A stretch of 64,000 bases of DNA from Desulfofustis limnaeus (lineage in GTDB: Bacteria; Desulfobacterota; Desulfobulbia; Desulfobulbales; Desulfocapsaceae). The stretch lies in assembly GCF_023169885.1 (NCBI RefSeq), contig NZ_AP025516.1, forward strand, positions 2,138,501 to 2,202,500, in the 5' to 3' direction. A model generated the notes under the pieces. The model ran no database searches. It had not been told where the DNA came from and was given only the letters and a program-made list of their open reading frames with translations. How positions within the stretch are numbered: position 1 is the first letter of the stretch; each line of letters begins with the position of its first letter. Of this stretch, positions 1 to 64,000 are shown piece by piece. Both the position numbers and the translations under genes were made by a program.

Positions 1-83
1 AATAGACTATAAAATGATCCGCCTATAGTTCCATCGGTGTTTCCTTCACAATACAATATATTCAATTGCTTATTCGAATTCAT
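1..83 (-). CDS. Glycosyltransferase, N-terminal fragment (runs off left edge)
   Basis: An open frame starts with ATG at position 83 and stays open to the window edge (27 codons). The visible residues include ILYCEGNTDGTIGGSFYSL, which resembles the glycine-rich N-terminal 'GG' loop of GT-B family 1/4 glycosyltransferases, where the first Rossmann fold begins. The start lies 5 nt after the stop of the Wzx flippase on the same strand, so it is probably the next gene of the EPS operon. Only the first 27 residues are visible, so donor and acceptor cannot be inferred. Confidence 0.55.
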   Translation of the reverse strand, partial: MNSNKQLNILYCEGNTDGTIGGSFYSL

Positions 84-88
84 AAAAA

Positions 89-1642
89 TCAATATTTTGT
101 AGTTTTAAGAAAGTTCAAAACGTCTCTGATTGCTCTTCTAATTATTATTCTTTCTCGACCTGAGAAGCACATCATATATACACAAACTATATAAATGCAC
201 AATAGGGCAAATACCTGAAAAAAAAACACTGCCATAGATGCAGCCAAATACCACTTATTCACCAATATAGATAATACAAAAAAAGGCAAAGCTGTAGCAA
301 TCGGTGCGAGATAGACCTGCCGATAGTAATTACCGATAGAAAAACCGACAACTCTTGATACACATATAGGAAGTACCATACCCATCATAATAACCTGAGG
401 AACAGCCGTACCTAACGCAACACCGACTATCCCAAGAAATTGAACGAGGGCCAAGCTCAAAATTAGATTGGCGATTGCCTCAACCAGTCTCAGTTTTGCT
501 ATCACATGATGCTTGCTGATGCCATAGAGCACGCTGCTTATCGTGTTCTGAGGCAAAGACAGCAGGGTCGAAACACTCAGGATAAAGAGGATGTCTCCGG
601 AGCGCTGCGCGTACTCGCTGCCCATCCAGATACCGATGAAGTTTCTCCCCATGGTCAGGTAGGTTATGCAGATCGGCAGGGCCACCAGAACCGAAAACCT
701 GCTCCCTTGGACCAGCAGTTCCTGAATGCTGCCGGTCTCAGCCTTGCTCTCCAGTTCGCTGACTGCCGGGTTGAGAACTGAATTGGCGAGCAGGATCAAG
801 CGTCGCAGATATTCTATGAGATTGCCGGCAATGGCATAGAAGGTGACGGCGGGAGCCGACACGAAAAGACCGATGACCAGAGCATCGGTATAATAGATGG
901 CCTTTTGCCCCAGATTGTTGATCACCACGTGGATGCTATAGCTGTAAAGGGTCTTGAAGATGGTGACCCGTTCGGCCCAGGGGGCACGGACAAACGTCAG
1001 CGGTATCTGTTTCTTGCGCAGTTCCCGAGCGGCGTACCATGCCACGGCACTATTGTTCAACAAGCCGAACACGAGTTGAATAAGGGCCAATGCCAACAGC
1101 GTATAGCCGAGACTCAGCAGCAAGACAATAGTGGCGGTTCTGAACAAGGCGAGTACGATGCCGATGCCGTTGAGAACATCATAGCGCTGCAGGCCCATCA
1201 CGATACCGATGAACACATTGAAAGCCAGTGCCTGGGCAATCGTCGCGCCGCATATGACCACCACCATCCGCGCCACGAAATGATCCTCGGCCTCAATGCT
1301 GAATAGATAGGGAAACCCCCACGCCAAAAGGAGGGAGATGAGCATGCAGAGCAAGCCGATCAACGTATAGAGCACTGCCCCGCCGCTGATGATCTCATTC
1401 AGCTCACGAACGTTTTTCACCGCCTCGAATTTCGAGACATAGCGGATGATCGATTCTCTGATCCCGAAATCGAGCAGATACAGGTATCCGGTGAACTGCA
1501 TCATGATCACCCAGATCCCGTAGTAGGTGTTTCCCAGCTTCTGGACGACAAACGGGGCAAGGAAAAATGAGATAACGATATTGACGATCAATCCGGTCCA
1601 ATTGGACAAGATGTTCTTGATGAGCTTCTCGGCAAGGGCCAT
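89..1642 (-). CDS. Wzx-type polysaccharide flippase (MATE/MVF superfamily)
   Basis: A 517-residue, strongly hydrophobic protein with about 12-14 predicted membrane segments and the N-terminal pattern (NWTGLIVNIVISFFLAPFVV, then GIWVIM) typical of Wzx/PST-type lipid-linked oligosaccharide flippases. By family knowledge it moves undecaprenyl-PP-linked repeat units across the inner membrane. It follows the MBOAT acyltransferase with 4 nt between them and is followed closely by a glycosyltransferase, which fits one EPS operon. A second, unrelated-looking flippase occurs at 48.6-50.2 kb, so the window serves at least two glycans. The substrate cannot be read from sequence. Confidence 0.9.
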   Translation of the reverse strand: MALAEKLIKNILSNWTGLIVNIVISFFLAPFVVQKLGNTYYGIWVIMMQFTGYLYLLDFGIRESIIRYVSKFEAVKNVRELNEIISGGAVLYTLIGLLCMLISLLLAWGFPYLFSIEAEDHFVARMVVVICGATIAQALAFNVFIGIVMGLQRYDVLNGIGIVLALFRTATIVLLLSLGYTLLALALIQLVFGLLNNSAVAWYAARELRKKQIPLTFVRAPWAERVTIFKTLYSYSIHVVINNLGQKAIYYTDALVIGLFVSAPAVTFYAIAGNLIEYLRRLILLANSVLNPAVSELESKAETGSIQELLVQGSRFSVLVALPICITYLTMGRNFIGIWMGSEYAQRSGDILFILSVSTLLSLPQNTISSVLYGISKHHVIAKLRLVEAIANLILSLALVQFLGIVGVALGTAVPQVIMMGMVLPICVSRVVGFSIGNYYRQVYLAPIATALPFFVLSILVNKWYLAASMAVFFFQVFALLCIYIVCVYMMCFSGRERIIIRRAIRDVLNFLKTTKY

Positions 1643-1646
1643 GGGC

Positions 1647-3068
1647 TTAGAATTGAAAGTAGATGAATACCTGCTGGGTCAGCGGCGGGAACAGCCAGAT
1701 CATCAGCAGAAAATAGCAATAGATGAAGCCCTTGACCAGCCAATGACTGCTCACGACTCTGAGCAATTCATCGGACCGTTCGAGCCAATACTCCAACAAT
1801 AATAATGGACCGGCAAAAAACAGGATCATCGCCGCCGAATACACGGCAAAATCGGTGAGATGCTGGTCGACAACAAGCACCTTCAGCAAGACGCCAACCT
1901 GGGATATGGATTCAGCCCGAAAAAATAACCATCCCAGACACACCAGATGGAAAAAGAGTATCACCCGCAGCACGGTAGCGGCCCGGCCACAATCGGACAG
2001 ATTGGAGCCGCCCCAGGAACCGGCTGCAGCCATGCGATAAACGACCAGCAGGGCACCATGATACAGGCCCCAGACGATGAAGGTCCAATTCGCCCCATGC
2101 CATAAACCACCGAGGAACATGGTGATCATCAGATTGCGCAGGGTAATGGTCAGCGTCCCCCTGTTGCCGCCCAGCGGCACATAGAGATAATCGCGCAGCC
2201 AGGTGGACAGGGTGATGTGCCAGCGCTGCCAGAAATCACTCGGATTCACGGCGAAATACGGCATCCGGAAGTTCCACGAGAGCTTGAACCCGAGCCATCT
2301 GGCCGTCCCCTGAGCTATGGAGGAATAGCCGGAAAAATCCCCGTAGATCTGGAAGGCGAAGGCATACAGGCCGACCAGCACTTCCGTCCCGCTCAGTTCC
2401 GAAGGCGGCCGGGAGAAAACGCTATTGACGATGGGGGCCATATTGTCGGCCACCACCACCTTTTTGAACAGCCCGATCAGAACATGATAGGTCCCTTCCG
2501 CAAAATCATCGCGGGAGACCCGTCGCGGTTCGAGGATCTGCGGCAACAGACGATAGGATCGTTCGATCGGCCCGGCAACCAGCTGCGGGAAGAATGAGAC
2601 ATACAGGGCAAAGTCGAGAAAATCGCGCGTCGGTGTGGTCCTGCCCCGATACACATCGATGGTGTAGCTCATGGTCTGGAAGGTGTAAAACGATATGCCC
2701 ACCGGCAGGACCACGGAAAGAATCGGGGTTGATACAGGCAGGCCGATCAGCGCCAGCAGGTGTTCGGCCTGGGCCACGAAAAAGTTGAAATATTTAAAGA
2801 AGCCGAGCAGACCGAGGTTGCAGACAAGGGATACGATTAACAACCGTTTCTTATGCCGTGGCTCCCGACTGTCGGCAATCCCCAGCGCCACCACGTAATC
2901 AACCACCGTCGACAGGGCAATGAGAGCCAGAAACCGGTAATCCCAATACCCGTAGAAAACATAACTGGCCACCAGCAGCATGCGATTTTGCCACCGATGA
3001 TCGAGAAAACGATACAGCACCAGAACAGCGGCGAAAAAAAGCCAAAATACAAAGCTGTTAAAAAGCAT
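1647..3068 (-). CDS. MBOAT-family membrane O-acyltransferase (AlgI-like)
   Basis: A 473-residue polytopic protein. The N-terminus (FVFWLFFAAVLVLYRFL, then SYVFYGYWDYRFL) and the motif GGLWHGANWTFIVWG near residue 320 match MBOAT transferases of the AlgI/DltB type; the His in WHGANW is the conserved catalytic residue of the family. AlgI-like proteins pass acyl groups, usually acetyl, across the inner membrane for polysaccharide O-acetylation with an SGNH-type partner. Such a partner is the next upstream gene (3147-4067). It is probably co-transcribed with the flippase 4 nt downstream. Confidence 0.92.
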   Translation of the reverse strand: MLFNSFVFWLFFAAVLVLYRFLDHRWQNRMLLVASYVFYGYWDYRFLALIALSTVVDYVVALGIADSREPRHKKRLLIVSLVCNLGLLGFFKYFNFFVAQAEHLLALIGLPVSTPILSVVLPVGISFYTFQTMSYTIDVYRGRTTPTRDFLDFALYVSFFPQLVAGPIERSYRLLPQILEPRRVSRDDFAEGTYHVLIGLFKKVVVADNMAPIVNSVFSRPPSELSGTEVLVGLYAFAFQIYGDFSGYSSIAQGTARWLGFKLSWNFRMPYFAVNPSDFWQRWHITLSTWLRDYLYVPLGGNRGTLTITLRNLMITMFLGGLWHGANWTFIVWGLYHGALLVVYRMAAAGSWGGSNLSDCGRAATVLRVILFFHLVCLGWLFFRAESISQVGVLLKVLVVDQHLTDFAVYSAAMILFFAGPLLLLEYWLERSDELLRVVSSHWLVKGFIYCYFLLMIWLFPPLTQQVFIYFQF

Positions 3069-3146
3069 GTCCGGGTATGACCGCCAGGTAATGGTTGATG
3101 ACTGTCAACAAACGGTGCTGGGGCATAAGCGATGTGCTGTTCCGAC

Positions 3147-4067
3147 TCATTGCGACAAAAAGGGTTTGAGATCACCGGCAAGCACCGTGCTGAACCGTTT
3201 GCTGCCCTTGCTGTTCAGATGAATCGGGTCGGCAAAAACCGCCTCATCGGCGTTGAACAGGTTGCGATAATCAAGCAGGACAACGCCGAATCGTTCCGTT
3301 TCTCTCAGCAGCCCTTCGTCTATCTGGTAGGGCGTTTGAACCGGCATGGCGATCAACACCACCCGAGTGCCGGCGTCATGCATACTGGCGAGCAAATCGG
3401 TCAACAGGGAATAGGTATACACCGTACGCCCCGGACCACCCCGCTGCCGCTCCTCACTGTTCAAGCGCTGGGTTATGATCTCGTAATCGGGGATAACGGT
3501 GCTGAGCAAGCGATTACGAATCAGCTCCCGATTCACGTATACGTGGGAGACCTTACCGGCCAGGAAGCGGAGATAATTGCGGTGATCGGTCAATCCGGTC
3601 GCACCCATCCGATCGCTATCATCAATGCCGCAGAAAAAGCCGCCAAGCCGTGACGCATTGATCGGAAACTGATCGCTCAATTGCGCCCAGGCAAAGCCGA
3701 TAACCAGCACATCCGGCACATGTGCGGCCGCCAGGTGATTGTTGTACACGCAAAACCACTCAGCCAGTGCGCTGCCATCGGGAGTGATCTTGGCTAGTGC
3801 AGAGGAAGCGACCATGGGCAGCAGCGCGCGCAAGACCGCCTCATCAGTGGCGTTGTTGAGCAGTGAATTACCGAGTAATACCAAAGTATTTTCGTCATTG
3901 CGGGCCTGCTCCACCTGCCGGACGATAGCGGGTATTTCCAGGATATGGTTGACGTTGCCGGACAAATGGCCTTCCACCAACCGGACTCCGCCCTCTACCG
4001 CGACCAGCATGAAGCCGACCAGCAGAAGTACACGATACTCACGGACAATCGCCATCAGCCTGAGCAT
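3147..4067 (-). CDS. SGNH-like protein, probable O-acyltransferase partner of the MBOAT protein
   Basis: 306 residues with one N-terminal membrane segment (VLLLVGFMLVAVEGGVRLV) and a periplasmic domain. The motif LVLLGNSLLNN (GNS block) and the C-terminal DPIHLNSKGSKRF (D-x-x-H block) are the nucleophile and Asp-His signatures of SGNH/GDSL enzymes. AlgX/AlgJ-type SGNH proteins take acetyl groups from MBOAT proteins, and the adjacent MBOAT gene supports that role. A 78-nt gap separates the two genes. Whether it acts as transferase or esterase is inference; the anchored periplasmic topology favours transferase. Confidence 0.7.
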   Translation of the reverse strand: MLRLMAIVREYRVLLLVGFMLVAVEGGVRLVEGHLSGNVNHILEIPAIVRQVEQARNDENTLVLLGNSLLNNATDEAVLRALLPMVASSALAKITPDGSALAEWFCVYNNHLAAAHVPDVLVIGFAWAQLSDQFPINASRLGGFFCGIDDSDRMGATGLTDHRNYLRFLAGKVSHVYVNRELIRNRLLSTVIPDYEIITQRLNSEERQRGGPGRTVYTYSLLTDLLASMHDAGTRVVLIAMPVQTPYQIDEGLLRETERFGVVLLDYRNLFNADEAVFADPIHLNSKGSKRFSTVLAGDLKPFLSQ

Positions 4068-4173
4068 ACGTCACTCATCCTGTTGTCTTTAGTGCCGGAA
4101 ACCTTCGATCTGACGTCGATCTCCGCTGGTTTGTACCACCTGCCTGCCGACAATCTCAGCGTTCCGGTGAACA

Positions 4174-5103
4174 TCATCCACACCGCGACAGCCACGCCTC
4201 CACCTTCTGCATCATGGCCTGCTCCCACTCGGGAAAGGAGAAAATATGGTTCGCCTCGGCAATCACCTGCACTTCGCACAAGTCGGCGTGTCTGGCAAAC
4301 CGGTCGTGGTGGGGGCGCAGGAATTTCTCGTCAAAATCCCAGTACAATCGATCGGCCTCGCTGAACACCAGGCACATCCGCCGCCCCGACTCGAGAACCG
4401 AGAACAGCGCCTCCGGAAACAAGGGGTTCAGATCGGAAACCTCGGCAGCCGGTTCGCTGGCAGTACCATGATCCTTTTTTTTCGAGGAAGACGTCAGCGC
4501 CGTCCAGATCATCTTGTAGTCGCTCTGTAAGGTCACAAACCGCCACCAGCGTTTCAGGCTCAACAGGTTTTTGAAATACCCCTGCTTGTACCCCTCCAAT
4601 TGCCCCCTGCTCATGAACCGGTACGGGTCCTTGTTGGTGATGGCCGACGAGGTACAAGGGATCCCCAGCCCGATCAGAGCGGTGATTCGCTCATCCTTGG
4701 CCGCCGCCAGCAGGCCGGTGATGGCCCCGCCGCACAGGCCGCCGACGATGAAACGGGTCGCGCCCATCTCCCGCCCCAACCAGTCCAACGCATCCAGGGT
4801 GCTGTCGACAAATCTGCCGAATTCTACCCCGCCGAGGACATCGGCCATCAGATCTTCGTGTATCTCCCCTTCCGAGTCGCCGATTCCTTCCGGGTCGAAA
4901 CGGAAGACGGTATATCCCATCCGGGCAAAGGCCTCGGACATCTTCACATAGAGGCGATGTGGGGCAACCCGGCTCTTGATGCCCGGCGACAACAGGACAA
5001 TCACACGCTCTTGCTTGGCAGCCTCGGGATCGGCCGCATGGATCATGCCGAAAAGCCGCTTGTGGTTGCGGTTGAGAAACTGTACCGGAGTCTTGCCGCT
5101 CAT
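4174..5103 (-). CDS. Alpha/beta hydrolase, exosortase A system-associated type 1
   Basis: 309 residues. It has an alpha/beta-hydrolase core with GYTVFRFDPEGIGDSEG (strand with oxyanion region), the nucleophile-elbow-like GGLCGGAITGL, in which the elbow residue is Cys rather than Ser, and a late HIFSF likely to carry the catalytic His. The layout matches the paired hydrolases named after exosortase A loci, whose substrate is unknown. Its start overlaps the stop of the second hydrolase by 4 nt, which implies translational coupling. The Cys in the elbow is notable and may mark an altered mechanism. Confidence 0.75.
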   Translation of the reverse strand: MSGKTPVQFLNRNHKRLFGMIHAADPEAAKQERVIVLLSPGIKSRVAPHRLYVKMSEAFARMGYTVFRFDPEGIGDSEGEIHEDLMADVLGGVEFGRFVDSTLDALDWLGREMGATRFIVGGLCGGAITGLLAAAKDERITALIGLGIPCTSSAITNKDPYRFMSRGQLEGYKQGYFKNLLSLKRWWRFVTLQSDYKMIWTALTSSSKKKDHGTASEPAAEVSDLNPLFPEALFSVLESGRRMCLVFSEADRLYWDFDEKFLRPHHDRFARHADLCEVQVIAEANHIFSFPEWEQAMMQKVEAWLSRCG

Positions 5104-6047
5104 GATTTTCCTTCAAGCCAAGCGGTTGTCTCCTGAAAAAGCGCGCCCGCCTCGGCATAGTATGTCTTGATTTCTCTCCAGAACGACTCCTCGGCCACGG
5201 CAACCGCTCGGCACCGGGCCAATCGTTCCTGCATGGCCACGAAGTCCCTCTTTACCGGCTGCCCGGGCGAACCGATCTGCACGAGCAGGGTCGCGGCCTG
5301 GGTCCCGCCTTCAGCCGCCAGAAGATCGATGGCCTCAGCCTCGGCATAGAGGGTATAGGACAGCAGGTAGCCTTCGCTGTTGACGGTCCCCCCCTGCTTC
5401 ATCTGCTCCACCAGATCATCCCTGGTGAACCGAATGGCCTTGTAAACGGCCGTCTGGGTCACCAGGTTGCTGCGCAGCAGCTCTTTCATGTATTTAGCAC
5501 CGTTGATGACCGGCTCCCACAGCACCAGCCGCCGCACCCCGGGCAAATCTCTGGCGGCCAGCAGGGCCAGGGTCGCCCCGAAGCGCAACCCCAGCAGGTT
5601 GATGTTCTGCAACCGCCCGCCGGTCTGCTCCCGCAGAAAACCCGCAGCGCAACGGATGTCGGCCAAGCGGCTGGACACCGATGTCTCCTCGAAGCGGCCA
5701 TCGCTGTCGCCATGACCCCGAAAATCGAAACGCAGGACGGTGTAACCGAGCCGTGCCAACCGCCGCGCATAGGAGACCATCACACGCTGAGCCCAGAGTT
5801 TCTCCTCGGCAAAGGCATCGACAAAAACAAACCCCTCCATACGGTCGCTCTCACCGACAGGGTGGTAGATGACGCCGAACAGGGCGGCACCCGTCTCATG
5901 GCTGAAAAAACAGGGTACCTCGCTGATCTTGTCCGGCGCTTCCACAGCGTGCGTCATAGCGGTATCGTCCTCCACAATAACGGATGATACGGGGAAGCTT
6001 GAATCATTCGAAACGTTGTTCAAGGTTCCCTCTGATGATTCAATCAA
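5100..6047 (-). CDS. Alpha/beta hydrolase, exosortase A system-associated type 2
   Basis: 315 residues. After a variable N-terminus it carries the hydrolase core: FAEEKLWAQRVMVSYARRLA, GYTVLRFDFRGHGDSDG and an elbow-like LLGLRFGATLALL where the usual Gly-x-Ser-x-Gly serine is replaced by Arg. The 'FAEE' region followed by helix is characteristic of hydrolase 2 of XrtA-type EPS loci. The 4-nt overlaps on both sides (VOC gene upstream, hydrolase 1 downstream) show a tightly coupled trio. The lost serine suggests a non-hydrolytic or acyl-binding role, which is inference. The pair may act on acyl groups transferred to the glycan. Confidence 0.75.
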   Translation of the reverse strand: MIESSEGTLNNVSNDSSFPVSSVIVEDDTAMTHAVEAPDKISEVPCFFSHETGAALFGVIYHPVGESDRMEGFVFVDAFAEEKLWAQRVMVSYARRLARLGYTVLRFDFRGHGDSDGRFEETSVSSRLADIRCAAGFLREQTGGRLQNINLLGLRFGATLALLAARDLPGVRRLVLWEPVINGAKYMKELLRSNLVTQTAVYKAIRFTRDDLVEQMKQGGTVNSEGYLLSYTLYAEAEAIDLLAAEGGTQAATLLVQIGSPGQPVKRDFVAMQERLARCRAVAVAEESFWREIKTYYAEAGALFQETTAWLEGKS

Positions 6048-6481
6048 TCCTCAACCGGCCTCTGTGAGCCGATCCTGCCGGCCCGCGTGAGCGTGTCGAT
6101 CAACTCGATATTCAGCCCCTGACCGGCAAACAGAAAAGCGATCTTCTCGTTGGCAAAGGCTTCGCCCGGCTGCGGCTCGGTCAACACCCGCGCTCCGGCC
6201 TGCTTCAGACGATCGAGCTCTGGTTCGAGTTCGTCGCACAAAAAACAAAGATGATGCAGCCCGCCGCCCCGCCTGGCAAAAGCGGCGACCGGCGAGTCGG
6301 GACCGGTCGGTTCGACAAGCTTGACGGGAAGGCTTCCCGGTTTTTCAAGAAAGACCACGACCACCTTCTGCCGCGTATTGAGCACCGGCTCGGTCGCCTG
6401 CCGGTAACCAAAGTATGTCTGCCACTGGTCGATGGCCTTTGCCATGGACCCGACAACGATGCCCACATGATCGATCTTCAT
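6044..6481 (-). CDS. VOC-family protein (methylmalonyl-CoA epimerase/glyoxalase-like)
   Basis: 145 residues, the usual length of a single-unit VOC enzyme. The N-terminal MKIDHVGIVV gives the first metal-binding His, GGGLHHLCFLC the second, and GLNIELID near the end the Glu ligand, in the order seen in methylmalonyl-CoA epimerases and lactoylglutathione lyases. The reaction is unknown; in this coupled set with two alpha/beta hydrolases it may act on a CoA- or carrier-linked acyl group. It overlaps the hydrolase 2 start by 4 nt. Confidence 0.75.
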   Translation of the reverse strand: MKIDHVGIVVGSMAKAIDQWQTYFGYRQATEPVLNTRQKVVVVFLEKPGSLPVKLVEPTGPDSPVAAFARRGGGLHHLCFLCDELEPELDRLKQAGARVLTEPQPGEAFANEKIAFLFAGQGLNIELIDTLTRAGRIGSQRPVED

Positions 6482-6548
6482 TTGTATCCCTCTCGAGTTT
6501 ACAAACCACTACCCACGCCTCACCCGGGCCGGTTCCCCTCCTTCCCAG

Positions 6549-7679
6549 CTATCGTCTCGACGGGCTCCACAGCTCCTGTCTGGTCCCCCGCAGGTACTTG
6601 AACCAGGCCACCAGGATGGCCAGATTGACGGTCGTAAAATACAGGGCGATCTTTCCTGCCGTCGTCCGGCCAAGCGGCAGATAGGAGACCGCAGCACCGG
6701 CGGCCAACAGATAAAATACCACCTGGAGAGCCAGCAGCAGGCGATAGAAAGGACTATCCAGCAAGGCCAGATTGCTCCCCAAGGCCAGCAGCAGAAAAAA
6801 CGGCACCAGCCAGCGCATGAGCTTGTGCGACAGCAGCGACAGCGCAAACCGCCCATATCGCCGTAACGACAGCAGCCCGGGTTTGCTGAACAACGCCGTC
6901 ATACCCCGGATCAGCGTGCGCACCTTGCGGTTGAATTCGTCTGCCGTACCCCGCACCGCCGTCATGGTGCCGAAGGCGGACGGCTCCGAGATGGCCCGGA
7001 AGCCCTGCTCAACGGTGTGCAACACGGAGAGAAAATCGGGTGCGGCGCCTTCGCGAAACGGTTCGCACAACGACCTGCGCTGGGCATAAAAGGAACCGCT
7101 GGCGCCGACGATCGAAAAGAATCGGGACTCGAGATGGCGCAAAAAAAGTTCATATCTGCCGTACAGACCCTCCCCGCTGGCCCCGGCAATCCGGTCTTCG
7201 CCCGATACGCAGCCGATGGTCGGATCATAGAACTTTTCCACGATGTTTTGCAACGCTGCGCGATCCAGCCGGATGGCCACATCGGAGAACACGATCACCT
7301 CGCCGGAAGCCCGGGCCAATCCGTGATTCAAGGCCTTCGCCTTGCCGCCCCGGACCGGGAGTTCATAAAATCGCAGCGGCGGCCGCAACTCTTGGTTTAC
7401 CAGCGCTGCGGTCGCATCGGTGGAGCCATCGGAGACAATGATCACCTCCAGCCTGTCGTGCGGATAATCAAGGGCCAGGCAATTGGCTATCTTCTGCTGA
7501 ATCACGTCCCCGCCGTTGTATACCGGTATGATCAGCGAAACGGTGGGCGCATACCCCCTTTCCGCCGCCGGCTTGGCAATCGTTGCCTCGGCACGTCTGG
7601 TCAACGCCAGCAACAGCAGGGGATACCCCAGGTACGCATAAAAAACGCCGGACAACGAAATCCAAAAAAGCAGCTCCAT
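6549..7679 (-). CDS. Membrane-anchored family 2 glycosyltransferase
   Basis: 376 residues. One N-terminal membrane segment (ELLFWISLSGVFYAYLGYPLL) is followed by a GT-A domain with VSLIIPVYNGG, IIVSDGSTDAT and a DxD-like VIVFSDVAI, then DRIAG and the region FLRHLES that aligns with the acceptor-site helices of processive GT2 enzymes. Three or more membrane segments lie at the C-terminus (residues about 280-350). This topology resembles cellulose/chitin/hyaluronan-type synthases and WcaA-like enzymes. It lies inside the minus-strand EPS operon and adds a sugar at the cytoplasmic membrane face. Confidence 0.85.
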   Translation of the reverse strand: MELLFWISLSGVFYAYLGYPLLLLALTRRAEATIAKPAAERGYAPTVSLIIPVYNGGDVIQQKIANCLALDYPHDRLEVIIVSDGSTDATAALVNQELRPPLRFYELPVRGGKAKALNHGLARASGEVIVFSDVAIRLDRAALQNIVEKFYDPTIGCVSGEDRIAGASGEGLYGRYELFLRHLESRFFSIVGASGSFYAQRRSLCEPFREGAAPDFLSVLHTVEQGFRAISEPSAFGTMTAVRGTADEFNRKVRTLIRGMTALFSKPGLLSLRRYGRFALSLLSHKLMRWLVPFFLLLALGSNLALLDSPFYRLLLALQVVFYLLAAGAAVSYLPLGRTTAGKIALYFTTVNLAILVAWFKYLRGTRQELWSPSRR

Positions 7680-7729
7680 GTTCTCCCACCACAGACGCGC
7701 GGGCCACCAGCCGACCCGCGCCGTTCATG

Positions 7730-8917
7730 TCAACGGTGCCCGTTCAACCAGCGTCGCACCTCGTAAAACCACGGCCCCGGATCGTCTCGCCGGAGTACTT
7801 CGTAATACATATCTTTCTGCCTGAATTGCAGAAACTCCCGAAGGCAGCGCCATCGCCCCCCGTGCCCGGCAGGAAGATTGAGCGATTTTCGGGATTTGAA
7901 CAGCACCATCAGCAATCGGTCCAGATCACCCAGCAGCCACCGCGTCTTGACCCCGGTCCGATAGGAGCGGACCGGCTCAATCGCTTTGCCTGCCGCCAGG
8001 TCGGCGACGATGGCGGGAAAATCCACCCCGGCGTCGACGGCGAGCTGCAGCGACCCCCAAAACCTTCCGTTGATCTCCATCAATTTGGGCAGTCGATCCC
8101 GTTCATCCAGCTTGAACTCGACCATGGCCACGCCATGCCAGTTCAGATGCCCCAACAGTTTGCGGGCATATTCCTCGGCCACCGGCGAGACGGCGATACT
8201 CTCCCGCAACACGCTCACCCCACCGGAAGGCGGCTTCTCCCGAATCCGTCGATGACTGAAAAATGCCACCGGACGGCCGTGATCATAGCAGGCAAAGAGA
8301 CCGCTGCCGGGGCCGGTAATGCGTTCCTGCAGGAGCACGGGATACGCAGCGGCGGGCAGCCCGTCCAAAGTGCGCGCCAACTCATCACCATTGCGCACAT
8401 AACCGACCGCCGTCTCCAACCAGCCATCCTGGTGTCGGATGCGGGATCGGCCCGGTTTGACCACCAGCGGAAAACCCAGTCCCTCAGGCAGCTCGAATGA
8501 CGTCCCCTTGGCCTCGACGATCACCGTAGCCGGCACCCCGACCCCCAGATCCCGCGCCAGGCTCAGCAAGTACGCCTTGTCCGCCGCCAGCTTGACGGCT
8601 GTCTCGTCGGCAAAGGGGACCCGGCAGTAGGTCTCAAAGTCACTTTTATGCTCGCAGACGGGGATGGTGGTCACATCCGAGACCGGCAGAACCACGTCGA
8701 TGCCGCGGTCCCTGACGGCTCTCAGTAGTTCTTCGATGAACCGGTCGGCATGGTCCCGGGGCGAGGGATAGATCAACCGCTCCCGGCAATACTTCGACGA
8801 CGAGGCCAGAGACGGATGGCCCGTCGCGCCGACCGTCAAGTGATGCCCCCGCCGGCCCAGGGATCGGGTGATAGCCAGGGCCGCCCGGTTGTCGCCATCG
8901 GTTACCAGGATTCGCAT
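7730..8917 (-). CDS. ATP-grasp enzyme (carboxylate-amine/thiol ligase type)
   Basis: 395 residues. MRILVTDGDNRAALAITRSL is a pre-ATP-grasp Rossmann start. ADKAYLLSLARDLGVGVP and GFPLVVKPGRSR form the ATP-grasp N-lobe, and MVEFKLDER with LMEINGRFWGS contains the metal-binding Glu/Asn cluster. ATP-grasp enzymes join a carboxylate to an amine or similar group through an acyl phosphate. Homologues occur in EPS loci, possibly adding amino acids to sugars; that role is inference. The next upstream gene (deacetylase) ends 8 nt before its start. Confidence 0.8.
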   Translation of the reverse strand: MRILVTDGDNRAALAITRSLGRRGHHLTVGATGHPSLASSSKYCRERLIYPSPRDHADRFIEELLRAVRDRGIDVVLPVSDVTTIPVCEHKSDFETYCRVPFADETAVKLAADKAYLLSLARDLGVGVPATVIVEAKGTSFELPEGLGFPLVVKPGRSRIRHQDGWLETAVGYVRNGDELARTLDGLPAAAYPVLLQERITGPGSGLFACYDHGRPVAFFSHRRIREKPPSGGVSVLRESIAVSPVAEEYARKLLGHLNWHGVAMVEFKLDERDRLPKLMEINGRFWGSLQLAVDAGVDFPAIVADLAAGKAIEPVRSYRTGVKTRWLLGDLDRLLMVLFKSRKSLNLPAGHGGRWRCLREFLQFRQKDMYYEVLRRDDPGPWFYEVRRWLNGHR

Positions 8918-8925
8918 ATCTCTCC

Positions 8926-9975
8926 TTAAATCACCCCGAGAATCCGCGCCAGAAACAGCGCCCGACTCTTCGTCATGTCCTCATGGATATTGACCCGCTT
9001 GATGGTCAGCGGATCATCACCACCGGCCACGAAACCGGGTTCGGTGGTGAAAGCGGCTGCGTAGCCGGCGGTGGCCACCTCCCGGCTGACCGTCTCGTCA
9101 TAATCGCCGTTGGGATAACAGAAGACCAGCGGATCTCCGGGAAACCACCGCTCCAGTACCAGCCGCGAACAAATGGCCTCGGCAGCGACGGCGTCAGACT
9201 CCAGTTCGGTGAGGATCGGGTGATAGTAGCTGTGGGAACCAAAGCTGATCCCATAATCACGCATGAGCTTCGCCTGCTCCCAGTCGATGAACGAATCGAC
9301 ATCATGGTTTCGGCTTCTCTTACGGGCGGCAAAGGCCGACAATCTCTCGGCAACCTCCTGCCGATAGTCAACAGGTCGTTCCTTGAGTCCGGTGATATAA
9401 GCTTCTATCACCCGTTTGGCCTCGGGAAACGACATACGGGCAAGCTGTTCCACTGCCAATTCCCGCAATAGCTCAAGACTCTCGGCGTCCCTTCCTTGTG
9501 CCGCAGCCCAGAGCGCGGCAGCCATCTCCTCGCGCCAGAACATTTTTCCGCTGCCGATAAAATCCATGGGCAGAAAGATGGTGGCGGGGATCTGCAAACG
9601 CTGCAGAACCGGGAAGGCATTGCGATAATTATCCGACCAGCCGTCGTCAAACGTGATCAGACAGGTACCGTCGGAAAACCCTGTACCTTGCCGCAACGAT
9701 TCAAGAAATTCAGGCAAAGAAACCACCCGGAACAACTCCTTGGCGGCCTGCATCTGCCAGGTGAAAGTCTCCACACCGACCACAATGCCCTCGGCGGAGA
9801 AAGAACGGTTTCGTTCCTCCGGCGTCAACACCCGATGATACATGAGCACGACAGCCCGTCTGCGCAACACCCAGGCCTTGAGCACAAAGAGGATACCGGT
9901 TCGATACAGCAATTCGGCCCAAACCAATCGTAGAAGATTAAACAATCGTTGCACAACCTCTTCGGGTATCTTCAA
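8926..9975 (-). CDS. Polysaccharide deacetylase family protein (NodB domain)
   Basis: 349 residues. The NodB motifs are visible: VVLMYHRVL near residue 42, LITFDDGWSDNYRNA (motif 1, catalytic and metal Asp) and FGSHSYYHP (motif 2, metal His). The central part is longer than in minimal NodB domains (inserted helical region about residues 140-230). It probably N-deacetylates a glycan or lipid-linked sugar. It overlaps the upstream aminotransferase stop by 4 nt. A second, distinct deacetylase of the XrtA-associated type is encoded at 14.2-15.1 kb. Confidence 0.85.
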   Translation of the reverse strand: MKIPEEVVQRLFNLLRLVWAELLYRTGILFVLKAWVLRRRAVVLMYHRVLTPEERNRSFSAEGIVVGVETFTWQMQAAKELFRVVSLPEFLESLRQGTGFSDGTCLITFDDGWSDNYRNAFPVLQRLQIPATIFLPMDFIGSGKMFWREEMAAALWAAAQGRDAESLELLRELAVEQLARMSFPEAKRVIEAYITGLKERPVDYRQEVAERLSAFAARKRSRNHDVDSFIDWEQAKLMRDYGISFGSHSYYHPILTELESDAVAAEAICSRLVLERWFPGDPLVFCYPNGDYDETVSREVATAGYAAAFTTEPGFVAGGDDPLTIKRVNIHEDMTKSRALFLARILGVI

Positions 9976-11192
9976 ACCGGCCTACCCATGCTCTTTTTGA
10001 TGATGGTGACCGTTGTCCGCCGATCTTCGGCGGTAACGAGTGGGTGTGTCGGGAGCGTCAGCATCCGTTCAGCCACCCACCTGCCACCGGAGGCATCATC
10101 GTCAATACCGCCCAACCATCCACGCAGATCAGCAATATCGACGATCGATGACGGATAAGATGAGCTGCCCCCCAGCCCGCCGGCCCGCAATCTGGCAAGC
10201 AGCCGCTCACGCTCAAGTGGATCTTCCACCAGCAACGGGAAGCGGAGATAGATCGGGTCGCTGCCCGGCTGCTCCGTGATCAATCTGATGCCGGGGACAT
10301 CGTACAGAGCCTGGCGGTAAAAAAAGCCGTTGGCCCGCCGCGCCCCGTTGTAGCGCTGCAGCTGCCGTAACAATTGCCGAGCCAGACCGCCCATGACCGC
10401 CGGGTATAATTCCACGGGATAGGCGACGGTGTAGTGTGTCTCGCCGAGGCCCAGAAACGGCATGCGCGCGGGCAGCCAGTAACGGGACGGATCGAGCAGC
10501 AGGCTGTAGGCGAGCAGTTTGCCGATCTCCGCCGCCGTATGTGCCGTGGTCGGCCGATCAAGGTGCTGCACCTGCCGAGCGACGGCCGCCGCCACCCGGT
10601 CGTCATCGGTGACGATGATGCCGCCGTTCATCGTCGTGATCACCTTGCCCTTGTCCAGGCTGTAGATCCCGGCGGTGCCGAAGGTACCGCAGTTCCTGCC
10701 GTTGAGCCTCGCCCCCATGGCCTGGGCGGCGTCATCGAGCAGATGCGCCCCGGCACCGGTAGCGATCCTGGCCAGGCGCTGCAGATCGTTGGGCAGCCCG
10801 TAAAGATTGGCGGAGACAATGGCCAACACCCGGCTCAGGTCGCAGCGTTCCAGCCGGTCATAGTCATAGTCGAGCGTGTGCGGATCGATATCCACCACCC
10901 GCACCTGCAGGCCCGCCTTGACAATCGACGACGGCACCGAATAGCAGGTATAGGCCGGGACGATCACCTGGTACCGCGCGGCCTCGCTTACCGCTTGCAA
11001 GGCCCGCAACAAGACGACCATGGCCGCCCGGCCGGTGGAGAGCACAAAGACAAAGCGGCAGCCGAACCGTTCGGCCAGTTCGCGCTGCAGCAGTTCCATG
11101 CTTCTGGCCGGGCGAAACGCCCCCAGCATCCAGGCATACAGGTCCCTGGCGGTGATTGGTGTCCCTGCCGGTGGAAGGTGCCTGAGTCTCAT
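9972..11192 (-). CDS. DegT/DnrJ/EryC1/StrS-type PLP aminotransferase
   Basis: 406 residues. It has the aspartate-aminotransferase fold of sugar aminotransferases: RAAMVVLLRAL (PLP phosphate cup), YQVIVPAYTCYSVPSSI, LLDDAAQAMGA (Asp to pyridine N) and GIYSLDKGKVITTMNGG with the likely Schiff-base lysine. Members convert keto sugars to amino sugars for surface glycans. It is coupled by a 4-nt overlap to the downstream deacetylase; the FemAB-like gene lies 24 nt upstream. Confidence 0.85.
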   Translation of the reverse strand: MRLRHLPPAGTPITARDLYAWMLGAFRPARSMELLQRELAERFGCRFVFVLSTGRAAMVVLLRALQAVSEAARYQVIVPAYTCYSVPSSIVKAGLQVRVVDIDPHTLDYDYDRLERCDLSRVLAIVSANLYGLPNDLQRLARIATGAGAHLLDDAAQAMGARLNGRNCGTFGTAGIYSLDKGKVITTMNGGIIVTDDDRVAAAVARQVQHLDRPTTAHTAAEIGKLLAYSLLLDPSRYWLPARMPFLGLGETHYTVAYPVELYPAVMGGLARQLLRQLQRYNGARRANGFFYRQALYDVPGIRLITEQPGSDPIYLRFPLLVEDPLERERLLARLRAGGLGGSSSYPSSIVDIADLRGWLGGIDDDASGGRWVAERMLTLPTHPLVTAEDRRTTVTIIKKSMGRPV

Positions 11193-11216
11193 GTCCGTAT
11201 CTCGGTCAGTGATGCT

Positions 11217-12248
11217 TCACGGAATACTGCGGGCAATCCTGGGCCCGAGTGCCGTGGTCAACGGCAGCGGCATCCGGCGCCAGAGCTTGATGGCCAGTCG
11301 GTACTTGGGATTGTCAACGTTGAGCCGGGGCATGGACCGCGCCGTTCCCAGGATATATTGCCAGTACAATTGACGCGGATGGGCATTCCATTTTTTTTTG
11401 AAAAACTCCCCGCCTGATTCCACGCTCGACCGGCCGAAATGAAAAAGCTGCATGGAGTTGAGGCAGGCGTCCTTGATCATTTCCCAGTAGAGAAAGGTGT
11501 TGGCGTTGAGCCGGCGGTACCGCGGATCGATGCCCAGCCACATCCCCTCGACAGACCCGCGATAGGAACCGTTGAAGGCTGCCGCCACCGGTTCGCCGTG
11601 ATGCCGGACCACGAAAATCCGCGTCTGCTCGGGGAAAGCGGCCAGGATGGCGGCAAAATAATCTTTCCGATAAATCGGCGTCCCGTGGCCGCGCCAGCCG
11701 GCGGCCAGCACCGCATAAAACGGATCGAGCAGTTCCCCGGAACCGGACTCAACCATCAGTTCGTTGCGTTCCGCCCGGCGGATTTCCGTTCGCTGCTTGG
11801 TTTTGAAACCGGCCCACATCACCTCCGGGTCGGGGTCAAGCGGCAGTACCATGCTGACCTTGTGTTCCGAGGTGAGCAGGTTCCCCGCAACTTTTTTCGT
11901 ACCGCGCACCTCCAGGTAGGCGGCGCCGAGCTGTTCCACCAACCGCCGCGCCTCGGCCAACAGCAGTTCCTCGACCTCCGGGTCGCGGCAGCACAGGCCG
12001 CCGTAATTGACAAAAGGCAGGGAACACATGATCTTGCCGAACAGACGGCTTTTCACGTAGACCAGCGGCAAAACTCCCAGCACATCACCGGACTCCTGCG
12101 CCGCCAGGTAATAGCAGGGATGGCCGAAACACCGCTCGTTGAGTTCTTTCCAGCCAAAGAGATGGTAAAAGGACGAGTCCGGCCGGGCAGCAAGAAATTC
12201 ATCCCACCGGTTAGCATCGCTGTCAGTGCAATAGACGATTTCCGTCAT
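11217..12248 (-). CDS. FemAB family, XrtA/PEP-CTERM system-associated protein
   Basis: 343 residues with tandem GNAT-like (FemAB) folds. FYHLFGWKELNERCFGHPCYYLAA and GVLPLVYVKSRLFGKIM mark the first half; YRGSVEGMWLGIDPRYRRL and FLYWEMIKDA mark the second. This arrangement matches the FemAB group named for its presence in exosortase A EPS loci. FemAB enzymes transfer aminoacyl groups from tRNA; here the acceptor is unknown and may be a sugar amine made by the neighbouring aminotransferase (inference). Confidence 0.85.
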   Translation of the reverse strand: MTEIVYCTDSDANRWDEFLAARPDSSFYHLFGWKELNERCFGHPCYYLAAQESGDVLGVLPLVYVKSRLFGKIMCSLPFVNYGGLCCRDPEVEELLLAEARRLVEQLGAAYLEVRGTKKVAGNLLTSEHKVSMVLPLDPDPEVMWAGFKTKQRTEIRRAERNELMVESGSGELLDPFYAVLAAGWRGHGTPIYRKDYFAAILAAFPEQTRIFVVRHHGEPVAAAFNGSYRGSVEGMWLGIDPRYRRLNANTFLYWEMIKDACLNSMQLFHFGRSSVESGGEFFKKKWNAHPRQLYWQYILGTARSMPRLNVDNPKYRLAIKLWRRMPLPLTTALGPRIARSIP

Positions 12249-12251
12249 AGA

Positions 12252-13463
12252 TCATCCAAGCTCAACCTGGCGATAATCGATCCGGCTGAACGGCTCGTGC
12301 TCATGCACCCCGAGCCGAAGCGCCTCCATCGCGTACTGGAGGAAATCATGATCGGCAATGGCCTGGCGGACCCATTCATCAACCGCCGCCCCCCTGGCCT
12401 CCACTTCCCGGCTGATATGATGCAGCAGCACCGAATCGAAGGCGACCGGATCGGTGCTAAAAAACAGCGAGTTGGGGGTCCCGCCGGCGAAGGTCAGCCA
12501 CGGACGGGGGCTCCAGACGTTGTTGTGCCAGTTGCCGAAGACCGCCTCGCAGATATTGACCCGCACCTTGGTGCGGATGCTGGGGGTATTGCAGAGATCA
12601 CCGATGTAGCTCTTGCTGCCCAGGCCGGTATGGAAGAACTTGGCGGCCGGCGGCGGAATCACCCCGAAATGGTTCTTCATCGCGCCGGTCACCCCGCAGC
12701 CGTGATTCTTCAGCAGACAGAGATTGATGATGTGATCGGCCTCGGTGTAAACGCGGGCCAGATGGAACGGCACCATCTCCGGCAAATCCGTCCTGCTTTC
12801 CGGGCGCACCGGCAGGTCGCGGGAAAAGACCACCGCCTCGGCAGGATCCCACAAATCGGGACTGCGGGAATCGATCCATGACAAACCGTTAAACGGGCAG
12901 CGCCCGCGCACGATCACCGGGTGAATCCAGCGGCTCGGATCGGCTATGGTGATCTGCTCCGGCGCCACCTCCAGGGTGGTGATCAGGCTGGCCACCAGCG
13001 CGTTGATGGCCGCCGCCGACTGGTCCATGCGATTGGTGGTGATCCGCTCGTCGTAGCTGGCGTTGTTCAGGTTGACCTTGATCGTTATCCGCTGCCCCTG
13101 ACGATACCCCGACAGCAGCTGCACCCATGCTTCACGCACCGTTTTCTTACCGGTGAGGTGGAGAAGCCCGGTATCGAGCAATTCCCGCACCACCGTCTCG
13201 TCGATACAATCGAAATAGCGATCGGTGCGAAAGCGGCCGCTCTGCAGATCCTCGACACTGCGCGGCTCAACCGTGTGATCCCACGGCGCACTGGGTTGGT
13301 AGTCCCACGGCCGACTAGCTCGCGGCGACGCCACCCGGACCACGGTCGAGCGTTCCAAACCGGCAGCCCGGGCCACGCTTTCAGGGAAGACCCGCGCCCC
13401 AGCCAGCAGCACGGCCGTCCCCACCATGAATTTCCGCCTGTCCAGACTGTGTGCTTTTTTCAT
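12252..13463 (-). CDS. DUF362-type iron-sulfur-cluster-domain-like protein with Tat signal
   Basis: 403 residues with a twin-arginine signal near the N-terminus (DRRKFMVGTAVLLAGARVFP), so export in folded form is expected. The body contains VKVNLNNASYDERITTN and NLCLLKNHGCGVTGAMKNHFG, the conserved lysine/histidine/asparagine-rich segments of DUF362 proteins. DUF362 has no settled function; some members carry ferredoxin domains, but no CxxCxxC cluster is seen here. It lies 3 nt upstream of the FemAB gene in the same operon. Confidence 0.75.
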   Translation of the reverse strand: MKKAHSLDRRKFMVGTAVLLAGARVFPESVARAAGLERSTVVRVASPRASRPWDYQPSAPWDHTVEPRSVEDLQSGRFRTDRYFDCIDETVVRELLDTGLLHLTGKKTVREAWVQLLSGYRQGQRITIKVNLNNASYDERITTNRMDQSAAAINALVASLITTLEVAPEQITIADPSRWIHPVIVRGRCPFNGLSWIDSRSPDLWDPAEAVVFSRDLPVRPESRTDLPEMVPFHLARVYTEADHIINLCLLKNHGCGVTGAMKNHFGVIPPPAAKFFHTGLGSKSYIGDLCNTPSIRTKVRVNICEAVFGNWHNNVWSPRPWLTFAGGTPNSLFFSTDPVAFDSVLLHHISREVEARGAAVDEWVRQAIADHDFLQYAMEALRLGVHEHEPFSRIDYRQVELG

Positions 13464-13600
13464 TTCCCTTCCAACCCCATCGCCACATCACCGGCGCGCT
13501 GCACCATTTGTTCTGCACTGAGCCGCATTGCCATCCCCCTTACCAACGAACCGCCGGAACCGCCCCGGAAACTGCGGGAGATCACCTTCTCTTAGGTTTT

Positions 13601-14209
13601 TCATTTCAGCGCACCACCCCCAGCAATCCACCCCGCAAGCTCCTCCGCACACCCCTCCAACCGCTCGATGATCGCCTCCACCTCCGACTCGCTCTTGCCG
13701 TACGGGTCCTCCACCTCCACCGAGCCGCCGGCGCCAAACGCCCCGATCCACACCACCTTCCGACAGGCAGCTGCATCCAGTTCCCGCAACAGATCCCAAT
13801 TGCGCCGATCCATGATGACCACCATGTCGGCCTCGGCCAGCCGGCGCCGATCCACCAGAGCCGATCGATGCGCCTGCAAGTCATGCCCTCTCCGGCGCAG
13901 CAGCTCCAGATAGCGGGAATCGCAGGGACGTCCCGCCAGCGGGTAGAACCCGGCGGACTCGATAGAAAAATCGGCCAACCGGGGATCATGGCGCAGCAGA
14001 TGGTGGACCAGGGGACTCCGGTAGATATTGCCGTAACACAACACGAGAATCCGCCTGCCCGTGGCCTGCTCCACCGCCGCCCGACTCTGCTCGCGGGCAC
14101 CACGCAGGACAACGCGATGCTCGATCCGCCGCCGCACGGCCGCGATCGCCCGGCCAACGGTCGATACGGCCCTGCGTTTCGATGCCTGCGGGTGGTTGCT
14201 CGTTTTCAT
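13601..14209 (-). CDS. Low-molecular-weight protein-tyrosine-phosphatase-like protein
   Basis: 202 residues. ILVLCYGNIYRSPLVHHLL is the CX5R(S) P-loop of LMW phosphatases; the second cysteine of the usual C-x-G-N-x-C-R-S motif is Tyr. The general acid appears as VEDPYGKSE near the C-terminus. LMW phosphatases dephosphorylate BY-kinases such as Wzc/CpsD, and a CpsD-like kinase is encoded at 18.4 kb. The N-terminus has about 50 extra residues compared with minimal enzymes, so the true start may lie further in. Confidence 0.8.
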   Translation of the reverse strand: MKTSNHPQASKRRAVSTVGRAIAAVRRRIEHRVVLRGAREQSRAAVEQATGRRILVLCYGNIYRSPLVHHLLRHDPRLADFSIESAGFYPLAGRPCDSRYLELLRRRGHDLQAHRSALVDRRRLAEADMVVIMDRRNWDLLRELDAAACRKVVWIGAFGAGGSVEVEDPYGKSESEVEAIIERLEGCAEELAGWIAGGGALK

Positions 14210-14213
14210 CGGA

Positions 14214-15065
14214 TCAATCGTCCAGGGCCGTGGAGTGGTGGGCGATCGGCCCGAAACGGAAGCGGTGCAGCAGCCGATCGAGACGGGACTCGGTCTTCTC
14301 CAGGTTGTTGTAATGACGGAAGCGAGACTTGAGGCCGGCGGACTTCATCCGCGGTTGCTGCGGATCGATCTCCCAGGGATGAACGTAGAACATGAACGGT
14401 TTGTGCTCCCTCGTATTGATCGAGCCCAGGGCCCATTCACTGAACCAGTAGGGAAAGAGACGAAAATATCCGCCGCCGGCGATGGGCAGACAATAGCGCC
14501 CCAGCTTCAAAGTGGTCGGCGGATACTCATGAATACCCTGCTTTTCCAGCCGGTAGGCAAAACGGGGGGCACCGGGCATGCCATACAGATCATGGTGAAT
14601 CGGAAAGATACTGGAATCATAGGTGAAGCCCATTTCGGCCAAAATGTCGAGGGCCCACAGGGAACGGGCGGTGACAGAATAACTCGGGGCCCGATAGCCG
14701 CATATCGGAGCGCCGACGATGTCCTCCAGGATATTTTTGGCGCGCAGTGTATCTTCCCTGAATTCTTTCGGGCTCAGATCGTAGACCTTGCGATGCCAGT
14801 AGGAATGGCAGGCGATCTCGTGGCCAGCTCCGGTAATCTCCTGCACCAGCCGGGGATGTCGCTCGGCAATCCACCCGGTGATGAAGAAGGTGCCGCTGAT
14901 CCCGTGCTTTTCAAGTAACCCGAGGATAACCCCGGTGTTGCGCTCAACCCGGCATTCGAAACGATCCCAGTGCTGGGGATCGGCAAGACGCTCGAAGGCG
15001 GAGACCTGGAAATAGTCTTCCACATCCACGGTGAAGTAATTGGTGATGGTTCCGCCCCTGGTCAT
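14214..15065 (-). CDS. Polysaccharide deacetylase, XrtA-associated type
   Basis: 283 residues. TVDVEDYFQVSAFE at the N-terminus carries the DVED metal/catalytic aspartates, SGTFFITGWIAERHP is the second strand-helix, and HEIACHSYWHRKVYDLSP supplies the metal histidines (H-S-x-x-H). GYRAPSYSVT is the conserved Arg motif and FYVHPWEIDP the late His. The 'FTVDVEDYF' opening is typical of deacetylases next to exosortase A loci. The enzyme probably removes N-acetyl groups from the EPS in the periplasm or cytoplasm; no signal peptide is evident. Confidence 0.9.
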   Translation of the reverse strand: MTRGGTITNYFTVDVEDYFQVSAFERLADPQHWDRFECRVERNTGVILGLLEKHGISGTFFITGWIAERHPRLVQEITGAGHEIACHSYWHRKVYDLSPKEFREDTLRAKNILEDIVGAPICGYRAPSYSVTARSLWALDILAEMGFTYDSSIFPIHHDLYGMPGAPRFAYRLEKQGIHEYPPTTLKLGRYCLPIAGGGYFRLFPYWFSEWALGSINTREHKPFMFYVHPWEIDPQQPRMKSAGLKSRFRHYNNLEKTESRLDRLLHRFRFGPIAHHSTALDD

Positions 15066-15075
15066 GATCCCTATC

Positions 15076-16608
15076 TCACCAGCGAAATGCCTCCAGCTCC
15101 CACGACAAGGTCAGCAGGATCCGATGGCTGTCGTAGGTGTCCAACTCCCGGTCAGACTCCTGCTTCACATAACTGTAATCAACGGCCGCCGTATAGAATC
15201 TCCAGAAGGTGTAACTGAAACCAACCCCGGCCATGTAACGATCGTTGTGATATTCATCCGTTTCCGGAATCCCGGCAGGGTCGAGCGCCACCTCGCCGGC
15301 AATCACCTCCGCCAGTCCGGGAATCGGCTCGGATCGATCCTCATAGAGATAGGAGAGCTCACCGTACATCGACAGGTTCGGTGACAAGTCGTAGTCAAAG
15401 AGGAACCGAGCCTCCCAATAGTCCACCAGCCCATGATCGGAGGCACCGCTGAAGTCGATGGTGTCATATCCCTTCTCCACGGCGAACTGCAGCGTACCGC
15501 GCTCGATTCGATGAACCAGTTCGGCAATGCCGACCGCCTCCCAGGAATCATCACCCCCCTCCGCATCGATGTAGGCGGGCCCGAGGCCAAGGGTGGAATA
15601 GGTCCGCTCGGAAAAGTCGTGCCGCCAGCTGAAGAGCAGTTCGTGGATGTCGATATCGCTGCGTTCCTCTTCCTCGTAACGGGTACTGACAAGAGAATAC
15701 CCGAGCGACAGCGGGTTGCGGTCGATGGAGCGGTTCTCCACCGTCAACCCGGCCCGATACTCCTCCAGATCGCTGGACAATTCCTCGGCAAACGTCGGCG
15801 CATCCCCCTCGGGATACAGCTCTTCGATGAGTGCTTGAATGGCCGCCGTATCGGTCTCGACAAAATCACCGCGAATGTAACTCAGCTCGAGTTCCGTCGC
15901 CCAAACCGCGGAAAACCGGTGTTCGTTGAGCAACGACACCTCATACCGGTCATATTCCTCAACGTCGGAAAACAGCGCATCGTTCTCATCACGCAAGACG
16001 ATGTAGCCGAGGCCGAGCCGCACCATGCTCTCCTCGCGATACAGATGCCGTGAAAAGACCGAAAAAGCGTTCCGCCAATACTGGGTCCGGCCGATATCGG
16101 GCGACAGCTCCGGCGCCACCGGAGCGGCCGGCGGTGCAACGCCCGGTTCGGCCGGCGCCGGCTCCTCGCCGTCGTCAACTCCGGCATCGTAAGAATCACT
16201 GCGCAGATAGTGATTACTGATCCCCACCTGCCAGGACTCGGAGAGGAATCGATCCGCATCCACCCCCACCGTTCCGTTCCAGTCCGTCTCCGACTCGAGC
16301 AGGTCGTACTGCAATTCCGGTTGCACCAGGAGCTCGACCGTATCCCGCTCTGAAGTGCTGCGCAGCAAAAACCGCGGAATCAACAGGAGTCGCTGAAAAT
16401 CATCCTCGTCCCGGATGAGCGTCGATTCGTCCACATCTTCCGTCTCCGGGTCATCGGTCAGCGCCACATAGTCTCGTTCCTCATAGTCGAACGACACCGC
16501 AAGGCCGGTGGTGAGCGAGTTGCTCCGGGCCGCGAGCCGCTCCGGCGCGACACACCAGACACCGCTTACCGCACAAACGACAATCAGGTAGGTGATAGAT
16601 TTGCGCAT
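15076..16608 (-). CDS. Outer-membrane beta-barrel protein of the EPS locus
   Basis: 510 residues with an N-terminal signal peptide (ITYLIVVCAVSGVWCVAPERL). The body shows alternating amphipathic strands ending in aromatic residues, for example YEVSLLNEHRFSAVWATELELSY, broken by acidic loops, and the C-terminus ends in a strand with terminal Trp (LSWELEAFRW), as expected for a BAM signal. Such barrels occur beside Wza-like exporters in EPS loci of this type and may form the outer-membrane exit. An acidic and Pro/Ala-rich loop lies near residues 145-165. Confidence 0.75.
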   Translation of the reverse strand: MRKSITYLIVVCAVSGVWCVAPERLAARSNSLTTGLAVSFDYEERDYVALTDDPETEDVDESTLIRDEDDFQRLLLIPRFLLRSTSERDTVELLVQPELQYDLLESETDWNGTVGVDADRFLSESWQVGISNHYLRSDSYDAGVDDGEEPAPAEPGVAPPAAPVAPELSPDIGRTQYWRNAFSVFSRHLYREESMVRLGLGYIVLRDENDALFSDVEEYDRYEVSLLNEHRFSAVWATELELSYIRGDFVETDTAAIQALIEELYPEGDAPTFAEELSSDLEEYRAGLTVENRSIDRNPLSLGYSLVSTRYEEEERSDIDIHELLFSWRHDFSERTYSTLGLGPAYIDAEGGDDSWEAVGIAELVHRIERGTLQFAVEKGYDTIDFSGASDHGLVDYWEARFLFDYDLSPNLSMYGELSYLYEDRSEPIPGLAEVIAGEVALDPAGIPETDEYHNDRYMAGVGFSYTFWRFYTAAVDYSYVKQESDRELDTYDSHRILLTLSWELEAFRW

Positions 16609-16623
16609 GACATTGACTCCCGA

Positions 16624-17370
16624 TTAGTTGACGACGATGATATCCCCCGAACGGAGGAAGACATTTTTTTGCAGATCCCGGCCGGAGATGAAGCGATCGT
16701 AATCAAACTCCAGGATGTTACCGTTGAAGAGCTTTTCATCCCCCGGTCTCAGTTGTTCCCGGATCACGGTGATCTTGCCGTTGGCCCATTCGGTGAAGCC
16801 GCCGGTACGGGCGATGGTCTGTACAATGGTTATGGGGAAATCCAGGTAAAATACCCCGGGTGATGTCACTTTGCCCATCACCGTATAGCGCTGGCTGTTA
16901 CTCTGCACAAGCGTGGTGGTGACGACGGGCGACCCGTAAATGCTGGCGTACAGCTTCTTCAGATAATCGGCCAGCTGCGTCAGGGTCATGCCGACCACTT
17001 CCACATCACCAATATGAAGCAGCGAAATACGGCCGTCCATCATCACCCGTACCCCGCGCTGGGAATCCGGCGGCGCCGCCGCCGCTCCGGCCGGTCCCGG
17101 GGTATCTCCCGGCCGGGCCACCTGAGACGCCAAAGACGCAGCCATGTCTCCTTCTCCATAGACGCTGACCCCAAGCAGGTCCCCATGGCCGATAACGTAT
17201 TCTTCCGTGCTGGTGGCCTGGGACACCGCTTGCCCCAGTATCTCGGCGCGCAGGGCCTGCTTCTGCTCCATCGTGACCGGCGTATCCGCCGTTGATTGCG
17301 CGGCCTGGACCGTATGCACAAACGCCACTCCCAACATTATCAGGCACAGAGCACATAAATACCGCTTCAT
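16624..17370 (-). CDS. Polysaccharide export protein (Wza/EpsE-like, SLBB)
   Basis: 248 residues. A signal peptide (CLIMLGVAFVHTVQAA) is followed by the Poly_export domain starting YVIGHGDLLGVSVYGEGDM, with VRVMMDGRISLLHIGDVEV and a SLBB-like part YTVMGKVTSPGVFYLDFP. It forms the periplasm-spanning or outer-membrane export channel. No lipobox cysteine is obvious at the signal cleavage site. The Shine-Dalgarno AGGAGG lies 8 nt before the ATG. It is the first gene of the minus-strand block 89-17370, with a long divergent region upstream. Confidence 0.9.
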   Translation of the reverse strand: MKRYLCALCLIMLGVAFVHTVQAAQSTADTPVTMEQKQALRAEILGQAVSQATSTEEYVIGHGDLLGVSVYGEGDMAASLASQVARPGDTPGPAGAAAAPPDSQRGVRVMMDGRISLLHIGDVEVVGMTLTQLADYLKKLYASIYGSPVVTTTLVQSNSQRYTVMGKVTSPGVFYLDFPITIVQTIARTGGFTEWANGKITVIREQLRPGDEKLFNGNILEFDYDRFISGRDLQKNVFLRSGDIIVVN

Positions 17371-17903
17371 GACGCATCCCTCCTAAACGTTGAAACATCC
17401 ACCAACCATGACCGGCAAAAAGTGCCGGTCTGTTTCTTTTTAGCGACACCATCCGCACCGATGCTCGTTCTTCGGCTCCATGCACCTGACAAGCATCCCG
17501 ATGGAATCATTTAATTCACCGTAATGGCGCGCTTTTCAAATCCACCGCCGGCTGACGCCCGATTCGCCAAACGGCTACACCGGCCACAAAAGGAACCATC
17601 GTCAATTAAGTTAACGTACTCTTTCATTACATCTGTTGTAAAAATCAGTTTATGTTTATAATACAAAATGTTACTGAGCTCTCGGGCACCGTAAACCGAC
17701 CGCAGACGACAGCGGTTCCGCTGCATAAAAGTGTCAACGTGGTTACCAAACCGGCTCATTCCGGCATCGCACTGCTCTCCGAGGTCCATAGCTCTGTAGT
17801 AACCGTTTGCCATTATTGCAACAAAAATTCCGGCATGTTTATTGCTTATAGAAGAACCAAAAGGTTTTATCACCAGTCAACAATCATCAACAGACGAAGC
17901 CGT
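17371..17903. other. Divergent intergenic region between wza-like gene and Fn3/dockerin-like gene
   Basis: About 530 bases without a supported gene. On the side of the wza-like gene a perfect hairpin (arms GACCGGC at 17410-17416 and GCCGGTC at 17424-17430) sits about 40 nt before the start and would lie in the mRNA leader. Toward the plus-strand gene there is a -10-like TATAAT at 17659-17664 in an AT-rich stretch, with no good -35 at 17 bp. A 120-codon open frame on the minus strand here has no recognisable domain and was not called. Confidence 0.5.
17410..17430 (-). promoter_or_regulatory. Leader hairpin upstream of wza-like gene
   Basis: Seven-base inverted repeat GACCGGC/GCCGGTC with a 7-nt loop. 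Read on the plus strand it is followed by TGTTTCTTTTT, so it could also act as a plus-strand terminator, although no plus-strand gene lies upstream. On the minus strand it would sit in the 5' leader of the EPS mRNA. Confidence 0.4.
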
Positions 17904-18389
17904 ATGAAAACCACACAGCCCATGAACAACAAACCGATGCACCTCGTACCCTTCAGTTTTCTCCTGATCTGTTCCCTGCTCATGCCCGGGCTCTCCCAGG
18001 CCGCTGTCAGAGAGCATCATTTTCAGATCGAGTTTGCCTTCGACCACCAGGCGATCCCCGACAAAACCGTGGTCGGGTATCACCTCTACAAGCAAGGTGA
18101 GTTGGCCTGCGACCTGGCGGCCGAGGCCTCAAACCTTCTGGAATGCTCCATTACCAGCGACACCGGGAGATTCGACTTCACCATGGCAGCCATCTACAAT
18201 GACGGGTCAACCAGTCCCGAGTCGGAACCGTTCACCTACACCGTTGTCGATGAAACCTCCCCGCTGCTCGGCCTGATGGTTTTGACCGGCCAGTCGCCAC
18301 AGAACATCGACGGGCTCGGCGAGATGGCCGGTGACAGCAGCGTCGATTTGGCCGATGTCATCAGCCTGCTGCAACAGCAGAGCAATTAA
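17904..18389 (+). CDS. Small secreted protein with Fn3-like domain and dockerin-like tail
   Basis: 161 residues from the ATG at 17904, chosen because it puts a clear signal peptide (LVPFSFLLICSLLMPGLSQAA) at the N-terminus; an in-frame extension further upstream would not. Residues about 35-115 look like a fibronectin type III sandwich (VVGYHLYKQGEL, then FTMAAIYNDGSTSPESEPF). The tail GDSSVDLADVISLLQQ resembles one calcium-binding dockerin repeat, but only one half-repeat is present. It faces opposite to the surrounding EPS genes and may be a secreted matrix or glycan-binding protein (inference). Confidence 0.65.
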   Translation: MKTTQPMNNKPMHLVPFSFLLICSLLMPGLSQAAVREHHFQIEFAFDHQAIPDKTVVGYHLYKQGELACDLAAEASNLLECSITSDTGRFDFTMAAIYNDGSTSPESEPFTYTVVDETSPLLGLMVLTGQSPQNIDGLGEMAGDSSVDLADVISLLQQQSN

Positions 18390-18398
18390 CCGTTCACG

Positions 18399-18427
18399 CT
18401 GACGGATACCGGTGACGGATCCGTCAG
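18399..18427. terminator. Hairpin between convergent genes, possible bidirectional terminator
   Basis: Nine-base perfect arms CTGACGGAT (18399-18407) and ATCCGTCAG (18419-18427) with an 11-nt loop, lying just after one gene and overlapping the stop of the convergent kinase gene. There is no strong T run, so intrinsic termination is uncertain. Confidence 0.4.
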
Positions 18428-19314
18428 TACGTCTGCTGGTAATAGCCGTACCCCTTCATCAGTGAGCGCTCGACAACGTTGGTGGTATAGGCGTTGAACA
18501 CCACACCGATGATCCGGTCCGGACCGATTGTCTCCATCAACATCCGAACCTGCGGCTTACCGGCACCACCTTCCCGCACCACGAGAATGATCCCATCAAC
18601 CCGCCGAGCCAGGACCGAAGCCTCGGAAGCAACCTGGAACGGCGGGCTATCGAAAATGATGATCCGATCGTCGTAGCGCGACGACAACTCCTTCACCACC
18701 CCCTCCATGCGGGCAGACCCCAACAATTCCGCCGGATTGACCGGGGTCTCGCCGCTCGGCAGCAGCGACAGCTTGTCCACCGAGGTTTTCGCGATCAAGT
18801 CTCCAAGATCACTCTCGTCGCGAAGATAATCCACCAAGCCGGGAGACGTGGACAGTCCGAACAAAGAGGCCAGGGCCGGGCGGCGCAGGTCGCAATCGAC
18901 CAGTAGCGCGTATTGATCCAACCCTTGCGCGAGGCTGATTCCCAAGTTGGCGGTAACAAAACTTTTGCCCTCCTTGGGGATGGCAGACGTCACCATGATC
19001 GTTTTCGGGACCTCGACCCCGTCAGGGGGATGCAGAATACGGGATCGCAAGGTCTTGAAGATCTCGGGAAGATAAGAATCCCGGTTCACCGCCTTGAACA
19101 ACCGCTCATCCCACTTGCCGCCGTCACCTTTGGTGCGGCGTGTTCTGCCTTTTTTGTTCGCTTGGCTCACGGTCGGTTGGTGCGGTTCCGGGTGCGGTGA
19201 TGCCTTCACCTCATCCGTTCGATCAGGCGGCGATCCCTTGTCGGTGGTTGCCGCCCGATCTGTTCCGTACTCGCCATACCCTGATTTTTCCAGAGCATCA
19301 GCCAATTTTCCCAT
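18424..19314 (-). CDS. CpsD/CapB-like tyrosine autokinase, XrtA-associated
   Basis: 296 residues. A charged, low-complexity N-terminus (to about residue 75) precedes a BY-kinase domain: DSYLPEIFKTLRSRI, the Walker A variant SAIPKEGKSFVTANL, Walker A' LLVDCDLRRPAL and Walker B IIIFDSPPF. The C-terminal tail GYGYYQQTY is the tyrosine cluster that is autophosphorylated. It lacks its own membrane part, so the separate chain-length protein at 20.4-21.95 kb is the likely activator, as in Gram-positive CapA/CapB pairs and XrtA loci. Phosphorylation state probably controls polymer length or export. Confidence 0.92.
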   Translation of the reverse strand: MGKLADALEKSGYGEYGTDRAATTDKGSPPDRTDEVKASPHPEPHQPTVSQANKKGRTRRTKGDGGKWDERLFKAVNRDSYLPEIFKTLRSRILHPPDGVEVPKTIMVTSAIPKEGKSFVTANLGISLAQGLDQYALLVDCDLRRPALASLFGLSTSPGLVDYLRDESDLGDLIAKTSVDKLSLLPSGETPVNPAELLGSARMEGVVKELSSRYDDRIIIFDSPPFQVASEASVLARRVDGIILVVREGGAGKPQVRMLMETIGPDRIIGVVFNAYTTNVVERSLMKGYGYYQQTY

Positions 19315-19367
19315 GCATCCCCCTTCGTTCTATGGCTCGCTATTTTCTCGACTCCCACTAGCCGTAC

Positions 19368-20336
19368 CTACCAAGATATCCATCCCAGGTAGTAAAAAAG
19401 CACACCAACCGCCGCCACCAGCGTTAAGACCGACAGCATTGCCGTGGCCGAGTTGATTCGTCTGGCTCGGGACCGCCGTTTCACCGGTCGCGAATTCTCC
19501 AATTCCGACCCCGGCGACAAGGTCAACCCCGGCTCTCCCGGCAGGCGCAGTTCATTGACACACTCTTCCACAATCTCGCCATCTATCAGCTTGCTGCTTC
19601 GGACAAAGCCGCTGACCAACGCATGATCGCAGATGATGTTGATCAAACGAGGATTTCCCGAACTGGCCTGATGGATCCGTTCAATGGCGGCCTCGGTAAA
19701 GAGCACCGGATTTGCCGCCCCGGCCTTGTTGAGCCGATAGGCTATGTAGCGTTCCGTATCGCCCCGGCCAAACGGCCGCAGATGATAGTTGATGCCGATC
19801 CTCTGACGGAGCGGCAGCAGACGGGGATGAGAGAGGACTTCCTGTAACTCGGGTTGCCCGATCAGGAAGATGGACAACACGTTGTCCTCTCCGGCCTGGT
19901 TGGAGAGCAAGCGGACTTCTTCCAACAATTCGAGAGGAAAGACCTGGGCCTCGTCGATGATCAGCAGGATCTTCTGTCTGTTCTGATGGAAATCCTGCAG
20001 CAACTGGGCAAAGTGGACAAGAAAGTGAGCTTTGTCGCCGTCGAAGGCAAGACCCAGCTTTGCCGCCAGAAAGGAGTAAAATTCGTGCCTGGTCAGGGTG
20101 GGATTGTTGAGTACGCAGACCCGGACCTTCTCCTTGACCATTTTCAGCAGACAATTCAGGATAGTTGTCTTGCCGGTACCGATACCGCCGGTCAGCAACA
20201 AGAACCCCTTATCGCTGATCACCCCGTAGCGCAACGTGGCCAAAGCTTCCTGATGCGAATCGCTCAAATAGACGACATCACTGCTCGGCGAGAGTTCGAA
20301 TGGTTTTCCCTGAAGTCCGTAGAAGCTGCGGTACAT
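19368..20336 (-). CDS. ExeA-like AAA ATPase, XrtA/PEP-CTERM system-associated
   Basis: 322 residues. The N-terminal MYRSFYGLQGKPFELSPSSD is typical of ExeA/GspA-family ATPases. Walker A is GGIGTGKTTIL (about residues 50-60), Walker B is ILLIIDEAQVFP, followed by LRQRIGINYHLRPF (arginine sensor region). A single membrane segment closes the protein (LSVLTLVAAVGVLFYYLGW). The ATPase domain is cytoplasmic and anchored from its C-terminus. It sits between the chain-length protein and the tyrosine kinase, the standard order in exosortase A EPS loci; the exact role is unknown. Confidence 0.88.
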   Translation of the reverse strand: MYRSFYGLQGKPFELSPSSDVVYLSDSHQEALATLRYGVISDKGFLLLTGGIGTGKTTILNCLLKMVKEKVRVCVLNNPTLTRHEFYSFLAAKLGLAFDGDKAHFLVHFAQLLQDFHQNRQKILLIIDEAQVFPLELLEEVRLLSNQAGEDNVLSIFLIGQPELQEVLSHPRLLPLRQRIGINYHLRPFGRGDTERYIAYRLNKAGAANPVLFTEAAIERIHQASSGNPRLINIICDHALVSGFVRSSKLIDGEIVEECVNELRLPGEPGLTLSPGSELENSRPVKRRSRARRINSATAMLSVLTLVAAVGVLFYYLGWISW

Positions 20337-20375
20337 ATCATCTTCCTGTCATAACCAGGTGACGGGTGCTGCACC

Positions 20376-21950
20376 TCAGAGGATAATCTGTCCTCGCTGC
20401 CAGAACATCACCACCATCACCACCCAGCCCACAAATCCAAGGAACAGAGCGCAACCGACCGCGACCTGCTTCAACCGTTGCTTCCGTGTCTCGTTGGGCA
20501 GCGGGACATAGGGAATGGAGCACACCACCTCCACCCCCAGTTCACTCTCCACCTCATCGGGGCTGCGAAACGACAGGTCGATCAGCTCCTTGCCAACGGC
20601 CAGAAGAATTCCGAGGCCAAGACCGGCAAAGAGCGCCAAGGCCATGGTTATTGAGAAGATAGGCTTGATCGGCTTCTCCGGGATGCGGGCCCGATCCTCG
20701 ATCTTGAACTGGCTGCCTTTCTGCTTGCGCTCCAGATTCAAGGCGGCAGATGCTTGCAGGTTTTGCGCCACCAATTCGTCATAGTGGCGCCGCAACTCGG
20801 CATACTCGCGAGTCAAGGCCGACCATTCGGCCTCCCGCTGCGGTACCGCCTCGATCCATGACTCATACCGATCGATGGACTTTTGCAGCTCGGCGCGCTC
20901 TTCGTTGAGCTTCTTGATATTGAGAACCACGTCCTTCATCTGGATCTCCAGATCGAACAGCTCCTGGTCGAAAGACGCCCGCGAACCTCGTCCGGCAGCA
21001 GTCCCCGTCTCCGCCCCGGCATCGGGTCCGATATTTTCCTGCAGCAGAGCGATCTCTCGGCGCAATTGTCTGATTTCAGGGTGTTGTTCGGTATAACGTC
21101 CGAGCAGGCTCTGCAGCGTCTGCTCCAGTCTGGCTAAACGCTGCTGATCGGTTTCCACCGGGGTCGGTGCTTCCACCGCCGTCACCTGTCCGGTTTGCGC
21201 CTGAACGGCGCCGGTGAGGATCTGCCGGCGGAGATTGATCTGCTCCTGGATCAGAACCCGGGTCCGCTCAAGATCCTGGATGGAGTTCTGCCGGTTCTGA
21301 TACTGCTCCTGCAGCGAGTTCAACCGCGCCAGATTACCCTCTCGTTGCTCCGGCATCTCGTCGAAATGACGAAGCTTGTAGTCACGCATCTCGGCTTCCC
21401 GAACATCGAGTATCTCCTTGGCCATGGCCAGTTCGTCCTGGGTGTACTGCGATGTCTCGGCGGCGCGCTCTTCCCGGTATTTCATATTCTCTTCGATGAA
21501 ACGATCGGCCAACGCGTTGGTCACCTTTTCGACCAGGACCGGATCCGTGCCGAGGTGGTTGATGCTGAAAGTATCCCCCTGCCGGGAAGGCTCCACGATG
21601 ACGCGCTGCCGCAACCACTCAACCTCATCCTCCATGGAACTTTTCGACGTTTCGTCCCGCAGATTGAGATCATGAATGATCCTCTCCAGGCTCGAACGGC
21701 TCAGCACGATATGAGTTACGGTATTGATCGTTTCCCGGATCCGGGCGACGACATCGGGAGACATCTGGGTGGGATTGATCCGCTGCTGCTCATAACTAAG
21801 CAATGCAGTACTTCGATAAAACTTCGGCTCGGATAAATAGTAACCGAGACCGACAAACAACCCGACCAATGCAAAGAAAAGAATCGTCGTCTTCCGGCGA
21901 AAGGCGACATCAACCCATCGTCTGATGAGTTGAATATAATGGTGATTCAT
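20376..21950 (-). CDS. Polysaccharide co-polymerase / chain-length determinant (Wzz type)
   Basis: 524 residues. Membrane segments lie at both ends (TILFFALVGLFVGLGYYL near residue 30 and VGCALFLGFVGWVVMVVMFW near 510). The N-terminal Wzz domain contains YRSTALLSYEQQRINPTQM, and a long coiled-coil region (about residues 160-400) is rich in Q/E/R. The proline-rich stretch before the last membrane segment (RIPEKPIKP) is the Wzz-family signature. It matches the XrtA-associated chain-length protein and probably activates the CpsD-like kinase two genes downstream. Confidence 0.9.
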   Translation of the reverse strand: MNHHYIQLIRRWVDVAFRRKTTILFFALVGLFVGLGYYLSEPKFYRSTALLSYEQQRINPTQMSPDVVARIRETINTVTHIVLSRSSLERIIHDLNLRDETSKSSMEDEVEWLRQRVIVEPSRQGDTFSINHLGTDPVLVEKVTNALADRFIEENMKYREERAAETSQYTQDELAMAKEILDVREAEMRDYKLRHFDEMPEQREGNLARLNSLQEQYQNRQNSIQDLERTRVLIQEQINLRRQILTGAVQAQTGQVTAVEAPTPVETDQQRLARLEQTLQSLLGRYTEQHPEIRQLRREIALLQENIGPDAGAETGTAAGRGSRASFDQELFDLEIQMKDVVLNIKKLNEERAELQKSIDRYESWIEAVPQREAEWSALTREYAELRRHYDELVAQNLQASAALNLERKQKGSQFKIEDRARIPEKPIKPIFSITMALALFAGLGLGILLAVGKELIDLSFRSPDEVESELGVEVVCSIPYVPLPNETRKQRLKQVAVGCALFLGFVGWVVMVVMFWQRGQIIL

Positions 21951-22094
21951 CCCCCTCTCCCCTTACCATCGAGTGGACCTGCTTTCCTGCCCCCTCCAAC
22001 CACCGTTTGTTCTTTTCTTTTCGAGGCGACGACGGATGTACCGTTTTTCCTACACGACCAACCCGCTTCATCCAGGAAAGAAAAGCGCATGAGT

Positions 22095-22110
22095 GGTACT
22101 GATCTGTACC
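22095..22110. promoter_or_regulatory. Inverted repeat, possible operator of the EPS operon
   Basis: GGTACTGATCTGTACC: 5-bp arms GGTAC/GTACC around a GATC centre, about 150 bp upstream of the chain-length gene and 230 bp upstream of the activator promoter. A binding role is inferred only from symmetry and position. Confidence 0.35.
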
Positions 22111-22324
22111 CTAATGCTTTATTTGATAGAAAAAAAGGGACGTTTTGGAAAAGTTCGGTAATTACCCTATCCAGGCACCTTTCCTCTGGCGACTCTACCT
22201 CATTTTCAAGGAATGTTCCTATCATATCAGTGGAACCTGCACTTATGCAATGACCACAGTGTCGCCAAAAAGGTACAATCAGAAATATTTTTCCCCTTAT
22301 GCGGAACTATTTTTGTCGTCTTCC

Positions 22325-22353
22325 TTCACTTTCGTCTTTGTCAGCTCTATAAT
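22325..22353 (+). promoter_or_regulatory. Sigma-70-type promoter of the sigma-54 activator gene
   Basis: TTCACT (22325-22330), 17-bp spacer, TATAAT (22348-22353). The predicted transcript start near 22360 lies downstream of any longer reading of the activator and supports the TTG start at 22402. Confidence 0.6.
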
Positions 22354-22401
22354 AATGATACCCAGTTCTACAGATTTTCGCTTCCAGCCCCAGAGGCCCC
22401 A

Positions 22402-23880
22402 TTGTCGATCAATCAACTCATACGCAGCGATGCTGAACGGCTTGCCGCCAATCAGCGCTCCTTACTCGCGGCCATGCCCCAGGCGGTCATTCTGATGCAG
22501 GCCGATGGCCTGGTCGAGTATGAGAACGCCAAGGCTCTCGAACTGTTCGACGATTTGACCACGCCTGCCGGAGACGATGAGCCTCAAAAAAACACCGTGC
22601 GGGCTCAGCTTCAAGAGTTGGTCGCCTCGGCCCTTCAATCCGGCTCGACATGTGTTAAACACCGGTTCAACGGCACCCAGGTGGAATGCCACATAGCTCC
22701 ATTCAACGGCTATAAAGGCGACCAGCTCTATTGGCTGGTGATCAAACCCGTGGACCAGTCCGCACAATCTGAAAAACATCTTCCCCAGGACCTTGATTCG
22801 GTCATCCAGCACAAGATTTCCGAATTGCAGGAGCAGGGTTATTTACGTAAAAAACTCTCGGTCCAGCCCAAAGACATTATCAGGCATGTGGAAGTCCACC
22901 CATCCCACGGCATCATGGTCGGATCGAGCAAGGCCATCTACCAATTGCGCGAGACGGTCTTTCGTATCGCCCGAACCGATGCCACCATCCTGGTCACCGG
23001 AGAATCGGGGACCGGCAAGGAGCTATTCGTCAATCTCATCCATGAGACGAGTAACCGCAAGACCAAGCCGCTGCTGAAGATCAACTGCACCGCCCTGAAC
23101 GACTCCCTGCTGGAAAGTGAATTGTTCGGCCACGAAAAAGGCGCCTTTACCGGCGCCCAGACCAGGAAAAAGGGGAAGTTCGAGGTGGTGGACGGGGGCA
23201 CGCTGTGCCTCGATGAGATAGGCGATATCAGCAGACACATGCAGGCGGTGCTGTTGCGGGTCTTGCAAAACGGCGAGTTCATCCGGGTCGGCGGCAACAC
23301 CCCGATCAAGAGCAATGCCCGGATCATCGCCGCCACCAACGTCGACCTGGTGGAGGCGGTACGGCAGGGAAGCTTTCGCCTGGACCTGTTCTATCGGCTC
23401 TCCATTTTCAACATCACCATCCCGCCGCTACGCGAACGTAAAGAGGATATCACCGACCTGATCTCCTATTTCACCGGTAAATATTCTAAGTTGTTCGATA
23501 AAGATATATACGCTATCACCAAATCAGCCACTGAAAAACTGATAACCCACCAGTGGCCCGGCAATGTCCGCGAACTGGAAAATGTCATACAGCGGGCCGT
23601 CCTGATGAGTTCATCCGATGTCATCTCGGACCAGGACATCCACTTCGATGCCCCGATCGCCTCGGACCATCCGTCGCAATCGATTGCCTCGGTCATCGAG
23701 CAGCAACCGCACACCTCGTTGAAGGATTTCGTTTCAGCCTGCGAGAAAGAACTGATCCTGCACAACCTGGAAAAATACCAGGGCAACGTTGCCCTGGCGG
23801 CGGAAAACCTGCACATCGGTAAGACCGCCATGTACGAAAAGCTGAAGCGGCACCGGATCGTCCCCAAGAGCATTCGCTGA
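22402..23880 (+). CDS. PAS-domain sigma-54-dependent transcriptional activator
   Basis: 492 residues from a TTG start at 22402, chosen because AGAGG (22392-22396) lies 5 nt before it and a promoter lies just upstream; the open frame extends 63 codons further but that part looks non-coding. Residues about 1-115 form a PAS-like sensor (LLAAMPQAVILMQADG). The AAA+ domain has Walker A GESGTGKE (200-207), the sigma-54-contact GAFTGA (247-252) and Walker B GTLCLDEIGD, and the C-terminus is a Fis-type HTH (NVALAAENLHIGKTAMYEKL). There is no receiver domain, unlike the PEP-CTERM response regulator. Probable regulator of nearby sigma-54 promoters. Confidence 0.9.
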   Translation: MSINQLIRSDAERLAANQRSLLAAMPQAVILMQADGLVEYENAKALELFDDLTTPAGDDEPQKNTVRAQLQELVASALQSGSTCVKHRFNGTQVECHIAPFNGYKGDQLYWLVIKPVDQSAQSEKHLPQDLDSVIQHKISELQEQGYLRKKLSVQPKDIIRHVEVHPSHGIMVGSSKAIYQLRETVFRIARTDATILVTGESGTGKELFVNLIHETSNRKTKPLLKINCTALNDSLLESELFGHEKGAFTGAQTRKKGKFEVVDGGTLCLDEIGDISRHMQAVLLRVLQNGEFIRVGGNTPIKSNARIIAATNVDLVEAVRQGSFRLDLFYRLSIFNITIPPLRERKEDITDLISYFTGKYSKLFDKDIYAITKSATEKLITHQWPGNVRELENVIQRAVLMSSSDVISDQDIHFDAPIASDHPSQSIASVIEQQPHTSLKDFVSACEKELILHNLEKYQGNVALAAENLHIGKTAMYEKLKRHRIVPKSIR

Positions 23881-23892
23881 GCGGAGGGCAAC

Positions 23893-23907
23893 CGGCATTT
23901 TATTTGC
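23893..23907 (+). promoter_or_regulatory. Sigma-54-like promoter of the small YjfB-like gene
   Basis: CGGCAT (23893-23898) and TTGC (23904-23907) with the diagnostic GG-N10-GC spacing, followed by A. The -12 element is perfect; the -24 element deviates from TGGCAC. The predicted start is about 30 nt before the ATG at 23951, and the sigma-54 activator gene ends just upstream. Confidence 0.5.
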
Positions 23908-23950
23908 ATATACTACCGTGAGTGTCAAATAATCATCACGGAGAGCTACC

Positions 23951-24139
23951 ATGGAAATCAGCGCAACCAGCTTGGCAGCCCGCGAGCAGATGCTCAACCG
24001 AGCCAACGTGGGTCAAGATATCCTCCAGAGAACACTGGAGAAAGCAGAGGAAGCAAAACAGGTGCAGCAGCAGGACAAACCGCAGGAAGTCCGACAACCG
24101 GAGGCGGACAAACAGGGTCGTATCGACCTGTACATCTGA
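23951..24139 (+). CDS. Small soluble helical protein, YjfB-like (tentative)
   Basis: 62 residues with a good ribosome-binding site (GGAG, 7 nt before the ATG). The sequence MEISATSLAAREQML, a Q/E/K-rich helix, and the ending GRIDLYI resemble short YjfB-like 'putative motility' proteins found in many delta-proteobacteria, but the resemblance is weak. It has no signal peptide or cysteine. It is followed by a strong terminator at 24206-24249, so it forms a monocistronic unit, probably sigma-54-dependent. Confidence 0.6.
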   Translation: MEISATSLAAREQMLNRANVGQDILQRTLEKAEEAKQVQQQDKPQEVRQPEADKQGRIDLYI

Positions 24140-24205
24140 CACTGCATCACGATTACGTAATCCCGGTAACCACCATGTAATCTGATGTAATCAGCGGGGG
24201 AAGCG

Positions 24206-24249
24206 AAAAGGGAGGCAGGCCCGGCAATTCCGGGCCAACCTCCCTTTTT
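24206..24249 (+). terminator. Rho-independent terminator after the small YjfB-like gene
   Basis: Outer arms AAAAGGGAGG (24206-24215) and CCTCCCTTTT (24239-24248), inner arms GGCCCGG/CCGGGCC, loop CAATT, then a T run. It is one of the strongest hairpins in the window. Confidence 0.85.
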
Positions 24250-24329
24250 GCGTGGTTCTCCTTGCAATTGGCCGGGCGCTTAACGATAATGGGCGGTAGT
24301 TCATTTTCCCTCAACGGAGCGGATTCCCC

Positions 24330-25070
24330 ATGAAACAACTGCTGATCATCGTCTTTCTCTTTCTCGCTGTCACCGTCGGCACCACGTCCTACTTCCTGCT
24401 CTCCGGAGAACCCAAGCGCGAAGACATCGCCCTGCTCGTCAATGACCGCGAGTTCACCAGCGATGAAGTGAATTCCTACCTGTCCGGCCGTTTCGCCGAG
24501 ACCGGCGCAAGCGACCAGCATCACGGCGACCGCGGCCTGATGCTCAAGGCCTTTGCCGAGGAACGGGTGCTGATCCAAGAGGCGCAGCGGCTGCAGATCG
24601 ACCAGCAACCCGATTTCCGTGACAAGATCCAGCGCTACTACGAATACTCGCTGATCAGCGCCCTGCGCAACCGCCAGGAGGAGCTGTTCCGGGCCGAGAT
24701 CGAGGCCGACACCTCCACCCTGGAGCGCAGCATCGACCGCTTCATCGACCGCTACGGCCGCCCACTCACCTTCCGCCTGTCCACCGAGGCCGAGCCCGCC
24801 ACCCTGCTCTTCGATCTGGTGCCCAACAGCTACAAGCCGGTCCTGGCCGACTTGGAGCCGGGCCAGAGCCGGCCGGTCATCCTCACCGGCAACACCATCA
24901 GCGAGGTTACGCTGCTCGAGGTCGGCGACAAAACCGCCTCCCCGGCACCAACCCCGGACCGTGACAAAATCCGCCAATTGCTGCTCGATTATCACACCGG
25001 CGTGCGGTTGAGCCTGTGGATCAAGAACCTGCTGGACAACGCTTCGATCACCTACGGCAAGGAGCACTGA
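24330..25070 (+). CDS. SurA/PpiC-like periplasmic chaperone-type protein, membrane anchored
   Basis: 246 residues. An uncleaved N-terminal hydrophobic segment (QLLIIVFLFLAVTVGTTSYFLL) is followed by a SurA_N-like helical part (ALLVNDREFTSDEVNSYL, then FAEERVLIQEAQRL) and a C-terminal part resembling a reduced parvulin domain (VLADLEPGQSRPVILTGN). EpsD-type PPIase-like proteins are known in EPS loci. Parvulin catalytic residues cannot be identified with confidence, so it may be only a chaperone. It is the first of three close plus-strand genes: 5 nt to the next one. Confidence 0.65.
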   Translation: MKQLLIIVFLFLAVTVGTTSYFLLSGEPKREDIALLVNDREFTSDEVNSYLSGRFAETGASDQHHGDRGLMLKAFAEERVLIQEAQRLQIDQQPDFRDKIQRYYEYSLISALRNRQEELFRAEIEADTSTLERSIDRFIDRYGRPLTFRLSTEAEPATLLFDLVPNSYKPVLADLEPGQSRPVILTGNTISEVTLLEVGDKTASPAPTPDRDKIRQLLLDYHTGVRLSLWIKNLLDNASITYGKEH

Positions 25071-25075
25071 TACCG

Positions 25076-25684
25076 ATGGCAGCCCACTATCAGCGAAAAC
25101 TCAAGAACTTCTTCATCAAAAAGGATTTTCAGGGCCGTATCAGCCTGGCGGTCTTTCTTGCCGTGGTCGGCGGCTGCTTCATCTTTTTCGTGCTGCTCGC
25201 CTTCTTCTCCCGCAACACGCTGACCTTTTCCTACACCGACAGCGTCGTCCAGGTGGGCCAGACGCCGTGGATGCTGATCAAGAACGCCCTGCTGGCCAAC
25301 TGGCTGTTCCTGCTGGTGGGCGGCTCGCTGCTGGTGGTCGCCGCAATCATCGCCACCCACCGCGTGGCCGGGCCGCTCTTCCGCTTCGAAAAGACCCTGG
25401 GCACCATGATCGACGGCGACCTGTCTCAAACGGTCCATCTTCGCGACAAGGACGAGGGCAAGGACCTGGCCGCCCGCATCAACTCCTTCAACCTCCTGCT
25501 CACCGGCAAGCTCCGGGAGATCGATCGCAGCTCCAAGGCCATCAGCGACCTGCTGGCCCGCTGCGAGGCCCTCGACCTGCACCGCACCCGGCCGGAGGAA
25601 ACCGACGAGATCCTCCAGGCCATCAAACGGCACACCGCCAGAATCAGAACCCAGGTCGATTATTTCACGCTGAAGCATGAGTGA
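25076..25684 (+). CDS. Two-TM HAMP-domain protein without output domain
   Basis: 202 residues from the ATG at 25076 (5 nt after the preceding stop; the frame is open further upstream but that part overlaps the SurA-like gene). Two membrane segments (about residues 22-45 and 75-100) flank a short periplasmic loop. The following VAGPLFRFEKTLGTMIDGDLSQTVHLRDKDE is a HAMP domain (P-[LF]-x-[RE], DLS), and then comes a helix to the C-terminus. There is no kinase, MCP or cyclase domain. Its stop overlaps the next start by 8 nt. It may pass a signal to a separate protein. Confidence 0.7.
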   Translation: MAAHYQRKLKNFFIKKDFQGRISLAVFLAVVGGCFIFFVLLAFFSRNTLTFSYTDSVVQVGQTPWMLIKNALLANWLFLLVGGSLLVVAAIIATHRVAGPLFRFEKTLGTMIDGDLSQTVHLRDKDEGKDLAARINSFNLLLTGKLREIDRSSKAISDLLARCEALDLHRTRPEETDEILQAIKRHTARIRTQVDYFTLKHE

Positions 25685-26267
25685 GCGATCCACCCAGTCG
25701 AGCTCTCCCCCGTCACCCGGCCCGGCCTGGCTGCGCCGCCGCGGTATGCACCTCCTGGCCGCGGCCCTGCTCTGCCTGCTGTGGCTGGACAACGCCGGGG
25801 CCGCCTACCGCAGTCGCTACGTGGGCCGGCTCATCTACACCTCGGTGGAGGACCTGCAGGAGTTCAACGACAACCTGCGCCTCACCCGGCAACTCTCGGC
25901 CATGGTCGCCCAGAAACAACCGGCCACCATCGAAGAGGAGGTGCTGGCCAAGCTCGATATCATCATCGAAAAGGTCGAGGTGGTGCTGGACATGTTCCCC
26001 AACAACCTGGCCATCTCCTTCCACATCCTGCCCGACCGCAGGGCCGTATCAAGCGTTTACCGGCAGAAATACAACAAACAGGTCGACTATCTGGCCTACT
26101 ACTCGCTCTCCGAAGACACCGTCTACTTCTCCGCCTACGACGCCACCATCCGCGTCGTCGCCCACGAGATCGCCCACGCCGTCATCGACCACTTCTTCCA
26201 GGTTCGCCCGCCCTACAACATGCACGAACTGATGGCCCAGTTCGCCGAGAAGCACGTCACCGACTAA
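25677..26267 (+). CDS. Exported zincin-like putative peptidase (HExxH)
   Basis: 196 residues. A signal peptide or anchor (GMHLLAAALLCLLWLDNAGAAY) follows an N-terminal polar stretch. VVAHEIAHAVIDHFF carries the HExxH zinc motif with a second acidic region, in a DUF-type metallopeptidase context; DTVYFSAYDATIRVVAHEIAH resembles the edge strand plus active helix of zincins. The third zinc ligand is not obvious; Glu in YNMHELMAQFAEK could serve. With the SurA-like and HAMP-only genes upstream it forms a three-gene unit of unknown role, perhaps processing an envelope protein. Confidence 0.6.
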   Translation: MSERSTQSSSPPSPGPAWLRRRGMHLLAAALLCLLWLDNAGAAYRSRYVGRLIYTSVEDLQEFNDNLRLTRQLSAMVAQKQPATIEEEVLAKLDIIIEKVEVVLDMFPNNLAISFHILPDRRAVSSVYRQKYNKQVDYLAYYSLSEDTVYFSAYDATIRVVAHEIAHAVIDHFFQVRPPYNMHELMAQFAEKHVTD

Positions 26268-26341
26268 CCTCCTGGAAAACAACGGTAAAAGATCGGAGCA
26301 AGGTCCTCAGCTGTGTACTAAGCAAACGCTGGCGGTATGGG

Positions 26342-26632
26342 CTATTCAAAACGTCGAACAGGAAGAGGGGTATCAGGAGGAATGCCGCATCGCAGGTTCC
26401 AATACGCCCAGGATCGCTGATCGAAAATCCCAGGACCGGCATGCTGCAGTGCCTCGCACAGGGCTTCATCACCGACCACCTGAAGCACCACCCGCAAATC
26501 CTCCTCCATGCCATAGGTCATCACATGCGCCAGAAAATGCACGGGATCGGCAAGCGTCTCATCGGGGTCCTTGAACCAGACAACCCGTTTGGCCACGCGA
26601 AACATCTCCGGAGTACGTGGCAGTGGTTTCAT
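26342..26632 (-). CDS. Conserved partner protein of AbiEii-like nucleotidyltransferase (antitoxin-like)
   Basis: 96 residues from the ATG at 26632, chosen because GGAG lies 8 nt upstream. The sequence MKPLPRTPEMFRVAKRVVWF, then FLAHVMTYGMEEDLRVVLQ and IFDQRSWAYWNLRCG matches in style a small family found next to nucleotidyltransferase-fold genes. It starts 16 nt after the stop of such a gene. The antitoxin role is inference from pairing; typical type IV antitoxins precede the toxin, whereas this gene follows it. Confidence 0.6.
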   Translation of the reverse strand: MKPLPRTPEMFRVAKRVVWFKDPDETLADPVHFLAHVMTYGMEEDLRVVLQVVGDEALCEALQHAGPGIFDQRSWAYWNLRCGIPPDTPLPVRRFE

Positions 26633-26648
26633 ATCGATGTCTCCACGA

Positions 26649-27326
26649 TTACCCACGGTCAAATGGCTTGATAACAGGAAGTTTGAGAGGATCTACCCCA
26701 GCAACCGCTGCACGCAGCCGCTCCTGCACAACATTCGGCAGATCCGGGATGTCGCCAAAATAGCTCAGCGCCTTCAGGGTGATTAACGGATTGAATGAAT
26801 TGCCGTATATGGCGCGAGCAGCAGCAAGTATCTCCGGCAAGGCAATGCCAGATTGCAGCACGGCATCGATATCAAGATAATCTTTTTTCTCGGCACGTTT
26901 CTGAACGACTGCAGCTTTGGTACCGGCAATATCGAGAACCGAAGCCACCCGCAGGGCTCGTCCTTCAACCCGTTCTATCGGGGCGACCCGAGCGAGGCCA
27001 AGGCCTCCGAAAAACGAGACAAGCACACCTTCGTCTCCTCCGACTCGGCACGTCAAAGTGTTTGCTGCAATCTGTACTCGTTCCGCCCCCGTCAAATACG
27101 GCACGCTTTGAGCAAGCACCTGTGGATCGAATGCTTGATTCGAGAAAAAATCAAAATCCACGGACACCCGATGACCGAGATGTAAAGCAAGCCCTGTCCC
27201 GCCATACAGAACAAAATGGCCGGGGGTACCATCCAACTCATGCCAGAGTTTCAGTTGAGGAGGAGGAAGAACCTGCAATGCCGGAGAAAACGTCTTCATC
27301 TGCTTATTATACATTTGAATTGACAT
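26649..27326 (-). CDS. AbiEii-like nucleotidyltransferase (type IV toxin-like)
   Basis: 225 residues. FVLYGGTGLALHLGHRVSVDFDFFS holds the G-G-T/S and D-x-D motifs of minimal nucleotidyltransferases of the AbiEii/DUF1814 group, and KKDYLDIDAVLQSG fits the helical C-lobe seen in these proteins. AbiEii toxins modify tRNA or other targets by nucleotide transfer. It pairs with the small gene at 26342-26632 and is not part of the neighbouring polysaccharide functions. Confidence 0.75.
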   Translation of the reverse strand: MSIQMYNKQMKTFSPALQVLPPPQLKLWHELDGTPGHFVLYGGTGLALHLGHRVSVDFDFFSNQAFDPQVLAQSVPYLTGAERVQIAANTLTCRVGGDEGVLVSFFGGLGLARVAPIERVEGRALRVASVLDIAGTKAAVVQKRAEKKDYLDIDAVLQSGIALPEILAAARAIYGNSFNPLITLKALSYFGDIPDLPNVVQERLRAAVAGVDPLKLPVIKPFDRG

Positions 27327-27347
27327 GACAAAAAGGAGTTTTCCTGT

Positions 27348-29723
27348 TTATCTGCCAAACTCGATATCCAATTCCAGCTTGCGCAGGCGGCGGCGGTAGG
27401 ACTCGTTGCCCGGCTCCAGGGCGACGGCTTTCTGATATTCTTCCAGGGCGCGGTACCAGATCTGCTCGCGTTGGTAGTAATCACCGAGTTGGATGCGAAA
27501 CGGGGCATGTTCGGGACAGGCTTCCACCGCCCGACGCAACACCGCCAAGGCCTCGTCCGGCCGGCCGTGACGCTGGTAGTAGCCGATCAGCTGGGAGAAC
27601 CACTGCGGCTTGGCCACCTCCTCCCGCTCCACAAAGCGCAGCGCCTCGCTGCGGTAGTGCCCGGCCTCCTCGATCTGGCCCATATCCTCCTGGTACGTCC
27701 CGAAACGGATCCACGCCTCCGCCGACGGCGGCAGCACCTCGGCCACCTCCTGCCGCGAGAACCGGTGCGTCTCCAGCAGCGGAATCAACCCGGCCGCCGT
27801 TCCCGGATCGCGGACAAACCATTCTTTGATCAACGCCATCGCCGCCGATCGCTGCCCGGTAATCAGCAGCCATTCCACCCAGCTGGGCACGACGCGGGCC
27901 TTGAGCAGGGCACGCCGATACCCTTCCGCCAACAGCCTGCTTGCCTCTTCCTGCCGCTCAGGCGGCAGCATCAGCCCGATCCGCTGCAGATAGATCCCTT
28001 CCATGGGCCGCAGGAGCGCCGCCCGAAGGTACCATCCACCCGCCGCCTCCCTGCCTTCCCGAAGCACCGCAAGATTGCCCCGGTAAAAGGGGTAGTAGGC
28101 CTCCAGCGGATCAGAACGCCGTGACTGCTCCACGCCGTCGATGACCCGCCGCATCAAGGCCGGATCGAGATGGCTGCTCACATAGACCTGACGAATCTGG
28201 CTGAAACCGTGAGCCGCGGCCATGATGCCGAACTGAACCACACCCACCGTCCCAAGAAACAACACGGTGAACAAGGTGAGCCCATAGAGCTGGTTGCGCG
28301 GCGCTGCCGGCAGCAGCGATTCCGTCTCCTGGTACCCGTAACGGGTATTGACCGCCGCCGTCAGCAACCCACAGAGGAAAAAGAAATAGAGCCCGATGGC
28401 GGTATTCTGCAGGTTGAAATCCACCACGCTGTGCATCAGCAACGCCCCGATGGACGTCAGCGCGCCAATCCCCACCAACCGCGCGTATCGATCCCGCCGC
28501 CGCACCATCAGCCGCCACCCGCTCCGGACAACCGCCGCCACAAACCAGGCCATCAATCCGAAACTGATCACCCCGCCGTCGGTCAACAGCTCCAAATAAT
28601 CGTTATGGGCATGCTCGAAGACACCATCGGAGACGATGGTTTTGTAGGAGGGATAGACATCGACGAAGGTCCCGAACCCGGCGCCGAACAACCAGAAATC
28701 ACGGATCATCGGCAAAATATCGGCATATAGCGTAGTTCGCCCGTCCTGGATGGCCCAGCCGTCGCCAATCGATTTTTCAAACTCATCGACAATCGGCTGC
28801 CAGCCGAACCAGCTCACCGCCAGCAGCACCAGACACACCCCCACCCACAGGGTCATGCCCCCGGCCCGGCGATGAGCCACCCCCTTGAGCCCGGCAAAGA
28901 GCAGCATCGACAACAAAATGGTCACGATGCCGCCCCGGCAGAGGCTGACAAACACCGAAAAACCCAGCAGGACGAAAGAAAAGCCGAGAAAGAGATGCAG
29001 ATTGCTGCGCGGTGACGAGAAAAAGGAGATGAACCGCTCCCGCCAGGACAGATCCTCGCCCATCGGCGGCCGATAAAAGAGAAACAAGGCCAAGGCCAGG
29101 GGGCAGATGGCCTCGATAAACGCGGCGTACTGATTGATATTGATCCAGGGCCCGCCGGGGCTGCCTCCCGGGGCCGGGCGAAACCAGTAGATCTTCCCGT
29201 CGGCGCTGAACTGCTGCAAGATGGCGAAAAAGGCGATCACGCTGCCCAGCCCGACCACCAGCCCCACCGTCCGTTTCACCCGCCCCCCGGTGCGCAACAG
29301 CTGCACAGTGAGCAGGTACAACAACACCCCGGCGGCCAGCCGAAAAAATTCCTGCAGCGTGGCCTTGGGATGCACCGAGAGCGGCAGCCAACCGGCTCCA
29401 CCGGCCTGCTCATAGACCGGCCGATAGGCCTCCCACCCGTGCGGAGAGACCGATTTGAGCAGCCAGACGGGCAGCGCCACCAACTGCCCCGCCACAACCC
29501 CGAGCAAGAGCAGAAGCGGCAACAATCCAGGCGGCCTCAGCAGCGGCTCCGAGCTTCGCCAGAGACCCAAAAGACAGAACATCAGCGCCAGGCCGATGCC
29601 CAGCTGCGCCACCGTCTTCGACCAGTGTTCAACCGTACCGAAGGCCAGCGGCGCAAACGCCAGAACGAACAGCAGCAGAACGAAGGACGCCTGACCAAAC
29701 CATCCCGACAGAGGGTGCTTCAT
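27348..29723 (-). CDS. O-antigen ligase/polymerase family protein with C-terminal TPR
   Basis: 791 residues. Residues 1 to about 470 contain some 12 membrane segments and the Wzy_C/O-antigen ligase signature region (GAGFGTFVDVYPSYK, then HAHNDYLELLTDGGVISFGL), with the conserved H-N-x-x-L. Residues about 530-790 are tetratricopeptide-like helical repeats (for example QIWYRALEEYQKAVALEPGN). This architecture is common in EPS loci of delta-proteobacteria. It probably polymerises or ligates lipid-linked glycan. It lies 15 nt downstream of the Wzc-like kinase gene. Confidence 0.88.
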   Translation of the reverse strand: MKHPLSGWFGQASFVLLLFVLAFAPLAFGTVEHWSKTVAQLGIGLALMFCLLGLWRSSEPLLRPPGLLPLLLLLGVVAGQLVALPVWLLKSVSPHGWEAYRPVYEQAGGAGWLPLSVHPKATLQEFFRLAAGVLLYLLTVQLLRTGGRVKRTVGLVVGLGSVIAFFAILQQFSADGKIYWFRPAPGGSPGGPWININQYAAFIEAICPLALALFLFYRPPMGEDLSWRERFISFFSSPRSNLHLFLGFSFVLLGFSVFVSLCRGGIVTILLSMLLFAGLKGVAHRRAGGMTLWVGVCLVLLAVSWFGWQPIVDEFEKSIGDGWAIQDGRTTLYADILPMIRDFWLFGAGFGTFVDVYPSYKTIVSDGVFEHAHNDYLELLTDGGVISFGLMAWFVAAVVRSGWRLMVRRRDRYARLVGIGALTSIGALLMHSVVDFNLQNTAIGLYFFFLCGLLTAAVNTRYGYQETESLLPAAPRNQLYGLTLFTVLFLGTVGVVQFGIMAAAHGFSQIRQVYVSSHLDPALMRRVIDGVEQSRRSDPLEAYYPFYRGNLAVLREGREAAGGWYLRAALLRPMEGIYLQRIGLMLPPERQEEASRLLAEGYRRALLKARVVPSWVEWLLITGQRSAAMALIKEWFVRDPGTAAGLIPLLETHRFSRQEVAEVLPPSAEAWIRFGTYQEDMGQIEEAGHYRSEALRFVEREEVAKPQWFSQLIGYYQRHGRPDEALAVLRRAVEACPEHAPFRIQLGDYYQREQIWYRALEEYQKAVALEPGNESYRRRLRKLELDIEFGR

Positions 29724-29738
29724 CGCCGCCGACAGTCT

Positions 29739-31976
29739 TTACGCCTTCTTGTCGTCACTGGCGTAGGTGCTGGTGTAGCCGTAATAGTAACCGCGGGCAT
29801 CGCGCTGCTTTAGCCCGTTGAGCACGAACCCGAGGATGTTGCCGCGAACGTCCGCCAGTTTTTTCAGCCCGCCGTTGAGCAACTCGTAGGTGGTCTTGCC
29901 GAAACGCACCACCACGATGGTGCCATCGGCAATCTTGCTCAACGCCAGGCCGTCGGTGACCGATTGTACCGGAGGCGAATCGATCAGCACAAAATCGAAT
30001 TGCTGCCGCAACGACTGCAGCAGCTCCACCATTTTCTTGGAACTGAGCAGCTCCGCCGGGTTCGGCGGTTTGGGGCCGGAGGTGAGCAGGGCCACATCCT
30101 CGCCCGGAACCGGAACAATGGCCGGCTTCGGGCTATTGCCGGTGAGATAACTGCTCAAGCCGTTATCCAGGCGCATTTTGAACAACGTATGCATCCGCGG
30201 ACGTCGCAGGTCGCCATCGATGACCACCACCTTTTTCCCGGTTTGCGCGAGAATCCGGGCCAGATTGATGGTCGTCGCCGTTTTCCCCTCTTCCTGCATC
30301 ATGCTGGTAATCAAGATCACGCCCGGCGGTTTCTCCGCCGAAGAGAGCAGCAGGCTCGAGCGGACCAACCGGTAACTTTCGGCCAGAGGCGACAACGGAT
30401 GGCGGACCACATAGGATTCGATGTGATCCTCAGGCTTGCCCAACATCTCCACCGAGCCGAGCACGGTAATCCCGTAGCGCCGCTCCAGCTCGGCCTCGGA
30501 TTTTACCGTATTATCAAGATATTCGATCAAAAAAGCGAGTCCCACCCCACCGAACAAACCGAGGATGATGCCAAGCAGCACCGTCCTGCGCTTATTGGGA
30601 TGAGACGGGGCCATCGGCATGTCGGCCTCTTTTACCACCCAGATATTGACGCTCTGCGATTGCTCGGTCACCCCCTCCTGCTTGATGCTGGTCTGCAGGG
30701 TGTCAAAGAGCATGCGACTGGAATCGACCTCCCGCTTCAGAATCGAGTATTGAATGAATTTCTCGTTCAGATCGAGGATCTCGCTTTTCGTTTCATCGAT
30801 CAGCTCTTGCAGGTTGCGCGCCTTTGAGTCGGCCAGTTGGTAGGCGTTTTGTGTCGAGGAAACGACTCGTTGCACCTCGAACCGCCGTTCTTTCTGCAAG
30901 TTATCGATCTCTTCCTGGGCCTTGATCATGGTCGGGTGTTTCGGCCCGAACTTCTTGGAGAGATCGGTAATATTCTGCCGCGCCTTGTAGGTCTTCTCGC
31001 GTAGGTCCTTGAGTACCTTGTTTTCGGCAAAGACCGGGATATTCTCGAGTTTGTCGAAATCATCGCCGGCCTCGCGGATCTGGGCGAGCAGTGCCTCCAC
31101 CTCCTTGCGCTCGGCCTCGGCTCGGGAAAGCTGGGAACTGAATTCGGTCAACTTCTGCGGTGAAACCGATAACCGGTTCTCCACGGTGACCAGATCATTG
31201 TCCCGCATATACTGCTGCAGGGCCCGCTCCGCCCGCTCCAGTTTCTCCCGCTCCTGATCCGCCTTGGCGGTCATCCACTGCAATTGATAGCTGGAGGTGG
31301 CGACCTTGATCTCCAGGATTTCGTCCATGTAAGCCTGCACCACCGCATTGGCCACCATCTGGGCCATCACCGGATTGGTGTGGCTGTAGCTGATGGAAAC
31401 GATTTTGGTATTGGGAACCGGGGTAACCAGCAATCCCCCGCTCACCATGCGGGCAAACATCTCTTCTTCGGTCAGCGGCTCGATCTCCGGCAGCTCCCCG
31501 TCCATGCCGGCCACACCGGTTGGCGGCTTGTCGGCACTCAGGACAAACGACAAGGCGTTCTTGATCCACCCTTTGACCGTCTTTTTCACTTCGGCGAGAA
31601 AAGACGGCTTGCGCTCCTCGCGCTCCGGAATAAACAGGCTGCGGTAGCGGCCGGTCAGATCGAGTTTGTCGACCACCCGCCGGCCGACATTGACGCTTCT
31701 GATCAACGCCGATTGCGTATCGAGGAATTCCGGCTCATACCGGTAATAATCCTGGCTCAGCCCGCGCGTACCATAATTCCGCTCGACCAGGACCTGCGTG
31801 GAGGCCGAATAGATGGGAACCGCCGTAAACACCTTGACAATGCTGGCCAGGGCCACCAGCACCAAAATGGCGATGATAATCGGTAACCGCTTGCGAATTA
31901 CCTTCAGATAGTCGCGCAGGTGGATTTCCTGCTCGTCACCGATGTCAACCTGCTGCCGATGGTAATCGTCTTTCAT
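29739..31976 (-). CDS. Wzc-like polysaccharide co-polymerase with tyrosine autokinase domain
   Basis: 745 residues from the ATG at 31976; a longer in-frame start at 32012 would be TTG and overlaps the wza stop. Wzz part: membrane segment PIIIAILVLVALASIVKVFTAV, then VPIYSASTQVLVE, a long coiled coil (about residues 230-460), and a second segment (VLLGIILGLFGGVGLAFLIEY). BY-kinase part: TSMMQEEGKTATTINLA (Walker A), VVIDGDLRRPRMH (A'), FVLIDSPPV (B). Tail RGYYYGYTSTYAS is the tyrosine cluster. Acts with the adjacent Wza to control and drive export of the second polysaccharide. Confidence 0.93.
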   Translation of the reverse strand: MKDDYHRQQVDIGDEQEIHLRDYLKVIRKRLPIIIAILVLVALASIVKVFTAVPIYSASTQVLVERNYGTRGLSQDYYRYEPEFLDTQSALIRSVNVGRRVVDKLDLTGRYRSLFIPEREERKPSFLAEVKKTVKGWIKNALSFVLSADKPPTGVAGMDGELPEIEPLTEEEMFARMVSGGLLVTPVPNTKIVSISYSHTNPVMAQMVANAVVQAYMDEILEIKVATSSYQLQWMTAKADQEREKLERAERALQQYMRDNDLVTVENRLSVSPQKLTEFSSQLSRAEAERKEVEALLAQIREAGDDFDKLENIPVFAENKVLKDLREKTYKARQNITDLSKKFGPKHPTMIKAQEEIDNLQKERRFEVQRVVSSTQNAYQLADSKARNLQELIDETKSEILDLNEKFIQYSILKREVDSSRMLFDTLQTSIKQEGVTEQSQSVNIWVVKEADMPMAPSHPNKRRTVLLGIILGLFGGVGLAFLIEYLDNTVKSEAELERRYGITVLGSVEMLGKPEDHIESYVVRHPLSPLAESYRLVRSSLLLSSAEKPPGVILITSMMQEEGKTATTINLARILAQTGKKVVVIDGDLRRPRMHTLFKMRLDNGLSSYLTGNSPKPAIVPVPGEDVALLTSGPKPPNPAELLSSKKMVELLQSLRQQFDFVLIDSPPVQSVTDGLALSKIADGTIVVVRFGKTTYELLNGGLKKLADVRGNILGFVLNGLKQRDARGYYYGYTSTYASDDKKA

Positions 31977-31986
31977 GGGTATTTGA

Positions 31987-32772
31987 TCAGAAGAAACTCT
32001 CTGGCACGACAATCACATCGTTTGGTTTGACCATGGTCGTATCGAGCGCCACATTCTCGATGATGGTCTTTTCGCCATCCACGATCCGCACGATGTCCAC
32101 TCCCGATTTCGAGGCCTTGCCGGTAAACCCGTTGGCCAGCGCAATCATCTGCAGCACGGTGGAATCCACCGAGCAGGCGTACGAACCCGGTTCCTGCACC
32201 TCACCGGTGACGTAGCACATGGCCCCCTTGGAGACGACCACCGTATCGCCGTCAAGGATCGTCACGTTCTGCGACAAATCGCCGCCTTCGATCAACGATT
32301 TCAGATCGATCGGGATAACCACGTCCTGGTCGTTCTCGCGGCGCTTGATGGTCGCCCCTTCTCCGGCATCTTTTTCCAGCCCACCGGCCTTGGAGATCAG
32401 CTCGAGAAAGCTGATCGGCCCGCTCAACTCGATCAGGCCCGGACTCCGCACCTGGCCGAGCACCACCACCTTCTTGCTGCGAAACTCCTGCACAAAGACG
32501 TTGACCTGCGGATTGACCAAATACCCATCGGCCAGCAGGTCCTGCAGCTGTTCCGCGATCTGCGGCACCGTCATCGCTGCCACTTCCACCTTGCCCAGTA
32601 GCGGCACCACGATTGTGCCATCGGTACCCACCCGCACCTTGGTCTTCAGATCGTCATTATCGTAGACGGTGATATCCAGGACATCCCCCGGACCCACCCG
32701 ATAATCGGCTGCAAAAGAAAATCCTGCTGCCGAACAGACCAGCAGCAGGACTACCAACCATCGAATCATCAT
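31987..32772 (-). CDS. Polysaccharide export protein (Wza-like, with SLBB repeats)
   Basis: 261 residues. Signal peptide (WLVVLLLVCSAAGFSFAA), then the Poly_export domain YRVGPGDVLDITVYDNDDL with VRVGTDGTIVVPLLGKVEVA, and two SLBB-type domains (KVVVLGQVRSPGLIELSG; MCYVTGEVQEPGSYACSVD). It is a second Wza paralogue besides that at 16.6 kb. It precedes the Wzc-like gene by 10 nt, the classical wza-wzc order. No lipobox Cys after the signal peptide was seen. Confidence 0.92.
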   Translation of the reverse strand: MMIRWLVVLLLVCSAAGFSFAADYRVGPGDVLDITVYDNDDLKTKVRVGTDGTIVVPLLGKVEVAAMTVPQIAEQLQDLLADGYLVNPQVNVFVQEFRSKKVVVLGQVRSPGLIELSGPISFLELISKAGGLEKDAGEGATIKRRENDQDVVIPIDLKSLIEGGDLSQNVTILDGDTVVVSKGAMCYVTGEVQEPGSYACSVDSTVLQMIALANGFTGKASKSGVDIVRIVDGEKTIIENVALDTTMVKPNDVIVVPESFF

Positions 32773-32808
32773 GCGCTTCCTGCCAATGTAACGTTCAGTC
32801 GTGCTTAT

Positions 32809-34212
32809 CTACAGCGACATATTGATGTTGAAAATGAAGGTGTTGGTCGTGTAGTCAAACAAATCATCCGTCGATTCACGCGTATCGAGCACGTACGCCA
32901 GCTCGGCCATCAACCAATCGCGAAACAGGTAGCGCAGAGCAGGCCGCACGTAGAATCGATCATCGTCTCGCGAGCTGGCCACCAGCTGGGTGTATTCGGC
33001 CTGCTCGTACATCAGGTTCAACAGACCGGACAACTTTTCGGTATAATCCTGCTGATAACTGAACGACGTGCCGAAGACCACCTTATCCAACGCCACAGCA
33101 CTGTCAGATTCCTCGCTTCGCCGATAGAAATCAAGGGAAAACTGGGTCTTTTCGGTCCATCGATACAACGACTGGAAGCTAAGGACCACGCCATCCCAAT
33201 CATAGCGATCGGCAACCAGCGTATCGTCATACTCCCTCATCTGATACCCGGCCTTGAAGAGCAGGGACAGTTTCTCGGTGGTATGCCAGGTGACACCGCC
33301 ATACCCATAATGCTGGGTGTTGTCTTTCTCAACGGCGGTATCGTAGGACACATCGGTCAAGCGGTATTGCAGGAACAACGAGGTCTTCGGACTGTAGATG
33401 AAATACCCGTACAAATCCAACACATTGTCGGCGCGATCGAGAAACTCGCTGACCGCGTCCTCATAATCGAGCATGAAATTGGAGTAGTCGACCTTGGCCC
33501 GCAGTTTCTCCGTCATCCGGTAGTCGGCGGTACCCATGAAGATGTTGGAGGTGTAATCCATCAGGAAATCGCGCGTCTCTCCGCCGTACTCAAACCGATC
33601 CTGGCCGTAGGTAAACCGGTCGAGCACCTGCAGCGACAAGCCGCCGCGCATGTTGTAGCGGAACAGCCCCTCCAGCTTGCCATAGAGATCGTTCAGATCG
33701 GAATCTTCCGAGTACATCAGATAGTCGCCGCCGGCGAGCGCGTAGGCCTGATAGCGATCGGTCCCCTCATAATCGGCCACCTGTAATTGCAGACCGCCGG
33801 GCGAGGTGTTATGCGGCTCGATGACAATCGGTATCTCCTTGGTCCGCGGCAACGAAAACCAGATCCCCGGAGAGACCTTGAACAAGGTATTGGAAACCTC
33901 GTCCTCGTTGAGATTGTAGAGGTTGTCGGTATGCTCGACGCCAAAAGAAAGATACGGGTGCAGATACCCCCCTCTGATCCCGAACAACTCGTCGTCGCTG
34001 GCCAGCTCGCTCTCCTCCGGCAGCAGCGACGGCTCCCCGCTTGCCCCCTGCCCCATCGGCACATCGGCGGCAGCGGCCTGCTCCGGCCCGGCGGCGGTCG
34101 CCCCCACAACCACCAGCTGGTGAATATCCATAGCACCGGCAGGAAGAACCCCACCGCAGATCACTCCCAGACATCCCGACGCAACTAACCAACCGGCAAC
34201 GCTGCGTTTCAT
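32809..34212 (-). CDS. Outer-membrane beta-barrel protein of the second export set
   Basis: 467 residues from the ATG at 34212, which follows GGGGGAGAGAGA and begins a clear signal peptide (GWLVASGCLGVICGGVLPAG). Upstream in-frame codons lack signal character. The body shows repeated amphipathic strands rich in Y/F (YGYFIYSPKTSLFLQYRLTD, SLLFKAGYQMREYDD) and ends in the strand TFIFNINMSL, consistent with a barrel of the porin-like type seen next to Wza in EPS loci. It probably forms the outer-membrane exit or anchor. Confidence 0.75.
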   Translation of the reverse strand: MKRSVAGWLVASGCLGVICGGVLPAGAMDIHQLVVVGATAAGPEQAAAADVPMGQGASGEPSLLPEESELASDDELFGIRGGYLHPYLSFGVEHTDNLYNLNEDEVSNTLFKVSPGIWFSLPRTKEIPIVIEPHNTSPGGLQLQVADYEGTDRYQAYALAGGDYLMYSEDSDLNDLYGKLEGLFRYNMRGGLSLQVLDRFTYGQDRFEYGGETRDFLMDYTSNIFMGTADYRMTEKLRAKVDYSNFMLDYEDAVSEFLDRADNVLDLYGYFIYSPKTSLFLQYRLTDVSYDTAVEKDNTQHYGYGGVTWHTTEKLSLLFKAGYQMREYDDTLVADRYDWDGVVLSFQSLYRWTEKTQFSLDFYRRSEESDSAVALDKVVFGTSFSYQQDYTEKLSGLLNLMYEQAEYTQLVASSRDDDRFYVRPALRYLFRDWLMAELAYVLDTRESTDDLFDYTTNTFIFNINMSL

Positions 34213-34359
34213 TCTCTCTCCCCCTTGTCCTCGCTGATCCCCTTGTGATTTTCGAACGTACACGACAAAACGGTCGACCCCCCTCAGGATGCGACCGTTT
34301 TCCCTTCGACTCGTCTCATTGACCGAATCGGTCAAAAAGATACGTGCAGAACAACGACG

Positions 34360-34791
34360 TTAAAACGATGCCGGGCTGACGCTGATCCCGCCACCCGGTG
34401 CGGGCGGGCCGGCAAAACTGACGGCGGTGGCAACCGGGGTGTACGCCTGGGTGTCCACCACCCGGTCGCCGCACTCTTCAACACTCTTCTTGTAGCCGGC
34501 CACGATAACCAGATCGGTGATACCGTGTTGCTGGCCGGCGGCACGAATGTCATCCCCCCGGATACCGGCGCAGTACATGGCCTTCACCAGGTTTTGCGGG
34601 TTAAGCCCTTCGAGCTGCAAGCCGTTTTCCATGATCTGCTCGGGCCCCGCGCCTTGCCGCAGGGCTTCGACTACCGCCGGATCGATACCGTCTTTCTCGT
34701 AAATATCACGAAAATCGGTCAACCACTCGGCCCAGGCCACCGCCGCCGTCAGCAGCACCAAACCCACCGCCATCACCATCGCCTTTTTCAT
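34360..34791 (-). CDS. Small secreted protein of the second EPS set, function unknown
   Basis: 143 residues from the ATG at 34791 (GGGGAG 8 nt upstream). Signal peptide AMVMAVGLVLLTAAVAWA. The mature part contains DPAVVEALRQGAGPEQIMENG, two cysteines (MYCAGI; EECGD) that could form a disulfide, and the Gly/Pro tail GPPAPGGGISVSPASF. The helical repeat-like part may bind protein, but no family was recognised. It lies between the WecA-PilZ gene (15-20 nt away on the upstream side of the operon) and the barrel gene, so it probably belongs to the export machine. Confidence 0.65.
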   Translation of the reverse strand: MKKAMVMAVGLVLLTAAVAWAEWLTDFRDIYEKDGIDPAVVEALRQGAGPEQIMENGLQLEGLNPQNLVKAMYCAGIRGDDIRAAGQQHGITDLVIVAGYKKSVEECGDRVVDTQAYTPVATAVSFAGPPAPGGGISVSPASF

Positions 34792-34884
34792 GAGAAACTC
34801 CCCATTCCCCACCAATTTTTGGTAACAAACTAACAGAGTAATAACGTTTTTACCAAACCAGTTCAACAAAAATCCAAAGTGAAT

Positions 34885-36366
34885 TCAACGATTATTACGA
34901 TGCCGCCGACACCGACTCAGGAACTTTTTAAAAACAGGTTGCTTATCCTGGTCCATCTCCACAAACCGGAACCCGTGATACCAGGAACCGCCACCGGCAT
35001 TGAGCCAGATATGTTCGGCAGCGATGGGAATGACAACCACTTCATTATCAAGACTCACCTGCACATCCAGCACCATCCGATTGTTGAGTGTTGCTAATCC
35101 GGGAATCTCCGCCATGCAGCCGCTCGCCGAGATATTCTCGACCGTGCCTTCCCACTCATTGCCACGGTCGAGCAGACGGCAACGAAGCGGCAGCCGCACG
35201 TCGTATCTCGCGTCTTTGCGCAGAATCTTCGCATAATCCATACTCTTGAGTAACAAACGCACCAACAGGTTGGCCTTCGCCAGCTTCGTACCATTGCCAT
35301 TGCTGAAACGGCGCCGGTACTTAAAGCTCAGACGCATGGTCGAAACGATGAAGAGCGAGGCAACAACGTAAACAACCAGATACAAGATATACGCACCGAA
35401 CAATACCCAATCCGGCACCCGGTAAAAGGGCACAACCAACGTCAGCGCACTCATCGCCATGCAGATCCCGAGAATCGCCTTAACCGCCGTCTCCCGCCCC
35501 ATACCGTAGCGCATGAGGATATGATGAAAATGATAACGGTCCGGCTGAAACGGGCTCTGCCCGCGCACGATACGTTTGCTCATCACCGTCACCGTATCGG
35601 TGATGGGGACGGCCAAAACCAACAAGGGCACCACGGGACTGAACACCGGTTTCTCCCCCTGGCTCATGGCAATGGCCATGAAACCGAGCGCAAAGCCGAG
35701 GCACAGACTGCCCGCATCACCCATGAACACCTGCGACGGGCTCCAGTTGAAACGAAGAAACCCCAATATCGCACCGGCAAAGGCCAGATTGAGCAGCATC
35801 AAGGTAGGGGCATCGGCAAAAGACGCATGCAAGCCAAAGGTAAGAAAGGCAACAAACGCCACCCCGCCAGCCAACCCATCCAAACCGTCGATTAGGTTGA
35901 TCGCATTGATCACCCCGACCAGGCAGAAAATGGTCACCGCCCAGATCAACGCGTCACAGACGGGCAATACGATCTCGCCACACCCCAACAGATCACCGAA
36001 CGAGACGAGATACACCTTACTGAAGGACATCATCAAAACCGCAGCCACGATCTGGGCAATGAACTTCCGGCGCGGATCGAGCTGCCTAAAATCGTCAAGA
36101 AAGCCGATGAACAACAACACCGCCAACCCGAGGAACAGACCGCGTAACCCAACCCAATCGACAAACAGCATGGCACTGAATGTAGCGGCAATCACGATGC
36201 CGATACCACCGACCAACGGCCGCGGCACCCGGTGTACCTTGCGCCGCTCAGGCCGATCGATCAACCCGATCGATCGCGCTATAGAGGCAAGCTTGGGAAT
36301 AACGAAAACGGCAGAGAAATAGGCTACCAGAAAAGCCAGCAGAATGCGTAGCTCAAGCGAAACCAT
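34885..36366 (-). CDS. WecA-type glycan initiating transferase fused to a C-terminal PilZ domain
   Basis: 493 residues. Residues 1-345 are an MraY/WecA-like polytopic phosphoglycosyltransferase: GFLDDFRQLDPRR (catalytic DD, 91-92), NAINLIDGLDGLAGG (154-168), FMGDAGSLCLGF (214-225) and the HHILMRYG loop. Residues 380-490 form a PilZ domain: RKDAR (383-387, the c-di-GMP RxxxR motif) and NISASG (411-416, the D/NxSxxG motif). The enzyme would load a sugar-1-phosphate onto undecaprenyl phosphate as the first step of the glycan, with control by c-di-GMP (inference). It is the first gene of this minus-strand set. Confidence 0.93.
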   Translation of the reverse strand: MVSLELRILLAFLVAYFSAVFVIPKLASIARSIGLIDRPERRKVHRVPRPLVGGIGIVIAATFSAMLFVDWVGLRGLFLGLAVLLFIGFLDDFRQLDPRRKFIAQIVAAVLMMSFSKVYLVSFGDLLGCGEIVLPVCDALIWAVTIFCLVGVINAINLIDGLDGLAGGVAFVAFLTFGLHASFADAPTLMLLNLAFAGAILGFLRFNWSPSQVFMGDAGSLCLGFALGFMAIAMSQGEKPVFSPVVPLLVLAVPITDTVTVMSKRIVRGQSPFQPDRYHFHHILMRYGMGRETAVKAILGICMAMSALTLVVPFYRVPDWVLFGAYILYLVVYVVASLFIVSTMRLSFKYRRRFSNGNGTKLAKANLLVRLLLKSMDYAKILRKDARYDVRLPLRCRLLDRGNEWEGTVENISASGCMAEIPGLATLNNRMVLDVQVSLDNEVVVIPIAAEHIWLNAGGGSWYHGFRFVEMDQDKQPVFKKFLSRCRRHRNNR

Positions 36367-36383
36367 CCCCCCCCCTTCTTTCT

Positions 36384-36397
36384 ACCTGTAAACAGGT
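36384..36397. promoter_or_regulatory. Dyad in the leader of the WecA-PilZ gene
   Basis: ACCTGTAAACAGGT: perfect 6-bp arms with AA centre, about 18 bp upstream of the start and its G-rich ribosome-binding site. It may be an operator or a leader hairpin near the Shine-Dalgarno sequence. Confidence 0.4.
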
Positions 36398-36454
36398 CAC
36401 CCTTCCCCCTTTCACTCGAAAGAGACATCTAGCATATTCATGTGAGATTGCAAA

Positions 36455-36470
36455 TAGGTATGATTACCTA
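36455..36470. promoter_or_regulatory. Second dyad upstream of the WecA-PilZ gene
   Basis: TAGGTATGATTACCTA: perfect 6-bp arms TAGGTA/TACCTA with a 4-nt centre, in an AT-rich stretch where the minus-strand promoter is expected. It is a candidate operator, by symmetry and position only. Confidence 0.4.
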
Positions 36471-36541
36471 AAAACGAATATTTTTGTCAGGCTGTGCCGG
36501 CCGGTGCCGCTCGCGTTGCCCTTCGGATGGACACATGAATC

Positions 36542-36570
36542 TTGACACAGTATGCACGCATCAATAAGAT
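36542..36570 (+). promoter_or_regulatory. Sigma-70 promoter of vapBC with adjacent palindrome
   Basis: TTGACA (36542-36547), 17-bp spacer, TAAGAT (36565-36570). The palindrome TATGCATA (36571-36578) covers the predicted start site and is a plausible VapBC autoregulation site. Confidence 0.65.
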
Positions 36571-36609
36571 TATGCATATTCCCCCCTCACTCGAAGCCAA
36601 GGAAAGAGC

Positions 36610-36807
36610 ATGAGAACTACCTTAGACTTGCCGGAAGATCTGCTGGCAGAAGCCATGCGAGCCACGCGCATTAAGACCAAGACCAAGGTGATTACCACGG
36701 CCTTGGAAGAGATGATCCGCAAGAGAAAGATCGCGGCATTAAAACGCTACAAAGGAACCGTCGATCTTCCCATCGATCTCAATACACTCCGCAAACGAAG
36801 CGAATGA
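36610..36807 (+). CDS. vapB: VapB-type antitoxin (ribbon-helix-helix)
   Basis: 65 residues. MRTTLDLPEDLLAEAMRAT opens with the RHH beta-strand and helix; TKVITTALEEMIRKRKIAAL is the second helix of this DNA-binding fold in VapB/DUF2191 antitoxins. A good ribosome-binding site (AAGGAAAG) precedes the ATG. It overlaps the VapC start by 4 nt. It binds and blocks the toxin and represses the operon, probably at the TATGCATA palindrome. Confidence 0.85.
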   Translation: MRTTLDLPEDLLAEAMRATRIKTKTKVITTALEEMIRKRKIAALKRYKGTVDLPIDLNTLRKRSE

Positions 36808-37208
36808 TTCTGGTAGACAGCTCGGTTTGGATCGACTACTTCAGAAGTGGAGAGCATACCGGCTTGCTCGATCAGTACCTTGAAGAAGATGTTATCGTCA
36901 TCAACGATCTGATCCTCGCCGAATTGATCCCCTTTCTCCAGGTCCGCAAGCAGAAACAAATTATCTCTTTGCTGACATCCATCCACAATCAAAAACTGAC
37001 CATCGCCTGGGACCAACTGATTGCCTTCCAGTACAGCTGCCTCATGGCCGGCATAAACGGCATCGGCATTCCCCACCTGATTATTGCCCAGCATGCCATT
37101 CAAAACAATTTCATCCTCTATTCGCTTGATCGTCATTTTTCCTTGATCCAGCGAGTCATCCCAGCATTAGAACTTACGCAAAGGGCCATCAGATCAGATG
37201 CAACTTAA
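36804..37208 (+). CDS. vapC: VapC-type PIN-domain ribonuclease toxin
   Basis: 134 residues. ILVDSSVWIDYFR gives the first PIN aspartate, NDLILAELIPFL the Glu, and GIPHLIIAQHAI with LYSLDRHF the late acidic positions; in GIPHLIIA the usual Asp (xxDxxIA) is His, so one metal ligand may be weakened. VapC toxins cut tRNA or rRNA. Its end overlaps the next gene by 11 nt, so the nucleotidyltransferase gene is read from the same mRNA. Confidence 0.85.
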   Translation: MILVDSSVWIDYFRSGEHTGLLDQYLEEDVIVINDLILAELIPFLQVRKQKQIISLLTSIHNQKLTIAWDQLIAFQYSCLMAGINGIGIPHLIIAQHAIQNNFILYSLDRHFSLIQRVIPALELTQRAIRSDAT

Positions 37209-38244
37209 CCAAATCTATGACCGCCAGCGTCTTGCTCTCGCTCCGTTTACCACGCACATGCCTGATAGAAAGCTGACCGAAACCTTTTCGGAGATGGGCC
37301 GCAAAGAAAAGGATGATTTCTTCTCATTTCTTATGGCAAATAATCTCGGGTCGGCATGGTCAGAGAAATTAGGCTGGAAAACCATCGAAACCTTATGGAC
37401 GCCAGAGCAAATTCAGCACGTGGCAGAAGAAAAAAAACGCAACGGTCTTGTCTATCGGCAGCAAATCGCAGCACTGTATCAGATAGCGCGTTTACTTGAA
37501 AAACTCTCTATTCCACATGCCTTTATTAAGGGAGCCCATACGAGAGAGATCGCTTATACCAACCCGGTTACCCGACCATCGGTAGATCTCGACCTGCTGA
37601 TCGCAGAAACGGACCGGGAAGAAGTTATTGCTTCACTCAAATCCCAGGGATACACCTTGCACGTTCTGCCGAACAACCTCACCCATGAAGCATCTCTAGT
37701 GAAGGGCTGTGTCTCCATCGACCTCCACTGGCATATTCTCCGACCGGGGCGAGTCCCGAAAACACTTACATCGGAACTCCTTGATAACCGCGTCAAACAA
37801 ATATATTATTGGAGTCTCGGCAACGAAGACCATCTTTTCACCATGTTGGTCCACTCGGTCTTCTCGAAATATTCCTCGACGATGCACAGCGGGCTGATCA
37901 GGCTCCTGGACCTGCTGTACTGGCTGGGCACACAACCGATAGAATGGCAAAGAGTGGTGAACCGTCTTGAACGGACCGGGCTCAAAAGTGCTGCCTGGAT
38001 AACCGTGGAGTACCTGAGACTCCTCACTGGCGTAACCCCTCCCCAGCAGGTGATGGATCAATTATTGCCGGGAAAGGTAAAGGAAAGGTATTTGAACACG
38101 TGGATTCATGCCGACCTGCCGAGCCGGCTGGAACGATGGCCGTTCATCGTCAAGATGGGCTTTACCCTCTTCGCACACGACCGGCCGGGGCAACTCGTCA
38201 ACTTTGCCCGAACGTTTTTCTTCGATAAGCTAGCAGCGAAATAG
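37198..38244 (+). CDS. Nucleotidyltransferase family protein (PF14907-like)
   Basis: 348 residues. IPHAFIKGAHTREIAYTNP followed by RPSVDLDLLIAETDRE is the G-x-R/D-x-D core of NTP_transf_5-type proteins; the long C-terminal part is helical with VSIDLHWHIL and DLLYWLG typical of this group. Members often sit in peptide-modification clusters with PqqD, HprK-like and S24/S26 proteins, and such a cluster lies 13 kb downstream here. Its start overlaps VapC by 11 nt. Whether it belongs to the TA module or to the RiPP system is open. Confidence 0.7.
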   Translation: MQLNQIYDRQRLALAPFTTHMPDRKLTETFSEMGRKEKDDFFSFLMANNLGSAWSEKLGWKTIETLWTPEQIQHVAEEKKRNGLVYRQQIAALYQIARLLEKLSIPHAFIKGAHTREIAYTNPVTRPSVDLDLLIAETDREEVIASLKSQGYTLHVLPNNLTHEASLVKGCVSIDLHWHILRPGRVPKTLTSELLDNRVKQIYYWSLGNEDHLFTMLVHSVFSKYSSTMHSGLIRLLDLLYWLGTQPIEWQRVVNRLERTGLKSAAWITVEYLRLLTGVTPPQQVMDQLLPGKVKERYLNTWIHADLPSRLERWPFIVKMGFTLFAHDRPGQLVNFARTFFFDKLAAK

Positions 38245-38419
38245 CGACAGGTGAACAATCGGAGTCTTGCGTATCCCAAGAATGTAACTTTTCAAAATAA
38301 AAGAACATAATTTGCCTGCTAAAATGGCTTAGGTTTATGGCCAGAAGGCTCATAATCATCGATTTTTCCGCTCCCAAGAATCACTGCCCTATAGGGTAAC
38401 CGGACATTTTTCAGCTATG

Positions 38420-39271
38420 TCAAGGAGCCATAGCAACGAGAACCGGAGGGATTGAAACACGAACGAAGTACTGCGGTAACTTTCGTACTGGTTTGAACAG
38501 CAGAGTCCACGGGTAGGGTCGCAAACCATTCACGTGCCAAGCCCGCCTATCCATGCGGTTGGCGAGTAGGCGATGTGCCAAAGTGGCATTGCTAACACCA
38601 CCGATACGCATTCTGACCAATACCTCAGGAAGATGAAAGGATGTGATCCTATGCTTAAACAATAATCGCAACATCAATTCATAGTCTGCAGCCGAACCCA
38701 TATCAAGGCGGAACCCCCCAAACCTCTCATAAACACTTCGACGCACAAAAAAAGTCGGATGCGGTGGCATCCATCCCCACTTGAACTTTTCACAGTTAAA
38801 CCGCCCTGATCTCCAATGTCGTACCACGGCAAAGCGCCCTGCAGCCCCACACTCTTGCCCTCTCCTTATAACCCGCACATACTCGAGATCCCCATAACAA
38901 CTCATCACCGTTTGATCATCAAAGACCTCCGCAACCTTTGTCATGACCTCGGGAGTGGTATAAAAATCATCCGAATTGAGAATGCCGACCACATCTCCAG
39001 TAGCCAGTCTAATTCCCTTGTTCATGGCGTCGTAGATGCCGTTATCTGGTTCGCTGATGACAAAGGAACGCGGGCTGACGGTTCGGACTATCTCAAGTGT
39101 CTCATCAACTGAACCACCATCTACGACAATATGTTCGAGCGGCAAGGTCTGCGCTTTGATGCTATTCAGGCAGTCGACTACGGTGTCGGCGACATTGTAA
39201 GTGGCGGTTATTATAGATATCGTCACATCGGATCTGGCTTTCAAAAGCACCTGTTTCGCGTTTGAATTCAC
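38420..39271 (-). CDS. Family 2 glycosyltransferase
   Basis: 283 residues. ISIITATYNVADTVVDCLNSI, HIVVDGGSVDETLEIV and LATGDVVGILNSDDFYTT give the GT-A core with an SDD metal motif; the downstream WMPPHPTFFVRRSVYERFGGF is typical of WcaA-like enzymes. It is cytoplasmic, probably adding a hexose to the lipid-linked repeat unit. Overlaps the preceding SGNH gene by 4 nt. Confidence 0.9.
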   Translation of the reverse strand: MNSNAKQVLLKARSDVTISIITATYNVADTVVDCLNSIKAQTLPLEHIVVDGGSVDETLEIVRTVSPRSFVISEPDNGIYDAMNKGIRLATGDVVGILNSDDFYTTPEVMTKVAEVFDDQTVMSCYGDLEYVRVIRRGQECGAAGRFAVVRHWRSGRFNCEKFKWGWMPPHPTFFVRRSVYERFGGFRLDMGSAADYELMLRLLFKHRITSFHLPEVLVRMRIGGVSNATLAHRLLANRMDRRAWHVNGLRPYPWTLLFKPVRKLPQYFVRVSIPPVLVAMAP

Positions 39272-40242
39272 TGCCGTGCGGAGTCTATCAAAGAAGACAG
39301 TCCACTCCGCAACACCTCGGCCAGAACCCTCTGGCCCCCTTCGTCGGGATGAATATTATCACGATACACCGAGGCCCCATTATCAAGTGCCGCTGCGACA
39401 GATGGAGCAGCCTCAACGCTTTTCACCCCCAATTCCCTGGCCAGATCTCCAAGGTCAGCAAAACCAGATTCCGGACCCACTGCGGCCACCTCATCACGCT
39501 CCGGCCAGTGCACAACCATGAGTGCCGCTCCAGCAGACCGGGCGGCAAGCAAAAACGCGCTCAAATCGGCAAGTCCCCGTGCTCGGTCACACTCCTTTTT
39601 GTCTTGCACCACTGGCCGATCCGGCATAAAGATCGGCACATAGCGAGGCAGATACCGGGTGATACCTTCAGAGAGGGCCGACAGCGGCTTTTTCGATGGA
39701 TGAGTGATCGGGTCAAGGGGGGTGAAAGTCGGGCTGTCACACACGTCATGACTTGACACTACTAACACCACCACGTCCGCACCGAAAAATCCGTAAGTCT
39801 GGCTATAAGCCAACCAGTTGCCAGGCCCCCAACTGCCGGCAGAGACATTGCCGACTACGACCTTCCTGCCGCCGGCTAAGGAAAAGAGCTCATCCTTGAG
39901 TAGTGTTGTTGCCAGGTTTTCATGATCGGTCAGATTGCCACCGTTGACCACTGAATCCCCGAATACCAGCAAGCGCAATTCATCTTCACCTTTGTGTACA
40001 GCAAAGGGTTCAGACCGCATACCATATCCATTAACGAGAAATCGATTACCGAACCGCTGGACATCTTGATCCGGGGTGTACATATATTCAATGCGTGGAT
40101 GGGTAGTCGAAAGAGGCGGGTCACCAAGTCCCAGAACGAAGCGAGCAAACCATTCGCCAGCGACCAACAGTGCACAAATGGAGACCATCAGAATAGGCAA
40201 TTTTCTCGCAATTTTTTTTCCGCTATGTTTAGCAGCTGCCAT
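39268..40242 (-). CDS. SGNH/GDSL-family hydrolase-like protein, membrane anchored
   Basis: 324 residues. One N-terminal membrane segment (LPILMVSICALLVAGEWFARFVL), then LLVFGDSVVNGG (GDS nucleophile block), VVGNVSAGSWGPGNW (block II-III Gly/Asn) and DNIHPDEGGQRVLAEVL (Asp-x-x-His block). A periplasmic esterase or acyltransferase acting on a glycan is likely. It is translationally coupled to the GT2 gene downstream (4-nt overlap) and 2 nt from the upstream glycosyltransferase. Confidence 0.75.
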   Translation of the reverse strand: MAAAKHSGKKIARKLPILMVSICALLVAGEWFARFVLGLGDPPLSTTHPRIEYMYTPDQDVQRFGNRFLVNGYGMRSEPFAVHKGEDELRLLVFGDSVVNGGNLTDHENLATTLLKDELFSLAGGRKVVVGNVSAGSWGPGNWLAYSQTYGFFGADVVVLVVSSHDVCDSPTFTPLDPITHPSKKPLSALSEGITRYLPRYVPIFMPDRPVVQDKKECDRARGLADLSAFLLAARSAGAALMVVHWPERDEVAAVGPESGFADLGDLARELGVKSVEAAPSVAAALDNGASVYRDNIHPDEGGQRVLAEVLRSGLSSLIDSARQ

Positions 40243-40244
40243 AA

Positions 40245-41132
40245 TTAGAAACCACTACCTTTCAACTTCAATTCATAAATCTTTGCTCGTACCTGATTGA
40301 TATAACTCGCTCGTATCCGACAGGCAATCAATCCCTCTCTTCCTTCAAGGAAACCTAATTTAAAGAAATAATGATACCAAAACCACAACCACGGCTCGAA
40401 AGGAAGTCGGACAACCAACTTTTTTAAAGCACGGCGCCTCTCCTGAGAGTTTCCAAACAGTTTCGGAGTAATAGTTTCTCGACCATAACTACCGGTAGTA
40501 AGATAAAGGTAACGAAGGCGAGCTTCCCATGTAGAGTACTTGTTATGTCGAGATATGTATGCTTCTAGTCCTTTAAAATCCTCATGAATGAGCGGTGTAG
40601 TAAGCCTTCCGATAGTCCCATCAACCATTACACGCTCATGTACTTCCATATCAAGGCCGCTAGGATCATCATCGAAGATTCGTTCAAAACTAGCCTTTCC
40701 AGTCTTGAAAAGCAGTATTGCAGAGTGGGAAAAACCACCATACACCATCCGGCGCCCAAGAAAATGAAATCCCTTAGTCACCATAAAGGCATCGTATTTT
40801 GATTTTTCAGTAATTACTTCTGCTATTTCGCACCACAGTTTCTCCGGAATCACCTCATCCGCATCCAGCAACAATACCCATGGAGTGTCTATAGGCAAAG
40901 TATCCAACGCCCACTGCCGTTTTTTGGGATAACCACCTTTATAATCAAACTGGAGAACCTCAGCTCCCCATCGCCGAGCAATCTCAGCAGTGTCATCAGT
41001 GCTGTGCGAATCAAGCAAAACAACATGTGCAACTGGCCCCAATGCTGAAAAACAACGAGGTAAATTTGCAGCTTCGTTTTTTGCCGCAAGTATCACCGTG
41101 ATGGGTAATTTTTCCATTTTTTCTTGCTTCAT
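40245..41132 (-). CDS. Family 2 glycosyltransferase (WaaE/KdtX-like)
   Basis: 295 residues from the ATG at 41132; an in-frame TTG lies further upstream. ITVILAAKNEAANLPRCF, VVLLDSHSTDDTAEIARRW and VLLLDADEVI give the GT-A core with DAD. QFDYKGGYPKKRQWAL is typical of WaaE-type beta-1,4-glucosyltransferases of the lipopolysaccharide core. The C-terminal PFEPWLWFWYHYFFKLGFL may contact the membrane. It is part of the 38.4-42.4 kb glycan block. Confidence 0.85.
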   Translation of the reverse strand: MKQEKMEKLPITVILAAKNEAANLPRCFSALGPVAHVVLLDSHSTDDTAEIARRWGAEVLQFDYKGGYPKKRQWALDTLPIDTPWVLLLDADEVIPEKLWCEIAEVITEKSKYDAFMVTKGFHFLGRRMVYGGFSHSAILLFKTGKASFERIFDDDPSGLDMEVHERVMVDGTIGRLTTPLIHEDFKGLEAYISRHNKYSTWEARLRYLYLTTGSYGRETITPKLFGNSQERRRALKKLVVRLPFEPWLWFWYHYFFKLGFLEGREGLIACRIRASYINQVRAKIYELKLKGSGF

Positions 41133-41201
41133 TAATTTGGGTGAGGCAACGAGATAGATACTGTTCCTCGTTGAACGTGAGGACAACTGTGACTATCTAC
41201 A

Positions 41202-41841
41202 TTACTTGCGAGCTATTGCGACCATCGACTTAGCCAGTGCAGGTATGCGCTCCACCCGCCTCAAACGGATGTCACCAAAACCCGCCTCACGCAAAAGACG
41301 GTCCAATGTATCGACAGACCAGAACTTTATGTGGTCATGATCCCATAGGACTGAAAAATGACCATCCATCTTGCCGGTCACGGCCATTGCCAGATTTTTC
41401 CAGTATCCGTGATAAGGAGTGGATACAATTGCGGTACCTCCCTGCTCCACAAGGGCGAATAGCGTTGAAGCCCAACGTCGGGGAAAATACACATGTGCAA
41501 CAACCTCCAAGCTGATCACTACGGGAAAGCTACCATACTGTGCAAAAAGATTTTCATAGGCCGACCCCTGTTCGAGGCGAAGGCCGGGAAAACACGCGTT
41601 TGCCTGGGAAATTCTTTCAGCAGAAGGATCAACCCTCGTTACTTCACAACCATCTTAGCCAATTCATTGGCAAAACTTCCATTACCACAGCCTAGATGGA
41701 AAACCCTCTACCCCCCACCCCCGAACTCGAAAGACTGGCTTCTATCTGAGACATTTCAGCCATCAACGGCGACAAAAGATAATCATGGGCACAGCTGAGT
41801 TTTGCATCTTTCCATTGGTAACCGTCAATGTCATTTTTCAT
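41202..41841 (-). pseudogene. SAM-dependent methyltransferase, disrupted by frameshifts
   Basis: The downstream part (residues ISLEVVAHVYFPRRW onward, 41202-41519) is a class I methyltransferase C-terminus. Reading upstream in other frames recovers the rest: a start at 41841 (MKNDIDGYQWKDAKL), the SAM-binding LGCGNGSFANELAKM, then GCEVTRVDPSAERISQANA. The breaks fall at G runs near 41708-41717 and 41657-41660, so the gene has at least two frame changes. Either the gene has decayed or these are homopolymer sequencing errors; if errors, the intact protein would be about 210 residues. Confidence 0.75.
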
Positions 41842-41859
41842 CGTCTCATTGCCTTTCCT

Positions 41860-42408
41860 CTAACTCCCCTCTGCGTAAAGTGCGCGCTTTTTTTCCGGTA
41901 CAGCCGGATTTCCACGCGCTACCGTCCACGGGGGTATGTCTTTGAATACGCTGGAACGCGCTGTCACTACTGCACCGTCACCGATTTTCACCCCTGGCCC
42001 AACAAATACATCAGCAGTAATCCACACTCGTTCACCAATGTTGATCGGCGCAGTCACCAAAGGCATTTCTGTCTGGGTGTAATTGTGACTGGCGGTACAG
42101 AGAAAACTGTATTGACTCACTGTGGTATGCGAGCCAATGTATATTCTATCGACGCAATAACAATCAACCTTTTCGCTCAGACATGCGTAATCTCCCATCT
42201 CCAAATTCCACGGTGCCCAGATTCTAGCAGAGGGATAAGGATGTACCGATTTCCCAAGTTTAGCACCAAAAAGACGTAGCAAAAAACAACGCCAATTATG
42301 CATAAAACGAGGCGTTGGGCGATAGAACAACAGCCAAACAACGTGCCAAACGCCCCGTCCTACCTTGTTTGATAAAGAAATGTGATAAGTGCGAAGCTCT
42401 ATGCTCAT
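41860..42408 (-). CDS. WcaF-like acetyltransferase (left-handed beta-helix)
   Basis: 182 residues from the ATG at 42408. GKSVHPYPSARIWAPWNLEMG, then repeated hexapeptides (VDCYCVDRIYIGSHTTVSQ, INIGERVWITADVFVGPGVKIGDGAVV) form the trimeric LbH fold, and the catalytic His is likely in ASHNYT. The N-terminus (WHVVWLLFYRPTPRFMHNWR) matches colanic-acid-type WcaF proteins. It O-acetylates a sugar of the repeat unit at the cytoplasmic side. The neighbouring methyltransferase gene is 18 nt downstream. Confidence 0.88.
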   Translation of the reverse strand: MSIELRTYHISLSNKVGRGVWHVVWLLFYRPTPRFMHNWRCFLLRLFGAKLGKSVHPYPSARIWAPWNLEMGDYACLSEKVDCYCVDRIYIGSHTTVSQYSFLCTASHNYTQTEMPLVTAPINIGERVWITADVFVGPGVKIGDGAVVTARSSVFKDIPPWTVARGNPAVPEKKRALYAEGS

Positions 42409-42575
42409 GTATTTACTCAACAGAAGGGAAACATAAATAATACAAAATAAAAAAGATCGATTTGATATCTTTTCAACCCCATGTTTGCATAATCTACACT
42501 GGTTCCTCTATTGTCCTAAGAGTGGTTAACTATCGTGTCTATCAAAAGGTTGTGTTTATCCAGGATAAAAATTAA

Positions 42576-43610
42576 TCAGATTAATTTAGCCTCTTTAAAA
42601 TAAGATTCAATTTGTTTAATCCAGTCAAATATTTCTGCTACAATGATGTTTCTGTTAGGCTTAAAAGAATATCCCTCCACCCCATAAGGAGTAGAGATGA
42701 AGGCAATACCATTTTCTAGCCATTCTAATACCTTAAACTTAACCCCGCCTCCAAGAAGATCAGGGTTTATAAAAAGCCCTTCTCCTGCCATAGGAATGCT
42801 CTCACCGTTGTAATCCCCATGATGTAAAATTCCTTTAGAAGGACAGTGATATTCAGCCCCACCTCTCCCCCATAAGTGAAAATTGATTGTGGGCCATCTA
42901 TTTTTTAATGGCTGAAAGACTTCAGAAATGAATTTTTTAATACCTGGAGTCTGGTGATGTGCATGAGATCCAAAATATACAAAATCAGGTTTTCTTGGGT
43001 ATGTCGGAAAAACTTGATTAGAGACTATGGGACTCCAAACACTTGACTCACGACCAGGAAACATTAGTTCAAAAAATTTTTGTTCTATATCGTTAATGAA
43101 AATGGGATATGCTTTTCGATCATTGAGAATGATTGATTCCAGCCTAGAGAAAATGAATAAATTGAAATTAAATTTTAAGTTTCTAGTCATTCGTCTAACC
43201 TTCTGCCTCTTCAAGGCCAAACTAAACAGGTTATGGAACCGCACGCTAATTTCAATGTTAGGGAATAATTTTCTTGTAGCTTTGTACATCATGACGTCAC
43301 CACAAAATATTCCTGAAAAAGTAGCACCTGATACTTTATTTGCCAAAGAAGAAACTAATAAATCAGTCGAAGGTCGTAACAGTAAAGTGTTTAATATTCT
43401 TTCACTAGAAAACTTATTAGGACGCTGAATGCAGTTAAAATTTTCAGGAACTTTTTGATTACCGTGATTGTATACAATGACCTGATCATTTTTATCGATA
43501 TTCAACTTTTTAATATCCAATGCAACGGCCTTGTTATAACCTCCATCTCCAACAGGAGAAACAGGCAATAGAACAAGTCTCATCCCCTTCTGGTTTTCTA
43601 TCTTTTCCAT
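42576..43610 (-). CDS. Glycosyltransferase, GT-B fold (family 4-like)
   Basis: 344 residues, AT-rich coding. RLVLLPVSPVGDGGYNKAVAL is a GT-B N-terminal loop; PDFVYFGSHAHHQTPGIKKF starts the second Rossmann half, and NPDLLGGGVKFKVLEWLENGIA with a following STPYGVEGY contains the E-x7-E donor-site helix. Specificity unknown. The IS5-type element begins 60 nt before its start, so its original promoter or upstream gene link may have been cut. Confidence 0.75.
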   Translation of the reverse strand: MEKIENQKGMRLVLLPVSPVGDGGYNKAVALDIKKLNIDKNDQVIVYNHGNQKVPENFNCIQRPNKFSSERILNTLLLRPSTDLLVSSLANKVSGATFSGIFCGDVMMYKATRKLFPNIEISVRFHNLFSLALKRQKVRRMTRNLKFNFNLFIFSRLESIILNDRKAYPIFINDIEQKFFELMFPGRESSVWSPIVSNQVFPTYPRKPDFVYFGSHAHHQTPGIKKFISEVFQPLKNRWPTINFHLWGRGGAEYHCPSKGILHHGDYNGESIPMAGEGLFINPDLLGGGVKFKVLEWLENGIAFISTPYGVEGYSFKPNRNIIVAEIFDWIKQIESYFKEAKLI

Positions 43611-43670
43611 TTAATATAAATCTACCTTTCCCTTTTCATTAATATTGTTTACATTTTTAAACAGCATTAA

Positions 43671-45004
43671 GGGTTCCTTGAAAAATAGGGGCTAAAAATC
43701 TGGCAAATTATTCAAAAAAATCAGCGAAAAATCTCTGAAAATATATTAATATCAACACGTTGGTTATGATATCACCATTTCATTCCCCCTTTTCAGAGAT
43801 AGCGCCATGACACAATTCGGCCTCTTCGATTATCACAAGCGACTCTCCCGGATCGATAAAGCCGGTGATCCCCTGATCGAACTCAATAAGGTGGTTGATT
43901 GGGAACAGTTCCGTGTCCTCATCAACCGTGCACTTGAGAAACCGCGTAAATCTCCAGCCGGTGCCAAGGGCTACGACCCAATCCTGCTGTTCAAGATCCT
44001 GATTCTCCAGTCTTTGTACAATCTCTCCGACGAGGCCATGGAGTATCAGATCCTTGATCGCTATTCGTTTTCCCGGTTCCTTGGTATTCGTGAAGGTTCC
44101 AAGGTGCCCGATGCCACCACCATCTTCCGCTTCCGGGATGAACTGGCCAAAGCCGGCGTGGTGGAGCTGCTGTTTACCCAGTTCGATCAGTTCCTCCGTG
44201 AGCATGGCTTTCGTGCGCAAAAGGGCCAGATTGTCGATGCCTCCATTATCCGCGTTCCCACTCAGCGCAACAGCCGGGAAGAAAACGAAGATATCAAAGC
44301 CGGCACACCCATCACCTCATGGGACGAACCGAAACGCCGGCAAAAAGATACCGATGCCCGCTGGACCAAGAAGAACGGCAAAGCGTTCTTTGGCTACAAG
44401 AACCATGTCAGTATCGACGTCGGTCACAAGTTCATTCGCAGCTATGAGGTCACCGACGCCAGTGTCCATGACAGTCAAGTGTTTACCGAGCTGCTTGACC
44501 CGGAAAATACCAGTAATGACGTCTGGGCCGATTCTGCGTACCGTTCCGAAGAATCGTTGCAGGAGTTGGCACAACAAGGGTTTCAAGAACACCTGCAGCT
44601 CAAGGGCAACCGGCACCGAAAGCTGACCGACGAAGAGCGCCAGGCGAATCGGACCAGATCGAAGATCCGTAGCCGTGTCGAACATGTCTTCGGGGTGATG
44701 GCCATGCGTACCGGCAGTACACTGATGCGCGGGATTGGCATGGTCAGAATCAGGGCCAAGATCGGCTTGCGCAATTTGGCTTACAATGTGAGCCGTTTTG
44801 CACTGCTGGCCACCGCTTAACAGCAGACGTGCGCCTTCAGAACGTAGAAGGCGCTCACCGGCTCCTGAAAGAGCGATACGTGAGATCAAGAGAGCAGAAA
44901 ATCGTCTCATGGCCGTCATAGTTTGACGAAAAACGGTGTTCATGAGTGCAGATTTTTACGGCGCAACAACGCGTTTATTGAAAATGGCATTATTCAAGGT
45001 GCCC
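43671..45004 (+). mobile_element. IS5-type insertion sequence, complete
   Basis: 1334 bp with imperfect terminal inverted repeats: left GGGTTCCTTGAAAAAT, right (complement) GGGCACCTTGAATAAT. Both ends are flanked by TTAA (43667-43670 and 45005-45008), a likely 4-bp target duplication. It carries one intact transposase gene and separates two glycosyltransferase genes of the variable block. Confidence 0.85.
43807..44820 (+). CDS. IS5-family transposase
   Basis: 337 residues, intact. The N-terminal DUF772-like region (FRVLINRALEKPRKSPAGAKGYDPILLFKILILQ) precedes a DDE domain: QIVDASIIRVP (first Asp), NDVWADSAYRSEE (second Asp) and RIEH-type RSRVEHVFGVMAM (Glu). GC content is higher than in the glycosyltransferase genes on both sides, which shows separate origin. 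Being intact, the element may still be active. Confidence 0.95.
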   Translation: MTQFGLFDYHKRLSRIDKAGDPLIELNKVVDWEQFRVLINRALEKPRKSPAGAKGYDPILLFKILILQSLYNLSDEAMEYQILDRYSFSRFLGIREGSKVPDATTIFRFRDELAKAGVVELLFTQFDQFLREHGFRAQKGQIVDASIIRVPTQRNSREENEDIKAGTPITSWDEPKRRQKDTDARWTKKNGKAFFGYKNHVSIDVGHKFIRSYEVTDASVHDSQVFTELLDPENTSNDVWADSAYRSEESLQELAQQGFQEHLQLKGNRHRKLTDEERQANRTRSKIRSRVEHVFGVMAMRTGSTLMRGIGMVRIRAKIGLRNLAYNVSRFALLATA

Positions 45005-45027
45005 TTAAGAAGAAAACCATTGATCTA

Positions 45028-46248
45028 TTATTTATTTAGAAAGCTAGAATTCTGCAGGTTTACGTCCATTTCTTTCAGCCCTAACAGATGCATTTGATTT
45101 AATAGCACAAGAAATAATTTGCTTTTTACTGCTTCATATGAAAACTTCTTGTGATAAAAGTGAGCAACACTAATTCTTTCTAACTTTGGCAAAAACTCAA
45201 CAATTTCATCAAATGCCACAAGAAATTCTTGTGTGTTCGAATAGCATTTAAACCATTTTTTACCGACAAAATCATCATAGCCATTAACTGAATTAAAATG
45301 TGTAATTATTGGCAAACCATTCCTTAACCCATCCATAAGACGAAGTTTTATACCGCTTCCTAAACTCACCGGGCAAACGAAGATATCAGCTTCCCTGACA
45401 ATATCGTTAATGTCATATGGATTTGATATTAAAACGAGATTCTTTTCTTTTTCGGATATGGATCTAAGTTTTTTGGAAGGATTCCGTCCTGCTAAAGTGA
45501 CTTTAATACCTGAGTATGACCGTAGAAGCTCTGGATAGCAATTCTTAAGAAACGACAATATGCCTTTTTCGGTCTGTCTATCTCCCAATGATCCTGTAAT
45601 GATAATCTTGATATTGGTTGGGTTGAAAGATTTACGCTGATCAGTTCTATCATGGAGATCATGAGGATAAGGATCACTACACCCGATCGAATAGCATTTT
45701 TTACTAGGATCGTGCAAATTCATCAAATCAGTTGCATCTTTATTGGTTAAAGCCAAGTTTAATGAGCTTTTTCGATAGGCATTTCTTTCTGCCCTATTGA
45801 TGAAATATCCTGTCAAGCCCCATAATGTTGTATTGGTCTTTTCATCAATTGAATATTTTGATTCAATATTGTGATGGAGAGTAATGGATGGGATATTCAT
45901 TTTTTGGGTCATATTAACAATATCCCCTGCTACTATACTACCGTCGAAAATCACAAATCGAATTGACTTATGATTATTTCGCATGAAATGTTGTGCCTCT
46001 TTTTTAAAACGATGTAACTGAATACTAAACAATCCAGATAATTTCTCAAAAAACGACCTAGCTTTTACCTTAACAAAAGAGATTTTTGGATTTAAAAACA
46101 CAGTTTCATCACACGAAGAAGTAACCATAACGACGATATTAGAATTAAAAACGTCTGCAAGCATATTTATGAAAGTCTTAGTTGCCAAAGAACCGCCTTT
46201 TCTAATTGATGGGTCATTGCGAGTTATCAAAAAAATGATATTATCCAT
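45028..46248 (-). CDS. Glycosyltransferase, GT-B fold (family 4)
   Basis: 406 residues. IIFLITRNDPSIRKGGSLATKTFI gives the GT-B N-lobe loop, LHHNIESKYS the acceptor region, and IKIIITGSLGDRQTEKGILSFL begins the C-lobe. FVCPVSLGSGIKLRLMDGLRNGLPIIT is the E/D-rich nucleotide-sugar site of group 1 transferases. It overlaps the next upstream gene by 8 nt. AT-rich composition matches the surrounding glycan block. Confidence 0.85.
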   Translation of the reverse strand: MDNIIFLITRNDPSIRKGGSLATKTFINMLADVFNSNIVVMVTSSCDETVFLNPKISFVKVKARSFFEKLSGLFSIQLHRFKKEAQHFMRNNHKSIRFVIFDGSIVAGDIVNMTQKMNIPSITLHHNIESKYSIDEKTNTTLWGLTGYFINRAERNAYRKSSLNLALTNKDATDLMNLHDPSKKCYSIGCSDPYPHDLHDRTDQRKSFNPTNIKIIITGSLGDRQTEKGILSFLKNCYPELLRSYSGIKVTLAGRNPSKKLRSISEKEKNLVLISNPYDINDIVREADIFVCPVSLGSGIKLRLMDGLRNGLPIITHFNSVNGYDDFVGKKWFKCYSNTQEFLVAFDEIVEFLPKLERISVAHFYHKKFSYEAVKSKLFLVLLNQMHLLGLKEMDVNLQNSSFLNK

Positions 46249-47404
46249 TCAATTCCTCTAGTTTCTCATAGAACCTGTCAGTAATCACTTTCCACTCTAT
46301 TGTGTTGAAGTCAAATCGGTAATCAATTTCTTTAATTGATAAACTTTCATATATATTTTTAACAAAGCTATCTGTATCGTATGAATATTTCACACCGATG
46401 TCTCTCAGGTGCTCATAATCGTGATATACAACTATAGGTTTCCTAGCAGCCATAGCCTGATATAATTTAGCTGTAATTCCCCATACTTTTTGCTTATAAA
46501 GATCTCTTGGATTAGGGACGATAAAAACATCACAATTAGTTATCCAACGAGCAACTTCCTCGGGAAATATTCCTGGGACATATTGAATGTTTTTTGACTT
46601 GTTTACCTCCAAGAGATATTTTTTGGATGGCTTTTCAGGACAAACTATGACGAAGTTAATATTTTTTGCTTTCTGAGCCGAGTTAATGATCAATTCCCAA
46701 TCTACAGGACGAGCGCCAAGGTAGAGAGCTGAGCAATTACCGCTTAAAAGATAAGGCGTTTCATATTTGTCTTGAAATTCTTTATAACTTACACCATTTG
46801 AGAGAATAGAATATTTTTCATTACCAATAAAACAATTAGTCTTTTCTTCGTACGATTTTAATCCTTGCTCATTAACAAGAAATGTCCAGTCAGAGGCCTT
46901 AATCAATTTTTCTTCGTAATCACCTACATCACACCAAGAATCAACCACGATGGGATCTGACGGACGGTAAATTAATTTGCTTTTTGGAAATATTTCTTTA
47001 ATTCTCTCAAAAAGTAGTACTGACTCTGTGGATTCAAATATAAAAAAGTCAGTTTCATTAAAATACTTATTTGCAAATTTTTTAAAATTGAACACAAAAG
47101 ACTGTTGACATGCAATTTTAAAACTTTGCGAAACACGTTTGCTTAATATATTGGGTAGCGCAAAGTTCGGATTTGTTATATTTAACAGTTTACCACCATC
47201 TAATTCATACGTCTTCCCCTTTGATAGACTAAGAAGCATTTTAAAGTTTAGCCTTTCATCAAACTTAAGCATCGAATATAGTGGTCTAGGGAAAGAAAAA
47301 AAAACTGTTTCGTAGCCTCTCCGAACTGCTGTTTCGGCAAAGACATGAAACCCCCCTCTACGTTTTGTTCTATAATTATGGAAAGTTAAAAAAACTATTT
47401 TCAT
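46241..47404 (-). CDS. Glycosyltransferase, GumK-like
   Basis: 387 residues. The N-terminal KIVFLTFHNYRTKRRGGFHVFAE resembles the opening of GumK-type (GT70) glucuronosyltransferases, with YRPSDPIVVD as the inter-domain stretch and NGVSYKEFQ, WITNCDVFIVPNPRD and YQAMAARKPIVVY as the donor-site C-lobe. Transfer of a uronic acid is possible but not proven. It is coupled to the downstream transferase by an 8-nt overlap and lies 3 nt from the wzy gene. Confidence 0.75.
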   Translation of the reverse strand: MKIVFLTFHNYRTKRRGGFHVFAETAVRRGYETVFFSFPRPLYSMLKFDERLNFKMLLSLSKGKTYELDGGKLLNITNPNFALPNILSKRVSQSFKIACQQSFVFNFKKFANKYFNETDFFIFESTESVLLFERIKEIFPKSKLIYRPSDPIVVDSWCDVGDYEEKLIKASDWTFLVNEQGLKSYEEKTNCFIGNEKYSILSNGVSYKEFQDKYETPYLLSGNCSALYLGARPVDWELIINSAQKAKNINFVIVCPEKPSKKYLLEVNKSKNIQYVPGIFPEEVARWITNCDVFIVPNPRDLYKQKVWGITAKLYQAMAARKPIVVYHDYEHLRDIGVKYSYDTDSFVKNIYESLSIKEIDYRFDFNTIEWKVITDRFYEKLEELNG

Positions 47405-47407
47405 TTT

Positions 47408-48613
47408 TCAAAAAGATATTTTCACTTTCTTTACCATTGTATCCTGAAATAAAAACAAAAACAGAAATGGAACAAAATATTGGGCGTTATAATACACAGC
47501 CTCAACATTCATTAAAACAATAATATTTATGATTAATGATAAATTTAACAAACTATAATATGAATCTCTAGGAACCAAAATTACTATATAAATTATTACG
47601 CTAAATAGTATTCCAAATCCAACCAAACCATAATCAACTAAACACAGCAGATAGGAATTATGAGGTGAAATAGAATTGAGAGACTTGACATCAAGATAGC
47701 GACCTCGTTCGTAAGGCATTAGAAAACTACTACCATTCCCAAAAATTGGATTTTGACTTACGTAATGGATTGTTTGTTTCCAACGATCCTCTCTTCCCGA
47801 TGTAATATCTCCACTTTCAGTACCATATGCAAATCTCTCTTCCATACTACTATACAGATTGATTCTATTGTTTACCAAATAAATTACGAAACTAATTAAA
47901 ATAACTGCCAGCATCGTTTGTAAAATTTTTTTAATGCTGATCGGCATAAAATTTTTTAATATCACAACAAAAAGAAAAAGTACCTGTGCGACGAGCGCTC
48001 CTCTGCTTAGAGTGAAAGCTATTGATAATGAAGTAATTGCAAGGATTGCTATACTCATTATCTTTTTATCAATAAACGATTGATAGAGTATCACCCCAAG
48101 TATAAAAACTACTATGGCGGAGCCAGTAGCTGCTCCGATCGTAGTGCTAATTCGTACTATTTCTCCAAAACGTTGATAGTGCTCAAGACCTCCATAAGAA
48201 AGGATTGTTGAAAACAGGAATATCTCAAGACAGATGCAAGTCCAACCCAAAAGAATAGGCCATCTGACTATTGTTATGTGCTTCGGCTCTAATGGGTATA
48301 AAGAGTATATAAATAAAAATAAAAAAAGATCGCTACCCCCATAAAAATTTATTACGGCTGTCTCTATTGGCTCAACTTTCAAAAGGCAGTTAATCATCAA
48401 ATAATAAATACCTATCAATGCTAATAAGATTAGTGACTTATGTATTTTCCTCCTTTTAGGGCAAACTAGCGGTAACAGAAAATAGAGCAGCTCTGGCAGA
48501 AAGAGTGGATAACCAAAAATATGCACGGTAAGCCGGATTTCCCATGTTTCAAGGAATATCCATCTCAGCAGAATTGGCAGGACAAGGATATAGCAATAGA
48601 TATTATTTTTCAT
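47408..48613 (-). CDS. Wzy-type O-antigen polymerase/ligase family protein
   Basis: 401 residues from the ATG at 48613 (a TTG 13 codons upstream would overlap the flippase stop). About 11 membrane segments, and the Wzy_C signature region NPIFGNGSSFLMPYERGRY then SPHNSYLLCLVDYGLVG, with the H-N-S motif of the family. It polymerises flipped repeat units on the periplasmic side. Together with the flippase at 48.6 kb it makes this block a self-contained Wzx/Wzy pathway that could use the WecA-PilZ enzyme for initiation. Confidence 0.85.
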   Translation of the reverse strand: MKNNIYCYILVLPILLRWIFLETWEIRLTVHIFGYPLFLPELLYFLLPLVCPKRRKIHKSLILLALIGIYYLMINCLLKVEPIETAVINFYGGSDLFLFLFIYSLYPLEPKHITIVRWPILLGWTCICLEIFLFSTILSYGGLEHYQRFGEIVRISTTIGAATGSAIVVFILGVILYQSFIDKKIMSIAILAITSLSIAFTLSRGALVAQVLFLFVVILKNFMPISIKKILQTMLAVILISFVIYLVNNRINLYSSMEERFAYGTESGDITSGREDRWKQTIHYVSQNPIFGNGSSFLMPYERGRYLDVKSLNSISPHNSYLLCLVDYGLVGFGILFSVIIYIVILVPRDSYYSLLNLSLIINIIVLMNVEAVYYNAQYFVPFLFLFLFQDTMVKKVKISF

Positions 48614-48632
48614 CACTAACGGAACAGCAAAG

Positions 48633-50159
48633 TCAAGCTCTCCTAATGGCAAGTGTCTTAATTAGTGTCCGGGCCTGACATCTTTCAGCAGGCAATAAAC
48701 CCCAAAAATACGTTAACACCAGCCCGGCAATTATGTTTATTACTAAAAGAATGGTTCCCCTTGTAAGCTCCTCTTCAAAAGAAATGTTGACAATCCAGCC
48801 TGTTGTAATTAGAGGCAAGAAGACGGTCATAGACTTAAGAAGCACTTCTTTAACCCACTGCCTTAAATTATAGTTCAATATTTTATTTAGATACAACAAC
48901 CTGATCAGGCCTATTAAACAAGTGAAAACGATGAGACTTAACAATGCCACTATCGGTTGACTACCGATTTTGAGCAGGTAGTATAAAGCGGGCAGATTTA
49001 AAACGGCAACAATCCCAGAAAAAACCTGATAATTCCTTATAACTGCAGTTGCCTGTATTGCATAGACCAAAGGTCCAACATATGTATCGACCAGTACGTT
49101 GAACAACAATAGCCTTACAAAAACTTCCGTAGCTTCAGGAACCTCTTCTAGCCAAATACTCAACAGACTTTTTATTTCAAAAAAGATCGGGATTCCTACT
49201 AACAAGAGGAAGTAAACGGAGACCCTTGTTGAGATACTAATTATGGCAAACATCTTTTTGAAGTCATTAACTCCATATGATTTCACTAGCAGGGGATTAA
49301 TTGCGTTAATTACTACTTGTGACAATATGGCCAATTGGTTAGTTAATTGAGAGGCTATACTTAATGCAGCAACTACAATTGAACCCAAGAAATAATTGAA
49401 AATTATTATCATCCCTTGTCTTCTTCCCATGGACGCGATTGAACCAAACAATGACCATCCTGCGAAGGTAGTAAGAGTTAAATATCTGCTCGTCTCAACT
49501 TTGCTAAATGAAAAACGACACTCTTTATGTACTGCTGATGTATAAATCATGAAACCTAAGGACAACATCGTGCTCCCACAAAGCAAGAAAAAACCATAAA
49601 TTTTGAGTTGGTTATCTGAGAATAAAGTTAAAAGTAAAGCAGCTATAAATTTAATAAAACTTTCAAATATTCCTAGAATGGCAACAAGATGAATCTTTTC
49701 TTTAGCAAACATCATTGCCTCATAAGGTATTCTCATTATATTTGCTAGAAAGATTCCAAGAACACAATACATCAATACTTCTGCAGTCTCGACTCTATCT
49801 ACCGGAATATTTAAATATTGCTCTAAAATCGGCTTAGCAAATGCTGCCCCTATTCCCCCAATTACCAACGTAAAAACGAAATGAACTCTAAGACTTGCAT
49901 TAAAGGTCTGGTTAACGAAGGTACTATCCTGTCCTGTCGCTAAATCAAAAGCAAAGTGCCTCTGATTGCTCGACGTCATCGAAGTACCAAACATTGTTAT
50001 TAACATAATAAAGCCGGCAACAACATTGTAGATTCCAAAATCTGAAATCCCAATATTTATCAAAAGAATACGGGTTGTGATTAGCGTTAAACCAGTGCTC
50101 ACAAGAAGCCTAAGATATAGAAACAACGAATTTTTGACCACTAATCGGCCTGCTCTCAT
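48633..50159 (-). CDS. Wzx-type flippase
   Basis: 508 residues with about 12-14 membrane segments. LYLRLLVSTGLTLITTRILL and FGIYNVVAGFIMLITMF match the N-terminal helices of PST/MATE-like oligosaccharide flippases; FAKEKIHLVAILG is the conserved cytoplasmic loop. It is the first gene of the AT-rich minus-strand operon, with a promoter at 50250-50277. It differs in sequence from the flippase at 89-1642, as expected for separate repeat units. Confidence 0.88.
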   Translation of the reverse strand: MRAGRLVVKNSLFLYLRLLVSTGLTLITTRILLINIGISDFGIYNVVAGFIMLITMFGTSMTSSNQRHFAFDLATGQDSTFVNQTFNASLRVHFVFTLVIGGIGAAFAKPILEQYLNIPVDRVETAEVLMYCVLGIFLANIMRIPYEAMMFAKEKIHLVAILGIFESFIKFIAALLLTLFSDNQLKIYGFFLLCGSTMLSLGFMIYTSAVHKECRFSFSKVETSRYLTLTTFAGWSLFGSIASMGRRQGMIIIFNYFLGSIVVAALSIASQLTNQLAILSQVVINAINPLLVKSYGVNDFKKMFAIISISTRVSVYFLLLVGIPIFFEIKSLLSIWLEEVPEATEVFVRLLLFNVLVDTYVGPLVYAIQATAVIRNYQVFSGIVAVLNLPALYYLLKIGSQPIVALLSLIVFTCLIGLIRLLYLNKILNYNLRQWVKEVLLKSMTVFLPLITTGWIVNISFEEELTRGTILLVINIIAGLVLTYFWGLLPAERCQARTLIKTLAIRRA

Positions 50160-50249
50160 TTTTCTCCAGATACTCTAACGATTTTGAACGTGGTGTGAAC
50201 AACCCATGCACTGAAATTCCTTTAAACCTAACCCGGTAATGCTTATTGC

Positions 50250-50277
50250 AGTATAAAGCATTGTAGCCAGATCTCAA
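50250..50277 (-). promoter_or_regulatory. Sigma-70 promoter of the flippase-led glycan operon
   Basis: On the minus strand TTGAGA (50277-50272), 16-bp spacer, TATACT (50255-50250), giving a leader of about 80 nt before the flippase ATG. Confidence 0.6.
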
Positions 50278-50344
50278 CTCTTAGCATTCTTGCCTCCCTT
50301 GAGGGATGTTTTCACCAGATGAAGTGAAAGTTATGATCTTGAGG

Positions 50345-50369
50345 AATCGGGGATAATCCCGATTTTTTT
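50345..50369 (+). terminator. Rho-independent terminator, orphan
   Basis: Arms AATCGGG (50345-50351) and CCCGATT (50358-50364), loop GATAAT, then a T run. It works in the plus direction, but no plus-strand gene was found upstream, so it may be left from a lost gene or end an unrecognised small RNA. Confidence 0.6.
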
Positions 50370-50914
50370 GGTTATCACTTAGGAGTTAATCTAATTACAG
50401 CACCGGTCACGGGTGTCTCAGCTCATGACATTCTTCCCATTCTTTATCAAACAATTTCATCAAATAAAGGATATGCTCTGAAGCTGAAGAAATACAAAAC
50501 GAAAAAGAGTTCATCCGGGGGATATGCACTTCCCGCTCTTGTATCTTACCACTTGAATAGATACCATGTCCGCCATAAAGCTTGGTATATGCTTACAACT
50601 CCCTTCTCAAAAAGAAAGGGCTGTAAGGCAGAGCAAAAAACCGCTCTAACTCAAAGCCAACTTGGGAAGTACCACATCAATAAACCGGTAATTTTCAGAA
50701 AAAGTACGCAAAAGTCTGATGATCCTGAAGAGAAGGATATCTCCACCAGGGAAAGTTAATTGAGGCTCCAAAAAAAAGAAAGAAAAAGTCATGGCTGATA
50801 ATACTATTAGTTTTTGCAACATCTAAGATTGACTGCTTTCCCAAAATTACAGGACTAACCAACAATATCACCAACCTTTTATTCGACGGCCCTCGGCTGA
50901 TCTTTTCATGCCAC

Positions 50915-51004
50915 TCACCTAGTGGCAATTAAACAATCTTTTAGTGTGCATGACTCGGGGCACATTAACAAATTGTCGCCATTGCAACCGAATTCTTTAA
51001 TCAA
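50915..51004 (-). other. Cysteine-rich reading frame after precursor A, possibly coding
   Basis: From a TTG at 51004 to TGA at 50917-50915: 29 residues containing GCNGDNLLMCPESCTLKDC, with four Cys. AAAAGG lies 6 nt before the TTG. The frame is the same as that of precursor A and is open directly after its TGA stop. It may be a separate tiny peptide, a former extension of the precursor, or chance. Confidence 0.25.
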
Positions 51005-51028
51005 ATCTGACCTTTTCCCATCTATCGA

Positions 51029-51223
51029 TCAGGAAATAACAGTTAAATTACAATATCCAACGAGTTCTCCAGTTCCGACATCGGTAACCACTACACACCG
51101 ATTAATATCGTAAGGGCCACTACCTTCTCCAACTGTTGCTCCTTTACAAGTTCCCAAGACAGCCTCTTCCATCGTACTTCTTATAAGAATGGTCATGTAA
51201 GGTTTTGTCCACTTGCTTTTCAT
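51029..51223 (-). CDS. Putative RiPP precursor peptide A
   Basis: 64 residues. Leader: W5-T-K-P, T11-I, R15, E19-E20, V22-L23; then C26-K27, a Gly-rich stretch with SGPY (35-38), C43, C58 and final Ser64 in the ending CNLTVIS. Peptides B and C share the same pattern, including exactly 20 residues between W and the C of CK. AGAGG lies about 7 nt before the ATG. It is 29 nt downstream of a radical SAM gene and closes the maturation operon. I infer that it is modified by one or both radical SAM enzymes. Confidence 0.8.
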   Translation of the reverse strand: MKSKWTKPYMTILIRSTMEEAVLGTCKGATVGEGSGPYDINRCVVVTDVGTGELVGYCNLTVIS

Positions 51224-51252
51224 AATTTCCCTCTTGGTTTAGAATTGAAAGA

Positions 51253-52422
51253 TCAATCACTAGTTAGATAGTAAGTTTTCTCGGTATTTAAATAGTCTTT
51301 TTTTATACTTCCGTATGTTAAATTGCCGTAACGCCTTTCAGCGACCTCGCAAAAATAACTGCATGCTAGTTCCAGAACCCCAGTTTCCAGATAGGCATGT
51401 GCAGGGCACCAAATACAAAAATTGATCAGAGGGCAGACGCCGCACTTCTCAAGAAAATCTCTGCTGTCTGTTTGCATATTCCGAATTTTTGAAGTCAACG
51501 AAGTTTTCGCTTCACTTACCGATGTGTTCCTCAAATCCTGCATACAATCCGGGTGCCAAAGTGAAGAGCAGAGCCGGTAATTACCATTATAACTGACGAC
51601 AAAGTCAGACAACCCAGCACCACAGGTAAACAGATATGGTTTCTCAGGTTTTATTCTGTCCGACAATACCAGTTTATCACAGTTTTTTGTGAGAGCACTA
51701 AACCGGACTTTGTCGGAGCATTCAAGGACTGCTATTTCTTCTGGGGTAAGCCGTTGGTTGCGAATTTCCTCGTTCTGCTTTTCATCCCGATCAAAGCGAA
51801 GATGCAGAAGCGGGTCGAACCGGAAGGGTGCATTGCTGTGCTTCCGGCAAAATGCTGCAATTGTTGCAAACTCTTCCAGATTGGCTTTGATGGTTACATT
51901 TTTCAAATCGACCGGGATCTTGTTCTGCAGGAGCCGATCGATACCATCCTTAAATGAACTGAATAGTTCAGGTTTGCGTGTAACAGCGGTATAGGTTTGC
52001 TGCGTTATACCATAGACGGTTACTTCCAAGTTTCGGGGTGGGTATTTTTTGAACAAATCAATATGCTTCTGCGTGATGAGCGTGGCATTGGTAAAAACAC
52101 TAACTAGCAGACCTTTACGCTTAAGATAGAGGTAAATCTCTTCAAAATCTTCCCTGAGCAGCGGTTCTCCTCCCGTTATCAGACACCAGACGGCACCAAG
52201 ATCGACTGCCTGATCAACGATGTGCTTGATCTCTTCGAATGTGAGTTCTTCCGCTTTTGCCTTTTGGTCGTCTTCCGGGAGGTTGATGTAGCAATGCCGG
52301 CAGTTGTTGTTACAGCGGGCGGTTATTTCCAGGGTGAAGGAGATGAGGCTGTGCTTCTCGCGTTTTTTTTGCCAGAGATCGAAATCAGGCAGGGACTGGG
52401 TTTGTACGTATGAGGTGCTCAT
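51253..52422 (-). CDS. Radical SAM/SPASM peptide-maturase 1
   Basis: 389 residues. The AdoMet cluster motif CNNNCRHCY has Cys at 37, 41 and 44; WCLITGGEPLLREDF is the GGEP block. The C-terminal SPASM region is Cys-rich: FTCGAG, YRLCSSLWHPDC, and KCGVCPLINFCIWCPAHA with a later CSYFC, enough for two auxiliary Fe-S clusters. SPASM enzymes make Cys-thioether or C-C links in RiPP precursors. Its start overlaps the S26-like gene by 4 nt, and precursor A follows directly. Paralogous to the enzyme at 53.3 kb. Confidence 0.9.
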   Translation of the reverse strand: MSTSYVQTQSLPDFDLWQKKREKHSLISFTLEITARCNNNCRHCYINLPEDDQKAKAEELTFEEIKHIVDQAVDLGAVWCLITGGEPLLREDFEEIYLYLKRKGLLVSVFTNATLITQKHIDLFKKYPPRNLEVTVYGITQQTYTAVTRKPELFSSFKDGIDRLLQNKIPVDLKNVTIKANLEEFATIAAFCRKHSNAPFRFDPLLHLRFDRDEKQNEEIRNQRLTPEEIAVLECSDKVRFSALTKNCDKLVLSDRIKPEKPYLFTCGAGLSDFVVSYNGNYRLCSSLWHPDCMQDLRNTSVSEAKTSLTSKIRNMQTDSRDFLEKCGVCPLINFCIWCPAHAYLETGVLELACSYFCEVAERRYGNLTYGSIKKDYLNTEKTYYLTSD

Positions 52423-52919
52423 AGCGCAATCTGGCTTGAGGGAGACGGTTTAATCATGCTGCTTTTTACTTTGCGAATCAGCGGAAGAAGGCAGGAGTTC
52501 AACAGGCCGGATCGCGACAGCACTGCGATGATGAGACAGGCCGGTTTGCTGCAAAAAGGTGCGCTTCTGCCCTTTCGTTCTATGGTGTCGACGATGCCGA
52601 TAATGGCATCGGGGGAGAAGATGCCGTCCGGCGTTGGATTGTTGTCCCCCTTGAGAAGGAAGGCGTGGTTTGAGACTCTGATGACTCTGTGGACAATGAG
52701 CGTATCCCGGTTGGGTGGGCGGACTGCTGCTATATCCCCGACCCTGATGGTTGCCGGGTTTACCTTGGTGAGCGTGAGGATGTCCTGGTCCTTCACAAAG
52801 GGGGACATGCTGCCGCCCTTGGCTTGAAAGCGAAAGGACGCGCCCCGGGCCAAAACGTCCTGCATGAGGGCGGACAGGGCGCTGCCGGAGAGTTTCAGCT
52901 CTGCAGGGGTATTATCCAT
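52419..52919 (-). CDS. S24/S26-family peptidase (SipW/archaeal-like), candidate leader peptidase
   Basis: 166 residues from the ATG at 52919. FQAKGGSMSPFVKDQDIL carries the catalytic Ser in G-x-S-M-x-P, VRVGDIAAVR the binding strand, LIVHRVIRV has His where bacterial type I signal peptidases have Lys (as in SipW/ER enzymes), and LLKGDNNPTPDG is the conserved GDN box. There is no clear N-terminal membrane anchor; the C-terminal part is weakly hydrophobic. The gene lies between PqqD and radical SAM 1 with overlaps on both sides. A role in removing the precursor leader is inference. Confidence 0.75.
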   Translation of the reverse strand: MDNTPAELKLSGSALSALMQDVLARGASFRFQAKGGSMSPFVKDQDILTLTKVNPATIRVGDIAAVRPPNRDTLIVHRVIRVSNHAFLLKGDNNPTPDGIFSPDAIIGIVDTIERKGRSAPFCSKPACLIIAVLSRSGLLNSCLLPLIRKVKSSMIKPSPSSQIAL

Positions 52920-53238
52920 CAAGACGTTGCACCATATTCAATCGCACCAGTTCTTCCAGAATACCGCACACGTCTTTGTTGATGGTTTCTCGTGGGGCAT
53001 CGTACTCATCGGCCAGTTCATCGACCACGGTGTTGATGGTTTTGGTGGCATCGAGTTTCTGCCAGATCATTCTGCCTGTCTCATTAAGGGTGTACAGGGC
53101 GTCTTCCATGTCGCCGATGCCTGAGGCGATGGGTACCAGCAGGAATTCGTCTTCGATCTGCCGGGCCACCACATCTTCGGAGGTGATATAGATCTTATCC
53201 GGGTCAATCACGGGGCGTGTCGGTTTTGTTTCCGCCAT
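52912..53238 (-). CDS. PqqD-like RiPP recognition element protein
   Basis: 108 residues from the ATG at 53238, preceded by AGGA at 8 nt; an in-frame TTG lies 7 codons upstream. VARQIEDEFLLVPIASG and DALYTLNETGRMIWQKLDATK match the PqqD winged-helix fold (strand with hydrophobic repeats, then L-N-x-T-x-x-x-I/W), and VDELADEYDAPRETINKDV the last helices. Such proteins bind the leader and present it to radical SAM enzymes. It overlaps the S26-like gene start by 8 nt. Confidence 0.9.
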   Translation of the reverse strand: MAETKPTRPVIDPDKIYITSEDVVARQIEDEFLLVPIASGIGDMEDALYTLNETGRMIWQKLDATKTINTVVDELADEYDAPRETINKDVCGILEELVRLNMVQRLDG

Positions 53239-53307
53239 TGTCTTGTCCTGGTGTTTCAAAAGTGATCCGATTTTATTATCAGTAGGCGCTGGGTAGAACG
53301 GGCTGTT

Positions 53308-54492
53308 TCAGCCATCTTCGTGTGCGAATTTCTCGATTCTTTCCCGCCAATCGGTTACCTCCCAGGCCTTTTCCCCCGAGGCAATGAGGCCGAGCTGCAG
53401 CGCCTCCTCATGGGCGATGGCGCAGAGGTAGTCCACCGGCGTGTCGAGGGTGCCATGCTCCATATACGACCAGGCCGGGCACTGGTCGCAGAGTCCCTTG
53501 AGAAAGCATTGCCGGCAGCGGCTCACATAGTCGGGGTTGGCGGCACGGCGCTCGAGCGCGCGGGGAAAATAATGGGACAGAGCATCTTCGATGGTCCCTG
53601 TGCTCAAGTCGTAGACCAGGTCCGGGTGGCGCATCAGCAAGCACGGCTGCAGGAAACCGTAGGCGTCCACCGAGCCGCCTTTACCGCACCCGCAGGAAAA
53701 CAACTCCGGCCCGCCGGGGTGCATGAAGCGGGGGATGAATTGTTTTTTTTCTTTGAGGTATTTTGGTTTGTCGCGCGTCAGAAGAGCGATGACTTCCCCT
53801 GGGGACGATCTCAGGTTTTTGATCTGTTCGTTTTTCCGATGGTTGTCTCTTCTTCCCCGGAGGTTGAATTTCACGGTGGAGCCGCCGGAGAGTTCAAGCT
53901 GCGGGTGTCTTTGGAGAAACTCCTGAAACCTGGTGATTTCGTCTGGCCTGCCCGGTAGATGGATGGTCTTCAGCGTGACCGGGATGCCGTGTTCAAGCAG
54001 CAGGTTGACACCGTTCATGGCGGCGGCGTAGCTGCCTTTGGTTCGGGAGACGGCCTCGTATGATGCTTGGTTCATGCCGTAGATCGTGATCGAAACCGGT
54101 TCTCCGGGCGGGTATCGCTGGAAAAGGGCGATCACCTCCTCGGTGATCAGCGTGGCGTTGGTGAACAGGATCACCTTAATGCCCAAACGCCTGGTGTACC
54201 GGTAGATGTCGCTGAAATCTTCTCGCAGCAGGGGCTCACCCCCGGTAAAACGAACGGTCAAGCACCCCAGGCGAGCGGCCTCGGCGAGGATTTGCTTGAC
54301 CCGGTCGGTAGTCATCTCCCGCTGTTGGGTTTCACGGTCATGCTCCGGTTGATTGATGTAGCAATGGGTGCAGTTGTTGTTGCAGCGCTCGGTGAGTTCG
54401 ATGTCAAGGCGCGCCAGTTGCGGGCCGCCGTTTTTCCAGAGCCCTGACCCTGTGAGCTTCTTACGGGTTATATAGGCAGTCCTGGAGCTCAT
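53308..54492 (-). CDS. Radical SAM/SPASM peptide-maturase 2
   Basis: 394 residues. CNNNCTHCY has Cys at 37, 41 and 44, the same positions as in maturase 1; VRFTGGEPLLREDF follows. SPASM cysteines: FSCGCG, LQPCLLM, RCRQCFLKGLCDQCPAWS and YLCAIA. The two enzymes are clear paralogues (same lengths, shared FTNATLIT and GEPLLREDF), so they may act on different precursors or make different links. The start overlaps the HprK-like stop by 4 nt, and the PqqD gene lies 69 nt downstream of its stop. Confidence 0.9.
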   Translation of the reverse strand: MSSRTAYITRKKLTGSGLWKNGGPQLARLDIELTERCNNNCTHCYINQPEHDRETQQREMTTDRVKQILAEAARLGCLTVRFTGGEPLLREDFSDIYRYTRRLGIKVILFTNATLITEEVIALFQRYPPGEPVSITIYGMNQASYEAVSRTKGSYAAAMNGVNLLLEHGIPVTLKTIHLPGRPDEITRFQEFLQRHPQLELSGGSTVKFNLRGRRDNHRKNEQIKNLRSSPGEVIALLTRDKPKYLKEKKQFIPRFMHPGGPELFSCGCGKGGSVDAYGFLQPCLLMRHPDLVYDLSTGTIEDALSHYFPRALERRAANPDYVSRCRQCFLKGLCDQCPAWSYMEHGTLDTPVDYLCAIAHEEALQLGLIASGEKAWEVTDWRERIEKFAHEDG

Positions 54493-55397
54493 GTACGAAG
54501 CAGTTCCTGCAGTCTGTGGTAAATTTCACCGCTCTTGTCAAACCGAAGTCGATAACAGGGAACACGGTCTGCCAGATCTTCAACAAGATTCAGCATTTTC
54601 TCCCACCAGTCTTTACTGACCATGGGCTTTATCAAACAGCCAAGCAACAAGGATATGATTTCAACCCTGTTGGCCAACGGCTGAATCACATTATCAGGCG
54701 CCTGTTCAAGAAAGAAGATCCCTTTCAGCGGTGCCGAGTTGGCAGAAACAATCGGCAGGGTGCCGTGGCTCCAGTTACCGTGGATATGGTACTCATCGTC
54801 CCATTTCCGAACGATCATCCGATCATCGCACAGTATTTCCGCCTTGTCTTGCATCATGGTGGCAATGGTCGATTTACCGGCGCCCGAGTGGCCAACGAAC
54901 AAGAGACCGTGATCGTCCATTTTCATGCCATCTGAATGCAAATAGCACCCTGATCGATCTGCCAGCAATCGGGCCAACAAGATTTGATCGGTTGGGGCTA
55001 GAGTCAGAGAGCCGGCATTCCCCTTTTCAAACGCTTTAAGAACCAGAGGGCTGTTATAGATATCAAGTCGCGTATGATCGAGGCTGACCTGGCTCAATTG
55101 CCTGATCTTTTTTTCTTTGGGGTCCGGTGAGGTTTCCAGAATATAGGTCCAACGATGGTCGTCCGAATAAATGAGCCAAGGTGATTTGCGATAGATTTCT
55201 CGTCCGAACTGGTGCGGCGTAGGCGGCAACTGAAAACGATGCCTGAGCAGGATGGTGTCATCACCCGGCCCGTCGACCTCAAAGAGTTTAAACTTGGGCG
55301 CAAAGGTCGCCTCGGTCAAGGGAAGATCAGACTCCACTTGAAGAGTGATACCGGCGACCCGAAAAAATTTTGTGTGCATATCTGCCTGATCATGCAT
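54489..55397 (-). CDS. HprK-like P-loop kinase of the RiPP operon
   Basis: 302 residues. FVGHSGAGKSTIATMM contains the P-loop (169-177) of HPr kinase/phosphorylase-like proteins, and the following ILCDDRMIVRK is the acidic motif after Walker A in that family. The N-terminal half lacks a recognised domain. HprK-like proteins are frequent companions of PqqD and precursor-modifying enzymes, where a role in phosphorylating a peptide or partner is suspected. It is the first gene of the minus-strand maturation operon. A second ATG at 55379 has the better Shine-Dalgarno (AGG 6 nt away), so the true start may be there. Confidence 0.82.
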   Translation of the reverse strand: MHDQADMHTKFFRVAGITLQVESDLPLTEATFAPKFKLFEVDGPGDDTILLRHRFQLPPTPHQFGREIYRKSPWLIYSDDHRWTYILETSPDPKEKKIRQLSQVSLDHTRLDIYNSPLVLKAFEKGNAGSLTLAPTDQILLARLLADRSGCYLHSDGMKMDDHGLLFVGHSGAGKSTIATMMQDKAEILCDDRMIVRKWDDEYHIHGNWSHGTLPIVSANSAPLKGIFFLEQAPDNVIQPLANRVEIISLLLGCLIKPMVSKDWWEKMLNLVEDLADRVPCYRLRFDKSGEIYHRLQELLRT

Positions 55398-55935
55398 GCC
55401 TACGGCGAAAAAGGCAGCTTGTCGCCAGCGGGCATGTCGATCTCAGTGCGGAGACAAAGCACCCCAGCCCTCCCCCCTCATTCCTGGCACTGGTTTTGCG
55501 TTGTCGGTGGCTGCTAAGTACGCGTTTCAGAAGCTCATCGTACGAACCGAGGTGTATATAACAACATCATCGGACAATGAGTAAAGAGCTAATTGGCTTC
55601 GTTAGAAAAAAAATGGCGTTTTACTGCCACGGTGTCTTATCGGATCCGAAGTACGATTAATTTCCGCGCTGACACCATCTGTTCATGATTGAGAATCACC
55701 CTCACTTACATCAAGAGTTATTCTCATCAAATAGAAGCTAATTTAGCACCTATTGTTTGTCATATACATGTGCCTGTTTTCCTGAAAAGTGCCTTTATTT
55801 TTGTGGTATACAGAAAAAAATAGCGTCTTCCGTTTGCATTTTTTTTCTACGCGACATAGCATAGCTGGAACAGGCTCATTCCAAGATGGTAGAAATTCAT
55901 TACACTCGTTATGGGTCGCTGGGGGGCGACATTGT
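55398..55935. other. Divergent region between HprK-like gene and precursor B
   Basis: About 540 bases. It holds the near-consensus sigma-54 promoter at 55485-55499 facing precursor B. A 27-codon plus-strand frame from 55577 (start MSKELIGFVRKKM) has only a weak ribosome-binding site and is not called. No clear minus-strand promoter for the operon was found; TATATA near 55555-55560 is a weak -10 candidate. Confidence 0.5.
55485..55499 (+). promoter_or_regulatory. Sigma-54 promoter upstream of precursor B
   Basis: TGGCAC (55485-55490), five bases, TTGC (55496-55499), preceded by C: perfect -24 and -12 cores and correct GG-N10-GC spacing. The predicted start near 55511 gives a 425-nt leader before precursor B at 55936. 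The sigma-54 activator at 22.4 kb is a possible partner (inference). Confidence 0.65.
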
Positions 55936-56139
55936 ATGACCGTAGACAAAAAAAGATGGACCAAACCCGCACTCACCATTTTTACACGAACTAATTCGGA
56001 GGAGTCGGTTCTTTCGGCTTGCAAGACTGGTGGATCTGAAGGCCCCTTTCCCTCCGGTACTAACAAGTGGGGCAAATGCAATCAGGGCGCTAGTGGTAGC
56101 CACGGTGCCGTGCATTGTTCTGATCTGACGAAGTCCTAA
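55936..56139 (+). CDS. Putative RiPP precursor peptide B
   Basis: 67 residues from the ATG at 55936; the frame is open upstream but only this start gives a leader equal to that of A and C. W8-T-K-P, L13-T-I, R18, E22-E23, V25-L26, C29-K30, EGPF (35-38), C48, C61 and final Ser67 (ending CSDLTKS). W to C is again 21 positions. The core also has Gly/Ser-rich GASGSHGAVH. A GGGGGG run lies about 9-14 nt before the ATG, a loose ribosome-binding site. It points away from the maturation operon and toward the ABC/YdcF block. Confidence 0.8.
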   Translation: MTVDKKRWTKPALTIFTRTNSEESVLSACKTGGSEGPFPSGTNKWGKCNQGASGSHGAVHCSDLTKS

Positions 56140-56223
56140 CCTTGGCGTGGCGGCTTCTTCAACTTATTAATCGGGTGTTTTCGCAGACAACAGCTAAAGC
56201 TATAACCTACTGAAACGATAGGT

Positions 56224-56862
56224 TTACACATCAAACAAAAGCTTTTTCTTCAGCCACGCCTTCCCTCGCAAGATTATCTTGTAGTCAAGAACGAGATGGC
56301 CGGAAACAAAATATCCGGCCATTTCCGAACTGCTTCCCCACAATTTTAATAACTCGTTGTAATAGAGTTGTAATTTTCGTTTGGTGGGGTGCTCATCTTG
56401 AACAGGGTAGTGGTGGACTGCTATTTCTTTGCCGTTTAAGGCAAGGACGCTTTTCAGCAGAAAGAGCGCGCGTGGCAGATGGTAGGCGGATGTCACCAGA
56501 GTCACCGATCTCACGCCGAGGTCGGTGATTGCCTCGCTGGTTCGGAACGCATCTTCAAAGGAAGAACGGCTGGTGCCGCCAGGCAGCAAGATGATACCTG
56601 CCGGCACATGGTGTTTTTTCGCGATGGCCTTCATGGATGACGCGCTCTGGTTGATGATCATCAGGCGGGAGCTATGGCCGTTTTTGACCAATTGACAACC
56701 CGCCGCGAACCGGTTGTCATCTCCCGGGAATACAACAACAAGATCGGTTTGGCCGGGAGCCTGGGGGGGGCGTTGCAGATACCAGGCAGAACTGAGCTGC
56801 ACCAGCGACACCAGCAGAAATACGCCGAGGGCAAACCGTGCTGTCTTGATGACGAGTCGCAT
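56224..56862 (-). CDS. YdcF/ElyC-like DUF218 protein
   Basis: 212 residues from the ATG at 56862, preceded by AGGA-AAAAGG, 8 nt after the ABC exporter stop. One N-terminal membrane segment (RFALGVFLLVSLVQLSSAWYL), then DLVVVFPGDDNRFAAGCQL, GGTSRSSFEDAFRTSEAI and VTLVTSAYHLPRALFLL, the Rossmann-like DUF218 pattern with conserved Ser/Thr and Tyr-His. ElyC-type proteins act in envelope polymer or lipid-carrier metabolism. Coupled to the exporter, it may act on exported peptide or lipid carrier; this is inference. Confidence 0.8.
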   Translation of the reverse strand: MRLVIKTARFALGVFLLVSLVQLSSAWYLQRPPQAPGQTDLVVVFPGDDNRFAAGCQLVKNGHSSRLMIINQSASSMKAIAKKHHVPAGIILLPGGTSRSSFEDAFRTSEAITDLGVRSVTLVTSAYHLPRALFLLKSVLALNGKEIAVHHYPVQDEHPTKRKLQLYYNELLKLWGSSSEMAGYFVSGHLVLDYKIILRGKAWLKKKLLFDV

Positions 56863-56870
56863 CCTTTTTC

Positions 56871-58727
56871 CTAAGGGGCCACGTGGCCTGCTTCCTGCCC
56901 GGCGAGGTCTCCTTCCACCCAGGCGGCTTGCTTGCGATACATATCCGCGTAGCGCCCGTTGGCAGCCATCAGCTCCTGGTGGGTGCCCTGCTCGATGATT
57001 CTGCCGTCTTGGATCACGCAAATACGATCCGCCATGCGCACCGTGGAAAAACGGTGGCTGATCAAAAGCGCCGAACGGCCGGCGATCAGTTCCTTGAAAC
57101 GCAGGAAAAGCTGATACTCGGTGTCTGCATCGAGGGAACTGGTCGGCTCGTCGAGGATGATGAGCCTGGCATCGCGAAAGAACGCGCGCGCGATGACAAT
57201 CTTCTGCCACTCCCCGTGACTGAGCTCAACCCCATCTTGAAACCAGCGGCCGAGCATGGTGTCGTAGCCGTTCGGCAGCGCTTTGATCATGGCATCGGCA
57301 CCGGCACGCCTTGCGGCACGGTCAATAGCCGATAAATCGTCGATGCGCCCGACATCCCCCAGGCCGATGTTTTGACCTACCGTCAGATGGTATTTGACAA
57401 AATCCTGGAAAACCACGCTGATCTCTCGGCGGATTGCGGCAAGGCCAAGACGGCGCAGATCGACCCCTTCAATGGTGATCGACCCTTGCACCGGGTCGTA
57501 CAGCCGGCAGAACAACTTCACCAGGGTACTCTTCCCCGCTCCGTTGGCACCAACCAGGGCCACCACCTCGTTGGGACGTATGCTCAAGCAGAGGCCTGAC
57601 AGCACCTCTTGGTTATGGCCGGGATAGGCAAAATGAATGTTGTGCAGTTCCACCCCGCGCGTTCCTCGGGGCGGGAGGAGCTGCGGCTCGGGCGGCTCGG
57701 CAACCGTGTTGCGCACGTCCAGAAAGGAGAAGAAGTAAGAGACGAAGAGATTGTCTTCATAAAGGCCGGCAACCTGTTGCAACACTCCCTTGAGAGCGGT
57801 GAGGCCGCGCTGAAAGGCCTGGAAATACATCACCATATCGCCGATGGTGATGATGCCTGTGATGGTTCTCAAACCAATCAGCAGGAAGCATCCCATCAGG
57901 ACCAGGGCGGCGAAGGCCTGGGCGGCAAAATCGGCAATACCGCGCTGCCTGGACAGGGTGAGCTTTTCTCCCCGGATCAGCGTGCGCAGGCTGCTGAACG
58001 CGTTGGCAAAAAACGGGCCGAGGCCAAACAGCCGCAACTCCTTGGCAAACGCATCGGCGGTCAGCACCCAGCTGTAATAGGATGCTTGCCGCTCGCTGGC
58101 GGTGCGTTTGTTCTGCCATCGATACAACTTCCGGGAAAATGCAATCTGCACCACGACGCCGGGTAAGGCGGAGAGAAAGAGCAAAACGCCCACCGACCAG
58201 TGGAAGGTGAAGAGCAGGGCGACCATCGCCACCAGCGTGACGCTGCTGGTCCCGAGCCGGTTCAATCCGCTGACGATGCGTGTCGGGCGATATGGGCCCT
58301 CCCGCTGGGCGCGGTGGAGCGTATCGAAATAGGTCGGGTTTTCATAGTAGGCAAGATCCAGGCTCACCGACTTGCGATGCATGATGTCGTAGACGTGGTC
58401 GGTGACGATGGCGCTTTGCGCTTCGACGGCATACTCGCCCACTTTGGTGAACGCCGCCTGCAACAGGGCCACGCCGGCCGCAGCCGCCACGAGCAGAAGC
58501 AGGGTTGCACTGCCCTCCTCCACCCTGCCGTTTTGCACGGTGGCGGTGATCGTATCGACGATCAATTTCATCACATACAGGGAGAGAAGCGGAATCAGGC
58601 CCTGGACCACCACCAGCAGCGCATTGACCACCGTCCAGCCGGGGCTGGCCTGCCAGACAAAGCGGACTGCCCGATCCACCCGGACGGCATTACGGATTTT
58701 TTCGCTGATGGTTTGTTGGGTCTGCAT
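56871..58727 (-). CDS. ABC exporter (half transporter) without peptidase domain
   Basis: 618 residues: a six-helix transmembrane domain (about 1-340) and an ATPase domain. Walker A GANGAGKST (393-401), Q-loop FQDFVKYHL, signature LSHGE (502-506, where LSGGQ/E is usual), Walker B LIILDE (522-527) and H-loop ISHRFST. There is no N-terminal C39 peptidase, so leader removal would need another enzyme, such as the S26-like protein. It lies between precursors B and C and is the likely exporter of the modified peptide. It faces precursor C across a shared regulatory region. Confidence 0.9.
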   Translation of the reverse strand: MQTQQTISEKIRNAVRVDRAVRFVWQASPGWTVVNALLVVVQGLIPLLSLYVMKLIVDTITATVQNGRVEEGSATLLLLVAAAAGVALLQAAFTKVGEYAVEAQSAIVTDHVYDIMHRKSVSLDLAYYENPTYFDTLHRAQREGPYRPTRIVSGLNRLGTSSVTLVAMVALLFTFHWSVGVLLFLSALPGVVVQIAFSRKLYRWQNKRTASERQASYYSWVLTADAFAKELRLFGLGPFFANAFSSLRTLIRGEKLTLSRQRGIADFAAQAFAALVLMGCFLLIGLRTITGIITIGDMVMYFQAFQRGLTALKGVLQQVAGLYEDNLFVSYFFSFLDVRNTVAEPPEPQLLPPRGTRGVELHNIHFAYPGHNQEVLSGLCLSIRPNEVVALVGANGAGKSTLVKLFCRLYDPVQGSITIEGVDLRRLGLAAIRREISVVFQDFVKYHLTVGQNIGLGDVGRIDDLSAIDRAARRAGADAMIKALPNGYDTMLGRWFQDGVELSHGEWQKIVIARAFFRDARLIILDEPTSSLDADTEYQLFLRFKELIAGRSALLISHRFSTVRMADRICVIQDGRIIEQGTHQELMAANGRYADMYRKQAAWVEGDLAGQEAGHVAP

Positions 58728-58858
58728 ACCTGCGACGCGCTGTATTTCTCGGTGGTTTGGCGACGGGCTTTGTCCGAAAGACGGTAAGTCCTCGCCACTC
58801 TAGCGGAAATGAGGGGATATGGCCAGCGAAAGAACACTGTCGGAGCTTGCCCAATTTG

Positions 58859-58872
58859 TTACCATATGGTAA
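58859..58872. promoter_or_regulatory. Palindromic operator candidate 1 (ABC exporter / precursor C)
   Basis: TTACCATATGGTAA, a perfect 14-bp palindrome in the divergent region between the ABC exporter and precursor C. A 12-of-14 copy lies 46 bp away. Confidence 0.6.
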
Positions 58873-58904
58873 TTACCCTTGCGCCGAACGGAGAGAGAGC
58901 TATA

Positions 58905-58918
58905 TTACCAAATAGTAA
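58905..58918. promoter_or_regulatory. Palindromic operator candidate 2 (ABC exporter / precursor C)
   Basis: TTACCAAATAGTAA, 12 of 14 bases identical to copy 1. It overlaps TATATT (58901-58906), a possible -10 for precursor C, so a bound dimer could block transcription. Confidence 0.55.
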
Positions 58919-58948
58919 CCGGCCAAGATTGAGAACTGATACGACACT

Positions 58949-59143
58949 ATGAACCGCTCATCGAAACCAACAGAAAAACGAACCTGGATCACTCCCCGCC
59001 TGACCGTCATGGCCAGGTCGAAAGCAGAGGAGAATGTTCTGGCCTCCTGCAAAGGCTCGTATGCGATGATTGGCGATGGCCCATTCGGTTTTACCTGTGA
59101 ACAGTTTGACACCCTTTTCTGCAACCAGTCCAACGTCTCGTAA
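58949..59143 (+). CDS. Putative RiPP precursor peptide C
   Basis: 64 residues with a slightly longer N-terminus than A and B. W13-I-T-P, L18-T-V, R23, E27-E28, V30-L31, C34-K35, DGPF (43-46), C50, C58 and final Ser64 (ending CNQSNVS). W13 to C34 again spans 21 positions, and the last Cys is seventh from the end as in A and B. The ribosome-binding site is weak (GAGAA well upstream). It is transcribed away from the ABC exporter, with two palindromes between them. Confidence 0.8.
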   Translation: MNRSSKPTEKRTWITPRLTVMARSKAEENVLASCKGSYAMIGDGPFGFTCEQFDTLFCNQSNVS

Positions 59144-59311
59144 GCCCTAAAAGCACGTAAAAAGGTCCCCTCCTTTGACCACCATACGGTGAGCTCAACG
59201 TCTTGAACTGAATACACAGTGCGGTAAGACCCTTGTCTTAATCTGTATCTTTCCTGGCCAGTAGATTTCTATCGTCATATTTGACGTTTCAAAAGCGCAC
59301 AATTAACTATC

Positions 59312-59340
59312 TTGCAAGTCGTACTTATTGACGATATAAT
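59312..59340 (+). promoter_or_regulatory. Sigma-70 promoter of hipBA
   Basis: TTGCAA (59312-59317), 17-bp spacer, TATAAT (59335-59340), about 30 nt before the HipB start site region. Confidence 0.7.
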
Positions 59341-59342
59341 AG

Positions 59343-59357
59343 ATATTAAAATAATAT
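59343..59357. promoter_or_regulatory. HipB operator candidate
   Basis: ATATTA-AAA-TAATAT, a perfect 6-bp inverted repeat directly after the -10 box of the hipBA promoter, a typical site for antitoxin autorepression. Confidence 0.5.
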
Positions 59358-59376
59358 TTCGACTATATTGGCGACT

Positions 59377-59727
59377 ATGAAGATCTCTCAATTGCTGACG
59401 GATGATGCTATTCTCACTGAACTCGGGAGCCGTATCGCTCGCTATCGCATCGATCGGCAAGTGACGCAAGCAGATCTCGCCGAGCAGGCAGGGGTATCCA
59501 AACGCACCGTGGAACGGGTCGAAGCCGGTGCCTCGGTGCAATGTGCGACAATCATCAGAATCTTGCGAGCCCTCGATGTGCTGCAGGGGCTGGATCGCAT
59601 GATACCTGAACCACTCCCCCGCCCTCTCGAGTTGCTGAAGCAGAAAGGAAAAGTGCGGCAGCGCGCCTCTTCACACCGCCGTTCGGATAAAAACCCTGAA
59701 GACTGGTCCTGGGGCGACGACTCATGA
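59377..59727 (+). CDS. hipB: HipB-like antitoxin (XRE HTH)
   Basis: 116 residues from the ATG at 59377 (an in-frame TTG is three codons upstream). LGSRIARYRIDRQVTQADLAEQAGVSKRTVERVEAGA is an XRE helix-turn-helix; the C-terminal tail is basic and flexible. No clear ribosome-binding site is seen. It overlaps the HipA start by 4 nt. It would bind the adjacent operator and neutralise HipA. Confidence 0.88.
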   Translation: MKISQLLTDDAILTELGSRIARYRIDRQVTQADLAEQAGVSKRTVERVEAGASVQCATIIRILRALDVLQGLDRMIPEPLPRPLELLKQKGKVRQRASSHRRSDKNPEDWSWGDDS

Positions 59728-61034
59728 CCACCGTTGCCGAGGTGAGGATGTGGGGACGCACCATTGGCGCAGTTTCCATGGCCGATGGAGAGGATTTTGC
59801 CGCCTTTGAGTACGATCCGGCATTTGCCAGAAGCGGGATAGAGATTGCACCGCTGACGATGCCGCTTACAAGGAGCGTCTATACCTTCCCCGAACTGTCA
59901 CGGCAGACCTTTCACGGCCTGCCCGGCCTGCTGGCGGATTCGCTGCCTGACAAATTCGGGAACGCCCTGATCAATGCCTGGCTGGCTTCACAGGGTCGAC
60001 AGCCGAATTCGTTCAATGCTGTCGAACGACTCTGCTACACCGGTGTACGGGGCATGGGAGCCCTTGAGTATGCCCCGGCAACAGGACCCAAGGGCCGGCA
60101 GGCGACACCGATACAGATCGAGAAACTCGTTGCCCTCGCTTCCGAGATTCTCAGCCACCGGAACAAGCTGAGCGCATCGTTTGGCGAAGCGTATAGAGCG
60201 GACGCCTTTAAGGATATCCTGCGAATCGGCACATCGGCAGGCGGGGCACGGGCCAAGGCGATTATCGCGTGGAATCCTTCAACCAATGAGGTTCGTTCCG
60301 GACAACTCCCGGCTGGAGATGGTTTTGAGTACTGGCTGATGAAATTTGATGGGGTCAGCGGCAACCGGGACAAGGAACGTGAAGAAGACCCCAGCGGCTA
60401 CGGTCTCATCGAATATGCCTATGCAAAAATGGCAGCGGATGCCGGGATCACCATGAGTGACTGCCGTCTTTTCGAGGAAAATAACCGGCACCATTTCATG
60501 ACACGCCGCTTCGATCGTCTCGACGGCAACAAGAAGCTCCACATGCAGTCTCTGTGCGCTCTGGCGCACTATGATTTCAACAGAGCGGGCGCCTATTCGT
60601 ACGAACAGGCCCTTCTGGTCATCAGGCAGCTCGGCCTGCCCATGAGTGCAATCGAAGAGCTGTTTCGCCGGATGGTTTTCAATATTGTCGCCCGGAACCA
60701 GGATGATCATGTCAAAAATATCGCCTTTTTGATGGATAAATCCGGAAACTGGTCACTGGCACCGGCTTTTGATATGACCTACAGCTTCAACCCCTCCGGG
60801 AGTTGGACTGCCACCCACCAAATGACCGTCAACGGAAAGCGCGACGACTTTACCCTCGAGGATTTCAAGGCCTGCGCCAGATCAGCGTCCATGAAACGTG
60901 GCCGGGCGGAATCCATTCTGAAGGAGGTACGGGAAACGGTTGCGCGCTGGCGGGAGTATGCCGATGAAGGCGGTGTCCCCGCTTCCTGGCGCGACCAGAT
61001 ACACAAAACCATCCGCTTGAAGACATGGAGATGA
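59724..61034 (+). CDS. hipA: HipA-family serine/threonine kinase toxin
   Basis: 436 residues, full length for the family. LPGLLADSLPDKFGNALI and YTGVRGMGALEY lie in the N-domain, GTSAGGARAKAIIAWNP is the P-loop-like Gly/Ser stretch, and the catalytic core shows NIVARNQDDHVKNIAFL and LAPAFDMTYS (the D-x-N/D-x-x-N catalytic and DFD-like metal motifs). HipA toxins phosphorylate glutamyl-tRNA synthetase or related targets and cause dormancy. It is translationally coupled to hipB. Confidence 0.92.
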   Translation: MTTVAEVRMWGRTIGAVSMADGEDFAAFEYDPAFARSGIEIAPLTMPLTRSVYTFPELSRQTFHGLPGLLADSLPDKFGNALINAWLASQGRQPNSFNAVERLCYTGVRGMGALEYAPATGPKGRQATPIQIEKLVALASEILSHRNKLSASFGEAYRADAFKDILRIGTSAGGARAKAIIAWNPSTNEVRSGQLPAGDGFEYWLMKFDGVSGNRDKEREEDPSGYGLIEYAYAKMAADAGITMSDCRLFEENNRHHFMTRRFDRLDGNKKLHMQSLCALAHYDFNRAGAYSYEQALLVIRQLGLPMSAIEELFRRMVFNIVARNQDDHVKNIAFLMDKSGNWSLAPAFDMTYSFNPSGSWTATHQMTVNGKRDDFTLEDFKACARSASMKRGRAESILKEVRETVARWREYADEGGVPASWRDQIHKTIRLKTWR

Positions 61035-61441
61035 GGCCGTGCGAGGTGGGCGCGTCCGCCAGGGGAGCATCAGGTGAAGCACCGCGCACAAAAAGCAAAC
61101 GTGCCCCGCTGCAACCAGTTGTGGAAAACAAATTGCTGCACCATGTAAGTCTGCCGGCACCTTCACGTGAGGCTTTGTTACGCGGATTGACTTTTGGGAA
61201 CCTTGAAAAATTGCCACCTCGTCCAATCTCATCGTTGCGCAATCAAATTTTATCCTAGCAATATCATGTATATGCCTGCGGTAAAATGATCTTGCGCGCC
61301 TCGATCTTGAACGAAATTTCGAATTTTTCAAGCTCCCCTATAATTTCATTATGTCGCTGATTATACGTCGAAAGATGCGGTTTTGCGGCTCTATGCCGTA
61401 GCCATTAATATCAGACGAATAGCTCGATATAAATACGCTGA
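61035..61441. other. Intergenic region after hipA
   Basis: About 400 bases. Short open frames on both strands show no domain or ribosome-binding site. No repeat or promoter is evident before the IS remnant that begins at 61442. Confidence 0.4.
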
Positions 61442-61802
61442 AGTTTAGAGTTTCATAACCCCGCCGCCATCGAGCTTGCTGCGATTGCCACCGGTGCGCA
61501 TCAATCGTGACAGCAGCGGCACAGCGGCATGCTTCAGATCGGAGCCGATGGAGAGGGCCAGACTGACCCAGCACTGTCCCCGGGCATACGGTGGCCGGTT
61601 GGCTTTGTTGCCATGCTGATGATACACCCCGCTGCCCGGCGCCTTCTTTGAGGAGCGGTAGATAAACGTATCGGTAGAGCCCTGGCAAGAAATGTGATAC
61701 TGTCAAGCAGGGCTCTGGGGATAGTTGCGTTTCTCTAATTTTCTTCTTCCGCTCCACCTCCCCGTCCGGGGGCTCGGAGCGCTGACGCCGAAACTCTAAA
61801 CT
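61442..61802 (-). mobile_element. Internally deleted insertion-sequence remnant
   Basis: 361 bp bounded by a 13-bp perfect inverted repeat, AGTTTAGAGTTTC (61442-61454) and its complement GAAACTCTAAACT (61790-61802). It contains the minus-strand fragment of a DDE transposase, whose stop codon lies inside the left repeat (GTTATGAAACTCTAA). Most of the transposase is missing, so it is non-autonomous and MITE-like. Confidence 0.7.
61445..61686 (-). pseudogene. Transposase fragment (DDE, IS701/IS4-like)
   Basis: Frame with DTFIYRSSKKAPGSGVYHQ, then HGNKANRPPYARGQCWVSLA and LKHAAVPLLSRLMRTGG, ending VMKL. The order matches the first catalytic Asp strand region and following loop of DDE transposases in which a short HxxGNKANRP-type segment precedes the second strand. 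There is no start codon of its own, and both flanks of the domain are missing. Confidence 0.6.
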
Positions 61803-61828
61803 CCAGTTATGTAATACGTTTCCCATTA

Positions 61829-61856
61829 TTGACTTGATTCCAATATGTTCTATAAT
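61829..61856 (+). promoter_or_regulatory. Sigma-70 promoter of the XRE/AbiEii pair
   Basis: TTGACT (61829-61834), 16-bp spacer, TATAAT (61851-61856). The ATG at 61867 is only about 4 nt after the predicted start, so the mRNA may be leaderless. Confidence 0.65.
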
Positions 61857-61866
61857 AAGAAACATA
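61844..61866. promoter_or_regulatory. Operator candidate overlapping the -10 box
   Basis: TATGTT (61844-61849) and AACATA (61861-61866) form 6-bp inverted arms enclosing the -10 hexamer, consistent with autorepression by the XRE protein. Confidence 0.45.
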
Positions 61867-62355
61867 ATGCCAGCAAAAATTACGAATCTCTCTGAGAAGA
61901 CAACAGCCGCACTCGTAGCACTTGGTCGCACCATGCGCGCCAGGAGAAAAGCGCTGCGAGTCGGCGCCGCCGTATGTGCGCAAGCGGCAGGGATATCCCG
62001 GATAACCCTCTACCGCATGGAAAACGGGTGGTCTTCGGTAACCCTGGGTGCCTATCTGAGCGTTGCAGATGCATTGGGGCTTGAGGTTGAGCTTGTGCCT
62101 GTGGAGCGCGTCGCCACCGTGGAATCTTCACAAACTGAGGACTCCCTTCCTGTGCGAATTCACCCCAGCAAATACCCATGGCTAAAACGGCTTGCCTGGC
62201 AGATCCACGGAACGGATGTTCTGACTCCGAAAGAAGCGCTTGGCATCTATCAGCGTAATTGGCGCCATGTTGATGAAGATGAGTTAGAACCACAGGAAAG
62301 AAACCTGATCAAAGCCTTGCGCCTCGCCTTCGCCGACGTCTCTATTCATGATTGA
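61867..62355 (+). CDS. XRE-family HTH antitoxin-like protein
   Basis: 162 residues from the ATG at 61867. LGRTMRARRKALRVGAAVCAQAAGISRITLYRMENG is a helix-turn-helix; the second half (PWLKRLAWQIHGTDVLTPKEA, then YQRNWRHVDEDEL) is a helical domain common in HTH partners of AbiEii-like toxins. Its end overlaps the toxin start by 8 nt. Probable DNA-binding antitoxin and repressor. Confidence 0.82.
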   Translation: MPAKITNLSEKTTAALVALGRTMRARRKALRVGAAVCAQAAGISRITLYRMENGWSSVTLGAYLSVADALGLEVELVPVERVATVESSQTEDSLPVRIHPSKYPWLKRLAWQIHGTDVLTPKEALGIYQRNWRHVDEDELEPQERNLIKALRLAFADVSIHD

Positions 62356-63064
62356 GTTTTACCGATCCCATCACCAGAAGATCGCCTTGGTACTTCATTC
62401 TCTCAACGGAACCTTGCTTCATGAACATCGTTGTTATTTCGGCGGCGGAACTGCAATTGCACTCAAATACGGTGAGTATCGCGAATCTGTTGACATGGAT
62501 TTTCTGATCTCGGACCTCTCCTCGTATCGTCAACTTCGCGCCCTATTGACCGGGCCGTATGCGTTTACAAGTATCCTGAGGACACCGGAGAATTCGTATT
62601 TCTCGCATCATCCCATTCGAGCTGACCAGTATGGTATCAGGACCATTCTCTCCGTACTCGGCCAACCTATCAAATTTGAAATTGTTTTTGAAAGCCGCAT
62701 GCCTCTCGCCGATCCCGGATCTCATGACATGGTGTGCGGTGTTGCTACCCTTACTTCAGGAGACATGGTAGCCAGTAAACTCCTTGCCAATTCTGATCGC
62801 TGGCGTGACGAAAGTGTTTTCAGCAGGGACATCATAGATCTGGCCATGCTTCATCCCTCACTCGGCTTGCTTCGTCAAGCTCTCGCAAAGGCTGAACAGG
62901 CATACGGACAATCAATTCGTGAAGATGCCAACAAGGCCATTGACTTCACTTTGTCTCGCCCCACCTATGTTGACCGATGCTTGCAAGCCCTTTCCATCAG
63001 TGTGCCGAAGGCCCAACTCTGGCAGCGCATGAAAGAATTGAAGAAGAAGGTGGTACAAGCCTGA
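62348..63064 (+). CDS. AbiEii-like nucleotidyltransferase toxin
   Basis: 238 residues. HRCYFGGGTAIALKYGEYRES then VDMDFLISD gives the G-G-T and D-x-D motifs of minimal nucleotidyltransferases; VATLTSGDMVASKLLAN and FSRDIIDLAML are the conserved Lys/Asp helices of the AbiEii group. It forms a bicistronic unit with the XRE gene. It is a different subtype from the 26.6-kb AbiEii-like gene. Confidence 0.82.
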   Translation: MIEFYRSHHQKIALVLHSLNGTLLHEHRCYFGGGTAIALKYGEYRESVDMDFLISDLSSYRQLRALLTGPYAFTSILRTPENSYFSHHPIRADQYGIRTILSVLGQPIKFEIVFESRMPLADPGSHDMVCGVATLTSGDMVASKLLANSDRWRDESVFSRDIIDLAMLHPSLGLLRQALAKAEQAYGQSIREDANKAIDFTLSRPTYVDRCLQALSISVPKAQLWQRMKELKKKVVQA

Positions 63065-63078
63065 CGCTATCGAATTTT

Positions 63079-64000
63079 TCAAGGCCCCCTTTTATCGGCT
63101 CGGGTTCGGGGGTCTGATTTTTGAGCAAAACCGGGTAGCGTGAATTTCAGCGTCACTTCGCCGGTCTTCTGGTCGAGGTGGACCATTTTTGGGCTCCCTT
63201 CGGCAGCCGTGAGTTTCTGTCCGGTGGCCATTTCCAGGAGTCCGCTGAGAAAACCCATGCCTTGGTTGAGCACATCTTCCATGGTCTGCGCCGATTGTTC
63301 TATCGGTGCCTCACTCGCTTCCGGGGCAGCAACCGATAGCGGTTCGGCCACTTCCAACGGTTCACCCACTACCAGCGCTTCTCCCTCTTCTGCGGCAAAA
63401 TCGAGGTGATCGGCCAGGATCTCGGGGTTGCGAAAATAGGGCGTGTCCTCCGCCAGTTCCTCGGCAGGCAGCGGCTCGGCGACCACGGGGAGTGAAGGCT
63501 CCTCACCCATTAACTTCCTCAAGCTGTTCACCAACTCCTGGCGCTTTTCCCGGGAGAAAACCACCTCGTTGGACCCGTCGGCGAAGACTCCGTCGAACAG
63601 GTCCTGCTTGAGCTTGATCCCGGCCATGATTCGCTCTTCGATACTGAATTTGGCGATCAGATTGATGACGTTGATGGAGGTACTCTTCTGGCCGATCCGA
63701 TTGACCCGGCCGACCCGCTGATTGATCTTGGCCGGGTTCCAGGGCAGCTCGAAATTTATCACGCAGTCGGCCGCCTGCAGGTTGAGCCCGGTTCCGCCGG
63801 CGTCGGAGGACAGAAACACCTTGCAGGAAGGATCGTTGTTGAAGGCGTCGATCAAGGCTTGGCGCTTCTCGGTGGGGACCCGGCCGGACAGCTCGACGAA
63901 GGGGATGGCGGCCCGGGAGAGTTGCTTACCGATGAGCATGTTCATGGTGGTCCATTCGCTGAAGATCACCACTTTTCGGCCATTCTGCACAACGAGTTCA
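63079..64000 (-). CDS. SNF2-type helicase, C-terminal part (runs off right edge)
   Basis: The frame is open to the window end and at least 306 residues are visible. VVIFSEWTTMNMLIGKQL, FLSSDAGGTGLNLQAADCVIN (motif V) and NPAKINQRVGRVNRIGQ (motif VI, with the arginine finger) form helicase domain 2 of SNF2/RapA-like proteins. A Glu/Pro/Ala-rich linker and a C-terminal part with LNQGMGFLSGLLEMATGQKL follow. It is a DNA-dependent ATPase; the target is unknown. Confidence 0.85.
   Translation of the reverse strand, partial: ELVVQNGRKVVIFSEWTTMNMLIGKQLSRAAIPFVELSGRVPTEKRQALIDAFNNDPSCKVFLSSDAGGTGLNLQAADCVINFELPWNPAKINQRVGRVNRIGQKSTSINVINLIAKFSIEERIMAGIKLKQDLFDGVFADGSNEVVFSREKRQELVNSLRKLMGEEPSLPVVAEPLPAEELAEDTPYFRNPEILADHLDFAAEEGEALVVGEPLEVAEPLSVAAPEASEAPIEQSAQTMEDVLNQGMGFLSGLLEMATGQKLTAAEGSPKMVHLDQKTGEVTLKFTLPGFAQKSDPRTRADKRGP
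63083..63120 (+). terminator. Possible terminator after the AbiEii-like gene
   Basis: GGCCCCC (63083-63089) can pair with GGGGGTC (63108-63114, one G-T wobble) across an 18-nt loop; CTGATTTTT follows. It overlaps the end of the convergent helicase gene. Confidence 0.4.

Follow-up and report, generated by a model that had tools for sequence, protein, structure and literature searches.

A putative radical SAM RiPP cassette pairing an HprK-like kinase with serine-ending precursors in Desulfofustis limnaeus

Several described systems share components with the locus analysed here. According to the excerpted text of PMC8498205, HPr-kinase homologues phosphorylate the C-terminal serine of lasso peptide precursors, and pseudomycoidin is a phosphoglycosylated lasso peptide; PqqD, as presented in excerpts of PMC8326336, is the trans-acting RRE of PqqE. 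The SynChlorMet system (NCBIfam TIGR04248-TIGR04251: ScmD, ScmC, ScmE, ScmF) likewise combines HprK-like, PqqD-like and SPASM radical SAM proteins. Where radical SAM, HPr kinase and RiPP are found together in the literature, the excerpts available place the kinase in lasso clusters, and papers pairing PqqD with HPr kinase concern lasso peptides throughout, judged by their titles. Searches of the open-licence PMC literature returned no paper on SynChlorMet and none joining PqqD, HprK and radical SAM, none joining radical SAM, PqqD, signal peptidase and RiPP, and none joining radical SAM, C-terminal serine, RiPP and kinase; absence from that collection is weak evidence.

Here we analysed a 64,000-nucleotide stretch of D. 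limnaeus DNA (the window). On its minus strand an HprK-like kinase (54489..55397) is followed by a second radical SAM/SPASM enzyme recognized by profile matches (rSAM2, 53308..54492), a predicted PqqD-like leader-binding protein (52912..53259), an S26/S24-type protease (52419..52922) with GxSMxP and HRV motifs and a hydrophobic stretch near its C-terminus, and a first radical SAM/SPASM enzyme (rSAM1, 51253..52422). The PqqD-like protein matches PF05402 at 57.4 bits (cut-off 23.4), which points to the leader-binding RRE expected of a RiPP system. With the listed starts, rSAM1 and the protease overlap by 4 bases, the protease and PqqD by 11, and rSAM2 and the kinase by 4; the operon is coupled, as the first-pass annotation proposed, and holds the genes claimed for it. 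Domain matches agreed with the same annotation on the adjoining minus-strand genes, a DUF218/YdcF-like protein (56224..56862, start set at ATG by choice) and an ABC exporter with fused permease and ATPase (56871..58727), in which no peptidase domain was matched. The exporter is 71% identical to that beside the cassette of locus L018 and 60% identical to that of L019, where a DUF218/YdcF homologue also adjoins the cassette. A third radical SAM enzyme fused to HprK is absent here, though present in most relatives. Genes of polysaccharide type border the cassette in D. glycolicus as well as in the window. Pfam comparison of neighbouring ORFs (122 of 491 ORFs; 25 of 140 families listed) found Glycos_transf_4 in four, DegT in three and GDP_Man_Dehyd in two; the idea that the cassette forms part of polysaccharide clusters was left as a lead.

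Three short ORFs surround these genes: precursor A (51029..51223, minus strand; 64 aa; leader MKSKWTKPYMTILIRSTMEEAVLGTCK; family profile 56.7 bits), precursor B (55936..56139, plus strand; 67 aa; 60.4 bits) and precursor C (58949..59143, plus strand; 64 aa; 51.0 bits). All share a W-x-x-P-x-L leader that closes with VLxxCK; in a MAFFT alignment its W, P, T, R, EE, VL and CK residues are invariant, and a six-frame search of the 64-kb window with the leader pattern returned full matches to these three ORFs alone. Alignment and pattern search thereby upheld the first reading of three homologous short ORFs with a common leader, whose coordinates and strands were correct. Each peptide also contains three cysteines and ends in serine, features absent from that reading. 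An RBS-like AGAGGG lies upstream of precursor A, and no clear Shine-Dalgarno sequence was seen upstream of precursor C. The first reading had placed all three precursors outside the operon and called this unusual. Precursor A, however, shares the strand of rSAM1, starts 29 bp behind it and reads as the last gene of the operon, whereas the opposite-strand position of B and C is indeed uncommon: across the family, 81 of 94 precursors are close to the cassette and have the orientation of rSAM1. Placement on both strands or away from the cassette is a minority arrangement and no defining trait.

A scan of named genomes yielded 83 non-duplicate cassette loci (L101 and L103 were dropped as duplicates of L018 and L020), whose titles span 13 phylum labels and include methanogenic archaea. 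Precursors of the same family were present in 67 of the 83 loci, with two to five copies in 14 of these, and in 52 of the 58 loci holding PqqD, kinase, rSAM1 and rSAM2. Among the 16 loci with no precursor, some are short contigs, but six contain the full set of PqqD, HprK, rSAM1 and rSAM2. The linkage was also apparent in a precursor profile search of 395 genomes of the phylum that was blind to gene neighbourhood. Strong matches (E < 1e-10) occurred in ten genomes, all of which carry an rSAM1 above the threshold of 400 bits, and in G458 alone was an rSAM1 of this strength unaccompanied by a precursor match (Fisher p 5e-19); six of the ten, including the window's own, had supplied sequences to the profile and four were new. 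Six weaker matches (E 1e-5 to 1e-3) were also seen: HprK and one radical SAM enzyme adjoin five of them (L167-L171), and the sixth (L172) comes from a 4.9-kb contig devoid of cassette genes. Homologues occurring mostly away from such enzymes, the outcome that the first-pass annotation had named as counting against its proposal, were therefore not what was found. The loci show the general hallmark of RiPP systems, namely short precursor genes that pair a conserved leader with a variable core and are linked to modifying enzymes. No model in NCBIfam, Pfam or PHROGs convincingly matched the precursors, and the peptide family is without a name in these libraries. Searches of viral contigs with a three-row precursor alignment gave 22 pattern matches and no relative, a tblastn search of plasmids with precursor C gave no match, and neither did a megablast search of phages with the 8.4-kb region.

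Ninety-four precursors were counted, being 99 profile matches minus five without VLxxC; five short or degenerate sequences were left out of the family alignment. Most have three to five cysteines, and mean pairwise identity was 45% in the leader versus 16% in the core outside cysteines. The C-terminal residue is serine in 82 of 94 and threonine in six. After clustering at 60%, which left out 13 sequences with no core longer than 18 aa or more than 60% alike, serine ended 71 of 81 cores, compared with a 9% share of serine inside cores, and a cysteine stood at position -7 in 55. The precursors of cassettes with HprK and a single radical SAM enzyme end in serine wherever found (7/7). These cassettes also have three-cysteine precursors, which ruled out a rule of one radical SAM per cysteine. 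Six of the 94 end in neither serine nor threonine (two in L052 and one each in L020, L097, L050 and L065); those of L050 and L065 look degenerate, and the kinases of L052, L020 and L097 have intact Walker A motifs. A missing kinase was rejected as the cause of these exceptions: the L052 and L065 loci do lack one, yet both genomes hold a kinase elsewhere (the L065 copy with an in-frame TAG), and L020 and L097 retain Walker A. Precursor-like peptides beside true ScmC genes in L105 (ending AN) and L106 (ending FV) have no C-terminal serine, so an HprK-like neighbour is not always paired with this residue.

The catalytic motifs of the enzymes are conserved. CX3CX2C is present in 83/83 rSAM1, 61/61 rSAM2 and 47/52 classed rSAM3 proteins, the other five being partial, and GxSMxP in 54/54 S26 proteins. 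The rSAM1 of the window, 46%, 47% and 44% identical to the cassette copies of L018, L019 and L020, has CX3CX2C and nine further cysteines that are invariant across four copies, seven of which we read as a SPASM pattern; its best match among PDB sequences is SkfB, and partial. Kinases keep Walker A in 58 of 61 (GHSGAGKST in the window) and CD[DE]R in 53 of 61 (CDDR in the window); the partial kinase of L044, one of the 61, was left out of the kinase alignment. Walker A is abnormal in L078, L083 and one of two kinases in L086. In all 46 loci with both rSAM3 and HprK the two are encoded in one frame, a fusion that the first-pass annotation did not report. The window kinase matches the Pfam HPr kinase family at only E 0.0015, with ScmC as its best match (47 bits), and the kinase profile found no PDB sequence at E<=0.001. 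In its AF2 model (pLDDT 94) the C-terminal domain resembles HPr kinase 3tqf (Z 10.9, 2.9 Å over 123 residues) and PEPCK (Z up to 13.0), which predicts a P-loop domain of the HprK/PEPCK type, a shared fold that by itself says nothing of function.

Taken together, these results make it likely that the cassette directs the biosynthesis of a RiPP that is modified by radical SAM enzymes and phosphorylated by the kinase at its C-terminal serine. For its reactions and the role of the product, we infer the following pathway. Through its WxxPxL leader each precursor would be bound by the PqqD-like protein, which would offer the core, beginning roughly at the conserved Cys-Lys, to two SPASM radical SAM enzymes (or three, as most relatives have). 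The radical SAM enzymes would probably join cysteine sulfurs to other residues in thioether bonds; the type of bond is a guess, because neither rSAM1 nor rSAM2 of the window reached the cut-off of any of the 25 NCBIfam families that matched it best. The HprK-like kinase would then phosphorylate the C-terminal serine, leader removal would fall to the S26-like protease, a candidate leader peptidase, and secretion of the product to the peptidase-less ABC exporter. Phosphorylation is proposed because HPr-kinase homologues act on the C-terminal serine of lasso precursors in the excerpts of PMC8498205. The cassette shares with paeninodin-type lasso clusters a stand-alone PqqD-like RRE, an HprK-like kinase, a precursor with C-terminal serine and an ABC exporter, and by analogy the proposed C-terminal action; its leaders are weakly similar to the PadeA model (4/89, best E 0.024). 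Unlike lasso clusters, it has radical SAM enzymes and a cysteine-bearing core, and Pfam revealed no lasso cyclase (asparagine-synthetase-like) or B2 protease among its ten proteins. Sactipeptide and ranthipeptide systems also use SPASM radical SAM maturases on cysteine-bearing cores; here, in contrast, the RRE is a separate PqqD-like protein and a kinase and S26-like protease are present, and rSAM2 falls far short of the AlbA, StsB and PapB cut-offs (55/850, 73/625 and 66/340 bits), with rSAM1 lower. The GeoRSP system resembles the cassette in its PqqD-like and SPASM radical SAM proteins, and its TIGR04302 and TIGR04303 cut-offs were not reached (24/100 and 53/400 bits).

SynChlorMet is nearer. 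ScmC is the best match of the HprK-like protein, reached at E<=1e-5 by 54 of the 60 members of its family, the radical SAM enzymes match ScmE and ScmF, and true-ScmC clusters also contain S26-like, ABC and SPASM-type proteins and a cysteine-bearing peptide with a W/YxxP leader. The gene combination is therefore not unique, one amendment to a first-pass interpretation that is supported overall. Nevertheless, a divergent SynChlorMet cassette with that system's function seems improbable: the window proteins score far below every Scm cut-off (ScmC 47/125, ScmD 24/100, ScmE 81/400, ScmF 78/400 bits), a true ScmC gene lies apart from the cassette in 2 of 12 genomes checked, and the peptides near true ScmC differ in core and C-terminus from the cassette precursors, most of which have three to five cysteines and a C-terminal serine, while many relatives have the rSAM3-kinase fusion. 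Those same peptides, with no C-terminal serine, fit a radical SAM-modified product that is left unphosphorylated, the HprK-like protein acting as regulator or scaffold and the serine serving leader cleavage, export or target binding, as do the three loci with a broken Walker A, whose precursors still end in serine. We regard this as unlikely, though less so than the SynChlorMet reading, given that nearly all kinases keep Walker A, that fusion to rSAM3 in every locus with both ties the kinase to peptide modification, and that serine also ends the precursors found in the divergent cassettes with HprK and one radical SAM enzyme.

An arrangement of PqqD with SPASM enzymes, in hosts that are often anaerobes and include archaea, also recalls a peptide-derived redox cofactor such as PQQ or mycofactocin. 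The cassette differs in its kinase, its exporter and its variable, sometimes multiple precursors, whose cores change at most non-cysteine positions; the best scores in the window, those of rSAM2, are far below the PqqE and mycofactocin maturase cut-offs (72/381 and 64/265 bits), with rSAM1 lower; 20 of the 83 loci hold an ABC protein of exporter type scoring above 400 bits, and 36 have an ABC match of any kind. A cofactor is accordingly very improbable, and a secreted, diversified peptide is the more likely product.

For the radical SAM-modified, C-terminally phosphorylated RiPP favoured here, a broader proposal is possible, if a little short of probable: a widespread, unnamed RiPP class, present in bacteria as well as methanogenic archaea, whose cysteine-bearing core would be cross-linked by two or three SPASM radical SAM enzymes and phosphorylated at its C-terminal serine by a kinase usually fused to rSAM3, so that one polypeptide would combine radical and phosphoryl-transfer tailoring of one peptide. 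By analogy with pseudomycoidin as described in the excerpts of PMC8498205, further groups may be attached through the phosphate. With the leader profile, annotators could recover precursors that may escape gene callers, among them copies that lie away from any cassette. The locus offers a testable set of precursors and enzymes for a peptide family titled in 13 phylum-level groups, archaea included, with the prediction that radical cross-linking would be paired with C-terminal phosphorylation, in many members through a radical SAM-kinase fusion enzyme.

The three Cys-bearing peptides proposed as precursors in the first-pass annotation, A (51029-51223, minus strand), B (55936-56139, plus strand) and C (58949-59143, plus strand), were found as open reading frames at those coordinates, and the common leader claimed for them was borne out by their alignment. 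Across six frames of the whole window, full matches to the leader regular expression were confined to these three. The gene set said to lie between them is present (HprK-like kinase, SPASM radical SAM 2 (rSAM2), PqqD, S26-like protease and SPASM radical SAM 1 (rSAM1)); its genes are tightly packed or overlapping, and an exporter and a DUF218 protein adjoin it. Placement of the precursors on both strands and outside the operon holds for B and C, which lie on the opposite strand, but not for A, which begins 29 bp behind rSAM1 on the same strand and therefore belongs to the operon. A purine-rich ribosome site precedes A and a G-rich stretch precedes B, while upstream of C no clear ribosome site was found.

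Directly behind precursor C (59368-61034), a gene pair encoding an HTH protein and a HipA-like kinase is a candidate toxin-antitoxin system of HipBA type. On the other side of the cassette (45028-50159) lie polysaccharide genes: two glycosyltransferases (one GumK-like), an O-antigen ligase-like Wzy and a weakly MatE-like flippase. A flippase, a glycosyltransferase and a Wzy-like protein also adjoin the cassette of the genus-mate Desulfofustis glycolicus (L018, 15009-18813), although the two cassettes are not closely related.

Relatives were first sought with a 3-row precursor profile in 144 genomes, the window's own included. Clear matches were obtained in three further genomes (E 7e-6 or better) and a weak one in a fourth (G008), all four within cassettes holding PqqD, HprK, S26 and at least one SPASM enzyme; six still weaker matches followed (E 0.02-0.09), of which the five inspected looked like chance and the sixth is locus L011. 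When four rSAM1 sequences were used to scan named genomes, 149 confirmed relatives were obtained. The best 80 of these, minus two duplicates and plus the window and four earlier loci, made up 83 loci, which were annotated with profiles built here. These profiles identified rSAM1 in 82 loci, PqqD in 78, S26 in 73, HprK in 66 and rSAM2 in 64, as well as a third radical SAM (rSAM3) in 50, of which at least three are possibly fragments of other radical SAMs. An ABC match of any score was present in 36 of the 83 loci and exceeded 400 bits in 20.

The most frequent gene order was rSAM3-HprK, rSAM2, PqqD, S26, rSAM1, with rSAM3 and HprK sharing one open frame in all 46 loci having both. In a Methanoregula genome this radical SAM-HprK frame (L161, G148:C10:8728-9624) contains one in-frame TAG, indicating a pseudogene or read-through. 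Among 58 loci with PqqD, HprK, rSAM1 and rSAM2, rSAM3 was not seen in 15, the window included, in a few cases because the contig ends too early; in the host genome, a single contig of 4,232,141 bases, the rSAM3 profile gave, apart from rSAM1 and rSAM2, just one match, which was partial and unrelated. The record titles of the loci, which are those of metagenome bins, name 13 phylum-level groups (25 of the 83 tree rows had no assigned group). These groups are intermixed in a quick rSAM1 tree, which places the window beside L025 (support 86) and its genus-mate elsewhere; the intermixing suggests that the cassette may have spread horizontally.

A looser regular expression, run on stop-to-stop ORFs shorter than 220 aa (total ORFs 26,452), gave 88 matches, a few plainly due to chance, while 20 shuffles gave 10 to 21 each. 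An iterated profile search returned 101 matches in 69 of 85 loci including the two duplicates, or 67 of 83 without them. The consensus of 89 precursors is xxKKxWxKPxLIVLxRGxPEExVLxxCKxxxxxGPxxxxxxCxxxxxxCxxCxxxxxS. Most of the 94 kept precursors carry four (53) or three (23) Cys in the core, and they end in Ser (82), Thr (6), Val (2) or Cys, Ala, Gly or Tyr (1 each). After clustering of cores at 60% identity, 71 of 81 retained the C-terminal Ser, a residue forming 9% of the remaining core, and 55 had Cys seventh from the C-terminal end. Mean identity is 45% in the leader, whereas it is 16% in the core outside Cys. Two to five precursors occur in 14 of the 67 loci; the copies in L052 are almost the same, and those in L049 and L050 are degenerate in part. 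Judged from sequence, a conserved leader, variable core and multiple copies form the pattern of a diversified peptide rather than of a fixed cofactor precursor.

The first-pass annotation had proposed a profile search as a check on the linkage of precursors to enzymes. With an 89-row profile and up to 16 precursor candidates scored per genome, strong matches (E < 1e-10) were obtained in ten of 395 genomes of the phylum, and each of the ten has rSAM1 above 400 bits (Fisher p 5e-19 for co-occurrence). Since the profile itself held sequences from six of the ten (the window, L031, L043, L060, L064 and L097), four constitute new evidence. One of the 395 genomes, G458, has rSAM1 and no precursor match, and in three the best radical SAM scores near 300 bits (G193 and G260 with a weak precursor match, G424 without). 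Weaker matches occurred in six genomes. In five of these (L167-L171) the peptide lies together with HprK and a lone or partial radical SAM; three of the five also have PqqD and four have S26. The sixth locus (L172) shows no cassette gene. Four further stretches with precursors (L173-L176), from G490, G455 and G254, have no cassette gene within 6 to 10 kb; these genomes hold the cassette elsewhere. In G475, two more precursors and the rSAM1 matches are on separate contigs.

The CX3CX2C motif is present in 83/83 rSAM1, 61/61 rSAM2 and 47/52 classed rSAM3 proteins, the other five being partial. Given the Cys-bearing cores, these enzymes may form thioethers. The protease carries GxSMxP (54/54) and HR[IVF] (50/54), which we take to be Ser and His arranged as in ER-type signal peptidases. 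In the text of a review of RiPP leader proteases, the terms signal peptidase and S26 do not appear (PMC10885120).

In the kinase, Walker A is kept in 58/61 proteins and CD[DE]R in 53/61, the latter presumably the site at which HPr kinase has its catalytic Asp. A structure predicted with pLDDT 94 resembles PEPCK, and its C-terminal part HPr kinase. In lasso precursors, HPr-kinase homologues are described as phosphorylating the C-terminal Ser (PMC8498205). Because of these motifs, the predicted fold, the lasso precedent and the conserved Ser, the precursors likely carry a C-terminal phosphate. C-terminal Ser is also present in 7/7 precursors of single-radical-SAM cassettes (L021, L105 at 7548, L167-L171). 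Against the phosphate, of two peptides adjoining true ScmC kinases one ends in Asn and the other in Val, and a few loci within the precursor family itself break the pairing of Ser with kinase.

The nearest described system is SynChlorMet (Scm), whose four models match window proteins under cut-off. ScmC exceeded its cut-off in 2 of the 12 searched genomes of the set, separate from this cassette. SynChlorMet clusters with ScmC over cut-off lie at L105 12209-17725 and L106 1679-6461, with their own Cys-rich peptides bearing W/YxxP leaders and no terminal Ser; in L106 an S26-like domain is fused to the ScmC protein. A shorter sister cassette (L167-L171, L021, L105 6143-8692) comprises one radical SAM, HprK and a precursor, and in most cases also PqqD and S26. 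Leaders of YxxP or WxxP type, three Cys and a C-terminal Ser characterise its seven precursors, which gave no convincing NCBIfam match.

Window rSAM1 and rSAM2 reached no NCBIfam cut-off among the matches listed; the first rSAM3 member was also under cut-off, as the remaining members should be too, judging by their best E-values. NCBIfam models, some of them for lasso peptides and other RiPPs, each matched between 1 and 4 of the 89 precursors, and only at E 0.008 or worse; no Pfam model matched at 0.01 and no PHROGs model at 0.001. In the open-licence literature searched, no publication places PqqD, HPr kinase and radical SAM together in a single system. Taken together, the sub-cut-off Scm scores, the lack of convincing precursor models and the lack of joint literature support a reading of the cassette as a likely class of radical-SAM RiPPs that is related to SynChlorMet. 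The C-terminus of its peptides is likely phosphorylated.
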